Below, in pieces: positions 1-64,000 of a stretch of 64,000 bases of DNA. The stretch lies in assembly GCF_910592395.1 (NCBI RefSeq), contig NC_088313.1, positions 14,400,437 to 14,464,436 of the forward strand. The letters are read 5' to 3'. The DNA comes from Lineus longissimus. Lineage: Eukaryota; Nemertea; Pilidiophora; Heteronemertea; Lineidae. Numbering within the stretch: position 1 is the stretch's first letter; each line of letters opens with the position of its first letter. The notes below the pieces were generated by a model. That model was given only the letters and a program-made list of their open reading frames with translations. It did no database searches and had not been told where the DNA came from. Both the position numbers and the translations under genes were made by a program.

Positions 1-350
1 AAGGGGCCCGGGAAATCACATCCGAGAAGTCCAAAGACGGCAGGAACAAAGTCTTTATAAAAGGGGCCTGATTATGAATTATACAATGGCAATGCTCCCT
101 GAATATGGTCAACACAACGCATGAAGCATTTATGCCTTAATTTAGTAATTACCTCTATGAGTGCCTGAACTATTGTACTTTGCATAGATGTGTTTCGTTG
201 TCCACAACAATACTACAAAAATATCAAAATGACGAATATTCGAAGGTTAAGCGCATGCGCGAAGGCAGCGCGGGAAAACGACCCAGTTTCCGTATCCGCA
301 GTTCAGCGTCACTTTTGAAGATTACAAAACTGCGCTAAGGCGCACTTACA
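1..350 (-). repeat. 3' LTR of the BEL/Pao element (partial, runs off the window)
   Basis: Identical to 7136-7485 over all 350 bases. The element-side boundary is position 350, where the shared sequence ends in TACA (TGTA on the coding strand). A TATA-like TTTATAAAAG lies near 54-63. The remainder of the LTR is beyond position 1. Confidence 0.9.
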
Positions 351-994
351 TGGCTCCTCAAAATTACCTAGGGTGATTTTCCTAACATACATCACATATA
401 AAAACACAACTTAATGTATCAAAGGCTTGAACTGAACTTCGGCAAATTCCATGAAACTGCTTAGAACGGTTACAAAAAACCCGGAATACTAAAGGATTCC
501 AACTGTAAACAACAAAACAAATGACCAAATAATTACTTGAGAAAATGATACGAGCGAATTTGCTCCTCAACAACTCAAGCCTTGAAACACGGTCCCTCAT
601 TAAATCAAAGTCCCGATGTTCTCTCCTCTAGGGAATGACATTAAGTCCATGAAATTGCACAATGTCCAGCCCAGGACGATTTCCAGTCATTATTAACGAT
701 ACTCTGTCTCCCTGAAGAACATTGGTCAGTGGTTATACTATGATAGCTTGAAACAAAATCAACATATTTCACTTGTAATGAAGGGGAGAGGTCGCCAGTA
801 CTTCACCCTTATGAAAGAGCCAACATGACTCAATTTTCACACACATAAGCGCTTGGAACCGTCGTATGCTATCCGATTTTAATGGCTCCTCATGAAACGT
901 ATGATCCTATACGTACTCCTCTGTGGCTCCTCGTCACAACTATGACTAGAAATCGTTAGTGCAGCTCTTTATGCAAGTACATGTCCTACTGCTC
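351..994 (-). other. BEL/Pao 3' non-coding strip with polypurine tract and repeated GAGGAGCCA
   Basis: This lies between the gag-pol stop and the 3' LTR. Immediately next to the LTR the coding strand reads TTTTGAGGAGCCA, a plausible polypurine tract for plus-strand priming. The nonamer GAGGAGCCA (TGGCTCCTC on the + strand) occurs three times, at 351-359, 883-891 and 924-932. The extra copies could be secondary priming sites or chance. No other gene is seen here. Confidence 0.6.
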
Positions 995-3900
995 CTAGTC
1001 TCCTTCACAAATCAGCACAACCTTCTGTACAGGTCTTTCAAAATAAGTGGTGGCTTGAATACGTTTTCCATTTTTGTCCAGAGCGCGATCTCCTACAGCA
1101 AGACGGACTTTACGGACATGACCGTCCTCGTCCACCACGACAGCTGCTACTCTACATAGCCTCCAGAGATTGCGAGGTAGCTCATCATCTTTCATGATGA
1201 CGATGTCACCGACTTTGAGATTGCGCACGTCCTGATTCCATTTTGGCCGTTCTTGCAGGTTATTGACATACTCCTTTCGCCACTGGCACCAGAAGCGATT
1301 TGCAAGATGTTGCACGCGGCGCCACCTTTTCTTTAGAAGTAGGTCCTCTCGTGGAAAGGTGCCTGGTGGTGGAATGATCACCCGAGATTTCATGGTCAAT
1401 AACTGATTTGGTACTAACGGCTGCAGTGAGGTAGGACCGTAAAGATTGTCTGTAGTGAGAGGGCGCCCATTGACGATGGCCATCACCTCATACAATAGAG
1501 TGCGTAGTGACTCATCATCCAGCTGTGTTCCTTCATGTAACAGCATCCCTGCCAAAACGTTGCGTACTGAGCGTATCTGGCGTTCCCAGACTCCTCCGTG
1601 ATGGCTAGCCCGGGGAACATTCATCCGGAAATCAAGATCACATTCTTCTTTCAGCAAGTATTTCCGTATTTGGTCAAAATCCATTTCTGACCAGGCCTGC
1701 TCTAATTCGTTTTTCGCTCCTACGAAGTTGGTACCGTTATCACACCTAATAAGTTGTACAGCGCCGCGGACAGCTATCAAGCGTCTCAACGAGTTGATAA
1801 AGGAGTCTGTGGACATGGAATTAAGCGTCTCAACGTGTATTGCCCTCATTCCAAGACAGGTGTACAGTACTCCCCATCGCTTAATCTCCTTTCTGCCCTC
1901 TTTGATGGTCCAAGGCCCGAAAACATCTACACCGCAATGAGTAAAGGGGGGCGCTGGTTCTAGTCGATCGGTTGGGAGGTCCGCCATCTTCTGCCCTTGC
2001 AACGCACGTCGTAATTTTCTGCAACCGACGCAGGTATGTATATAGCTTGCCACAGCACGTCGACATCCGAGAATCCAAAACCCAGCCAACCTGATAGCAT
2101 TTACCGTCATCCCACGTCCTGTGTGTCCCTGGGCCTCATGGAAGTGCCGTATGACCAGGGTTGTTACATGATTGTCTCTAGGCAAGACCGCAGGATGTTT
2201 TACCTCATTCGGGAAGTCAGCCCTCCTAATCCGTCCACCCACTCGTAGTACTGCATCTCCATCCAGGTAGGGGTCCAGCTTACGCAATCTCGAGTTGTCC
2301 TTCAAGACTGGCTTCCTATCGATGGCATTTTTCTTGGTTGTGACATTGTCCTTTGTACGTCTCATCTGCTTCAATGTCTCAACCTCTTCTCCGAAAGCCA
2401 GGGCTTGTATCCTTTTCACGATCTCCGTCTCAGCCTCTTTTAGATCGGATGTGTGAAGTGTCTTGGGTTTCAGCTGTGCTCCATTGGCTTTGTCCCTCAA
2501 ACGGCGTTTATACTGAAGACAGGTGGCAATCGAAGTCTTAGCTTTGCTCCAGGAAGAGAAACGTGTCAGGCGATCTGGTATGAGGCCTGGTTCTGTTTTG
2601 GTGACTTTGGTGACCAGGGCAACACTTTTCACCTCAGGGTCCTTGGGTGATAGTGCACTCTCAATGTCAGATGCGTCTGGCAGTTTGGTCTCCCACAGGA
2701 AGGCAGGTCCGGTCAACCATTTTGTCATCTCAGGCTGTACAAATCTCGTCGCAGTTACTCCCCTGGATCCTTCATCTGCTGGGTTATTCTCGCCTTTAAC
2801 GTGTCTCCACTGGTTCGACTTGCTCTTGTCCCGAATCTGTTGGATTCTATTCGCGACATAGACGTGGAAGCGTTTTGCATCGTTCTGTATATACCCTAGG
2901 ACTACAGTACTATCAGTCCAGAAAGTCTCAGAGTCTATCTTGTAAGTCAGCTCTCTCCTGACAACAGCACTCATATTCGCAGATAGCACCGCAGCTGTGA
3001 GTTCGAGTCGTGGTATGGTGATTGGGCGTAAAGGAGCTACTCTAGCCTTTCCCAGGACAAGACTGCAGTGAACTCTTCCTTCTTGATTTACCATTCTTAC
3101 ATAGGAACATTGTCCGTAAGCAAGCTGCGAAGCATCTGAGAAATGGTGAAGACCTATGGATGTGACTTCACCAAAATCTGCTGGTTTCAAACAACGAGGG
3201 ATTTTCAGCTGATCCAAGGTAAACAAATCATCTCTCCAGCGTTCCCATCTCAGTAGTATGTCTTCAGGTGGTTGACTGTCCCAATCTAGGTCAAGAGCAC
3301 AGAGTTCTTGCAATATCTGCCGGCCGATCAGAAGCACAGGCCCAATTAAGCCCATTGGGTCATAGATGGTCCCAATAGTTGACAGAATACCACGTCGGGT
3401 GTTGGGGCGGTCTCGCAGGACGATCTTGAACTGAAACGTGTCGGATGTTACACACCAGTATATCCCCAGGGCCCGATCCAGTGTAGGCTCATGAGTAGTG
3501 ACATTATTGCTCTCAGTTAGTAGGCGCGTACTATTCTTAGCGGCTCTATCCTTTTCTGCTACACTCTGGATCACAGCGTCTGAGTTAGAATTGATCTTGT
3601 GAAGGTGCAGTCCTCCCTCTTTACACAGTTTCTGAGTGTTTTCAAGCAAGTGTATGACTTCTCCATCGCTTGGTAGCGATGTTAGGCCATCATCAACGTA
3701 GAAATTATCTCTGATGAAATCAGCAGCCTGGTGTCCATACTCAGCTTCATAGTCATCTGCCAGTCGCTTAAATCCAAAGTTGCAGCATGATGGGGATGAT
3801 GTGCCTCCAAAAAGGTGCACAGTCATTCGGTACTCCTTGGGCTGCTCATCGAGTTTACCATCGGACCACCATAAAAATCGAAGATAGTCTCTATCCTCCT

Positions 3901-6697
3901 CAGCTACCTTAAACTGATGGAACATTTGTTCCACGTCACATGTGATTGCTACGGTCTCTTGGCGGAAGCGGCAAAGGACGCCTAGTAGGGAGTTGGTCAG
4001 GTCTGGTCCCTGCAGCAGATGTTTATTTATCGAGTGTCCGGCACATTCTGCTTGGCAATCGAAGACGACTCTGACTTTGTCGGGTTTCTTGGCATTCACG
4101 ACTCCAAAATGTGGCACGTACCAATGCTGTGAGGAGTGCTCTTTTGATGACTGAGCATCCCATGGTACAAGCTCGGCATCACCCTTATCGATCATCCTTT
4201 GCATGAACGCTACATACTTATCCCTGTAAGCCGGTTCCCGGTTGAGCTTCAACTTCAGCTGATTTAGTCTCCTCAGCGCCTTTCCCCGACTCTCTGGTAG
4301 CTCTGGTCGGTTTCCCTTAAAAGGCAGTGGCATCTCGTAGTGACCATCGGCACGCTGCACTATGCCAGCATCAAGTATGCCCATGAACTTTTTGTCTTCA
4401 TAAGACTGTGGTCCGCAACTGTCCTTGACATCAGCGTCCTTGAAATCAGACTCGAGGATGGTGATGATTTCTTTAATACGGTTTGGCATGACTAGTGTTC
4501 TTTGTTCTTGGCAATGTTCAGCGCTGGTTTTGTCACCATACGTAACAATTCTATGGCTCACACCTATGTTGTCACCCGTCATGTCGATTTGATTCGGATC
4601 TACGGTTCCTACTATACCCCATCCCAAATCCGTTCTCTGGGCATAGGGTGCATTAGCGGAGAGGGCTATAACTTCTCTTGGGGCCAAGGCCTGGGGGCAG
4701 TTGTACCCGATCAGCAGCGCGACGTTGCAATCCTGGAGTGGTGGCAATTCAGATGCAATCCTAGTCAGGTGGGGCCACACATTCGCAATCTCAGGGGTGG
4801 GAATGTGTTCCCGGTTCATCGGCATCACATCACGACTGAAGGATGGAGGCAGATTTATTTTCAAGTCACTGTTCATCCCTCTGACGACCAATCCTTTGAC
4901 TTTAACAGTTTCTATGATTTCGTTTTCTCTAGACATGGTCGACAAACTCAGATGTGACTTTGTCCCAACCAAGCCAAGCGTTTTCCGAGTGTTCTCTAAT
5001 ACAAACGTGGTATCGGATTGAGTATCCAACATGGCGTACGATAGTATCTCATACTCAGGCCGGTCCTCATGAGACACCCAGACCGGTACTATCATGGAGC
5101 TCTTACTGACCGATGCACTGTCACAACCGCCAACATGACTGATTCCGCTATGTTTGACGCTGGCCCTTTCTGTCTTATCTTCCTTCAATCCACTGTCTTT
5201 TACCGTACTGTTGACCTGGATAAAGCGTGCCTCATCATGTAGTGCAGTAGGGTGAGTTCTCTCACACTTTTTACATTTGGAGCGTCTCTTGCAGTCCTTA
5301 GCTTGGTGTGCCTTTTTCATACAGGAAAAACAAAGACGGTTTGCCTTGACAAATTGCTTACGGTCCTCCAGTGTCTTCGCCAAGAACACCGGACAATCAT
5401 CAAGCATATGGACCTCTTCACAGCAAACGCATTTCTTCTTATCAACAAAGGAACCTGTCATAGTGGATTTTCGATGGCTGTTCATGGGTTCAGTTGTCTC
5501 AGTAGCAAGGGAAGACATCTTTTCATGGCTTCTCTTTTCATGCCCATGCGACGACCCTGTTGTAGGCTTGTCCCCTGTCCTGGCGTTACCAGTGGCACCA
5601 GAGTGAAGAGACTGTAGCGACGTGATAGGATCACAAGAAATGTCGGCTTCACGAGACATAAAATCAGCGAACACACGAAAGGGTGGAAACTGTTCAGTTA
5701 CGAGCTTATAGTCTGACACTTTTCTCCCCCATCTCGATACTAACCAATCTGGTAACTTGGCCAGTATTTTACGGTTTTCACGACAATCGTCCAAAATGCT
5801 GAGATAACCAATGGAACTCATTGCTGTATTACATTGCTGTAGGAAATCACTGAGTTTCCTCAATCCCGTCCCATCACGATTTCCAACCTTGGGCCATGAC
5901 TCCAACTTCTTACGGAACGCATCAGCAACGACAAATGGCTCACCAAACCGTTTTTCCAAAACCTCCTTTGCTCTAATGTATGCCTCCTCAGTATCCATGT
6001 ACAGGTAACCTTCAATGGCCTCTTTGGCGGGGCCCGACAAATATCTCCGTAGGTAGTGTATCTGTTCCCTCTTAGGTATCCCTCGACCTTCTATTAGTGT
6101 ATGAAATGCCGCTTTCCATGCTGGGTACATGAGGGGATCACCGCTGAAGACTGTGGGCTCGGGTGGTGGAAGCCGTCCGATCGTTATCTGGCCTGTAAAC
6201 ATCTTAATGAGTTCCCCAAACTGATCTTCCGAAAAGGGCGGGTTCATTGTAGGCGGTACCTGGGGAAACGGTATCCCAGGTGGGTGGCTGTTCTCAACTG
6301 TTGGTTTGAAGACAGGTGCTTGTGGGTCCAAGTTCTGCTGTGCCGATACCTCCGGTGGGGGTCTGCTAGTACTAGTTGTGTCAGCATCCTCATCCGTGGG
6401 AGTTGTCTTGGCGGTGGTACTGGCCACTGCTACGTTAGCAAGGAGCTGCAAGTTGGTTATTAACGTTTCATCTGAGTCTACTGGTTGTTCCGCGAGTCTC
6501 CGAACTTCCTTACGCTTGATTTCCCGTTCTAGTCTGAGCTTTTCAAGTTCGAAAGTCATTTCTCTCATCTGTGTTTCTATTTGGTTGCTTCTCACCATGT
6601 GCTCCAATTCTATCTGCAACTCCACTATCTCGAATCTGGCCTCGCTCTCCTCTCTACTTAGCTTCGACATCTCATCAGCGTGGCTGTCTCCATCCAT
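995..6697 (-). CDS. BEL/Pao gag-pol polyprotein, 1900 aa, intact
   Basis: A single open frame with no internal stop. The gag part has an N-terminal coiled-coil-like Glu/Arg-rich stretch (residues about 10-70), a capsid-like region (about 150-350) and Cys/His zinc knuckles (about 423-477, several CxxC and CxxxxxxxC pairs). The aspartic protease has the active site DTQSD with Asp near 558. Reverse transcriptase (about 855-1020) has FHQF and the YVDD box at 1000-1003. RNase H follows with acidic residues near 1188, 1232, 1262 and 1308. Integrase shows an HHCC zinc site (HEAQGH near 1520, CVGC near 1556) and a D,D,E triad near 1591, 1653 and 1705. The tail (about 1780-1880) looks like DUF5641. 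No envelope-like gene is present. It makes the proteins for retrotransposition of this element and has no host role that I can see. Confidence 0.93.
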   Translation of the reverse strand: MDGDSHADEMSKLSREESEARFEIVELQIELEHMVRSNQIETQMREMTFELEKLRLEREIKRKEVRRLAEQPVDSDETLITNLQLLANVAVASTTAKTTPTDEDADTTSTSRPPPEVSAQQNLDPQAPVFKPTVENSHPPGIPFPQVPPTMNPPFSEDQFGELIKMFTGQITIGRLPPPEPTVFSGDPLMYPAWKAAFHTLIEGRGIPKREQIHYLRRYLSGPAKEAIEGYLYMDTEEAYIRAKEVLEKRFGEPFVVADAFRKKLESWPKVGNRDGTGLRKLSDFLQQCNTAMSSIGYLSILDDCRENRKILAKLPDWLVSRWGRKVSDYKLVTEQFPPFRVFADFMSREADISCDPITSLQSLHSGATGNARTGDKPTTGSSHGHEKRSHEKMSSLATETTEPMNSHRKSTMTGSFVDKKKCVCCEEVHMLDDCPVFLAKTLEDRKQFVKANRLCFSCMKKAHQAKDCKRRSKCKKCERTHPTALHDEARFIQVNSTVKDSGLKEDKTERASVKHSGISHVGGCDSASVSKSSMIVPVWVSHEDRPEYEILSYAMLDTQSDTTFVLENTRKTLGLVGTKSHLSLSTMSRENEIIETVKVKGLVVRGMNSDLKINLPPSFSRDVMPMNREHIPTPEIANVWPHLTRIASELPPLQDCNVALLIGYNCPQALAPREVIALSANAPYAQRTDLGWGIVGTVDPNQIDMTGDNIGVSHRIVTYGDKTSAEHCQEQRTLVMPNRIKEIITILESDFKDADVKDSCGPQSYEDKKFMGILDAGIVQRADGHYEMPLPFKGNRPELPESRGKALRRLNQLKLKLNREPAYRDKYVAFMQRMIDKGDAELVPWDAQSSKEHSSQHWYVPHFGVVNAKKPDKVRVVFDCQAECAGHSINKHLLQGPDLTNSLLGVLCRFRQETVAITCDVEQMFHQFKVAEEDRDYLRFLWWSDGKLDEQPKEYRMTVHLFGGTSSPSCCNFGFKRLADDYEAEYGHQAADFIRDNFYVDDGLTSLPSDGEVIHLLENTQKLCKEGGLHLHKINSNSDAVIQSVAEKDRAAKNSTRLLTESNNVTTHEPTLDRALGIYWCVTSDTFQFKIVLRDRPNTRRGILSTIGTIYDPMGLIGPVLLIGRQILQELCALDLDWDSQPPEDILLRWERWRDDLFTLDQLKIPRCLKPADFGEVTSIGLHHFSDASQLAYGQCSYVRMVNQEGRVHCSLVLGKARVAPLRPITIPRLELTAAVLSANMSAVVRRELTYKIDSETFWTDSTVVLGYIQNDAKRFHVYVANRIQQIRDKSKSNQWRHVKGENNPADEGSRGVTATRFVQPEMTKWLTGPAFLWETKLPDASDIESALSPKDPEVKSVALVTKVTKTEPGLIPDRLTRFSSWSKAKTSIATCLQYKRRLRDKANGAQLKPKTLHTSDLKEAETEIVKRIQALAFGEEVETLKQMRRTKDNVTTKKNAIDRKPVLKDNSRLRKLDPYLDGDAVLRVGGRIRRADFPNEVKHPAVLPRDNHVTTLVIRHFHEAQGHTGRGMTVNAIRLAGFWILGCRRAVASYIHTCVGCRKLRRALQGQKMADLPTDRLEPAPPFTHCGVDVFGPWTIKEGRKEIKRWGVLYTCLGMRAIHVETLNSMSTDSFINSLRRLIAVRGAVQLIRCDNGTNFVGAKNELEQAWSEMDFDQIRKYLLKEECDLDFRMNVPRASHHGGVWERQIRSVRNVLAGMLLHEGTQLDDESLRTLLYEVMAIVNGRPLTTDNLYGPTSLQPLVPNQLLTMKSRVIIPPPGTFPREDLLLKKRWRRVQHLANRFWCQWRKEYVNNLQERPKWNQDVRNLKVGDIVIMKDDELPRNLWRLCRVAAVVVDEDGHVRKVRLAVGDRALDKNGKRIQATTYFERPVQKVVLICEGD

Positions 6698-7485
6698 CTC
6701 GATTCTTGATCATAGAGATTTCACTGTGGATGCGGGCAGCGAAACTATCAACAAACAACTCATAGGACTCGACGGGATGATTTACTTTAATACGAATTTC
6801 TGTGTCGTCCGTGAAATCTACAAAGATACAAAAATGAAGCTAACATAGGCAATTTGCCTCAGATAAAACAAGGACAAGGAGGTGCTGCCAACTGGTGTTT
6901 TGAATCGGAACTACAAGGCAGACCGATGACAGGTCACGTGACCCCGCAAAAGGGTGCGATACAGGGTGTCCCAAAATAACTCAGCTGTAAATACTCTATT
7001 AAACAGTAATTTGGGCTAATAGAACGTTCGAAAGGAACACCAATACAATGATAATACATCAAGATTCACCTAGGCAACGATAGTTAAAACATACAGCTCA
7101 CGCATAGCGAGATTCCGAAATGACATTGCCGAGAAAAGGGGCCCGGGAAATCACATCCGAGAAGTCCAAAGACGGCAGGAACAAAGTCTTTATAAAAGGG
7201 GCCTGATTATGAATTATACAATGGCAATGCTCCCTGAATATGGTCAACACAACGCATGAAGCATTTATGCCTTAATTTAGTAATTACCTCTATGAGTGCC
7301 TGAACTATTGTACTTTGCATAGATGTGTTTCGTTGTCCACAACAATACTACAAAAATATCAAAATGACGAATATTCGAAGGTTAAGCGCATGCGCGAAGG
7401 CAGCGCGGGAAAACGACCCAGTTTCCGTATCCGCAGTTCAGCGTCACTTTTGAAGATTACAAAACTGCGCTAAGGCGCACTTACA
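6698..7485 (-). repeat. 5' LTR (certain for 7136-7485) plus leader/PBS region of the BEL/Pao element
   Basis: Positions 7136-7485 repeat the left LTR exactly. The inner LTR edge cannot be placed, because the left copy is cut at the window start, so the true LTR may extend to somewhere between 6700 and 7135. The primer-binding site should lie in the same strip; I could not assign a tRNA primer with confidence. A mariner-like string CAGGGTGTCCCAAAATAA occurs at about 6962-6979. Confidence 0.75.
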
Positions 7486-7680
7486 CTCTCCTTCGCTATG
7501 ACAGTGAATAAAGCCCAAGGACAGACACTAAAAGTCGTTGAACTATCGTTATCCACACCATGCTTCTCCCACGGACAGCTTTATGTAGCATGCTCCAGAG
7601 TTGGCCAATCGTCTGCCCTATACTATCACGAAAACGGAACAAAGACAATGAACATAGTTTATCCAGAGGTACTTCAATAG
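7486..7680 (+). pseudogene. Helitron PIF1-like helicase, C-terminal remnant interrupted by the BEL/Pao insertion
   Basis: The frame is open from the first base after the LTR and reads LSFAMTVNKAQGQTL, then HGQLYVACSRVG, ending at a stop at 7680. These are the last conserved blocks of PIF1-family SF1 helicases as found in Helitron Rep-helicase proteins: the NKAQGQT motif and the QLYVACSRVG block of motif VI with its arginine. The upstream part of the frame must lie left of the BEL/Pao element, outside the window. Its position 50 bp before a Helitron 3' terminus supports a transposon origin over a host PIF1 gene. Confidence 0.85.
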
Positions 7681-7730
7681 CAAGAAACGCTACATCGACA
7701 CCACACAGGTAAACTGCTGGCACGCCCAAA

Positions 7731-7756
7731 CCCGTCACCGACGGGTACCATGCTAG
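7731..7756 (+). mobile_element. Helitron 3' terminus (hairpin + CTAG)
   Basis: CCCGTC (7731-7736), loop ACC, GACGGG (7740-7745) make a perfect 6-bp stem. Seven bases later comes CTAG (7753-7756), followed by T. This is the classical Helitron end: a short GC-rich hairpin about 7-12 nt before CTRR, inserted between A and T. Together with the helicase tail just upstream it marks the exact right end of an autonomous-type Helitron. Confidence 0.85.
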
Positions 7757-7960
7757 TTCTGTATGTAACTGTGACTGTAGACTATTGCTGCATCCCATTC
7801 TGTCCCAAATTGTGACTTTGGACTGTTTGCAGATATTAACCCCATATCAAGGGAAATTAACCAACAAATGCGAAAAAAGTGTTGAAGTGGCATATACCTC
7901 ATGATAAAGTGCCAGAATCAGCTAAAATGAGTGAATGACAAGTTACTGGTCCAATTTCAG

Positions 7961-10900
7961 ATTATCAGCGCCTTGTTCAATTACTTCGTGGCGAAAAGAT
8001 TAAGAAGTTTGATACTTATATGAAGACTCTGAAGATCTTGCAGCCGGAGATAGGGAAGCGCCTGGTGATAGACATGCCATTGTTGACATCATTACTTGCA
8101 AAGGATGTCATTACTGAAGAAGAGAAGGAGCAGATTTGGAGCCAAGTCGAGCACGGGAACAGTCGAAAAGGTATAGGTATAGCCCTCTCGCCAGATGCCC
8201 CTAACCCCTAAGATTGATCAGTAAACATTTAGCCTGCTTTTAAAAGGATTTTGACTAGGCTTTTCAAACAGCACCCAATTTCTACAGGTGTTTTCTGCTT
8301 GGTCTCCTTTAAGGTCTTGACATATTGATAAGATGCCTTCCAAGGAGAATTGAAGACTGGCCAGACAAGTTTATAGAAGCCCTCACGGAAACAGGGAATG
8401 AAGAAGTAATGGCGACATTGTATGGCATGGATGAAACTGATGATTATGCTTTCGGTATGTGATCGGTGATATTTTATTTCTTGTCTGTCTTGCTAACAAA
8501 AAGGAGGCGGTGTACTGAAGGTATCTGCCGATGTTCAAAGGGCGCGTGTTGAATTGCGGAACTGCCGTACTTGTTTGCTACCCAGAGCAAGTCGCTTCAC
8601 TTCACTTGCATTGTTAAGAGTGTCAGCCTTGGTTAAGAGGTCTTGAGTTCAACTGCCGGCTCCCTGGTCTAGTTCCTCCAAGATGTAACCCAGTGCAGTT
8701 GGTGTTTATAATTGCCCCACAAACGAACAATATAAATCACTATTACCTGCAATTAAATCACGTGAGATAATACTCGCTAGTTTGCGGTGGTCATCACTGG
8801 TAACTGCGACAAACATCGGTCATAAACTAAATTAGTGTTAACCCCTGACCAGGGGGTACAGTGTTTTTATTGACAGCTAGGGCGTCAAAAGATGTACATG
8901 TTTTGACAAGGCCTCCACTTGTTTTCAGATAAGGAAAGAATCCGTAAAAAAAACGAGGCGCTGAAGACAAGCGCTATGCCGGACTACTGTCGTTCTAGAG
9001 GCGATGGTAAGCATCAATTTAACCCTTTATCATTGCAAGTAATTAAGGTTGCATTTAATAGTGGTGGGGCAGCAGGGGGGCAGTAACACCCTGCTGCCCC
9101 CTCCCCCCAAATGTGGCCAAAAATGTGTCTTACAGCAGTAAGGCGAAAAGTGCAGGGCAGCCTACCATTGCACATTTGGGGGAAATTTCAGCATTGTTAG
9201 GTGGTTTACACTTTACACTTGGGGCCAGTAGAATAAAGTAAGATTCTTTGGACGGAAAGTAAAGGGAGTACATACCTAGACACCCGTATATAGAGAAGAC
9301 CCCATCCCAAATTGGAATCCAAACTTTGGGGTATATCCTCCACACACCCATTTCAAACTTTCCCAAATCCTGCTAACATAGAAGTCTCTGTCCCCAAAAT
9401 CCCAGCAGTTTATGATCTAACCCAGCGTCCCATACATACTAAAAGGATGCCCTCTATACTGTAATTTCAGGAACGGACCATGATAGCAGCTTTTCAGAAA
9501 ATGAGAGTTCCGACAGCCTGCTCGATGAGGACCATCAAACATGCGTAAAATCGTTTAACATCAACAACCTGAGTCAAGGCCATTCCTTGGAGAAGCGAGA
9601 GGACAGCACCTCACATAGCCAGAGCCCTGGAGGGTTGGGCTCGGACCCCGGGAGTTCCCAGTCATCGTTTAATGTAAACTTCGATTCATTCCCAGAGGAA
9701 TCAGCAGCAGCAATGGCCATGGCCATGAGATCAGGTACAAATGCTAGCTTGGGCATAGGATGTGTTGGTTTTCATTCAAAACCGTCTTCCAGAAGGACCG
9801 CAACAAACAGGATAACTGAAAAATCATTCTACTGCTATCGTGAATAAGCAATGCACTTGAACAGGGTGTAGCCTAGGTCTGCCTGAAACTTGCAAGGAAG
9901 GTCCGAAACTGCCTCGCAACATTTGCAAAAATCGTTGAGATCAGCATTTATAGTGGCTGAGAAAGGTGTCTATCACATGCCCAAGTAGTCCCTTTAACAT
10001 CCCTGCTCCCCCCCTCACCTCGTTATTGCTAATAACCGTATACACACTGAGGCTTAAGGTCCGCCTAAATGGACCTGATATCAGGACAGACCTGGGGCAA
10101 GTTATCTGATCTTTATCATTGAAGAACAAGAGGCCCAAGGGCCTGGCACTCAACTGAAACACATGGAGATTTTGCTCAGTAACACCAACTGGAAGTATCA
10201 ATTAGAAGAATTCTACTTTTTATCAAAACCTACCTGCATGCAGACCTCTTCATATTTATATCAAGACTGTATCTGCTCGTATAAAGTGACAGCTAATTCT
10301 TAGTTAATCATGCCTTTAGCCCCCTGGTGAGCAGAATGGAGGTCAAACCATACTAAATTTTCTATCAGGGGCATTTCCTGTGCATTTCTTCCTATCTGCC
10401 AGATTAGAAGTACCTAGGCCTCACGGTTTCAAATGTGGCCAAATGTGTCCATGATGGAACAATGGATGCATGGTCACCACTCGAACAGCTAGTAGACTAG
10501 AAAGTCAGTTGAGGGAAAAACCAAACTTAGAAGACATCCGCACAGTGGGCAAAAAGGACAGTGACACTTACTTTTGAAAACAAATAACAAATAACAACCT
10601 CAAGAAAACACTTATTCCATATATTTCAGCACAATAATCTCAATTTTATCACTTTCTTCTCGGGTTCCCCAGCAGACGACAGCAGTGGAAAAAGTAAGAT
10701 GTACGTAAAAGACTTGCAGTTAGATATCAATATTCGACAACTCGGTAAGCATTATAGACCACTCCCATGCGCAGGACGAGAACTCTTTTTATCAATTGTG
10801 TCGTTCTGTCCCTGCTTGCATTGGCTGCCATTGCTTCCCAATGGCCACAAATAGGCCATTTTATTATTAGAAGACTTTTCAGGCGTGTAGTGACATAAGT

Positions 10901-12486
10901 TTGTGACATGGTTAAATAATTCATAAAAACATTCTGGTTGAAACTGTTTTCTTTCAAATCGCTTCTGTTATTGTAATTTTTGTCTCCAAAGTTAGTAGAA
11001 ATCTATGGGCGCAGCCATTTTCAGTCCGATTACACTGCGCAATTGCGATGTATAATGTTCAGTGACTAATACAACATGGAAGCTAATACTAGTAGAGAGA
11101 ATATGCTTGATATCATGTCTGCTTTGGAGAATGCATGACATGGGCACTTCATATTGAGCATTACACCTGTTTGTCTTCCACAGGGGCAGACGGTGAGAGC
11201 AAGGAATACCTTGAAGTTGACTCTGGGCCAATGGCGATATCATTCACTTCTGAGCCGACCGCGACGTCATCCCCTTCTGAGCCAACCACAAATCCCAAGT
11301 CCAAAAGAGGTCGTAGTCACAGAGACCACTCAAGAGCCAATGAGGACGACCATGAATTACAAGTTGTGACATGTTTGCCTGAATCTTCTGGGCCTCTGCA
11401 CTACAAAAGACAAGGTCCTGGTTCCAATATCCCAAATGCATCCCAAAGTCCTCAAAATAGCATGCAAACACATGATACTGGGTCAGTGGGGCAAAATCTA
11501 GGGAAAGTTGCCCTGAAACATCAAGTTACCCAGAATTTGCCTCAGAAAATGGGGAGCATGTCCTTGCTAGACCAAGGCACAGCTCGAGGTGACCAAGAGC
11601 AGCACTGCCAATCCAATGTTCAACAAAAGTCAGATCATTGGAACATTCAAAATCAGTTGCCAAATCCACATGATAACACTCCAAGTGCAAACTGTCCATG
11701 GAAAGCGCAGTTCAAACCAAAAAGTGGGCCCACACCAACCGCTTCGAAGACTCCCTCCCTCCCTGTGAACCCAGCAGCTGTAAGGATGCCACAGGCAAAG
11801 TATCCAAAAGAAAAGTTTGATAAAGTAGTTAAGCCCAAGAAGGAACCACTCCCTAAAACTTCAAAGCCATACAGAGAGAGCTTTGATGCAGAAAGGACAC
11901 CAGGACAGGCTAACGGATGCACTCCTTTGTTCAAGAAGGAACGCTCACCAAAAGCCCCCGAGTTGGATGAGGGGAATTGGACTTTTTACCATATGCCCAC
12001 ACCGGGGGAAGAAAGCCGACCTATGCTTGCTCCAAAGAGAAAGTGTCTGATAAATATGTTAAGCCAAAGAAGGAACCAAAACCTAAAGCTTCAAAGCCAG
12101 ATAGAGGGAGCTTTGATACAGAAAAGACACCAACACAGTCTTTGCCCAAGATGGAACGCTCACCGAAAGCCCCCGAGTTGGATGAGGGGAAATGGACTGT
12201 GGACCATTTGCCCACACAGCCGGGAAGAAGGCCTACCTGTGCTGGCTGCAAAGAGAAGGTGTTTACCAGAGGTGACCTGAACATCAAAGTCAAGGGTAAG
12301 AAAGAGATCAACAAGAGTTTCACCCCCATTACTGTCTTCAGGTTCTGTCCTGTGACCAATTGTCTTCGCACCATTAGAGAGACGAACTTCCTGCAACCGC
12401 TAGAGAAGTTGTATTTGCCTTCCGATATCCAGCTGACGCCTATGGAAAAAGAAACTCTTGATCGCCTTAACTTGCCATACAAGTGA
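7961..12486 (+). CDS. CARD-domain protein gene, 3' exons, last exon frameshifted
   Basis: Exons read from splice sites: 7961-8170, 8314-8454, 8929-9006, 9471-9734, 10673-10693 and 11184-12486. All five introns are phase 1, so the exons join in one frame. The first two exons encode a CARD-like six-helix death fold of about 90 residues: LLTSLLAKDVITEEEKEQIW, then after the first intron IRCLPRRIEDWPDKFIEALT, matching the usual LLD.L...G.LT..E...I and ILPRRG...F..F..AL pattern. The middle is Ser/Asp-rich. The last exon is Lys/Pro-rich with two copies of a roughly 65-residue repeat (KPKKEP, SFD.E, KERSPKAPELDEG), then a Cys-containing tail (CAGC ... FCPVTNC). The frame breaks near a G run at 12004-12008: the first repeat is read in one frame (open to 12280), the second in another (to the stop at 12486). 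Upstream exons lie beyond the transposons or outside the window. CARDs mediate immune or apoptotic assembly; the partner here is unknown. Confidence 0.72.
11806..12222 (+). repeat. Two tandem coding repeats in the CARD gene's last exon
   Basis: About 11806-11999 and 12036-12222 encode related units sharing KPKKEP, SKP, SFD, TP.Q and KERSPKAPELDEG / MERSPKAPELDEG, then W and a Pro/Arg-rich end. The DNA of the two units is clearly related, so this is an internal duplication. The G run 12004-12008 between them is where the reading frame changes. Confidence 0.75.
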
Positions 12487-12630
12487 GCAACTCGTCATCT
12501 CCTGAGGCTTCTGACAATTATGGTCAAGACATTCCATCCCAACACTCATTTTATAGCAGCACGAATGCCTGTGACGGTATTAAAAAACATACTTTAGTCA
12601 AGAGTTAGATGCCTATCAGACATGCACCTA

Positions 12631-12853
12631 TTAAAGGGACACTTATAGGCAGCTGCTAGGTAGGTGAGATAAAGTTACACACTGTCGACAATAGGGGTCT
12701 CTCCCATCTGACATTACGTCAAAACTATTCACGCTTGTAGAACGAATATATTAAGAGCTGAATACAACATGACCCAGTGCCCTTACTGTGCATAGTAGTC
12801 ACCCGAAGATGGCCAATTTAACCCCACCGTTCCTGCCTATAGCCCCCCTTTAA
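12631..12853. repeat. TTAA-ended MITE, family A, copy 1
   Basis: It begins TTAAAGGGACACTTATAGGC and ends with the inverted form ..CCTATAGCCCCCCTTTAA; 223 bp. The same unit recurs at 15038-15258, 26446-26666 and 30358-30579. Terminal inverted repeats and TTAA at both edges fit a non-autonomous DNA transposon with a TTAA target, as in piggyBac. Confidence 0.8.
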
Positions 12854-13704
12854 GTCAAGACTCCTGAGGCAGTCCACTATGGTGTGGTTGATCAATTTCG
12901 CTGTCTGAACTCTTACTGTGAAATTGATGGAAAGGCCAATTGCATAACCAGGCAAGACAAAGAGGGATGTTTCTTTTTTAATGTCCAACAGATTTGCATA
13001 GAATATAAAAATCCATTCATAAACTATACATGCAAATACATCTACTGTTTTTGCGATGTTAACATTTGTTCATTTTTACCTGAAACAGGAATCTCTACAC
13101 ATATAATTGAGAGTGCGAATGATGTATGTATGTATGTATATACCATATTTAAATTTAAGCGCCCTTTTCAGATTAAATCCGTTCAAAAAAATGGTGAAGC
13201 TTTTTTACACCCTTTCTTTCAACGTATGCAAACCAGTGAAACATTTATACTTTTTACACCTCACACAGTCACAGGAGAGTTGGTAGAGTGGAGCTAAAAT
13301 GCTGGCCAAAACCTCGGCTCTGACTCAGTTTTGGTCTACATTTTTGCTCCATCCCGACACAACCAGTGATTTTCAATATACTCCCCCTCGATATTTCAAG
13401 GCAGGAGTATCAAAAACCTGATCTCAGGATGCCCGTTCGGTACCAATTCCTTACAAACCAAACGGCTGAATTCAAAACAAGGCACCCTAGGCTTTCAGTG
13501 TATAACGCACTGTAAACATCGGTTCAACATAAATCTAGATGTTTTAGAATTACTTGTATTTGCAACTTATTGTTATGTTTTCTGTAGACTATTTTCTTGA
13601 GGCTCATATCACCTTTAATAAATCGCCACAGAACGTAATTTGTCTTAGAGTTCTATTTTTCCCATTCAATGGCCTATCAGGCATGGATTCTTCGCATTAC
13701 ATCC

Positions 13705-13995
13705 TCTTCTTCTTCTTCAACGTTCGTTAGCACTTGGAGGTGATTTTCTCCAGGGAGTATAATTCCTCCTCTGAGGCGGGCTGGGCTTTTATGCATGCCA
13801 CTACAGTTGTAACCTATAATAGACACCAGATACATGGAACCTCGACTTTAAGTCTAATTCAAAGAACTGTGAAGAGCCAGGAATTTTAGTTCCTTGAAAA
13901 CCACGCCGGTTTATCCTGGGTTCCCCCCGGGATCGAACCGGGACCCTTTTGCATGGTAGACAGCAGTGTTAACCACTATGCGATGAGGCTCCTCT
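13705..13995 (-). repeat. tRNA-derived SINE, head and tail present
   Basis: On the minus strand it starts GGAGCCTCATCGCATAGTGG with a box-A-like GCATAGTGG (within 13964-13982) and box B GGTTCGATCCC (complement of 13929-13939). The body ends in (GAA)n, seen as TCTTCTTCTTCTTC at about 13709-13722. RNA polymerase III boxes plus a simple-repeat tail define a SINE. Related copies lie at 25372-25800, 34727-35095, 41828-42113, 51112-51412 and 54960-55250. Confidence 0.8.
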
Positions 13996-15037
13996 TGCGA
14001 GTTGCTGACAATTCAGGGGGTTTTGCCTTCCAAACTGCAGATCAACTGCAAGAGAGGGGGCTGTCGGAGTGACGCAGTAGAAATCTGGTTCCGGTACACT
14101 CATGAGAGCGACTCTCTTCTACAGCGTAGGTTTCCCCCTACTTGACGCTCAGCTCTCAACTCAATATTTTTTCCCACGCAACAGTTATGCCTGATGATTT
14201 GACAATAAAATGCCTGAATCTTCTCAAAAATATGCAACAATCCTTTTCTTTTTATAAACTTTTATTAAAAATATACGTACACATGTGAAAAACACAAAAC
14301 ACATCATCTCGTTCTCATGATCACAACACATGTGAAAAACACAAAACATATCATCTCGTTCTCGTCATGATCACAACTAAATAGTAAGACTTCAAATTAA
14401 AATGGACGGATCCTAATTTTTTAGAAATGAGTTACCAACAAGGCCATTGGCATTGTGATCTTTTCACATAAAAAACCTGTGACAAGGTATCAGCCACACA
14501 TGTTCAATCTTGCCATTTATTGTGAAATTTTAATGTGAAATTCTATTCATACAATGTCATAATGACTTAGCTTTGACAAACAATGCCATAGCAAGACGAG
14601 TGAAAGTCAGCTTTTGAAAACACTGAATGTCATCACTTCCAAAGTCCAATTCAGAGCTTATTCGAATCTTGGCAAAACCAGTACTCGGCACCTGTTACAA
14701 ACTGACTACACTAACTAAGTACAGTGCCAAGCCTGGTTAATGAAGCAGTCATTATCGGATTGTGTACCACAGACATGTATTGCAATGCTGAGTCTGACTT
14801 GCACATGATATGACAATGTTTTTGATACTTTTCATGTACAACAGTTTCACTTTTTACAGCATTACACTTTCCAGGGCAGGCTGCTTGGTAAGTTGAATGT
14901 CTGCACTGAATACACAAGATTAGGATATGATTCTCATTCAGCTGGGGAGCTGATTCTTCAGGGTGATTAGATCAATAATCTTAACATTCTATTTGCATCG
15001 TGATCCAGAAAATACTTGGACGCTGAAAATAAAAGAC

Positions 15038-15258
15038 TTAAAGGGACAATATAGGCAGTAGCTAGGTAGGCAAGATAAATTGACATCAAGTCGTCAATAG
15101 GGGTCTCTCACATCTCACAGTACGTCGAATGATTTGTGCTTGTAAGAGGAATATATTTAGTTCTGAATCTGACATGACCCAGTACCATCACTGTGTATAT
15201 TTGTCACCTGAAGATGGCCAAATTAGCCCCCCTACTCCTGCCTATAGTCCCCCTTTAA
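15038..15258. repeat. TTAA-ended MITE, family A, copy 2
   Basis: TTAAAGGGACAATATAGGCA at the left, the inverted form at the right (TATAGTCCCCCTTTAA), 221 bp, same orientation as copy 1. It lies in the likely 3' UTR of the EF-hand gene. Confidence 0.82.
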
Positions 15259-15300
15259 TATGAAATACCTCACAGTTCACTGAATAGTCTCTGATGACAG

Positions 15301-18010
15301 CTAAAACAGATTCGTTTGCAGCATGATCCGGATGAACTCATCTTTGTCAACAACGCCATCTCCGTTTGTGTCAGCTTCCATTATCATGTCCTTCAAATCC
15401 TCCTCTGTGAATGCGACTCCAGTTTCGTGCGTCGCCTGCTTTAAATTTTCAAGAGTAATCTTGCTCGAGTTGTCTGGAGAAAAAAATTGGATGCGATATT
15501 AGAAAATTCGACCATTTGAACACAAGGCAGAAGAAGAATGTGTGATATTATAAAAAGGGTCGAATCAAGAGATGGGAGAGGTAAATGCCCCCCAAGGCAC
15601 CAAAAAACTAGATTTTTATACGGATTTCGGCCGAATTTCAGACTGAAGTACTTGCGGGACAAATAGAATTCAGCGGTAATGGTTACGCAACCATAGACAC
15701 TTGGGTTGGCGCAAAATGTTGAAGCTGTCAAAAAGTGTTATTCGTTATTTGATTTGAGATGTTTTAGAATAGAATTGGATAGGCCTACCTCACTGTCGGT
15801 ATTGATTGTCTCACCAAAATCGCTTGGGTGGATCGAGCTAACTGTTGGTCAAAACCTTTTAGCTCCACCCTCGGGGATTTGTTGAGACAATCAACACTCA
15901 AGTGTTGTATCAATTTTAGCAAGCAGTGTAAACCACTAGGCTATGAGGCGCCAGCTGATTCTTACCAAAGTCCAAGAGTTTAAAACCCTTCAGTATCTCC
16001 TCCTGGATGTCTCGAGTGTCTCCCTGTCTTTCTATGACGAAGCCGAGATACTCACTGAAGTCGCACATTCTAAATCAAATAGATAGAAAGGTCATGAATG
16101 AGTTGGTATGAGTAAGTAGGAAACAGCATCCCAAGAAAGCTAAGTCACACCTGCACAACTGAAGGTCTGTTTGAAGTCATCACATGGCCCTTGCTGAAAA
16201 CTTTACTTACCCTCGTTTCGTGCACTCTGAAGACATGTCCTTCACTTCGTCCCTTGTAACCTTGAAACCAAGAACCTTCATGGCATTTCTTAATTCGATC
16301 GGGTTCAAAAACCTGCCAAGATAAAATGATTGTTATGAAAAAAATAGTTGAGAGCTGAGCGTCAACTAGGACATTATTTGCTCTATAAACAATATTTGGT
16401 GATTGTAATGTAACTTGTAAGTAAGAGGACATTGGAGACTCCTACAGAGGAAAGCTACGCTGCTGAAGAGAGTTGCCCTCTCTGTGCCATGAGTGAGCTG
16501 GGATCGACCAGGATTTGAACGTTACCAGAGACGTCTGAGGTGACAGGTGCTGACATTTTCACTGTTTGTGAGTCACTTTACCATTATTGACTCGTCAAGA
16601 TGTTCCACTGGCTTACCCATCCATGTTCCCATCAAATGTTTCAAACACGGTGCGAAGCTCTCTGATTTCCTGTGGAGTTAATTCTTCCAGTACTTTCACG
16701 CTCACTTTGAAGTTGTGGATCTCCTTTTCTTGAACCTGATGAGTTGTCAGCACCTTCAAGAGCTGAAAAATATCATTAACATCATCATTTGTGAGTACTA
16801 AGGGTTTATTTTGCACCACTTGATTCCATGACATAGGCCTTCCCTAGGCCATTACAAGGCTGCAAACATATTGCACAACTAACAAATAGCAATAGTTGGC
16901 CACTAACCATTGTCTAACTAATGCGGGACTAACCGGTTAGCCTCCTAAAACGCTAAAGCATGAATTGCATGCATGATGCAGTGTTTGTTGTTTGTCAAAA
17001 TAGGATTTGTGCGGACCTACTAATGACCGACAAGTAACATAATTGACCGTCAAGGACCGACAAGTGTCTCAAAATGACCGACAAGTAGGATCAAATTTAA
17101 TTTTAATGCTTGCAATGTGATTAAGAAACAATTAACTACCAAACTTGTAAATATCTAACTAATTGGTCTTTTGATAGCTAAGAAATGGAAGGATTTGTAA
17201 GATGCATTTGCCGACAAGTGAATCCATGATCTTTACTCAAATGAGGTAGCAAAGTTATGTCCTGGAAGTTGGGGACTGAAAACTCCTGGAAAAAAAATCT
17301 TCCCTTGAGTGCACCCTGTCAGAGTGGGTGACTTTACCATTATGATTATGCCATGTGTCACAGGACATTTAAACGACGCTGAGCTCTTATACCTGGAATT
17401 GATAGATGCAAAAATATGATGAGAGAGATGTAAAAACTGACTTCAAACTTATCTAGAGCAACTATGTCGAACTAGTGAAAAACTCTTCAGTGACACACCC
17501 TAACTCGAGATGCCAAAACCATGTTGAACTGTTGAATCCACGTTTTAGACACTACCGGGTGCATGACAGCCAACGACAAAATGGCCGACATCGACATCGT
17601 CGGAGAATTTTACTTGTCGGCGTATAAATCTTTCCATATCTCAGCTATCAAAAGACCAATTAGTTAGATATTTACAAGTTTGGTAGTTAATTGTTTCTTA
17701 ATCACATTGCAAGCATTAAAATTAAATTTGATCCTACTTGTCGGTCATTTTGAGACACTTGTCGGTCCTTGACGGTCAATTATGTTACTTGTCGGTCATT
17801 AGTACGACCCGATTTGTGGACTGGAAAAATAGACATAATTTTTTCATTCAAACTCACTGTTTCTCCTGGTCTTAGAAGGGGTGCAACGAACTGAGGCTTG
17901 ATGGGATCGATTGGGACAGTCTCTGGCGTTGATTTCTTGCCAGCACTACCCTTCTTGCCTTTCTTTTTCCCCTTCCCTTTGCCTTTTTTTTTACCCTTCG
18001 GCATTTTCAT
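15301..18010 (-). CDS. Centrin-like EF-hand protein with Lys-rich N-terminus, 225 aa
   Basis: Five exons: 17858-18010, 16617-16762, 16211-16312, 15966-16069 and 15301-15473; phases agree and they total 226 codons. Residues 1-26 are almost all Lys/Gly (MKMPKGKKKGKGKGKKKGKK). A linker follows, then ELTPQEIRELRTVFETFDGN, a helix and calcium loop with the centrin signature L(T)..(Q)..EIRE.F. EF-hand 1 is DGNMDGFLNPIE. EF-hand 2 has lost its loop acids (ECTKRGMCDFSE). EF-hand 3 is DFDNSSKITLEN. EF-hand 4 is canonical, DTNGDGVVDKDE. The C-terminus FIRIMLQTNLF matches the centrin ending. Centrins act at centrioles and basal bodies, and a related role is inferred. It is longer than typical centrins (about 170 aa). 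The start is chosen because it opens the exon-1 frame; a second ATG lies two codons later. Head-to-head with the FHA-PHD gene. Confidence 0.85.
15780..15895. repeat. Imperfect hairpin repeat in intron 4 of the EF-hand gene
   Basis: The arms ATTGATTGTCTCACCAAAATC (complemented by GATTTGTTGAGACAATCAAC) and GGTGGATCGAGCTAA / TTAGCTCCACCC fold back over about 110 bp. Probably a small inverted-repeat element. A short tRNA-SINE-like string (AAACCACTAGGCTATGAGGC) follows at about 15930. Confidence 0.5.
17000..17815. mobile_element. Foldback DNA transposon with ~180-bp terminal inverted repeats
   Basis: The sequence from TACTAATGACCGACAAGTAA (about 17018) to TGATAGCTAAG (about 17182) recurs as its near-perfect complement from CTCAGCTATCAAAAGACC (about 17640) to ACTTGTCGGTCATTAGTA (about 17804). 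Each arm carries three spaced copies of (T/G)GACCGACAAGT. The roughly 450-bp centre has no coding frame. The flanks are GGACC and CGACC. It sits in intron 1 of the EF-hand gene. Subterminal repeats in long arms suggest a non-autonomous DNA element; the superfamily is not recognised. Confidence 0.75.
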
Positions 18011-18328
18011 GTATGTTGGCCACCATTTGTAAACAAATGTCAGGTATGTTGCAAAGTATATCAGTGCCCATAAAATTCTGAAATATTACCCTCCTTATAG
18101 CATTAATGTAAAGAATTTGGATGTACTTAAATATGATATGTATATTTTTTGAAGATTTTTGTGAAATAAACATAAATTGCGCGATTTTTAATAAAATATT
18201 TTATTCTAATTTGCCACACAATATTTTCGCGGGATTGCGGGAGTTTCAATTTGTAAACAAGCCACATGTCATAAAAAAAAACTCCTATTTTCTCAACATA
18301 TTTAGAAGCATAAACACACAAACTTATC
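18011..18328. promoter_or_regulatory. Shared intergenic region between divergent EF-hand and TCF19-like genes
   Basis: Only 318 bp separate the two start codons, so both promoters and 5' UTRs must fit here. It is mostly A/T-rich with one GC patch (TTTTCGCGGGATTGCGGGAG near 18223-18242). The GCGGGA strings resemble E2F sites (TTTCGCGG), which would suit a G1/S gene such as TCF19; this is inference from motif and family. Confidence 0.6.
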
Positions 18329-21300
18329 ATGGAAACAGAAGATTATTTCGGTTATCAATTAAGGCGTATCGGAAGTCCAGCAACCTTGGTGAACATCCGT
18401 GATACCGTCAGGTTTGTTCGTTTTTTTTTTCGATCTTTGTCAGTGTGTGCACGTGTGTACCTGAAGTGCATGGGTGGTGGTGTAAACGGAAAGATAGTCC
18501 CTCAAACCATAGTCCATCAAAAATACCTCTCTCAGTGTGTGTGTACGTAGTTGGCATGCATGCTGCTACAACGGACAGCTCCTTTATGCAGCTAGGCTGC
18601 CAGGTGAACGTTGGAGCCGAGGGGATCAGTCCGTCTAAACTAATCATCAGTTACATCACATTCAGATCATTCACATGTCAATTTGAATTTTGACCGGCTC
18701 TACACATGACTCAACACTCACACTGCCACTGCGCGGGGCACGGCACTACCAATGGACGTGTAACTGGTGCTTGACTTTTTATCGTTAAGCACACATTTAT
18801 CAGTCAGTCACTAGTCTGTGACAGCTAGCAGTGCAGGTCGTCACTGACGTCAGTGTCATAGTCTATCTATGGCTATGCAGTGGACGTCAGTCTGCTCGTT
18901 TGTTTGCACAATCAATCCGAATACCATTCGCTCAGTTTGTTGGTATCAAATTCGTGCAGCTACTGGTTCGGTAGCAGACCGACAACTACACGGCCGGACT
19001 ATGTCTATGCGATTAAGTGAACACTAAACCGTCCATGTACCAGTAACCTGGAAACTTCGCTCAATATTTTCATCGACATTTCAGATTTGATAAAGAGCTG
19101 GTCACAATTGGCCGTCACGTTGAGAGTGACTTGTACTTAGACTCGGCAGTTTTGAAGAACTTTATCTCGCGGAGGCAAGCGGACGTGCTACATTCAGGTG
19201 ATGAGTATATTTTGAGAGATTATGGCCTAAATGGGAGCTATGTTAACGACAAGAGGGTGAGTGGCAGGACAAACCTATTCAACCCTTAGAGGGGTACACC
19301 GTTTGTAAAACTGACGATCATTTTGTGTTTAAGTCATGTGCGTTAGCTTAAAGGGAACTGAAACCGCCAAGCCAGTTCGTATGACCTCGTTTTCATTTCC
19401 CGCGTATCGGGTGATCAGAACGAGGCATGAATGAAACATGGCGCCTAGCTGTCAATCATTGAGTGATGTCACTACTATGGAATTTACTACGAAAACTCAT
19501 GAATGAAAGATCGCATGACTCACGTGATTCTCACATGATTCTCAATAATAACAAATTGAACTGCGCATGCTAGGGCACTGGGGGCGGAGCTACAAATCTG
19601 AACTCGAATAGGAAGTTGGAAGTTTGACTTTCTTGGGTGGTGAAAGTCGAAAAGTTGAAAAAATCGCTCGGCGGTTCCAGTTCCCTTTAATAAAGGAGTT
19701 TAAATATTCAATGTGCACACTACAAGTCCCAGTCACACAAATACCAGTCCCAGCCATGTGATTCGGTAGGACTAAGTTTATGATATCATTTGGCGGTACT
19801 CCTATTTTAAAACTTTTAAGAATTCATCCCACTCTCAGAGTTATGAATGTAACTACCAGTAGACTTACAAAAAACAGACCAAATATCTCTGTTCTCAGGT
19901 CAGTTTTGCAATTGCATGTAATATGTTATGAAATTATTTCTACTCTTTCTCCTTCAGGTGAATGGGAGACAAGTGTTGCGGGAGGGTGATGTCGTCAAGT
20001 TTGGTCACACGCAGGGAAAAAATGTTGAGAAAGGTGCCTTTGCTCCACAGTCAACGATGGAGTTTACCTTTGTTGTAAGTTATCAAACCTTGCTCGGCGG
20101 CATTGGTCTGTCATGTGATGCCGCAGTATGGCCTTCTACTTTACGGAGCCAGTGTAAATTGTAGATCAGATTTTTACCCAGAACAATCATTCTCACGCTC
20201 TTTTTAACAATCATTCACCGCGCGTTGTCCCTTCACAAAGTTCCTGCGCTGCATTCAACTTGGTCAGTTTTGCAGGTCCTTTTCCTGTTCCAGTCTTTTT
20301 GGAAATTTCCAAAGATGATGCCAAAAAAGTCAAAATTTTGATAGGAAAATCTGTGTTTTCTTTTCAGTTTGAGAGAGCATCATCATCAGGAGTCAAACAG
20401 GAGCAGACGTTTTGCTCACAGAACAATCCCTTTTATTTGTATCCAACAGTGCCTCAAAAATCAATTTTGAAAGCAGCTGGCTCACCGGGACCTCTTAAGC
20501 CAATGACGCAGAACGTTTCTGGTAAAGAAAACAAGGAATACACGCATAGCATTTCCAATATACTGAAAGATGCGCAGACTTTGAACATGTATGACGTTCC
20601 GTCTGCTGAGAACGGTATGATAGTAGATTCCCAGGACGGTGTTGACGGCGATTCTAGTCTGAGCTCTCCAATGGAGGAGATATCCTGTCAGTTGTCGACG
20701 CATCTGAAGTCAAATAAAGCGACCCAAAGAACCATCGAGTTTCCCCGAGTTACGAAACTTGCGACGTCCAGCCCGACAATACCACTTATTGGTCGCAATG
20801 GAGAAACTCCGACGGATATTATCTGTAGCAGAGGTTACCAGCCACGTCGCTTGTTGCCCGATACGCCACCTGTTAATCCAGTGTTGAACTTCATAACAGC
20901 GTCTATGGGAATTCCGCCGTTGAAGACGCGGACGGATTTCAACTCGCCGAGCGATCATGGTCGGAATGATGCGTCAGATTTTACAACAGATAATGGTGAG
21001 TAGGCTAATGAAATTGATGATGGGATCTTCTAATTTTTTCGATTGAAAGGGCTGAGCAGCATTCTAACAGAAATCAGAAAGAGCAAGGCAATAATTGAGC
21101 AAAGCCACACACTAATTTTTGAAAAAATTTCGTTTTTATAATCAAATACATGTAATAACATGAACATTCATGCCACAAACATTACGGGTTCATACACTGA
21201 TCTAAAATGATGATTGGAAAACTTTTTGCTATTTATCTGAAAGGGTAGGGCAGAAAAGGGCAAAGGCAGGGTGCAGTGCCCAGCATTAATGGCATATTAG

Positions 21301-23569
21301 TGCATTAGCCACTGATGAAAAAAGGCAGGGCTATTAAACTGGAGAAATTGAGAAAGTGCATGGTGCCACGCCCTACTAAAACTCTCCAGCTGAAACACCA
21401 CAATATGAACATTTGTTTCTTCTTCGCTCTTCTAGATGATGACCTAGCTAATCTTGCCGCCAATGCCGTGAACCACTTCGACAGTGATGATGACATCTTT
21501 GATGCAGAAGGTAAAACCAAATACAGTAGAACCTCTCCATTAAGGACTTGTTGTCCCTAATAGAGTGGTGTCCTGATTAGAGATGACAAATTGAATGGAA
21601 ACAACCGATTTGGGACCAGAACTAGTGTCCTTAGTAGAGAGGATGTCGTTAATCGAGAGGTGTCCGCTAAGGAGGCTCCACTGTACTGAACTTGCACATT
21701 TTATCTTGCTTACATGACATTCATGTAATTGTATGATTTTGAAGAAAACATAAGCTTGAAACTGATACATGTAGATGTACCTCACTACTGTGACAGACAA
21801 TGTTTTCACCTCGAAAAATTGGCGTTTTCTCAAAATTATTTTATGATACGAGTGTTACTAGACTGTTGTTGCATGTCGGCCCTTTTCGGTTAACCTGGAG
21901 TTCATGACGCATGACCCATTGCTGTCTGTTTCCATCCCTCACAGCTGATGTTACTCCGAAACCTGCTACGAACAAAAACAGCATCGAATCGAAACCAGAC
22001 CTAGTCATCATGTCGCCGCAGGACCTCCTCGTGCAAGTTCGTGCCAAGCTCAGTTCAATCGAAAACAAACTCTCTACTCATAACGTGTCACACTCGCCGT
22101 TCGGGAAGTCTCCGGAACTGCGAGGACAGAGGCTAAGTTTCTCTTCGCCGCAAAGCTCAGATAGCACTCAGGGACATGATAGGCAGACGTCAGATGTAAA
22201 CATTGTGCCTTTGTTTGCGAAACAGTCAATGTCGCCTGCTACAAAACAAATTGCACTGTCTGCCTCAAATCAACAACTTTCGTCCGCTTTCAACCGAGGA
22301 AATACTGGAAGTGGTGATGTATCGTCACAAACTGCAGCATCGGGAAGTCTTCAGCAAGATGATACGGTCGTCGAAGGTTCGAGGACGCTCAACGACAATT
22401 CGCCTGATTTTACTGCGCGATTATTATCTGCTGAAGCATTGCTGTCGCCAGATTCAGTAAAGTCGGATCTCCCTGCTGTTGCACAGCCGACACTGGATAA
22501 ATTGTGGTCAACGCCTACTTTGTCCGTACCCCCACTGGTCCAACGGAGCGCTCAAGTGCAGAAGATTACGCCAGAACCGGTCCAACAGAGTGCTCAAGTG
22601 CAGAAGATAATGCCAGAACCGGCCCAACGGAGCACTCAAGTGCAGAAGATTATGCCAGAACCGGTCCATCGGAGTGCTCAAGTGCAGAAGATTACGCCAG
22701 AACCAGTCCAACGGAGCGCTCAAGTGCAGAAGATTACGCCAAGTCTAGTAGCAGTGTCTAAATCATCTCAGAGAAACTCCAAGAGGAAATTGACCCAAAG
22801 TTCAGCCAATGCTAAGAAAAAAACAGGTGAGTTGAACTCAATTTCACCAGAAATATTTTTTCTGGACTGACATTGTTTTTGTCAGGTCTCAGAACATCTT
22901 GTCTTGTGAGAAGACAACAGAACTACAATATAAGCAATTCACCAGGACTGGCTCAACAATGTAGACTAGGCTTAACCGTAGGCCTGCCTGAACTTCACCA
23001 GCTATGTCCAAAACTGCCTCAAAATGCTGGCGAAAATTATTATTAGAGATCAGAATTAGTGTGCTACTACAGGTGGCGATAAATCTCACGCCCAAGTTGT
23101 CCCTTTGAAGCAATTTCCTCCCAAGGAAGCAAGAATGTCTGGTATGTTGTCTTAAAAATGTGATTTTTCTCTCCATCAGCTCGGTCATCTGGCGGAACGA
23201 AGTCGTCGGCCTCCAAGACGAAGAAGAGGAAAGTTCAAGAAGAGGTGGAGGAGGACCCCAAGTACGACTTTCAGTGCGACTCCTTCGACTGTATCAGGCC
23301 AGACGACCCACTCATTACATGGGTGAGTTTTCGAAATCTAAAGTTTCTTTATTCCAGGGCGTCCAATCAAAGACAAAAAGGATTTCCAATTTTCATTTTT
23401 GATAATAAAATGACTGGTCAAATTTAATTTTTGTTATCTTATTTCTCTTCTTTGTCGATTTCAGGTTCAGTGCGATGATTGCGATAAGTGGTACCATACG
23501 TCGTGCGTCGGTTGCCGTTATGAACAAGTGCAGAATGAACATACCGAGTTTCATTGTGGATGCCGCTAG
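18329..23569 (+). CDS. TCF19: TCF19-like protein: N-terminal FHA domain, C-terminal PHD finger, 734 aa
   Basis: Eight exons: 18329-18411, 19085-19256, 19958-20074, 20368-20995, 21436-21510, 21945-22826, 23180-23322 and 23465-23569; phases agree and total 735 codons with stop. The FHA domain spans exons 1-3: TIGRHVESDL, ISRRQAD, YGLNGSYVND (the core GR..SDI, SR.HA and NG.YVN). The middle is long, Ser/Pro/Thr-rich and probably disordered, with five 14-residue repeats. A basic stretch KTKKRKVQEE precedes the PHD finger: CDSFDC, WVQCDDCDKWYHTSCVGC, FHCGCR, ending in the stop. FHA plus a C-terminal PHD with WVQCD.CD.W.H..CVGC is the TCF19 layout. Vertebrate TCF19 reads H3K4me3 and acts in cell-cycle and beta-cell gene control in the nucleus. 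This protein is about twice the human length because of the linker. Polyadenylation signal AATAAA at 23974-23979. Confidence 0.85.
19348..19690. repeat. TTAA-ended MITE, family B, in TCF19-like intron 2
   Basis: It starts TTAAAGGGAACTGAAACCGC and ends GCGGTTCCAGTTCCCTTTAA, so the last 20 bases are the near-perfect inverted repeat of the first 20; 343 bp. It shares only the TTAAAGGGA tip with family A, so it is a separate family with the same target preference. Confidence 0.82.
21522..21685. repeat. pogo-like TA-flanked MITE, short diverged copy
   Basis: TACAGTAGAACCTCTCCATT at the left; GGAGGCTCCACTGTA, the inverted end, at the right. The internal CCAATTTGGGACCA-type block (here CGATTTGGGACCAGAAC) matches the copies at 27005, 33182, 36760 and 62130. 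TA at both edges and CAGT(A/G)GAACCTC ends resemble pogo/Tigger termini. Confidence 0.75.
22534..22747 (+). repeat. Coding minisatellite, five 42-bp units in the TCF19-like gene
   Basis: Each unit encodes VQRSAQVQKITPEP or a close variant (VQQS, AQRST, VHRS; T or M before PEP). Being a multiple of three it keeps frame. The units are very similar at the DNA level, so the expansion is recent and copy number is probably polymorphic. Confidence 0.85.
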
Positions 23570-24080
23570 CAATATTGTACGTTTGGTGATGAATGTCACT
23601 ACACTAAGTCCAAAACGAATGGAGTTCCATTGTAGATGTCGCTTGCAGTGTGGATGTTTCGTGTCAGTTGCCGTGATGGACAAGTCCATACCGAGTTTCA
23701 TTGCGGGTGTCTCTAACTATAGCGGACATTTTGTGATGGATGCCACCATATTCAGGATGTCGCTTGCATGCAGAGATGTGTCACTTGTTGCTACGACCAA
23801 ATCCAAAACAAACTAGCCGAGTTTCAGTGCGGATGACGCTAACAATATCATGTGTTTTTGATGATACTGCTACGAACGAGTCCCAAATGAACACGCTATT
23901 AAGTTCCACTGACTGTGGATGACGCTAACAATTGACTCGGAACTGTATGGTCAGCTTTTGCTGAGCGATGAACAATAAATGATATCATGATTTTGTGTAT
24001 CAGAGGTGTCAGATGCTGACAATGATGAATATGACTATGAACAGGTCCAGAACAAGCAAATGTTGTCACCAGACCCGTTC
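23570..24080 (+). repeat. Decayed tandem copies of the last (PHD) exon
   Basis: After the stop, the coding motif GAACATACCGAGTTTCATTG followed by TGGATGCCGCTAGCAAT recurs in worn form around 23640, 23695 (CATACCGAGTTTCATTGCGG), 23815 (GCCGAGTTTCAGTGCGGATG), 23915 (GACTGTGGATGACGCTAACA), and as TATGAACAGGTCCAGAACAA near 24040. The units are about 70-100 bp, with stops and indels. They look like old tandem duplications of the PHD-finger end, now in the 3' UTR or flank. Confidence 0.6.
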
Positions 24081-26445
24081 CCAACCTGGCTTAGAAAATT
24101 TCTTTTCTATCTTTGATTATTTTTGAAGTTTATAGCAAACTGTTGACTTGAGACTTGTGTATTGATTTCAGAAAGTTTCTGACCATGTGATAGGAATCAC
24201 GATATTTTTGCCTTTCTGTAAATAGTTGAGATTTTCTCTGTAAAGTTGCTTTTGTTTTATAAGATTTTATAAGTGTGACGTGTCACTAATAGTCTTAACA
24301 GCGTGAATACAAGCTGGCTATCACCAGGGTATTGCACTATTCTGACCGAGATGCGACGTAATTTTTGTGTCAGTTTTGACATCACTTTGGCTGTCATGGT
24401 AGAATTTTTGACGCATACCCTAGTGAAAATCTGCGCCATCTTTTGAGCGGCTGATACCCTTTAGGACAAAGGGCTAGATACTAGTTCAGTAGTTGTACAA
24501 TATCATAGTTTAAAATGTTGATGTACCGGTAAGTCAGTATTGTTTATAAATGTGACTTAGTAATGCAATTGTCAGTATGTATCTTATTCCCCCCTCCCCA
24601 GGGTAGACAAGCGTAACCACCTTTGACTTGTGTTCTGTCATTTGTGACCCATCACAGCTAAACAAGGCGCATGTCGCACAGAAGATGAGCCTTAATCACA
24701 CCAGGAGACAATGGAAGAAATTGATGTGCTCAGCTTTCCTAAAAGGCAGACAGTACGGGGTAATATGAACAACCAGTCCACCTCAACCTGCCAAGCTCAG
24801 AGTGACATGTGCCTCATTTTGCTCTGATGAGTCACATTTTAACAAGTAGTTCTCTCTTACATGAATTAAGTGTAATTTCCTTTTATAATTACATGAGAAA
24901 ATTTGTAATTTTGTGTTTTGTCTTGTTCTTTCCATGCTTGGCACATTATTCAGTAGATGATATTCCTCCATGTGAGTGCAGCACCTGACAACGTCAATAA
25001 ACAATATTCCTCTGGTAGAGTGCAGCACGTGACGGAGCTGTGTAGCACCACCACATGATGTCACGCACCTACAGTCGGGACATCCACATAAAAAAGACAA
25101 AATATTCTGATTGTTTCCTTTGTCATGACGCGAAGATTATATTGTGTGACCCTCCATTGACCAATAAATTGATTTCTTTGCACCGGTGTCACAATGGTAT
25201 GCAACGACGACAGATCATTTCTTTTGACCCCCGCATGGTACTGCTCTCCCACGGAGGAATACAGTCTGTAGACTTGTCATCATGGAAGAAGATCCTACAC
25301 CGACCGGGTACCGCCAAAAAAATACATAAGTAGAGCTTGCTTCCATATTTTTGCTGGAACCAAATTGTCTTCTTTAGTGTTTGCTCTGCACTTGGAGGCA
25401 CTGTTCATCAGGGAGTATTCCTCATCCAAGGCAGCATGAGTGCTTCACGTGCCACTACAGTTAGGTGCCGATTGGGTTTCTTGGCCTAGCGACTCCGTCC
25501 GGCCAGAAGTTGTCCATGCAAGCCACCCATGTTTCTCTCTATGTGGGGTTATTTGCTTGCCTGGCACAGACACCAGATACAAGGAACCTCGGTATTACGT
25601 CCCATTCGAAGGACTGCAGAGCCAGGATTTAAGTTCCTAGTTGAAGGCCACACACACTGGTTCATCCAGAAATGTGTGGATTGAGGCTAAGGGACAAAAC
25701 AACCGGGCTGCGACAGATTTATCCAGAAATACAATCCTGGGTCCACCTAGGCCCTATTGTGTGGTATCCAGCAGTGTTGACCTCGAGGAAATGCGACTCC
25801 TTGGCACCAAATCAAAATTGAGCTTTCAGTACAGAGGAGTGGTGACCCTGGCTACTGCTTCAGTCTTTCCGTTCCTCTACAACAGTCATACAAAACAAGT
25901 GCTGTTTTTGAGGATATTATTTTGGTAAGTGACGGTTCTGTGGGACGTCGTTTTGGAATGAAAAATCAGGACATCCCAGTCGCTGCGCCCTAGAGACAAT
26001 TGGCAAAACTCCTGACACGACTAAAATGAGGCGTCTGCATACAAATGAAAATTGAAAGATATTTCTTAGGTTTCTAATTTTATTACATAACTTGGGTTGA
26101 TTTGCACGAAAAGGAACGGTTGCAACATATGACATATCAAGAAGCTGGTTTAGCTTATTTCACCATAAAATTAAAGATCTGACAAACAAGGTGCTAAGAT
26201 AAACAGGTTGTAACAGGGTATTGAAACGGAGATTCTAACTACGGAATGACTAGATTGAGATATTGAGAAATATTACAGTTAGTTCTGAAAAATCATGGCG
26301 TTCATCATGACCCACTAACGATTTAATCACTCATATCTGTCTACACAGCGACAATACTAAAATTCATATTTAGTACGTATTTACGAAATCAGAAATTTTA
26401 AAATTCAATGACAGATTACAAATGTTTAACCAACGGCGTAGGTCC
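24081..26445. other. Intergenic stretch between convergent TCF19-like and LRP2BP genes
   Basis: No gene supported. It contains a SINE copy at 25372-25800 and part of an A/T-rich dispersed repeat at about 26330-26445. An imperfect direct repeat (GAGTGCAGCACCTGAC / GAGTGCAGCACGTGAC) lies at 24974-25034. Several 60-100 codon open frames here match nothing recognisable. Confidence 0.5.
25372..25800 (-). repeat. tRNA-derived SINE copy
   Basis: It shares with 13705-13995, 34727-35095 and 51112-51412 the blocks GCACTTGGAGG, GTGCCACTACAGTTAGGTGC, GACACCAGATACAAGGAACC and AGAGCCAGGA. The tRNA-like head is at the right (CAGCAGTGTTGACC.. ATGCGACTCC, about 25768-25800). Confidence 0.7.
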
Positions 26446-26666
26446 TTAAAGGGGGACTATAGGCAGGAGGAGATGGGCTAATTTGGCCATCTTCAGGTGA
26501 CTAGTATACAGAGTAAGGGCCCTTGGTCATGTCAGACTCAGCACTAAATATATCCCTCGTGCAAGCGTGAATCATTTCGACCTACTGTGAGATGAGAGAG
26601 ACCCCTATTGGCAGCTTTGTGTAACTTTATCTTGCCTGCCTGCTGCTGCCTATATTGTCCCTTTAA
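26446..26666. repeat. TTAA-ended MITE, family A, copy 3 (inverted)
   Basis: TTAAAGGGGGACTATAGGCA at the left and TATATTGTCCCTTTAA at the right: copies 1 and 2 in the opposite orientation, 221 bp. Confidence 0.82.
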
Positions 26667-26929
26667 AGGTCAATACCATCACAAAAGAGAATGACGATAT
26701 GTTTGCTCTACTCACAAAAGCAGTACGATTCGATACGACAAGATATGTATAACAATAAAAAATTAACACAATACTGATATCACAGATGCTTTGGGAAGAC
26801 TACCAAACTAACTGAGCACGGCATGGCATATTCAACTCGATTCTGTAAGAAAAAATCTTGAAGAGAATCAACCAGTATCAGCAAGAGATAAGGTTTTAAA
26901 TAAAGAGTTTCGTTGCAAAACCTGATATG

Positions 26930-27390
26930 TGCCATACCCAAAATTTCGGAGTTTAGGGTTGACCATGGGTACCCCCATTTTGGCTAGAACTCAAAATCCT
27001 AAAGTACAGTAGAACCTCTCTTAGCGGACACCTCTCTATTAAGGACAACCTCTCTATTAAGGACACTAGCTTTGGTCCCAAATTGGTTGTATTTAAAGGA
27101 CACTAGCTTTGGTCCCAAATTGGTTGTTTCCATTCAATTTGATCTCTCTAATCAGGACACCTCTCTATTAAGGACAGCACTTGTCAGTCCCGAGGGTGTC
27201 CTTAATAGAGAGGTTCTACTGTAGTAAAAACTCTTTCCAAATGAATTGAATGCTCTTTTAAAACCCTGGAGGGTGTTCTCTGGAAAACAAAGAACAGACT
27301 CCAGCCCTTGAAATGAGCATTCATCACGTTTTGAAAAAGTTCTAATTGCTTCAGGATTTCGACTTCTAGCCAAAATGGCTGTATCTATGG
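26930..27390. repeat. Palindromic repeat with nested pogo-like MITE
   Basis: CCATTTTGGCTAGAACTCAA and AATCCTAAAG at about 26975-27004 face their complements CAGGATTTCGACTTCTAGCC and AAAATGG at about 27353-27380. The pogo-like MITE 27005-27223 interrupts the left arm exactly after CCTAAAG, giving a dated order of insertion. Confidence 0.65.
27005..27223. repeat. pogo-like TA-flanked MITE, full copy
   Basis: TACAGTAGAACCTCTCTTAG at the left; AGAGAGGTTCTACTGTA at the right. The inside has direct duplications of ACACTAGCTTTGGTCCCAAA, also seen in the 36760-36976 copy. Confidence 0.82.
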
Positions 27391-27514
27391 TAAAACCTTA
27401 AATATACCATGGCATTGCCCATATGGTGACTGCTCTGTCCTCTAAATATCAGAGCATTCGGGCCAACAGTAAAACTTCTTCCAAGTTCAAATTTTCAAAT
27501 GCATTTCAGTTAAG

Positions 27515-27712
27515 GGTTGACCAATTTGGCTACAACTTGAAATCCTAAAGGAATCAGAACTCTTTTAAAACAAAGTGAATGCCAATTTCAAGGGTGGAAG
27601 TCTGTTCTTCATTTTCAAGAGAACACCTTCCCATGTTTTAAACGGGCATTCTCTTCATTTTGAAGGAGTTTGAATTGCTTCAGGATTTCAAGGTCTAGCC
27701 AAAATGACGGTG
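27515..27712. repeat. Palindromic repeat, second copy, uninterrupted
   Basis: Left arm TTTGGCTACAACTTGAAATC CTAAAG; right arm TTCAGGATTTCAAGGTCTAG CCAAA. It belongs to the same family as 26930-27390 and the half copy near 38925-39060. Confidence 0.6.
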
Positions 27713-27984
27713 CCTGTCATCAAGCCTAAATTCCAAACTACGAAACAATTTTTCTCCAATTGGCAAAACGGACATGTCTTGTTTTGCGATGATTGAAACT
27801 CTGCAGATATTTCCTTCGACGAATTGTGGAGAATTAAAGCCAAAGCACAGAAGCAGAAAAATTCCTAGGACGGAATTATGCATAAACTACGTCAAAAACA
27901 GACATTTTCTTGGACGGAAAACGAAGACAAAAAATGCAGATTCTGTTCAGATTGAGAGTATATTTGTACGCCGTGTTTTTCTCC

Positions 27985-37720
<9,736 letters not shown>

Positions 37721-38079
37721 TTTGGACGGATACAAAGAACAGGTAATTCACATTTCAAAGAAAAACTTGCAATGTGGTTTACTTGGGCTTCACCTGTTCA
37801 CTGCCATGACGACTCGGGGGTCATGACCCCAAAACGTAAACAACTCCGGATTAGCCTTTTTGCCACACCAATAAAATATCCCCTTGTCATCAAATGACTT
37901 ATATCAATTTTAGAGAATTTTAGAGAATTTGAAACATTTCGGTTTCAATAGTTTTTTCCAATTTTTATTTTTGACGGCCAGCTTTTGCAGAGTGCGGAAC
38001 AGCCGACTGTAAAATTTACTTCCGGTTAAATTGGCTGGAATTTTGACAACAAATTCCGCCTCAAAATCATCTTTATTTG
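37721..38079. promoter_or_regulatory. Divergent promoter region between LRP2BP and ARMH3, with ARMH3 5' UTR exon
   Basis: The LRP2BP start codon (complement of 37718-37720, context AAAATGTCG) faces a likely non-coding ARMH3 first exon that ends at the donor TTTG|GTAAGA (38079/38080). ACTTCCGG at 38018-38025 is an ETS-type site typical of TATA-less bidirectional promoters. GGGGTCATGACCCC at 37817-37830 is a perfect 14-bp palindrome like an inverted nuclear-receptor half-site pair. Transcript starts are not visible in sequence. Confidence 0.5.
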
Positions 38080-39600
38080 GTAAGAATCACATTTTCATCG
38101 TGAATTATATGTTCGTTATACATCAATATATATTTTATTTGTGCGCAAGTACTTTTTAATCGGTCATCTATGATGCAATTTGTTCTCAAACTTTGCTGAA
38201 ATCCAGACCTTGTCAAATATTGTGACCCGTGTCAAATGTACACGCCCGTGTACATTTTGTACAGGGTGATTGTTTCATATTTTGTACAGGGTGATTGTTT
38301 CATACCAAGCACCGTACATTTCACTGAGCGTTCACCTGAATGCAAGCTTGCGGGTAATGTTAATTTTGGTGAAATACATGTCATGTACTGATCTGAGTTG
38401 AATGCAGTGGCCAGTGCATGCAGGAACTTACTTTTGAAGCAGACATATGTCCACAGGACCATAGCATTGCCATTTGCATTTTACCATTATACGGAACTTT
38501 GGTCCCAGTTCCCGGATATGATGATGGTATGGTTTACACGACCTCTAACACATATCTCATTCAATCAAAGAAAATACTGCGTTGTGCTTGTCTGCAAATC
38601 GTGCATGCCATAATCAGGTGGACACGAGTGACGAGGTTGGAAGTTGAGTGCAATGCAATGCAATGTTTCCTTTGAATGAGATACGCGTTTGAGTATTTGT
38701 CAGTTTACGTGCAAACCGTACCAACGTCATATCCGGGACCCAAGTTCTGAAGTGTTGTCAGAAAGAGTGTTCAATTGTTTCAGACTGATCGAATTGGTTG
38801 CCAAAATAATTCTGCAGTTTTAGTTCATCCATGCACCCAGAATGCCTTGCACTAACATAATGGCAAGAAGGCCTGCTGATCACATTTTGAGGATACAAGT
38901 GTTGGCCTTCGACACCACCATTTTGGCTATACTTTGAAATCCTCAAGCAATTCACACTCCTTAAAATGAAGTTAATTCCCAATTGAATTAAAATCTGGGA
39001 GGCTGTTCTCTGGAAAATTAATTTTCTGTGCAAAATCACGAAAGATCCTGGGGCCATTTCTTCATGAAATGGAGTAGGGCCTATCTAGGTTAGTCAAGCT
39101 CAAGTAGTATCATTATTGAATTGTATTATAGCAGCAGGATGAACTTGATTCTAACAGTTGACTAGGTCACATTTTATGATTACCGGGTAAGTGTAAGGCC
39201 AAGGTTCATTTTTGTCTTGCCTTAAAACAACATTGCCCTACATTGTGAACTAAGCCAAGGTCACTACATATGTCTGCCCTTGTTTAGTGCATCATAATGA
39301 CACTCTCTATTTAAGGACAGTGTCAGCCAAAACAGTTCTTTAATGGAGAGGTTGGTTTTAACTTCTATTGTATTTATTAATGGACCCAATTGATTAGGCG
39401 TCACCCCTTATTCATAAATGCTACTTTAAAAAAGAGGTTGGTTCAACTGTATATATTTAGTATTAATTCATTATGCATATTAGCCCTCATCCAAAAATCC
39501 TGCCAGCATGTATTAATATTTCCAGGTTTACCAAATCCTCCATACTGAATTTTACAATTTTACGATATGATATTTATGGTGGTATATCTCCCTATTTCAG
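38080..39600. other. ARMH3 5' intron, no gene seen
   Basis: It includes half of the palindromic repeat family (CCATTTTGGCTATACTTTGA onward, about 38930-39060) and worn pogo-like MITE remnants at 39300-39360. Direct repeats of CATTTTGTACAGGGTGATTG lie at 38253-38300. Confidence 0.5.
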
Positions 39601-39645
39601 TGGCCTTGTCTCGAACCTTCCTGATGTACCGTGATTGCTGCCCCC

Positions 39646-42600
39646 ATGCCTGTACCTGAGCACGCCAACATGAGCCAATCACCGCCAGCGACCGGACACG
39701 ACCACCCGAACCTGATACGCAAGTTAAGCGCGTCGAAGAAACCACTTAAAGAGAAAGTGGTCCTGTTTTATGATGCGTTGTTTAAGGTGGGTACAAACAC
39801 ACAAAAATATGCTCAAATTAGAGTGGGGCCTCCCTTAGTAGACACCCTCTCTAAGGACACATCATTTGGTCCAAAGTTGGTCATTTCCATATTGATTTTG
39901 ACCTTTGTAATCAAGACACCGCTCGATTTAGGACAGCATTTGTCAGTTTCGCCACCAGTGACCTATATGTGAAAACACAAAAACTCCTAAATATATTTTC
40001 AGGGAGAGGATCCGTCAGTTGGTAACCCAAACTTCTGGGACGAGTTCTTCCTCCTCCGTGTTAATGCCCAGTTCATCGAGAAAGAGTTCGATGGCTTGGA
40101 TGGCGACCAGCTTATGAACTTAAAGGTATGTGTACGTTCTCCAAGCAGACTGAAGGATCTTCTCATAAGTGCTACTCTCTAACACTAACACTTTCAGCGC
40201 CATCCGACGTAGATCTGCCTAACTTTTTTTGCCCAAAATACCCCCGGCAGCCGCTCATTAGGCTTCAGCGTTAAAAACAACACTTACAGTGGGGTTGGGT
40301 CCTCTACCTTCAAAAAAATCGAAAAAACGGTACATTCACTAATACTCTCAATTTCAGAAATTTCAGTTTTTGTGTTGGTGGTCAACTTTCGTTTCTGTCG
40401 AATTTCAGGAAATTATCAACACGTTGTTCTACAAATGTGTGAAAACGCTACAATCCGAGAACCACATTCGAACGGCTAACGCCATTCAGACACTGATGGG
40501 CCTCATCCGCGGCATGTTTAAGAAATCATTGCCGACAGGAAACTACGGGTTTGACGTCATCAATATATTGGTGGGATTCGACTGTGCTGAGGCGCGAATG
40601 CAGGTGAGATCAAGTTGAACAATTCAATTATCGTCTATGACGTCACATTTCGGTTGTGTTCGACTTTTGTAATTATAATAGTGCATCTCTTCTCTAAAGT
40701 TTAACCAATTAGCAAAGAAATAAAAAAACGGGCAATATTTCTTTATACACGGTACTAGGGTCCCTAGTATGGGTAATATACAAATTAGAAAGTAAGCATG
40801 GAATTTAGCCTTCAAAAGTTCAAGGTTTTAAATTAGTATTAATTTATTAACGTGACCATCGACGAGTTATGCATGTTAAAAAGTTTAATTATTCAATTTC
40901 AGAACTTAGTGGAGTGTCTACATAACTTTCTGACTGGTGAGTACCCAGCCATCCTGAAAAACCTCTCGCTGAAGTTGCTCCTATCCCTTGTGACGGCCAC
41001 GGACAATGTCAGTCAGAATACCATGTTGGAGTACATCATGATAAACAGTGTATTTGAAGCTATTGTTCAGGTGAGTGACGATTATGTTTTGCTACGATTA
41101 GCTGACCAATCCTGATGCTTGGTTTTGTGGTTAAGGTGTCCATCTCGTTGAGTCGTGAACCTAAGGTTGAGTATTCCTGTTGCTAGCTCTTCCTGTAGTT
41201 TGAAGCCCCCGTCATCTCGGTGATATTGACAACTGTGTTGTGATCTGACGTCTTGTGTGACGTTACAGCGTGAAAGTCATATGTATATATCATGGGGGAA
41301 AGGATTTTGATACGTGGGGCCGTTGTTCCCCTTTTTGTCAGAGAGCAACAATTCTTTAGTGCGTCTCTTCCGAGCAAATAAATAGTTTAATGGTTTAATC
41401 GTTGTCTTCACATGTCCGGAAAATGCATATTTAGCACTATAAATTGTGCTCAACCCCTTTCCCAAATTTCTGGATCTGCCACTGATGTGTCATTATACAT
41501 GATAAACTTTTTACTTTTCAGTTACTCGCGAGCCCAATCGGGAGACAGACGCATGGACATGATGCCGTCTTATTGCTCACCATTCTAGTGCAGTATAGGA
41601 AATACGAGGTAGGACATGCGATTTCTACCACTGTACCACTGTATTAGAACTGTTTTAGAACCCTATAAACTACTAGGTGTCAAAATAAACATGATACTTT
41701 TTGCTCAGACCGATATTTCATAAAATTGACATATCTTAGCCATGTTATGCTTGAATTGATGATGATCTATAAAATGGCAATTTTGGTGCAATTTAATTTC
41801 AAAAGTGTATCGTGTTTATTTTGACATCCAGTACTTCTTCTTCTGCATTCACTCTACACTTGTGCTATTCTCCATGGAATATTTGATCCTCCAAGGTGGA
41901 ATGATCGTTTTTGTGTGCCATGGTTTGGCACCAATTGGGTTCATAATCATAGTGACGCCATCTTTAGTCAGAAGTAGAGTCCACACAAGCTGTTTATGTT
42001 TCTCACTTGGTAGGGTTTTTTGCTTGGCCTGGTAAAGACACCGGATGATAATAATAAACTGGGCGCTACTGCATGTGAGCCAGCAGTGTTGACCACAAGG
42101 CTATGATGCTCCTGACACCTAGTACATTAGAATTAATGATAGCACAGACAAATTGGATATCAACTCTAACGCTGTCTATTTCTGTTTCAGTCTGCCAACC
42201 CGTATATAGTCAAGTTATCAATATTAGACGACGAATTAGCTTTAAATGTAAGTATCAATATTCATCATTGGAGAAAGTCATATCATCTTCAGGCTCCGAA
42301 GCGGGCACAGCTGGGTGCTGCGGTAGGATTGACTGTTTAAAGGAGTGGGCGGCCTTTTACTTTTTTGTGCAATTTGTTGATGGAAACTACTTATGTTGAA
42401 TAGGATGTGACTGGGCTGCCGACAGCTGGGTAATATTGCCCTTAATAATGCCAGTGGTCCTTTAAGGAGTAAACGCAAAAAGAGATATTCGTCATTTTAC
42501 AAACCAGTGCTTTTTATTGCAGTGAAAGTTATGTCAGTTCCCACACTACTCTTTCTTTCACAAGAATACATGGAATAACAACTCCCTCTTTTAAAAAATG

Positions 42601-45600
42601 AAATGTTGCATTCTTTTATTGCTCTGCACAGCATTAGGTGCGAAGGTCTTCTGCCTCTTGAACAGAATATCAGACACACCTGAAGGTCTTTGGTGTGTCT
42701 CACCTATACAATACTAGTCAATGATAGACTAAAACCAGTTTTCACCCAGGCAGTCAGCATAACCGATTAGTTAAAGGGTGTAGCTCATGGTTGAATACCA
42801 TTGAAGGGGTTGACTACCTGGAACAGTTTACAAACTTTTAATCTCAGGTCTTTCAAGAGCAATGCACAATCTCTGGGTTCTCCCCAAGATCAAACCAGCA
42901 GTGTGTACCTCTAGGCTATGTGGCATCTCATGATTTCTGAGAGAGGGTGCGTTACAGCCCTGCGAACAAGTACACTTTTAGACTAGAGTACTCTTACTAG
43001 TCTTAGTACTCTTACCAGTCTTAGTACTCTTTTTGACCAACGTTTATGAAAATAGTACTCCTTGACTGCTGTATTCTGCAAAGGAAAATGCATTAGGAGT
43101 GCACATTTGATGTTGGTAAAAATCACTAGAATACGCCTAAATTTGGAAAATTTAGCTGAAAATAACATACTCCCAAGTCCAGTTGAAATACTATTTGCTA
43201 ATTTTTTGGGTTGGCAGGTTTTGCTGTTGGCCAGGTGATTATTCTCCATCCCAGTGCTTTAACTCTGGCATCTCTTCTGGTCGACAGATCTCGATGTATC
43301 TGTATACGGATGCTGGTTCACGCTGATAAATGATGACTTCATCTACATCTCCTGCCGCATCCAATTCATGTTGACAGTCGCGCAAGTACAGCGCATGCAC
43401 AAACCTCTTCATATAACTTGCGACCTTGGCACACTTTGGAAGGTCGAGCTTGTGTCCGGCCAACGCACTCACCTTTGGCATGAAGTACAACGGGATGAAT
43501 CCCTGCAACAGACTCTCCTCAACCTCGTCAAACACTTGGCACACCATTTGGCCGAGACTCAGGTTGGATCCTAGGAAGTATTCGACATTTTTGAAGAAGA
43601 TCATCTTGAGCATGTAGCTGGTGATGTACTTGCTAACGTTCTTTGGCCATGAGCCCTTGTCTGTTATCATGATCCGACAGACGTCTGGGTTCCGTAGACA
43701 TTTCGCCAGGACATAGACGTCCTTCACTCGACTTTCTAGATGCTGCATGTGCAAAGTTTCAAGGTGAGGAAAGGATATTTTCCACAGGGACTGGAGCTGT
43801 TCGTGGGTGTACTGCTTGGCCAACTCGCCGCTTGCATGGGGTGGCTTGGGAACGAGGTAGTAGCCACACTGTCGCAGTTCCTCGTGACTCAGGAGCCACG
43901 TACGGTTGATTCCGCCTTCTAGCCACTTGCCCTCAACATGAAGACTTGGCACAGCATCCACCGAAATCGTGACGTGACAAGTTTCTTCAAACTGTGCCTG
44001 CCATTTCATCTCAATGGGTGACGTTGCCTTCCTGTTCGAGTCTTTGATTAGCTCACTGGCGGGCTGTCTAAGCGTCAAGGAACTTCCGTCAAAGTAGCAT
44101 CTTGAATGAGGAGCAAAGTGAAATTTTCTGAAAAAATCAAGGTGAAAGTCTTTGCTCCCCTCCTTGAGTCTGTGCTGTGTTTCGTCAGAGTAGTAAACAT
44201 AGTCATGCCCGGCTCCTTTTATTTTGTGTTGTTCTGTGCTTGTAAGTGTGGCTATCTCAATGAGGAAATCCATTTCATCTGGTAAGCCAACCTTCGCGCC
44301 CTCTCCCGCACTTCCACAGTTCACTATCTTGGAGAATAAATTGGTCTCTGTGCCAATCTGCATCATCGCCAAGCGAACTTGTTTGTCGATTTCAGTACTC
44401 TTTGGATGAGGTATGCTCCGTACGTTTCCTATACCTGGGGTGTTGAGCAAGGCCTCCATACTTAGGTGGAGCAGGATCGGTATGAAATCATTGCCGACCT
44501 CGACGATCACTTTCTTGGCAGTTCTCGTCTCGTGCAGTGTGTGATAGTCGACATATGGTGCGAGTGGCAGCAATTCAAATGGTACTTCACCAGATGAATT
44601 GAGTTCATCGACATCACTCCCGTCGATAATCAACAACCGGACTATCTCCAGTTCTCCACGGTGGCAAGCTGCATGGAGATTGGAGAAGGTGTGCGTCAAG
44701 GTTAAAGTTTTTGCAGCGTACAGTGGCTTATGAGTAACATTATGCCCACATTCTCTATTCATACCAAGCGTGAGCAGCATGTAAAATATATCTGAACTAA
44801 CATTTAGACTGATCGCGTCTGTTAGCAGTGTATATGATAGAAATGGCTCTGTGGGAATGATGACCCCAAGTCTGTCAGCAATTTGTCTTGCATTCTCATT
44901 AAAAAGATGTTGTATGTTGCCGTACAGTATTCGAGCGGGGAGAGGGAAGCCTGCCTTAAGCAGTGACAACAGTGCTTCGCTGTTGTTCATATGTATCGCC
45001 GTGCTAACGGCATTCAGTCTCAAATAATCTGATCCCAGTCGTGGATTCGCCCCGCACTTAAGCAAACACTCAACCATCTTGGTGTCGTCGAGTTGTAGCG
45101 CCACCATTAAAGCTTCCGTACCAACGATTTGTTCCACGTTTGGTTTCGCACCATGTTGGATCAGATATTCTAGAATATCTGGTGTATCTAAAGTGCACGC
45201 GCATTTCACCGGCTCCCCTATCCCCTTGATCATGACTGCACTCATGCTTGCCCCAAGACGGCATAGGGTCTGCACCATCACCGTGTCTGAACGCTCTACA
45301 GCTAGAAAGAGTGGTCTTACCAATTCCAACTCTGAATTCACATCGGCCCAAAATTCCACCAAAATTTTAACCATACTTTCATCGTGCTGCTTTGATTTGA
45401 GGAGCTTTTGCAGGAGGAATTGGCGGAGGATATTCTCACCTCTGCTTGCTGTCATATTCAGATTTGCACCCAAGTTGACCAATAACGCAGCCATGTCTGC
45501 ATCACCTCGAACCACTGTGTCATGTATGATAAGGAATCTGTCAAATGTAGTGTTTATGTCGGCCCCAATTGTGAGCAACCATGCCAGAGATGAGAGCAAT

Positions 45601-48600
45601 GTGTTGAAGTCATGTCGTTGTATGTACGAGTAGCTGTTACGGAGCAAGTGTGTCAAGGCTGTCACACCGAGCACGACAATTTCATCATCAGCTCTGAAGC
45701 CAAGTTCAACAAGTCCCTTTACCATTTCTCGATTACTGTTTCTAGCTGCAAGAATCATCGTACCAATCCTTTCGTCATATTTGGCGTTCACGTCTGCCCC
45801 ACATTGCCCCAAGTGGGACAGCATCGCCATTTCGTTTTCTATCAGCGCTGTCATTATTGGTGGCTGATTTGTAACCCACTTGTATCTGACGTCAACCCCA
45901 TGCCTGACCAGACAGTTGAGTATGTCAGGTTTGTCCAACAGAACTGCTTCATGTATTGCATGAGATATGGTAAAGGGTTTGTTGAAATCAGCTCCAAGCT
46001 GTGCTAAACATGTAAAAATACCAAAATCATGAAACTTATCTACTGCAGCATGGTTAACTAATGTCATGTTATAAATAGTGCAAGTGTTCGTATCTGCCCC
46101 GTTTTCAAGCAGAGTTTCTACAATATCAGTGTTTCTTGATTGTATTGCAGCATGCACTGGTGGAACAGTAATATAGCAAGCATTAACGTCTGCTCCTGAG
46201 AGAATTAAATGTTTCATCACGTCTTTCTGTCCCTGTTCCATTGCCAAGAACAGAGCTGTACGGGCAGTGATTAATAACTCCTCATTCCCGAAAGTTTGTT
46301 CTCTGTATAATCCAAGCTTCGCCAGCGCCTTCACTGCAGGGACGCTTTCCACTCGAATCGCCTCATGTATGGATGTCACGTTTAATTTATACTTTGCGTT
46401 TACGTCTGCTCCTAATTTTAACAAACAGTCGACCAGCTGTATTTTTTCCTTCTCGACTATATTCTTCATTACCAGCGATAAGGTTTCATTACCTTCAAGA
46501 AGCCTGGCCCGGCAATCATCGGAGAGTAGTGGAAAATTGTCTCGCAGGGCAGTCTGCATCATGAATCCAGTTGTGTGGCTCGACAGGGCATGGTGTAATG
46601 GTGTCCAATGGGAACGATCACTTGCATTAATGTCCGCCCCTAAACCTACTAAATGTTCAATCATTGATTTCTTGTTGTAGTGTGCGGCATAGTGTAGGAC
46701 AGTTCTCCTTCTGCTGTCCCGGAAGTTTACACTGATTTTCTCGACTAACCTTGTGACTTCTGATACGTCGTGCTTCACCACAACGGCGTCCCACAATTCC
46801 TCAAAGATCTTGGCCATTCTGTAACCTACACACCCTGATGAATCAGTTCCCCAGCTTGCCGAGAATAAAGCTGGCCTGACAACCTGCTGAGCAGGGCAAC
46901 CTGGGAAAGTTTTTCCAAAACTTTAGAAAATCTATGTTGTCGGAGTCTTTTGTTGACAAATCACATTTCCTTGCGGTAGTCAATTAACAAATGGACTGAA
47001 TATCCTGAGTTATGATGTCATGACGGCACTTTTCCAGGGGCGAAGGAGTGTCCACTGGGCGTATAAGTCTAGCGTCAACACAACCCATCACATACATGTA
47101 CCGTAGTATAATCCAAGTCTCCATTGAAATTGATAGATTTCAATAACTTGGTCTATTCACTTGTGCTAACACAGTTGCAGAAGTGTTTCAAATCAACTGT
47201 CAGGACCAAAACTGCATAATCCTTGAAAGTGTTAAATTGTGGGTAATATTTGAAAGAAATGCCTATCCTCAGAGACTCTTTGGGTAGCTGACATGACTGG
47301 TAAAATAACCACAGCTACCTTCCCATATCATGTTGTTTGGATTTAACGCCCCCAAGATAAAAATCTATGTCACAGTGAAGATAGACCACTTGACATAGGA
47401 AGTTGGCCAACTGACAGAATTTACCGAGCAGTGTTGCCTGAGAAATTGTGTGCATCACAAGAAAAACAGCCAGAATGTGGTTATTCCTAAATGTACTAAA
47501 ATGAACTCAGAACATGCATAGGGTGAAGTCAGGTTGACTTTGACAAACGGGCGCAGAAGTGGGTTTTTAGCTGTCCATCCTTTCAATAGCACGGCATGTT
47601 ATACAGGGTGGTCCAGAAAAAACGCAACCTGATACTTCCACTACCAGGGGGTTAAAACCATTGATACTAGATGAGGAATCTTTCTAGAAGAAGAATGATA
47701 TAAAGATCGACCGATTCTGTTTAGTAGTTTTTGTTGTAGAGACTCAAGGTTGGAGTCCCTTAGTGACTGCTGCTCTGACCAAATTCAACCGTCTGTATAT
47801 GAAGAAAAAAGTTTCGCCACCTATGCTATTAGGATGCAACTAACTACCAACTATCCCGGAGTGCGTTTTGCATGTCTAGAGAGGGTGCGACCAAGTGCTG
47901 GTGAATATGTTAGATGGGCATGATGTGTCATGCACGCCACCCACACGATATGGGACCGTGCACATGACGAGCTATGTACGTCACCCGCAGCGTAGGAGTT
48001 TAGAATGTTTTGCTAACAATTCTGCCGCCATTTTTTCAGGGATTTGCTCAAGTGGTTTCCGGTGCTCTGACCGAATTCAATCGTCTCTACCACATCAAGA
48101 ACTCGGAACCGCAGGGCGGGTTCTTCTCAGCGATCACAAGCATGGTGAGTTGACACACCCTCTTTTCTCAAATGTTTCACAGTATATCACGCTCTTCCTA
48201 CACACTAACATTTCACCTAATTCACCGCCCAGCCTCGTCCCAATTCATTGTGTGCCTCCGCCAATTCCTGACGCAAGGTTGGATTGTAACTACGTTTTCA
48301 TTGCCCTGACGAACTAAAAAAATTCGAACATCATATAGAGGGCAAAAAATAACATTAAGGCCATAGGAATGATTAATCCTGTTTACCGTCCGAGTGATTT
48401 AAAAAGATGATGAGGCTTTTTTTCATTTTTAGCTCACCTCTTAGCAGAGGTGAGCTTATCCCATACCGTGGCGTCCGTCGTCCGTCGTCGTCGTCGTCGT
48501 CGTCGTCGGCGTCGTCGTCGTCGTCGGCGTCGTCGTCCGTCGTCCGTTAGCAGGGCACGTTTCGTAACTGTTAGAGCTATTGAGTTGAAACTTGGTACAC

Positions 48601-51600
48601 ATGTACCCTTATGTAATGACACCTTGGAGACCAAGTTTCGGTCCGATTCGTTTCATGGTTTCGCCACCAGGGGGCCAAACATTAAAAGTGAAAATATGCA
48701 ATATCTCCCTTAATAGTAGTCGGGAAATTTTGAAAAAAATATGGTAGGTACTTCTAGCAAAGGTGCATCATATATCCTCCGGGTTTTTGAGTTGACCTCC
48801 TTTTCAAGGTCACAGAGGTCAAATGGTGTAAATTGGCCGTTAGGATGTAACGATGGCACGTTTCTAAACTGCAATGACTATTGATACCAAATTTGGTACA
48901 CATTTACCCCTTAGTCAGGTGATCTCAGGGACCGAAGTTTGGTCCAATATGATTCACCACTTGACCACCAGGGGGCAAAATCCAAAAACCTTAAAAATGT
49001 GATTATTCCTTAACTTCTTGCCCGATTGCCACCAATTTGATATCATGGGTACATCTAACCACCATACAGTATATGTCACACAGGTTTTTAATTTGACCTT
49101 CTTGTCAAGGTCACAGAGGTCAAATGGCGTAAATTCGCCGTTAGGCCGTAACTATGGCACGTTTCTTAACTGCAATGACTATTGATCACAAATTAAGTAC
49201 ACATGTACCCCTTGGTCAGGTGATCTCAGGTACTGAAGTTTGGTGCGATCTGATTTGCCGTTTGGCCTCCAGGGAGGGGGCCAAATCCTAAATTCTTCAA
49301 AATGCCATTATTCCTAGTAATGACTTGCCCGATTGGCACCAATTTTATATCATAGGTACATCTAATTCTAACAACCATTCAATGTGTCACCCGGGTCTTC
49401 TTTGATTTGACCTACTTTTCAAGGTCACAGAGGTCGAATGTACTGTAAATTGGCCATTTTGGGGAAATTGTAATTGCTTGGACCTACATCAAACCTAACA
49501 CTACATGACACAATACCATGCTCTTTATCCATCTTTCCTCCACATGAGGTGAGCACAATGGCCCTGGCCATTTCATTCATTATTCATTATCGGTTTACAG
49601 TCTGATTTACTGGTCAAAACATGGGATTCAGCAAGTTCCAGTAAATGGAAATCAGGTCGGTCATCAACATGAGGCATTGAAAAAATGTCATTATTATGAT
49701 GAAGAGCCTACCCTGCTAAGTTTTTATTGTGTTTTTCAATCATTTAGGGTAAAGATGAACCACTGGAAAGATTATTTAAATAAAAAAATGATGGCAACAA
49801 TAAAATAAATAGATTTTTAAAAAAATAATGAAATATTTCATGTTCGCTCAGAACCCATGCGGGAGGTGGACGGTAAACAGGATTAATAATTCCCATGGCC
49901 TAATTTTGATGGTAGAATGTAGGTTACAGATTCTAATAGGAAGGAGTATTTGACTGTCATATTCCAAGGACATTTCAACATGATGAAGTTTTAACTGGTG
50001 AACCGGCAATGAGGAACCGACGCGATTTATCCGCCGCGTGGCGCTGCAATCGATCATACCAAAACTCTCCATTTCCAATGCATTATCATATTATTTCTGA
50101 GCTCGAAAACGATCGCTTATTTTCGACCGATTTCGGCGACGTTTGCATCTTCCTGTTTTAAATCTATTGAGCTATCAGTTTCTTAAGATAATTTTGCGGA
50201 AAATATGCGCGATGCCAGTTATTGGGCACGTTTTCTGTTGTTGAAATCCTGTGCAAAAATGTACGCAATGGTTTCCCGTGATTGACCTCATGCGACGTCA
50301 ACAGACCAGAAAGTGACGTCATGGCGTCAGAAGGTACGATCAATTGTGGCGCCGCCACTGGCATTTATCTTAACGCCGGTTCCTCATTTGTTTTAATTTC
50401 ACCCCTCTTCAGTTTTATGTGATGTTTATTCCTTTGACTGTGGAGGACGAACCAGTGAGTACGGAGACAGCGACACTCTTATTTTGGTTCACTTATTTGT
50501 GGTTTCCATTTCTCCTGGCCTTGTTCAGAAAATTTCCCGGTGACTGAAGCTATAAATAGGTTGTGAGAATGCATGACGCAGTGAATAAAGCCAAACTTTA
50601 AAAATACGAGACTTGCCACTGACAGCGCTCGCCATGCAAAAAAGGCATTTTCAGGTCCGGTATACTTTTTCTCACGTGACAAATTGAGTATTGCGTGACG
50701 TCATGGATAGTGTCAAAAATACAATGATCAAGGTTTGACTTGTCTGACTAAAGAGAGTTTCTGAACAAGGAAATATTACTTGTTTTGTGGGTTGCTCAGT
50801 AGTTTTTCAACCACTGTTTTTATGCAGTTACTGTCTTTTGAGGATTTATCATTTTCTATAAAGCGCTGTTTAATATTTTGAGCTTGCTGTTTAATACATT
50901 TTAGCAAGAATTTCTTCAAATTTTCCTTCATGCAATTTGGTACAGAAGTTATTTCAAGTTTCTTTTTAAATTTGGCTCGGTGTCTGTTTTGGTTAATGGG
51001 CATGATGATTTCCTGAAAATCTTTTGCGCACTTTTGAAGGGTTCAAATTCATCTCATCACACAGAAACTCTCCCACCTCTTGGTCTCAGTCTCACTGGAT
51101 GAATAGTGTTCTCTTTCTTCTTCTTCTTCAGCACTTGGTGGTGTTATTTTCCATCGAGTGTTGCTCCTTTGTGATGAGCATGTTTACTTGCCACTATGGT
51201 TACGCGTGCAGCAGTCGGGTTTATATGCCTTGTGCCACAGTCTTCGACCAGAGGTAGAGTTGAGTGGATCTTTTGCTTGCCTTGGCGTGGACACTACATG
51301 TTGATACAAGGAACCTCGGTTTTTATGTCTTATTTGAAGAACTCTGTGAAGAGCCAAGAATTTTTTACTATCTGGTAGCGCTCTGCACTCCTGGCTTTGG
51401 TAACCAGATCTCAGACTAAATTCTGCTCTCTGTGACATCAATTTGTCTTGAGGTTTGACATCATTTAGTGTGAAGCTCTTCAAAGTAATCATATTTTTGT
51501 GGATATATTTTAAATGCAGATATCTTCTCAGAAACCATCTTGACAGATTATACTTTTATTGATAAAAGATCCTTTGGCCATGGAATCAGTAGGCAGCGCA

Positions 51601-54600
51601 CCATTGCGTAACAATGAAGGTGGTACGTCTCATGTAGTCACATGATTGGCCTATTCATCATCTCACATGGACCTTGTGAAGGATCATTCTATATCTGCCA
51701 ACAATCGTTTCTATTTGATCAGTACACCATATTGTTCATGGGAGAGAAAACGAAAATTCCAGATTTTATTTGCAACTATTGTGATAAATTCAGCAATTGA
51801 ATTCCAAAATTATTTTCATTATAATAACTTGTTATGTGTAAATTAAATTCTAATGGAACGTTTTAATTATTTTTCCCTTTGTTTTATAATTTTTTCCTCA
51901 CTTTTTGATAAAAAGTGGGTAATGTGCATTCTTGATAAAAGGTGGCATGGTTACTCTATTACCTGATTGCCACAGGTGGTGGTGTTGATTTTATAACAAG
52001 GGACAGCAAGGTGTCATGTTATTGTAATAAGTTGATAATTTTTACAGTTAATTGTTTCAATAATTCTTACTTAACCCTTTCCTGCACACTTGTAATTGAA
52101 AATTCTATTCGTGGGAACCCACATTTATGATTAAATGTTGACGGACGTGTTGAATACTGCAGCTTTTCTAGAACCTCTCTATTAAGGACACCATTTAGAC
52201 TGATCAATGACGTCCCTAATAGAGAGGTGTCCTGATTATAGAGGTTAATTTTAGTGGATATGTCAGGTTTTGAACCAAAACCAATATCCTTATTAGAGAG
52301 GGTATCCATAATAAAGAGAGTGATCTTGATAGAGAGAGTGTCCTTAATACATGGAGTGTCCCTCATATAGAGGTGTCCCTTACATGGGGGTGTCCACTAA
52401 GAGGGCTTCCACTCTACTAGTATCTGGTGGCGATATCATGTTCAAAAACAGTCAGTAGTAGTTTATTTGTTTATTCATTTATTTGTTCATTTGTTTATTT
52501 GTTTGTTTTACAGGTTGGAAGTATGTTTGTGGGTGAAGAGAGTTCAGTCGAGGCTGTGAAGTAAGTCATGTAGCATTGTTATGGGTGTCTACAAAACCAA
52601 GACCCAAGACCCAAGACCTACAAAACCAAGACCCAAGACCGAAGACCTACAAAACCAAGACCCCCACCGACAAAACCAAGATCTACAAAACCAAGACCCA
52701 TCAACATCTTGGGTCTTGGGTCTTGGTTTTGTAGGTCTTGGGTCTTGGGTCTTGGGTCTTGGGTCTTGGGTCTTGGGTCTTGGTTTTGTAGACACCCGCA
52801 TTGTTATCGATTGCAGGAAATAAGATATATCGTTATTATGTAGGTCATGGCTATTTGGACACTAACTCCATCTGGTGGAGGTATAAGGAACTAAGAACTA
52901 GCTCCAGGGTTTTGACACTGGGGTACCGGTACGACTTTGGTACCAGTACGACTTTGGTACCAGTGATCTCAACTGGTAGCTTTTCTCCACCGGGACCAAA
53001 TGCGGTGTTCTTGATTGAGAGGGTGTCCTTGATAATGGGGTGGCCACTTAGGGAGGTTCCGCTGATTTGCTCTCGATTTATTTCTAGGGCGAATGATTCC
53101 ATATTACTGGCACTTTATGAAGCTGTCCACCTCAACAGGAACTTCATCACAACTTTAACGCACGTGAGTACCAAACCTCATCTTCACCTCAATCGAAGAG
53201 ATTCGACGATTTTCCATCGTAATTTTCACAGGGATTTCGCACCATTGGAGAAATGTCATGATAAACGACGCAGCACAAGCTCCAGATGAACTGTTGCAAG
53301 TAGCGTCATCATGACGCCCCGTGTTTGACACATACATTTTGATAGCATATCCTGCACAAAGTCATCATTTCCTGGAGCGGTTGTGGTCAGAATGAATTTT
53401 TGAATGGGTTGATTTACTGTATTCTTCCTGCAGTCACACACACCATCCACACCAGCCACGCCCCCGTTGTCACCAACGTTACCCAAGCCGCCAACCCCGG
53501 ATGGATCCAGTGGCGCGAACCCACCAACATTCGACCCGAACATCGTCACAGAACCAGCTAGTCAACCCACAAACCTTCTCGTCACTTTCATTGAGTATAC
53601 GTCTATAGTCATGCAGGACACGAAAGGTACAGTATTCCCGATGGAGGGTGAATCCGTGTGGCTATTCTGGGGGAGACTGACCTCCTTAGACCTGTTGGGC
53701 AACCAGTCTAGGGGAGAAAACTCTGAAATCAAACCGGGAGGTCTGGCCTTGTCAGCCGGGAAAGGCAACCATGGAGGCGGAGCACACAGGCCATACTGGC
53801 ATCTAACTGGGTGCGCTAGATGCAACAGCCAATAAGGCCTGAGAAACGGTCTTCAGAATTCAGGAAAATAAGAATAGTTCACCAATTTTGATATACATGT
53901 AAGTTCTTTGATGTCGCGTCAAAATATTTATGATAGATTCTAGCCATAGATCGATAATGGATCATGGTAGATACGACCATTGGTTCCATCTACATGTTCT
54001 TAGCTTTATACCAAAGTAGTGTAGTCAACTAGGTACAGGCGCTGATATGCTAGTCAAGAAAATTAAAGAAAAATACTTACTTACCTTGCCTTTATATATA
54101 CATATTTAGCATTTTGTTTCTTATTTTTCAGACACAACAAGATTTAAGAATGCCAAACTCTGTTTAATCATACTGACGTGTATAACAGAGGTAGGTTGGT
54201 TAATTAGCATACCGTAGTGTCATTTTATGTACCGCTCTGCTAGGTTGACTCCTAATTGTTGGATATGGTACTTAATATTGCTTGATTGCGATTAAACTCT
54301 TCAATTACTATAATAATATGATGTTTCAATCATAACCTCTTCAGTCTTTCTTGTTGTTATTTCCCTTCCAGGACCAGTACGCCAACAGCCTGATGCATGA
54401 TGTCAACATGAACTTCCGTGTGCCAATTCATAAATTGGTAAGTTGAGAAAATCTTTTTAACTTGGTGTGTGTAACATAGCTGAAAGTTTTCCGGGAATTC
54501 CTGGATTTCCCAGAGTCATCTATATTATCAAGTTTTTCTTTTCTCCTTTTCAGCCAATGAGACATAGAAAAGTAAAAGTGGATGTGCGACCTCCTTCCAG

Positions 54601-57600
54601 ACCTCTGGCGTGTGCTCTATTAGGTGAGTTAGAGTAGATGTGTGACCATCTTCCTAGGTTGATTTTCACCAGATAACGATATAGTCAGAGTTGCCCAAGG
54701 TCCTTGAAGCTGTCTCATACATGTGTGTGAAGTTTAGTCAACTAATGATATTGAATTTGTTAACTGAACTGAGCAAAATATTCCTGAAAATTCCCATAGC
54801 TTTTTGCCCAGTGTGACCTCATTCTTTCTTATTGCAGATTTAATGGTAGAATTTGTGATGAGCCACATGATGAAAAATTTGCCAATGGAATTGTATATGT
54901 AAGTATTCTAGTATGAGGGGCATCGGGCAGTAGGACCTCTCTCCTAAGGACACCTTTGGGACTGACAAGGAACTAAAATTCCTTGCCGTTCACAGTCTTT
55001 CAAATGAGACCTAAAACTAAGTGAGGTTCCTTGTATCTGGTGTCTATGCCAGGGCAAGCCAAAGACCCCACCTTGTGGGAGACATGAGTAGCTTGCGTGG
55101 ACTGTACCTCTGGCTTAAGTCAGAGTCGCTAGGCATATAAACTCAATTGGCGCCTAACTGTAGTGGCACGTAAACCAATCATCCCACCTTGGAGGAGAAT
55201 ACTTTCTGGAGACTAACGCCTTCAAGTGCAGAGCTGAAGAAGACTACCATTCCGTCCCAGGGGGGTATGAAAATAATTTGTATCTTTTTCCGTCCTGCAG
55301 GCAGGTGCTAGGAGTCGCCCATCGCGTGTTGTGTTACCAGAAGCGGTGTCGAGTTCGGCTGCAGTACGGTTGGAAGGAGCTCTGGACTGTCCTCATCAAC
55401 CTCCTAAAGTTCCTCATGTCCAATGAGTCGCATATTATGAAGAAACATAATCTATTCCCTCTAGCGATACAGGTAAGAAAAACATTAATGCGATTGTAGA
55501 AAAGGATTGTGGTCATCAGAAAAACATAAATGGGGTTGAGAAAAATGTAAATGGGTTATAAGAATAATGTAAATGGAGTTATAAGAATAATGTAAATGGG
55601 TTATTAGAAAAATGTAAATGGGGTTATTAGAAAAATGTAAATGGCGTTATAAGAAAAATGTTAATGGGGTTATAAGAAAAATGTAAATGGGGTTATAAGA
55701 AAAATGTCAATGGGGTTATAAGAAAAATGTAAATGGGGTTATAAGAAAAATGTAAATGGGGTTATAAGAAAAATGTAAATGGGGTTGGAGAAAGACTTGT
55801 AAAAATGAGGTTGTAAAAAACATAAATGCAGTTGTAAGCAAAATATAAAAGTAGTTGTAAGAAAGACATAAATGTGGTTGTAAGAAAAATGTAAATGTGG
55901 TCATGAGAAAAACATAAATGCCAATTGATAATCATTTATACTTAGTGACACAAAAAATTCAATGAACTTTTGATTTTGAGTAAATCCCAAGACACTGATC
56001 TGATACATACCATATTCATGTATTCATTGTTTCTGTCGTCTACATGTATTCACAATCCTGTCCTTTTCAGGTTGTGAATATTTTCAATTTGTTCATCACG
56101 TACGGCGACACGTTCCTGCCCAGTCCAAGCAGTTACGACGAACTCTACTACGAAATCATACGAATGCATCAAGTATTCGATAACCTGTACTCGATGGGTG
56201 AGTTTCCACATAAGCCGCCCACATACGAGCCCGTACACCGCATACTCCTTGCCAGCAGTATTCTTAATTTTCAACAATTTCTATCGTTTACCATAGTCCC
56301 TGTAAGTTTGTTGTTGGTTACATGTACACGTATGAAAGCGACTTGGCAGCACTGCACTCAACTCAATGAAATCCTCGTCCCTAAGATCGGGTAATGCTTG
56401 CTATTTTACAAAGAAACTTTTCCAAAACCAAGTTGAGATCCAGGCCGCCCGGCAAAAACGGAGCGTAGTGGGCCAGGGGTAGGGTACACTGCCAAAACCC
56501 TGCGGTAGCAAAAAGGTTATTGGAGAGGTTCTTCGGAATGTTATAATATGTTATAATAGGTTATTGGAGAGGTTCTTCAGAATGTTATAATATGTTATAA
56601 TATGTTAATAGAGAGGTTCTTCAGAATGTTATAATATGTTATAATAGGTTATTGAATAGGTTCTTCAGAATGTTATAATATGTTATAATATGTTGATAGA
56701 GAGGTTCTTCGGAATGTTATAATATGTTATAATAGGTTATTGGAGAGGTTCTTCAGAATGTTATAATATGTTATAATATGTTAATAGAGAGGTTCTTCAG
56801 AATGTTATAATATGTTATAATAGGTTATTGAATAGGTTCTTCAGAATGTTATAATATGTTATAATATGTTGATAGAGAGGTTCTTTGGAATGTTATAATA
56901 TGTTATATTGTGATATTCAAAATTTCGTTTCTCTCTGTACTCTTCTAGCTTTGCGCTACACCACGATTGACGGAGAATGGAAGGACTCGGCGGCCAAGCT
57001 AACCAATTACTTAGGAAATGTTAGGTAAGGCAAGATTAAAAGAGGGTTTTAGGTTCATTATTCTGTACTTGTTTGAATAGTCTGTGGGATATTTGATAAA
57101 TTGTATAATTGCCCAACTGAATATTGGCCGAGTTGCAGAATTCCTGACAAAGTCCTAAATACCCTTGAAGCATTAGACCGGGATTCTGTAATCATACCCC
57201 AATTTTGTTCCCAATTTTGGGGAATTATTCCATAATCTACAATTGGCTGCAAATGGTTAAAACAAAGGAAAGTTCAGAAACTTGAGGATGTCAACTGGTG
57301 AGGTTGAAGCAAACATCTAAGGTGAAATCAGTAGGATGTATCGCAAATTGAATTTAAATCAATCATTATGGGCCCCAGACCACACAGTCTGGGGACCATA
57401 TTGATATTGCTGGAATTCTGCATTCTATCTGTTACCAAACTTTAGTGTGAGTGTTCTCTGAAACAGCTGAACAAACCAAAAATCTTTCACCCCAAACCCA
57501 CCAAGCATACCCCCATCCAAGGGACGTCACTAAAGACTTTTCAAAATTTCGGCTCATTTTGATGTTATTGACGCTTTTATGCTGAGATTCGTCTGATCGT

Positions 57601-59967
57601 CTTCTCCCAACATGCCGAAGTCGCGATTCAATCTGACATGCGCTGTGACATGCGCAGAGGCGAGACGCTGATACATTAGCATAAGCTCCGCCCCGTCATA
57701 ATGACATCATTATTCTCAGGAGTTGGTCGAGCGATGGGACGATGGAGGTATTATAAAGAAACCCAATTCGATTCATGGACTATCGCAAAACGATTTTTCA
57801 AAACTCAGAATATTTCGATGCTTTAGATGCATTTTTATGACTCCAGCTCCTCCCTCTCTGGGAGCTGGAGTTAGTATTGTTTTCGCTCAGGTTTCTCGTC
57901 CAATCACGTGACCAACACTCGATAATGCACTCTTTTCGTCCACGTTTTAGGCCAATCTTCGGCATGAACATGAAATCTAATAAGCGCAGTACTTAAATCA
58001 GATGTTTCTCTCGCCTTGAAAACATTCCTGGGTAAAATCCATTGAGATTAGCCGAGTTAATCTACTTTTTCCGTGATTAAAATCTCTGCCGCTGAATTCT
58101 ATAAATAGAAACTATTAACATCGCGGCAGTGTGGTTCCCATTGTGCGCCCTCCCACTTCACACCATGTCTGCAAGTTTTACGGAGAGGGAGGGCGTGCGG
58201 TAAGAAGAATGGCCAAAATGACGTCACGTTTTCCTGGCAATGCCTCTTGCCGGACCAGTCAAGCATTGGGAAAGCATCTTTAATTCTCAATGCTATTTCA
58301 ATTTCATCTCAAACATGTCTTTTTACAGACCCACCCCTTACACAGACAATGGGTAACATCAAGTCTTCTGTTTTCAAAGTGTTGGAGAAAGTGTTTTAGG
58401 CCTACCTCAGTAGCTGAACTGATAAAACACTGTCCAAGATCAGCAAAGCAGCAACTGAGAATGGTGTCAACAATGTTTTTAACAGAAACAAGCCTCAAAC
58501 ACTTTCCCCAAGACTTTCAAACCCAAGACTTTACCTCACCCAGTGAGTGATGCACTCTGAACTATACTTACCAAGAACTGTCTCCACCCTCATTCTCTGG
58601 CTAGGATAATGTAATCCATACAACAGTTTACTATCGCTAGGATAACCCAATGCTCCCTCCATCCAATACTCGGGGGCCCATTTAATTTGCTGTTAAGCAG
58701 ATTTCTCAATCTAGTTCATTCAGAGATCCGATGAAGCTTTTAGGACATCTCAAGGAAAATTCACTTCAGATGAAATTGCCTCCATGATAAGATAAGAATG
58801 ATTCCAGTGCACAAGTGCCAAAAATATTTTCAGCTTTATATTTTCTCCCCACAGGGCAATCATCAACCACTTCACCCCCAAGGTGAACTCTTATTCCACC
58901 CAGCACCAGCTCTCCTCACTCATGGAGGAACAAGTTGTAAACAGTACTAAATAGACTAAACATGATATTTTCTCCCCACAGGGCAATCATCAACCACTTC
59001 ACCCCCAAGGTGGACTCTTACTCCACCCAGCACCAGCTCTCCTCACCCATGGAGGAACAAGTTGTAAACAGTACTAAATAGACTAAACATGATGTTTTCT
59101 CCCCACAGGGCAATCATCAACCACTTCACCCCCAAGGTGGACTCTTATTCCTCCCAGCACCAGCTCTCCTCACTCACTGAGGAACAAGTTCTTGAGGTCG
59201 TACGCGGCAACTATGATACACTCACGCTAAAACTGCAGGAGAACCTAGATCAGTTTGAGCGTTATTCAGAAAAACCAAAGGAAACTGCCTTCTTTACTCA
59301 GTTAGTAAGTATGCTCTTGTTGTCTTGTGCTTGACCCAATCCAGGGTAAATTTGCCTCTTGAATCCCTGGACTTTCCTTCAAAAGAACCATCCCAGATAA
59401 CATTTACCACTATCTCAGAGTTGGCGCCAAGGCGTCGGTGCGTATCACTGCTGCTTTTCACACAACGCCGTATCTTCGTCTTACTTACTTCTGAAATTTG
59501 AATCAAAATGGTATTTCGCAGTTTCCACTTGTTGGTTGATGCGGTGCTGTGTTTAGAAAATGGTCCTCAGGCCTCTGAAATACATTTATAAAACCCCTGA
59601 AAATGTGCTTTTGGACTTGTACCAGACGAAGTGTCGGATAGTTTTATAGTTTGTACTTGACGTCCAGGATTTAGTGCCTGACATGTAATGCTTTGTAATG
59701 AATTGTTAATTTGGTGCCTGACATATGCATCTAGGTTTGGTGCCAGACAATACTCTACATTTGCATGGGCATCTGAGAAGCTTATGCATTTATAGATAGA
59801 CTCAATCAACAAATCATTGTTCTCACTTGGATATTCAGGAACTTATTTTTGCTTTGTTTTATTTTGATATCTAGGTTCGCTCAATCATCTCTGATGTGAG
59901 AAAAACGACAGACGTCACCAGCGCAGAGCAGCAGAGCATTCTGAGAGAATTTGGGACGATATCCTGA
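39646..59967 (+). CDS. ARMH3: ARMH3 (C10orf76) homologue, armadillo-like helical protein, 703 aa
   Basis: Nineteen coding exons: 39646-39786, 40003-40125, 40409-40603, 40903-41070, 41522-41608, 42191-42247, 48040-48144, 52514-52560, 53088-53163, 53434-53626, 54132-54190, 54372-54437, 54554-54623, 54838-54898, 55301-55472, 56071-56197, 56949-57024, 59109-59304 and 59875-59967. They total 2112 bases in consistent phase (human protein 689 aa). Diagnostic stretches are [81 protein letters not shown] and [20 protein letters not shown], with the DUF1741-type C-terminus ending FGTIS. In vertebrates it is a Golgi-associated partner of PI4KB that supports GBF1/Arf1 activity. The ATG chosen lies 45 bp into exon 39601-39786; GTG upstream is not used. 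Intron 6 hosts an antisense gene, and exon 18 has a triplicated 3' splice site region. Confidence 0.95.
39820..39955. repeat. pogo-like MITE remnant in ARMH3 intron 1
   Basis: GTGGGGCCTCCCTTAGTAGA and CATTTGGTCCAAAGTTGG are worn forms of the family's left end and middle. The right end is missing. Confidence 0.6.
41828..42113 (-). repeat. tRNA-derived SINE copy in ARMH3 intron 5
   Basis: Tail CTTCTTCTTC at 41829, shared blocks GCCATGGTTTGGCACCAATT and AAGACACCGGATGATAATAA, head CAGCAGTGTTGACCACAAGG CTATGATGCTCC at 42081-42112, ending about 80 bp before the next exon. Confidence 0.65.
42248..43238 (-). other. 3' flank and likely 3' UTR of the antisense ankyrin-Mab-21 gene
   Basis: A minus-strand AATAAA (TTTATT at 42513-42518) lies 720 bp past the stop codon and could be its polyadenylation site. 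A short direct repeat of TACTCTTACTAGTCTTAG-type sequence lies at 42985-43030. A SINE head fragment lies near 42895-42930. No other gene is seen. Confidence 0.5.
43239..46817 (-). CDS. Ankyrin-repeat protein with C-terminal Mab-21/cGAS-like nucleotidyltransferase domain, 1192 aa
   Basis: One uninterrupted frame of 1193 codons inside ARMH3 intron 6, opposite strand. Residues about 36-750 are degenerate ankyrin repeats ([72 protein letters not shown]). Residues about 780-1150 form a Mab-21 fold: [20 protein letters not shown] gives the GS motif (835-836) and E848/D850; [11 protein letters not shown] gives D954, the third acid of the cGAS-type site. [28 protein letters not shown] and LYFMPK follow as in Mab-21 C-terminal helices. 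The cGAS zinc-binding H-CC-C thumb is not visible. The predicted activity is synthesis of a cyclic or linear nucleotide signal on ligand binding, as in cGAS-like receptors; the ankyrin array may sense or scaffold. No coding intron; a 5' UTR intron is possible (GTTACAG just before ATGG). All reading-frame features argue for a live gene. Confidence 0.88.
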   Translation of the reverse strand: MAKIFEELWDAVVVKHDVSEVTRLVEKISVNFRDSRRRTVLHYAAHYNKKSMIEHLVGLGADINASDRSHWTPLHHALSSHTTGFMMQTALRDNFPLLSDDCRARLLEGNETLSLVMKNIVEKEKIQLVDCLLKLGADVNAKYKLNVTSIHEAIRVESVPAVKALAKLGLYREQTFGNEELLITARTALFLAMEQGQKDVMKHLILSGADVNACYITVPPVHAAIQSRNTDIVETLLENGADTNTCTIYNMTLVNHAAVDKFHDFGIFTCLAQLGADFNKPFTISHAIHEAVLLDKPDILNCLVRHGVDVRYKWVTNQPPIMTALIENEMAMLSHLGQCGADVNAKYDERIGTMILAARNSNREMVKGLVELGFRADDEIVVLGVTALTHLLRNSYSYIQRHDFNTLLSSLAWLLTIGADINTTFDRFLIIHDTVVRGDADMAALLVNLGANLNMTASRGENILRQFLLQKLLKSKQHDESMVKILVEFWADVNSELELVRPLFLAVERSDTVMVQTLCRLGASMSAVMIKGIGEPVKCACTLDTPDILEYLIQHGAKPNVEQIVGTEALMVALQLDDTKMVECLLKCGANPRLGSDYLRLNAVSTAIHMNNSEALLSLLKAGFPLPARILYGNIQHLFNENARQIADRLGVIIPTEPFLSYTLLTDAISLNVSSDIFYMLLTLGMNRECGHNVTHKPLYAAKTLTLTHTFSNLHAACHRGELEIVRLLIIDGSDVDELNSSGEVPFELLPLAPYVDYHTLHETRTAKKVIVEVGNDFIPILLHLSMEALLNTPGIGNVRSIPHPKSTEIDKQVRLAMMQIGTETNLFSKIVNCGSAGEGAKVGLPDEMDFLIEIATLTSTEQHKIKGAGHDYVYYSDETQHRLKEGSKDFHLDFFRKFHFAPHSRCYFDGSSLTLRQPASELIKDSNRKATSPIEMKWQAQFEETCHVTISVDAVPSLHVEGKWLEGGINRTWLLSHEELRQCGYYLVPKPPHASGELAKQYTHEQLQSLWKISFPHLETLHMQHLESRVKDVYVLAKCLRNPDVCRIMITDKGSWPKNVSKYITSYMLKMIFFKNVEYFLGSNLSLGQMVCQVFDEVEESLLQGFIPLYFMPKVSALAGHKLDLPKCAKVASYMKRFVHALYLRDCQHELDAAGDVDEVIIYQREPASVYRYIEICRPEEMPELKHWDGE
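46818..48039. other. Rest of ARMH3 intron 6, between the antisense gene and exon 7
   Basis: It should contain the promoter of the antisense gene. ACAGGGTGGTCCAGAAAAAA at about 47603-47622 resembles a mariner terminal repeat, without a partner that I could find. 47763-47804 resembles part of ARMH3 exon 7 (see findings). Confidence 0.45.
48431..49575. repeat. Dispersed repeat with AGGTGAGCT hairpin, (GTC)n tract and ~285-bp internal tandem units
   Basis: It starts AGCTCACCTC TTAGCA GAGGTGAGCT, a perfect 10-bp stem (48431-48456), then CCCATACCGTGGCGTCCG and a (GTC/GTCG)n tract at 48476-48545. Three diverged units follow, each with GGCACGTTTC, TTGGTACACATGTACCC-like, CCACCAGGGGGC and AAGGTCACAGAGGTCAAATG. 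It ends CATGAGGTGAGCACAATGGC near 49560. I recognise this pattern from lophotrochozoan genomes; the transposon class is not clear to me. Confidence 0.7.
49576..51111. other. ARMH3 intron 7, plain part
   Basis: No gene or clear repeat is supported. A GC-rich piece at about 50010-50350 contains GATTTATCCGCCGCGTGGCG and two GTGACGTCA-like sites. The open frames here are short and unlike any family I know. Confidence 0.4.
51112..51412 (-). repeat. tRNA-derived SINE copy in ARMH3 intron 7
   Basis: Tail TTCTTCTTCTTCTTC at 51115-51130, then CAGCACTTGGTGGTGTTATT, TTGCCACTATGGTTACG, TACAAGGAACCTCGGTTTTT and GTGAAGAGCCAAGAATTTT, the shared SINE blocks. The head is degraded. Confidence 0.65.
52169..52416. 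repeat. pogo-like MITE, diverged copy in ARMH3 intron 7
   Basis: TAGAACCTCTCTATTAAGGA at the left and CCACTAAGAGGGCTTCCACT at the right. The centre has extra AGAGAGTGTCCTTAATA units. Confidence 0.65.
52583..52797. repeat. Palindrome built of tandem CCAAGAC/GTCTTGG hexamer-like units
   Basis: GGTGTCTACAAAACCAAGAC starts a run of CCCAAGA and CTACAAAACCAAGAC units. From 52709 the exact complement follows (CTTGGGTCTTGGGTCTTGG ... TTTTGTAGACACCCGCATTG). Even the flanks GCATTGTTATGGGTGTC and GACACCCGCATTGTTATCG match, so one arm is an inverted copy. Located 23 bp after the splice donor of exon 52514-52560. Confidence 0.85.
52982..53070. repeat. pogo-like MITE remnant just before ARMH3 exon 9
   Basis: CACCGGGACCAAATGCGGTG, GAGGGTGTCCTTGATAATGG and CACTTAGGGAGGTTCCGCTG are worn right-half sequences of the family. 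They end 18 bp before the acceptor at 53087. Confidence 0.6.
54960..55250 (+). repeat. tRNA-derived SINE copy, opposite orientation, ARMH3 intron 14
   Basis: It contains the complements of the shared blocks (GAGGTTCCTTGTATCTGGTG, TAACTGTAGTGGCACGTAAA, CCTTCAAGTGCAGAGCTG) and ends GAAGAAGA at about 55240, the (GAA)n tail, so it reads on the + strand. Confidence 0.7.
55486..55918. repeat. Minisatellite, ~22-bp units, ARMH3 intron 15
   Basis: About 19 units of GGGGTTATAAGAAAAATGTA AAT with small changes. It begins only some 14 bp after the exon 15 donor. Confidence 0.88.
56515..56915. repeat. Minisatellite, ~45-50-bp units with higher-order pattern, ARMH3 intron 16
   Basis: Units of GAGGTTCTTCAGAATGTTAT AATATGTTATAATAGGTTATTG alternate between GGTTATTGGAGAG, GTTAATAGAGAG, GGTTATTGAATAG and GTTGATAGAGAG endings in a repeated four-unit order, so the array grew by duplication of blocks. 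It ends about 30 bp before exon 17. Confidence 0.88.
57025..58839. other. ARMH3 intron 17, unique sequence
   Basis: No gene supported. A short perfect hairpin CTCCAGCTCC / GGGAGCTGGAG lies at 57841-57870. The open frames at 58099-58550 are short and lack a family match. Confidence 0.45.
58840..59192 (+). repeat. 127-bp tandem triplication over the ARMH3 exon 18 acceptor
   Basis: The unit ATATTTTCTCCCCACAG|GGCAATCATC ... GAGGAACAAGTT is present three times, with exon starts at 58855, 58982 and 59109. The spacing is exactly 127 bp. The first two are full units ending GTTGTAAACAGTACTAAATAG; the third continues into the true exon (GTTCTTGAGGTCGTACGC). Copies differ by only a few bases. All three have the same good polypyrimidine tract and AG. 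Splicing to either upstream acceptor reads in frame into EEQVVNSTK and a stop. Confidence 0.93.
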
Positions 59968-60417
59968 TAACCTGATGATGTGATATAAGGAAATTGAGAC
60001 CAATAGAAGATCGCCGCTTGAATTTCTTGCACATAAGCTCATCTTTTGAAATGTGGCTCTGAATTGCGGCGCTGTCTGCCGAAAACAGACCTGTGTGTTG
60101 TGTAGATCGAGCTTAAAAAGCGCTGCGCAAAGATAACCGTTTATGACGTAACAATGTCACTGCCAACGTACGGGGGGCCGTGTCAGAGGTCGATTGCATC
60201 ACAAATATTATCCTTGCACAGCGCTGCTGGGGAACTTGGTTTGTCTCTTGAAGAAAGGCGAGATCTCAGGATTCTCCAATTCCTTGTGATTTTTTGGGTA
60301 TATTTTTAAAATAATGTATAAAAAGTATTTATGTTAAAGTCGTGTACATTCTCAAAAGCCTGCTTCCCTTAGAAATAGAATTTCGAAATGGTTTGGTCCA
60401 AAATGGTTGCACTCGCT

Positions 60418-60603
60418 GGTTAGTGAGGTCATTAAAATGTCTGGTCATGCATTAGTGACGTCACTAAAAATGTCTGATCATGCATTAATGAGGTCACTAA
60501 AAATGTCTGATCATGCATTAGTGAGGTCCTTAAAATGTCGGATCATGCATTAGTGAGGTCACTAAAATTTAGTCTGGAATTATGGTCTAGTGAGGTCACT
60601 AGT
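60418..60603. repeat. Minisatellite, ~32-bp units
   Basis: About five units of TGTCTGATCATGCATTAGTG AGGTCACTAAAAA. Each contains the palindrome TGATCATGCA-like core. Confidence 0.85.
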
Positions 60604-60639
60604 ATGTGCTAATACTATAAAATCATATAATAAGTACAA

Positions 60640-61580
60640 CAATCATTGTACATTATTTGTTTATACAGTTGCAGTATGATGTTATGGTTGTTTATACAGT
60701 CACATGATGATGTTGTGGTTGTTTATACAGTCACAATGTGACATTGTGGTTGTTTATACAGTCACAATGTGACGTTGTGGTTGTTTATACAGTCACATGA
60801 TGTTGTGATTGTTTATACAGTCACAGTATGATGATATGGTGGTTTATACAGTCACAATATAACAGTAAAAAATGAACTGGTGTAAGCATGCAATAGAATG
60901 TTTGTTTATACAGTTATGGTGTAATATACAGTCACAGTAGAACGGTCAAAAATGTGTATGCAGACAGCATATTGTTGCGTTTGTTTACGCAATTGCATCA
61001 AGATGATGTTGTCGTTTTTTCAGTCACAGTGTAACAGAATGAAATGTACTTGTTCGTAGACTCACAGTGTAAGCATGAAATCATACTGTCAAGGTATAAT
61101 GTTGTGTTAATTGATTCACAGTTACAGTTCGATGATGATTTGTTTGTTTATACAGTCATTGTGTAATGTAGAGTCACAGTATAAGTACATGTATGATTAT
61201 GCAGTCACAGTATGATTATGTGGTTTATGCAGTGACGTTGTAATATGCAGTCACACTCACAGCATGGCGGTGTAAAAATTTACTTGTTTGTCTATAGAGT
61301 CCGAGTGTAACAATGCTTATACTGTCACAGTATAATGTTGTGGTTGTTAACAGTCACAGTATTTGAAAGTACTTGTTTATACAGTCACAATGTGACGTTG
61401 CGGTTGTTTATACAGTCACATGATGTTGTGGTTGTTTATACAGTCACATGACGCGGTGATTGTTTATACAGTCACATGACGTTGTGGTTGTTTATACAGT
61501 CACATGACGCTGTGGTTGTTTATACAGTCACATGACGTTGTGGTTGTTTAAATAGTCGCAGTATTTGAAAGTACTTGTTT
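60640..61580. repeat. Long degenerate minisatellite, ~28-30-bp units
   Basis: More than 25 units around TTGTTTATACAGTCACA(A/T)G(T/A)(G)ATGTTGTGG, cleanest at 60665-60810 and 61375-61545, worn in between. A second set of TACAGTCACAGT(A/G)TAA units is mixed in. No open frame. Confidence 0.85.
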
Positions 61581-62129
61581 ATACAGTCTAGAAAGTTAGA
61601 GTATTACGGTATAAAATGTACTCATTTATACAGTCACAGTGTAAGCATGCGTGAACTGTCACAGTATAATGTTCAGCCCAAGTGCTGTGGTCTTAGAACC
61701 TGGAGAGTTGGGGTCCTCCTCCAGATGAATTTGAAAACTTCTGTGCCAAATGAGCGTTTTCCAGGAATCTGAGGGTTAAAAGTTGAATTGATCTTTGGAT
61801 TCTTTGGGAGAGGCGTCCAAAAAAATCTGTGCTCTTTAACACCCTCTTTATACTCGTTATGGATACAGTCATGGTGAATTGCTTAAACAGCACAGAAGAT
61901 GAGGACTTATTTTACAGTCACGTTATACTTACATGTAATAATTAGACGGAAATCATGACACTCTGTATCACACTGTACATAAAACATTCACATTGACAAC
62001 AGGCACCACCGGGTGCACTGCATTGCAGTGAAGGGACAGAAAAGAACAAAGTTACGATCTGTGAACGAATTGAGAATGCCTTCAATTTAGTTGGCGGTGT
62101 TACCCTCTGGGTGATGTTCAACTTACATG

Positions 62130-62299
62130 CACAGTGGAACCTCCCGCTCTATTAAGGACAACCTCTCTGTTAAGGACACTAGTTTTGGTCCCAAATTGGT
62201 TGTTTCCATTCAATTTGACCTCTCTAATCTGGACACCTCTCTATTAAGGACAGCACTTGTCAGTCTCGAGGGTGTCCTTAATAGAGAGGTTCGACTGTA
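62130..62299. repeat. pogo-like MITE, short clean copy
   Basis: CACAGTGGAACCTCCCGCTC at the left to AGAGAGGTTCGACTGTA at the right, with the internal CCCAAATTGGTTGTTTCCAT block. Confidence 0.8.
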
Positions 62300-62368
62300 C
62301 GTTCAATGATATAAACAGTTGCAGATGAATGGTGTATATATACAGCTCTCGTCTTTTCAGTACTAAAT

Positions 62369-62530
62369 ATGTGACCCACCATGGCAAAATGAGTCGCATG
62401 TCGCTCCGAGCTTGACAGGTTGAGACGGACTGGTTGTTTATTTCACAATTGTCTGCCTTTTGTGAAATCTGAGTATATCAATTTCTTCTATTATGTCCCG
62501 GTGTCATTTTGCCGTGGTTGGTCACATATT
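62369..62530. repeat. Small inverted-repeat element
   Basis: ATGTGACCCACCATGGCAAA ATGA at the left faces TCATTTTGCCGTGGTTGGTC ACAT at the right; about 160 bp. Termini of about 24 bp with few mismatches suggest a MITE. Confidence 0.65.
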
Positions 62531-62700
62531 GTATGTTAGGACTTGTGACGGAATAACTGTATAAAGTACAAAAGATATCAGAATTTCAAATTGTTTGGAC
62601 AGTTGTGCTGGTTCCAATGTCATTGTCCTCAATTAGTGATTCTGTTGTATTGTGCGTGAATGCAGTCATCATGTAATTATTTGAATAATAAATTATGGTA

Positions 62701-64000
62701 TGCTCAAAATCGAGTTTTCATTTTTGACCGACTCGCTCGGGATCTGACTGAATAGCGGGCATACCACGAACATGGCAGGGACCACGGACAAAGGTAACGA
62801 CAACGAAGGGTCCTGCGAATGGGCAAGTGCCCAAGCATACCCGTTTATTCTATTTAGACCAAGGGCCTAAACCCTGATTGGAGAATTGGTAATGAACAAC
62901 TCTGAAGGCCTAGTGACATGAGTCATGGGCGAAGGTTCAGTGGTGAAGCAGAAGACAGCATTCTCAAACATTTTCCCCACCATTGAATGCCCATATTGAA
63001 CACAGCAGATACTTTGGACGCTCATGTACCCTAAGATACATGGGCATGTCTTGAAATGAAAAGCACAGTGACTACCAAAGACAGACTGGTCCAAATGCTG
63101 TCCCATGTACTGGTTCCCTTATAGCTCGCCAGGGTAACAATTGTTAACCTGGTGAGTTGTTTGTGGGGACGAGGCATCCTGCCACAAGTCCCCCAAATTG
63201 GCTGGCCCTTATTGGCCCTCATATATGAACCAGACCTCGGGGCAATCATCAGAGAGAGAAGAAGAAAGGGAGCGACAGGGCCAGACCAACACTCATTTAG
63301 AAGACCTCTGGAGCAATTGTATGACAGCAATAAAGTAAAGGGAAAGCCTTTAACTAGTCTTGTCCTCTTTGAGTTGCTGGAGAATTCATACTAGGGGAAA
63401 GATATCTGCAGACAGTCGGTCAATCATCAGACCTCTGAGAGGCCGTGGATAATTCTCCCTCCAAACTGTGCCGACTGGTGGCTGGTGCACAGCGCAGTAC
63501 GTTACACCCAGGTACACGAGCTACTCCATATCCAAATATTATTTGATCGGTCAAGCCCGTCTTCGAGAGCACAGTGAGAACGAAGCTCTACCAAAGACTC
63601 GCTCACTCACTCAACTCTATATTAAAGAACACATGCAGTGACTCACCGTTTGCGACTGATGTGATGATTCTGTCTGTCACAACCACGCACGAAGACAATG
63701 TCACCGTCAGACAGTACAAAAACAGACCGTTCAAGAGCCATGCATCGAGACACCACAACCATTAGACAACAACGTATGAAAAAAAGGCAATAATATGACC
63801 ACAGTCTGTGCAACAGTGATGGAGAGTTGTCTGAATACAATGTAGTAAGGTCACAACCTCGCGATCGTCTGTCTTATAGGACTGCGTTTATAGGGTGTCA
63901 TTGTGATGAGGTGCCTGGAACTACCAATGTTGCTTGCTACGTTATGTGAAAGTGTACTGCATGAAGACCATACATCACTGCATTACCTATTGTGGTCAGA
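62701..64000. other. Unannotated flank to the window end
   Basis: No gene is supported; the open frames are under 100 codons and resemble nothing I know. A 32-bp imperfect hairpin, CTCGCCAGGGTAACAA / TTGTTAACCTGGTGAG, lies at 63124-63158. Confidence 0.45.

Follow-up and report, generated by a model that had tools for sequence, protein, structure and literature searches.

We found that an intron of the ARMH3 gene harbors, on the opposite strand, an unbroken reading frame that fuses a long ankyrin array to a Mab-21-type nucleotidyltransferase domain, in which the acids align with the catalytic positions of cGAS. The frame lies within a 64,000-nucleotide stretch of Lineus longissimus DNA (contig NC_088313.1), here called the window. 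Our tentative reading, for which we put the chances slightly below even, is that its product is a cGAS-like receptor (cGLR) in which the array forms the N-terminal part, probably binds protein and drives the nucleotidyltransferase. The frame begins with ATG and ends at a stop after 1192 codons, exactly at the coordinates originally predicted, and we rejected the possibility of a chance frame. The gene has no introns and runs antisense within its many-exon host; two motifs 3' of the stop are possible, candidate poly(A) signals (Table 1). Besides the many-intron ARMH3 gene, a BEL/Pao element is present.

Table 1. Features of the ankyrin–cGLR locus, in window coordinates (residue numbers are those of the 1192-residue protein).
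Feature	Position	Strand	Basis
Single-exon ORF, 1192 aa, ankyrin array plus Mab-21/cGAS-like nucleotidyltransferase	43239..46817	-	ORF list, Pfam
Ankyrin repeats, residues 1-759	44541..46817	-	Ank_2 E=1.4e-46, self-derived repeat model
Mab-21 nucleotidyltransferase domain, C-terminal helical domain and tail, residues 760-1192	43239..44540	-	PF03281, PF20266, shuffled cGAS alignment
GS motif, G835-S836, on cGAS G212-S213; C834 at cGAS T211	44310..44315	-	cGAS alignment
First two metal-binding acids, E848 and D850, on cGAS E225 and D227	44268..44276	-	cGAS alignment
Third metal-binding acid, D954, on cGAS D319	43956..43958	-	cGAS alignment
In-frame stop 5' of the ORF start	46925	-	sequence reading
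Two AATAAA motifs 3' of the stop, first bases 42620 and 42518	42513..42620	-	motif only
ARMH3 intron, GTAAGT donor, TTTTTTCAG acceptor; encloses the entire ORF, which is on the opposite strand	42248..48039	+	

That residues 1–759 carry tandem ankyrin repeats is beyond doubt: in a Pfam profile search Ank_2 matched them in 10 stretches (E=1.4e-46), in agreement with the original prediction of an array of more than 700 residues in the same frame as the Mab-21 part. A repeat model gave 17 matches from residue 36 to residue 738, 15 of them strong (22.6–36.8 bits) and two weak (-3.1 and 1.9 bits), with residues 631–708 as the longest match-free stretch; this model was derived from the same protein and so is not independent evidence. 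The array was also considered as a recent tandem amplification at the DNA level and rejected as such: Tandem Repeats Finder gave 0 rows within 43239–46817, and the direct repeats touching the ORF are only 18–20 bases long.

For the remainder of the protein, what counts toward the predicted Mab-21/cGAS-type identity is profile and pairwise comparison, not the acid motif. PF03281 scored 25.5 bits against the isolated domain (E=1.6e-5; profile positions 121–195 of 197), slightly over its cut-off of 24.1, and 21.8 bits against the whole 1192-residue protein, which is under it. PF20266 stayed below its cut-off both ways, by 2.6 bits with the isolated domain (21.5 bits, E=2.7e-4) and likewise with the whole protein (19.2 bits). 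We counted the order of the two families, PF03281 and then PF20266, for the cGLR reading, as it is the expected one. Smith-Waterman alignment with human cGAS scored 89, compared with a mean of 36.4 (sd 5.05, maximum 60) for 1000 shuffles, and BLASTP of the single pair gave E=1e-5; identities amount to 84 of 323 aligned positions, in an alignment that is weak N-terminal to the GS. Taken with the two Pfam families, this alignment extends homology over both the nucleotidyltransferase core and the C-terminal helix bundle, as had been predicted for a Mab-21 domain with a helical C-terminus.

The top sequence match among solved structures was 8gjw, a chain named cGAS-like receptor 1, at a marginal E=0.02; it alone was of Mab-21 type in a listing of 4 chains with E no higher than 10. 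Using a two-row profile of cGAS and the domain, we counted for the cGLR reading that 8gjw rose from 61.8 to 64.9 bits and that Mab21L1 fell from 58.2 to 38.7 bits. Counted against it were a rise of MB21D2 (26.9 to 32.5 bits) and falls of 8gjy, the other cGAS-like receptor 1 chain (86.2 to 75.4 bits), and of 7lt2 (29.3 to 27.8 bits), and because of these three shifts any assignment to a subgroup is tentative. A single-sequence AlphaFold2 model (mean pLDDT 32) was too poor for a fold search, and the two rows that NCBIfam returned (E 0.09 and 0.11) are at chance level. PADLOC models gave 0 matches to the protein, and no relative was confirmed in the viral contigs and the bacterial and archaeal genome contigs scanned.

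The catalytic residues lie where the original prediction had placed them: GS at 835–836, E848 and D850 within PDEMDF (846–851) and D954 within TISVDAV (950–956). The GS and all three acids occupy their cGAS positions, and the ISVD around D954 is identical in human cGAS in the BLASTP pair. The S-Y pair is kept as well (S1067 and Y1068 on cGAS S435 and Y436), and K1013 stands at cGAS R376. Li et al. (2023 preprint, PMC9980059) give the cGLR motif as h[QT]GS X8-20 [DE]h[DE]h X50-90 h[DE]h, and the protein departs from its strict form in having Cys at the Q/T before the GS and a gap of 101 between D850 and D954, against 50–90. With our own hydrophobic set, human cGAS deviates from the same motif at the first h and passes the remainder. 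The claim of an intact active site therefore stood for the acids and the GS, and gave way at the residue before the GS and at the spacing. IEM at 935–937 was tried as the third acid and rejected: its gap of 83 fits, yet it lies off cGAS D319, and it is D954 that sits in the shared ISVD. When residues 780–1192 were shuffled 5000 times, a relaxed motif (GS, [DE]h[DE]h and h[DE]h, gap 50–110) occurred in 172 of the results, so the acid motif alone proves little, and we rejected it as proof of an active site.

In the mechanism that we favor, the ankyrin array would most likely bind a protein partner, be it a pathogen protein, a guarded host protein or a scaffold, and this binding would gather the C-terminal nucleotidyltransferase into clusters or change its shape. 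E848, D850 and D954 would hold metal ions, the enzyme would join two NTPs into a cyclic dinucleotide, and STING or another receptor would read it. In this scheme the cyclic dinucleotide, the involvement of STING and the function given to the array are inferred. The protein is probably an active enzyme, and its product is, by a slight balance of probability, a cyclic dinucleotide; a trigger acting through the array rather than through nucleic acid falls a little short of an even chance. It is rather unlikely, though worth stating, that the array is a ligand-recognition module that replaced a nucleic-acid surface which lost its charge; the signal would then report a protein, such as an effector from a pathogen or a host protein that has been disturbed, and not DNA or RNA.

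The charge of the domain bears on what might activate it. Residues 760–1192 have a pI of 6.31 and a charge of -5.8 (pI 6.77 for residues 800–1120), compared with 9.07 and +12.4 for human cGAS 157–522. At the columns of K173, R176, K384 and K407, which contact DNA in human cGAS, the alignment shows S, I, T and N. The zinc thumb (H390, C396, C397 and C404 in human cGAS) is absent as originally predicted, its aligned columns holding H1026, K1032, D1033 and C1040. One alternative is that dsRNA or dsDNA activates the nucleotidyltransferase and that the array merely localizes or scaffolds it. R1048 at cGAS K411 and R1030 at K394 would suit such a sensor, as would the record of 15 active cGLRs, of which dsDNA activated 2 and dsRNA 7 (PMC9980059). 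The missing thumb speaks against it, and lysines and arginines of cGAS are kept as K/R at 2 of 9 positions before the GS, where the alignment is weak, and at 21 of 54 aligned positions overall, 6 of the 54 being D/E. The cGLRs that sense dsDNA or dsRNA have a pI above 8.5 (PMC9980059), a value that the domain does not reach, although whole-domain pI is a crude proxy for nucleic-acid binding and the published pI boundaries may differ. Given this difference in pI, the ligand may be something other than nucleic acid, which helps the original suggestion that it may not be DNA, and we consider activation by nucleic acid improbable. Acidic cGLRs, with pI down to 5.0, probably respond to a non-nucleic-acid ligand, and since they have been proposed to bind it on the enzyme domain itself (PMC9980059), a low pI alone does not make the array the sensor.

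The domain could instead be a binding fold and the array a scaffold, in a non-catalytic or developmental Mab-21-like protein that kept its acids through recent descent or only for nucleotide binding. The Cys before the GS, the D850–D954 spacing beyond that of the published motif and the rise of MB21D2 in the two-row profile all point this way. Such a protein is nonetheless unlikely in our view, because the three acids, the GS and the S-Y pair are all kept at 84/323 identities with cGAS and because the same profile shifted away from Mab21L1. The lack of introns and the antisense position in an intron of a many-exon gene would suit a recently transposed or retroposed copy with low expression and no current function. 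Against this stand the 1192 stop-free codons and the preserved catalytic residues; moreover, the longest A runs between the stop and the intron end are two of 6 bases, so an A-tail was not seen there, and we regard this origin as highly unlikely.

According to PMC9980059, the ligands established as activating animal cGLRs are dsDNA and dsRNA, and those of some acidic or auto-active cGLRs are probably not nucleic acids. With its catalytic acids, its low-pI domain and an array of about 15 repeats that probably binds protein, the ankyrin–cGLR gene is a concrete candidate for a protein-activated cGLR, which, if true, would extend the range of ligands open to detection by cyclic-dinucleotide immunity.

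As an architecture the ankyrin–cGLR fusion is not novel: ankyrin-fused cGLRs, some of them from Stylophora pistillata, were reported earlier (PMC9980059), and the present gene, which is predicted to encode an enzyme, is a good additional example of this type. Like them, and as judged by description only, it encodes a single polypeptide that has both ankyrin repeats and the nucleotidyltransferase of a cGLR; in the portion of the preprint used here, the text on the active enzymes is silent on whether any bears ankyrin repeats. It also resembles the acidic Pd-cGLR of Pocillopora damicornis (pI 5.0) and Sp-cGLR2, in which charge argues against nucleic-acid sensing, but unlike it these two are not described as ankyrin fusions in that portion (PMC9980059), a comparison again by description. 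Its best sequence match, 8gjw, at E=0.02 only, falls in the C-terminal half, and the solved chain, with 355 residues, is too short for such an ankyrin array. With human cGAS (PDB 4lew and others) it shares the aligned catalytic GS, E, D and D and the S-Y pair, while differing in the absent zinc thumb, the Cys at T211 and a pI of 6.3 versus 9.1. The N-terminus of human cGAS is disordered, and in its place the present protein has the ankyrin array. Finally, Mab21 genes are reportedly nested in Lrba/Nbea introns (Tsang et al. 2009); here, too, a gene of the Mab-21 family lies nested in another gene, but the host is ARMH3 and the encoded protein carries an ankyrin array.

The ankyrin-Mab-21 gene is a sound cGAS-like receptor (cGLR) candidate. 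Searched on its own, the domain formed by residues 760-1192 matched PF03281 above the cut-off (E = 1.6e-5, 25.5 bits against 24.1) and PF20266 below it (E = 2.7e-4, 21.5 bits against 24.1); the whole protein fell below cut-off for both (21.8 and 19.2 bits). Four chains were listed at E up to 10 when the domain alone was searched against PDB sequences: the top match, over the C-terminal half, was 8gjw, a chain named cGAS-like receptor 1 (E = 0.02), and the other three were nucleosome assembly protein 1 / transcription factor COE1 (E 0.44-1.7). Against human cGAS (sequence identical to 4lew_B), the local score was 89, compared with a mean of 36.4 (sd 5.05) and a maximum of 60 over 1000 shuffles, and BLASTP gave E = 1e-5 for this one pairwise comparison. 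The candidate catalytic residues lie exactly where the original prediction placed them, and G835, S836, E848, D850 and D954 align to cGAS G212, S213, E225, D227 and D319; S1067-Y1068 falls at S435-Y436 and K1013 at R376.

The active site had been called intact, which is borne out by these cGAS counterparts but not by the published cGLR motif, h[QT]GS X8-20 [DE]h[DE]h X50-90 h[DE]h (PMC9980059, section 5): the domain has a Cys ahead of GS, and D954 follows after 101 residues, beyond the 50-90 allowed. In human cGAS the first hydrophobic position is the sole departure. IEM (935-937), tried as the third acid, is nearer and its spacing would fit the motif, but the cGAS alignment does not, and it was rejected. 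When residues 780-1192 were shuffled 5000 times, a relaxed form of the motif arose in 172 cases, so the motif alone is no evidence. When a two-row profile (domain plus cGAS) replaced cGAS alone against PDB, bits went from 61.8 to 64.9 for 8gjw, 86.2 to 75.4 for 8gjy, 58.2 to 38.7 for Mab21L1, 26.9 to 32.5 for MB21D2 and 29.3 to 27.8 for 7lt2; as one comparison used phmmer and the other hmmsearch, this is weak evidence against a Mab21L1-type protein, with cGLR and MB21D2-type both candidates.

The zinc thumb, reported as not visible, is indeed absent, since the columns of the human cGAS thumb residues hold H1026, K1032, D1033 and C1040. The domain has a pI of 6.3 and a charge of -5.8 (residues 800-1120: 6.8 and -1.0), whereas human cGAS 157-522 has 9.07 and +12.4. 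Among 54 aligned cGAS K/R positions, 21 are K/R in the domain and six are D/E; ahead of GS, in a weakly aligned stretch, two of nine are K/R. If dsRNA or dsDNA activated the nucleotidyltransferase, the ankyrin array would only localise or scaffold. cGLRs sensing these ligands have a pI above 8.5 (PMC9980059, section 6), against 6.3 here, and on that basis we consider a nucleic-acid-sensing cGLR unlikely. The suggestion that the ligand may not be DNA thus gains from the low pI, the absent thumb and the K/R losses, but these features only weaken the case for nucleic-acid sensing. They do not by themselves make the ankyrin array the sensor; according to PMC9980059, acidic cGLRs, with pI down to 5.0, probably bind non-nucleic-acid ligands in the enzyme's own groove.

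The long same-frame ankyrin array was confirmed by Pfam (Ank_2, E = 1.4e-46, 10 stretches in residues 1-759). A repeat model derived from the protein's own repeats, and hence not independent, gave 17 matches (15 strong, two weak) from residue 36 to 738, the longest match-free stretch being 631-708. Tandem Repeats Finder gave no row inside the ORF and the direct repeats touching it are of 18-20 bases only, suggesting that the ankyrin repeats are old and diverged. The N-terminus looks complete, given an in-frame stop upstream at 46925 and a protein start that reads like an ankyrin cap helix pair. No second copy of the gene was found in the window (tblastn, E up to 1).

The ORF lies antisense inside a single ARMH3 intron, as the flanking exons end at 42247 (GTAAGT next) and start at 48040 (after TTTTTTCAG). 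With a human ARMH3 query, 20 of 28 tblastn rows were ordered along the plus strand, with E from 4e-25 to 0.031 and one exon piece repeated by two rows; the remaining eight were scattered and chance-level (E 4.8 to 9.8). A 127-base unit present 2.8 times at 58838-59190 duplicates part of an ARMH3 exon, and residues 594-622 of the query match there three times. Elsewhere in the window, identical 300-base direct repeats (1-300 and 7136-7435) and an open frame of 1900 codons (995-6697) suggest a recent BEL/Pao insertion. The tRNA-Ala call is unsupported in Rfam at gathering score and probably spurious.

Features of the window, with supporting matches
Feature	Position	Strand	Evidence
BEL/Pao LTR retroelement	1-7435		
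tRNA-Ala call	6254-6346	+	overlaps retroelement frame on other strand
CARD-like match, weak, open frame	7939-8211	+	E=0.011, 16.1 bits, cut-off 23.9
Sel1-repeat matches, two open frames	28385-28684, 29061-29393	-	18.1, 30.4 bits; below cut-off 30.7
ARMH3 gene, many exons, intronic host of ankyrin-Mab-21 gene	39712-59964	+	tblastn and Pfam
Ankyrin-Mab-21 ORF	43239-46817	-	one frame, 1192 codons
ARMH3_C matches	55164-55499, 55999-56394, 59068-59334		Pfam, independent of ARMH3 tblastn

That the candidate cGLR is an active enzyme, what it would make, whether it couples to STING and what its ankyrin array does are matters of inference. A literature search by title and abstract start yielded, among the matches listed, no further report on ankyrin-fused cGLRs; the word 'ankyrin' is absent from the available text of PMC10732462 and PMC10855445, and the available literature text does not state that an ankyrin-fused cGLR was demonstrated active. 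The nested position has a known parallel in a Mab21 gene reportedly lying, to go by a title, within Lrba/Nbea. The ankyrin-cGLR architecture itself is already known, with such fusions described by Li et al. 2023 (preprint, PMC9980059).
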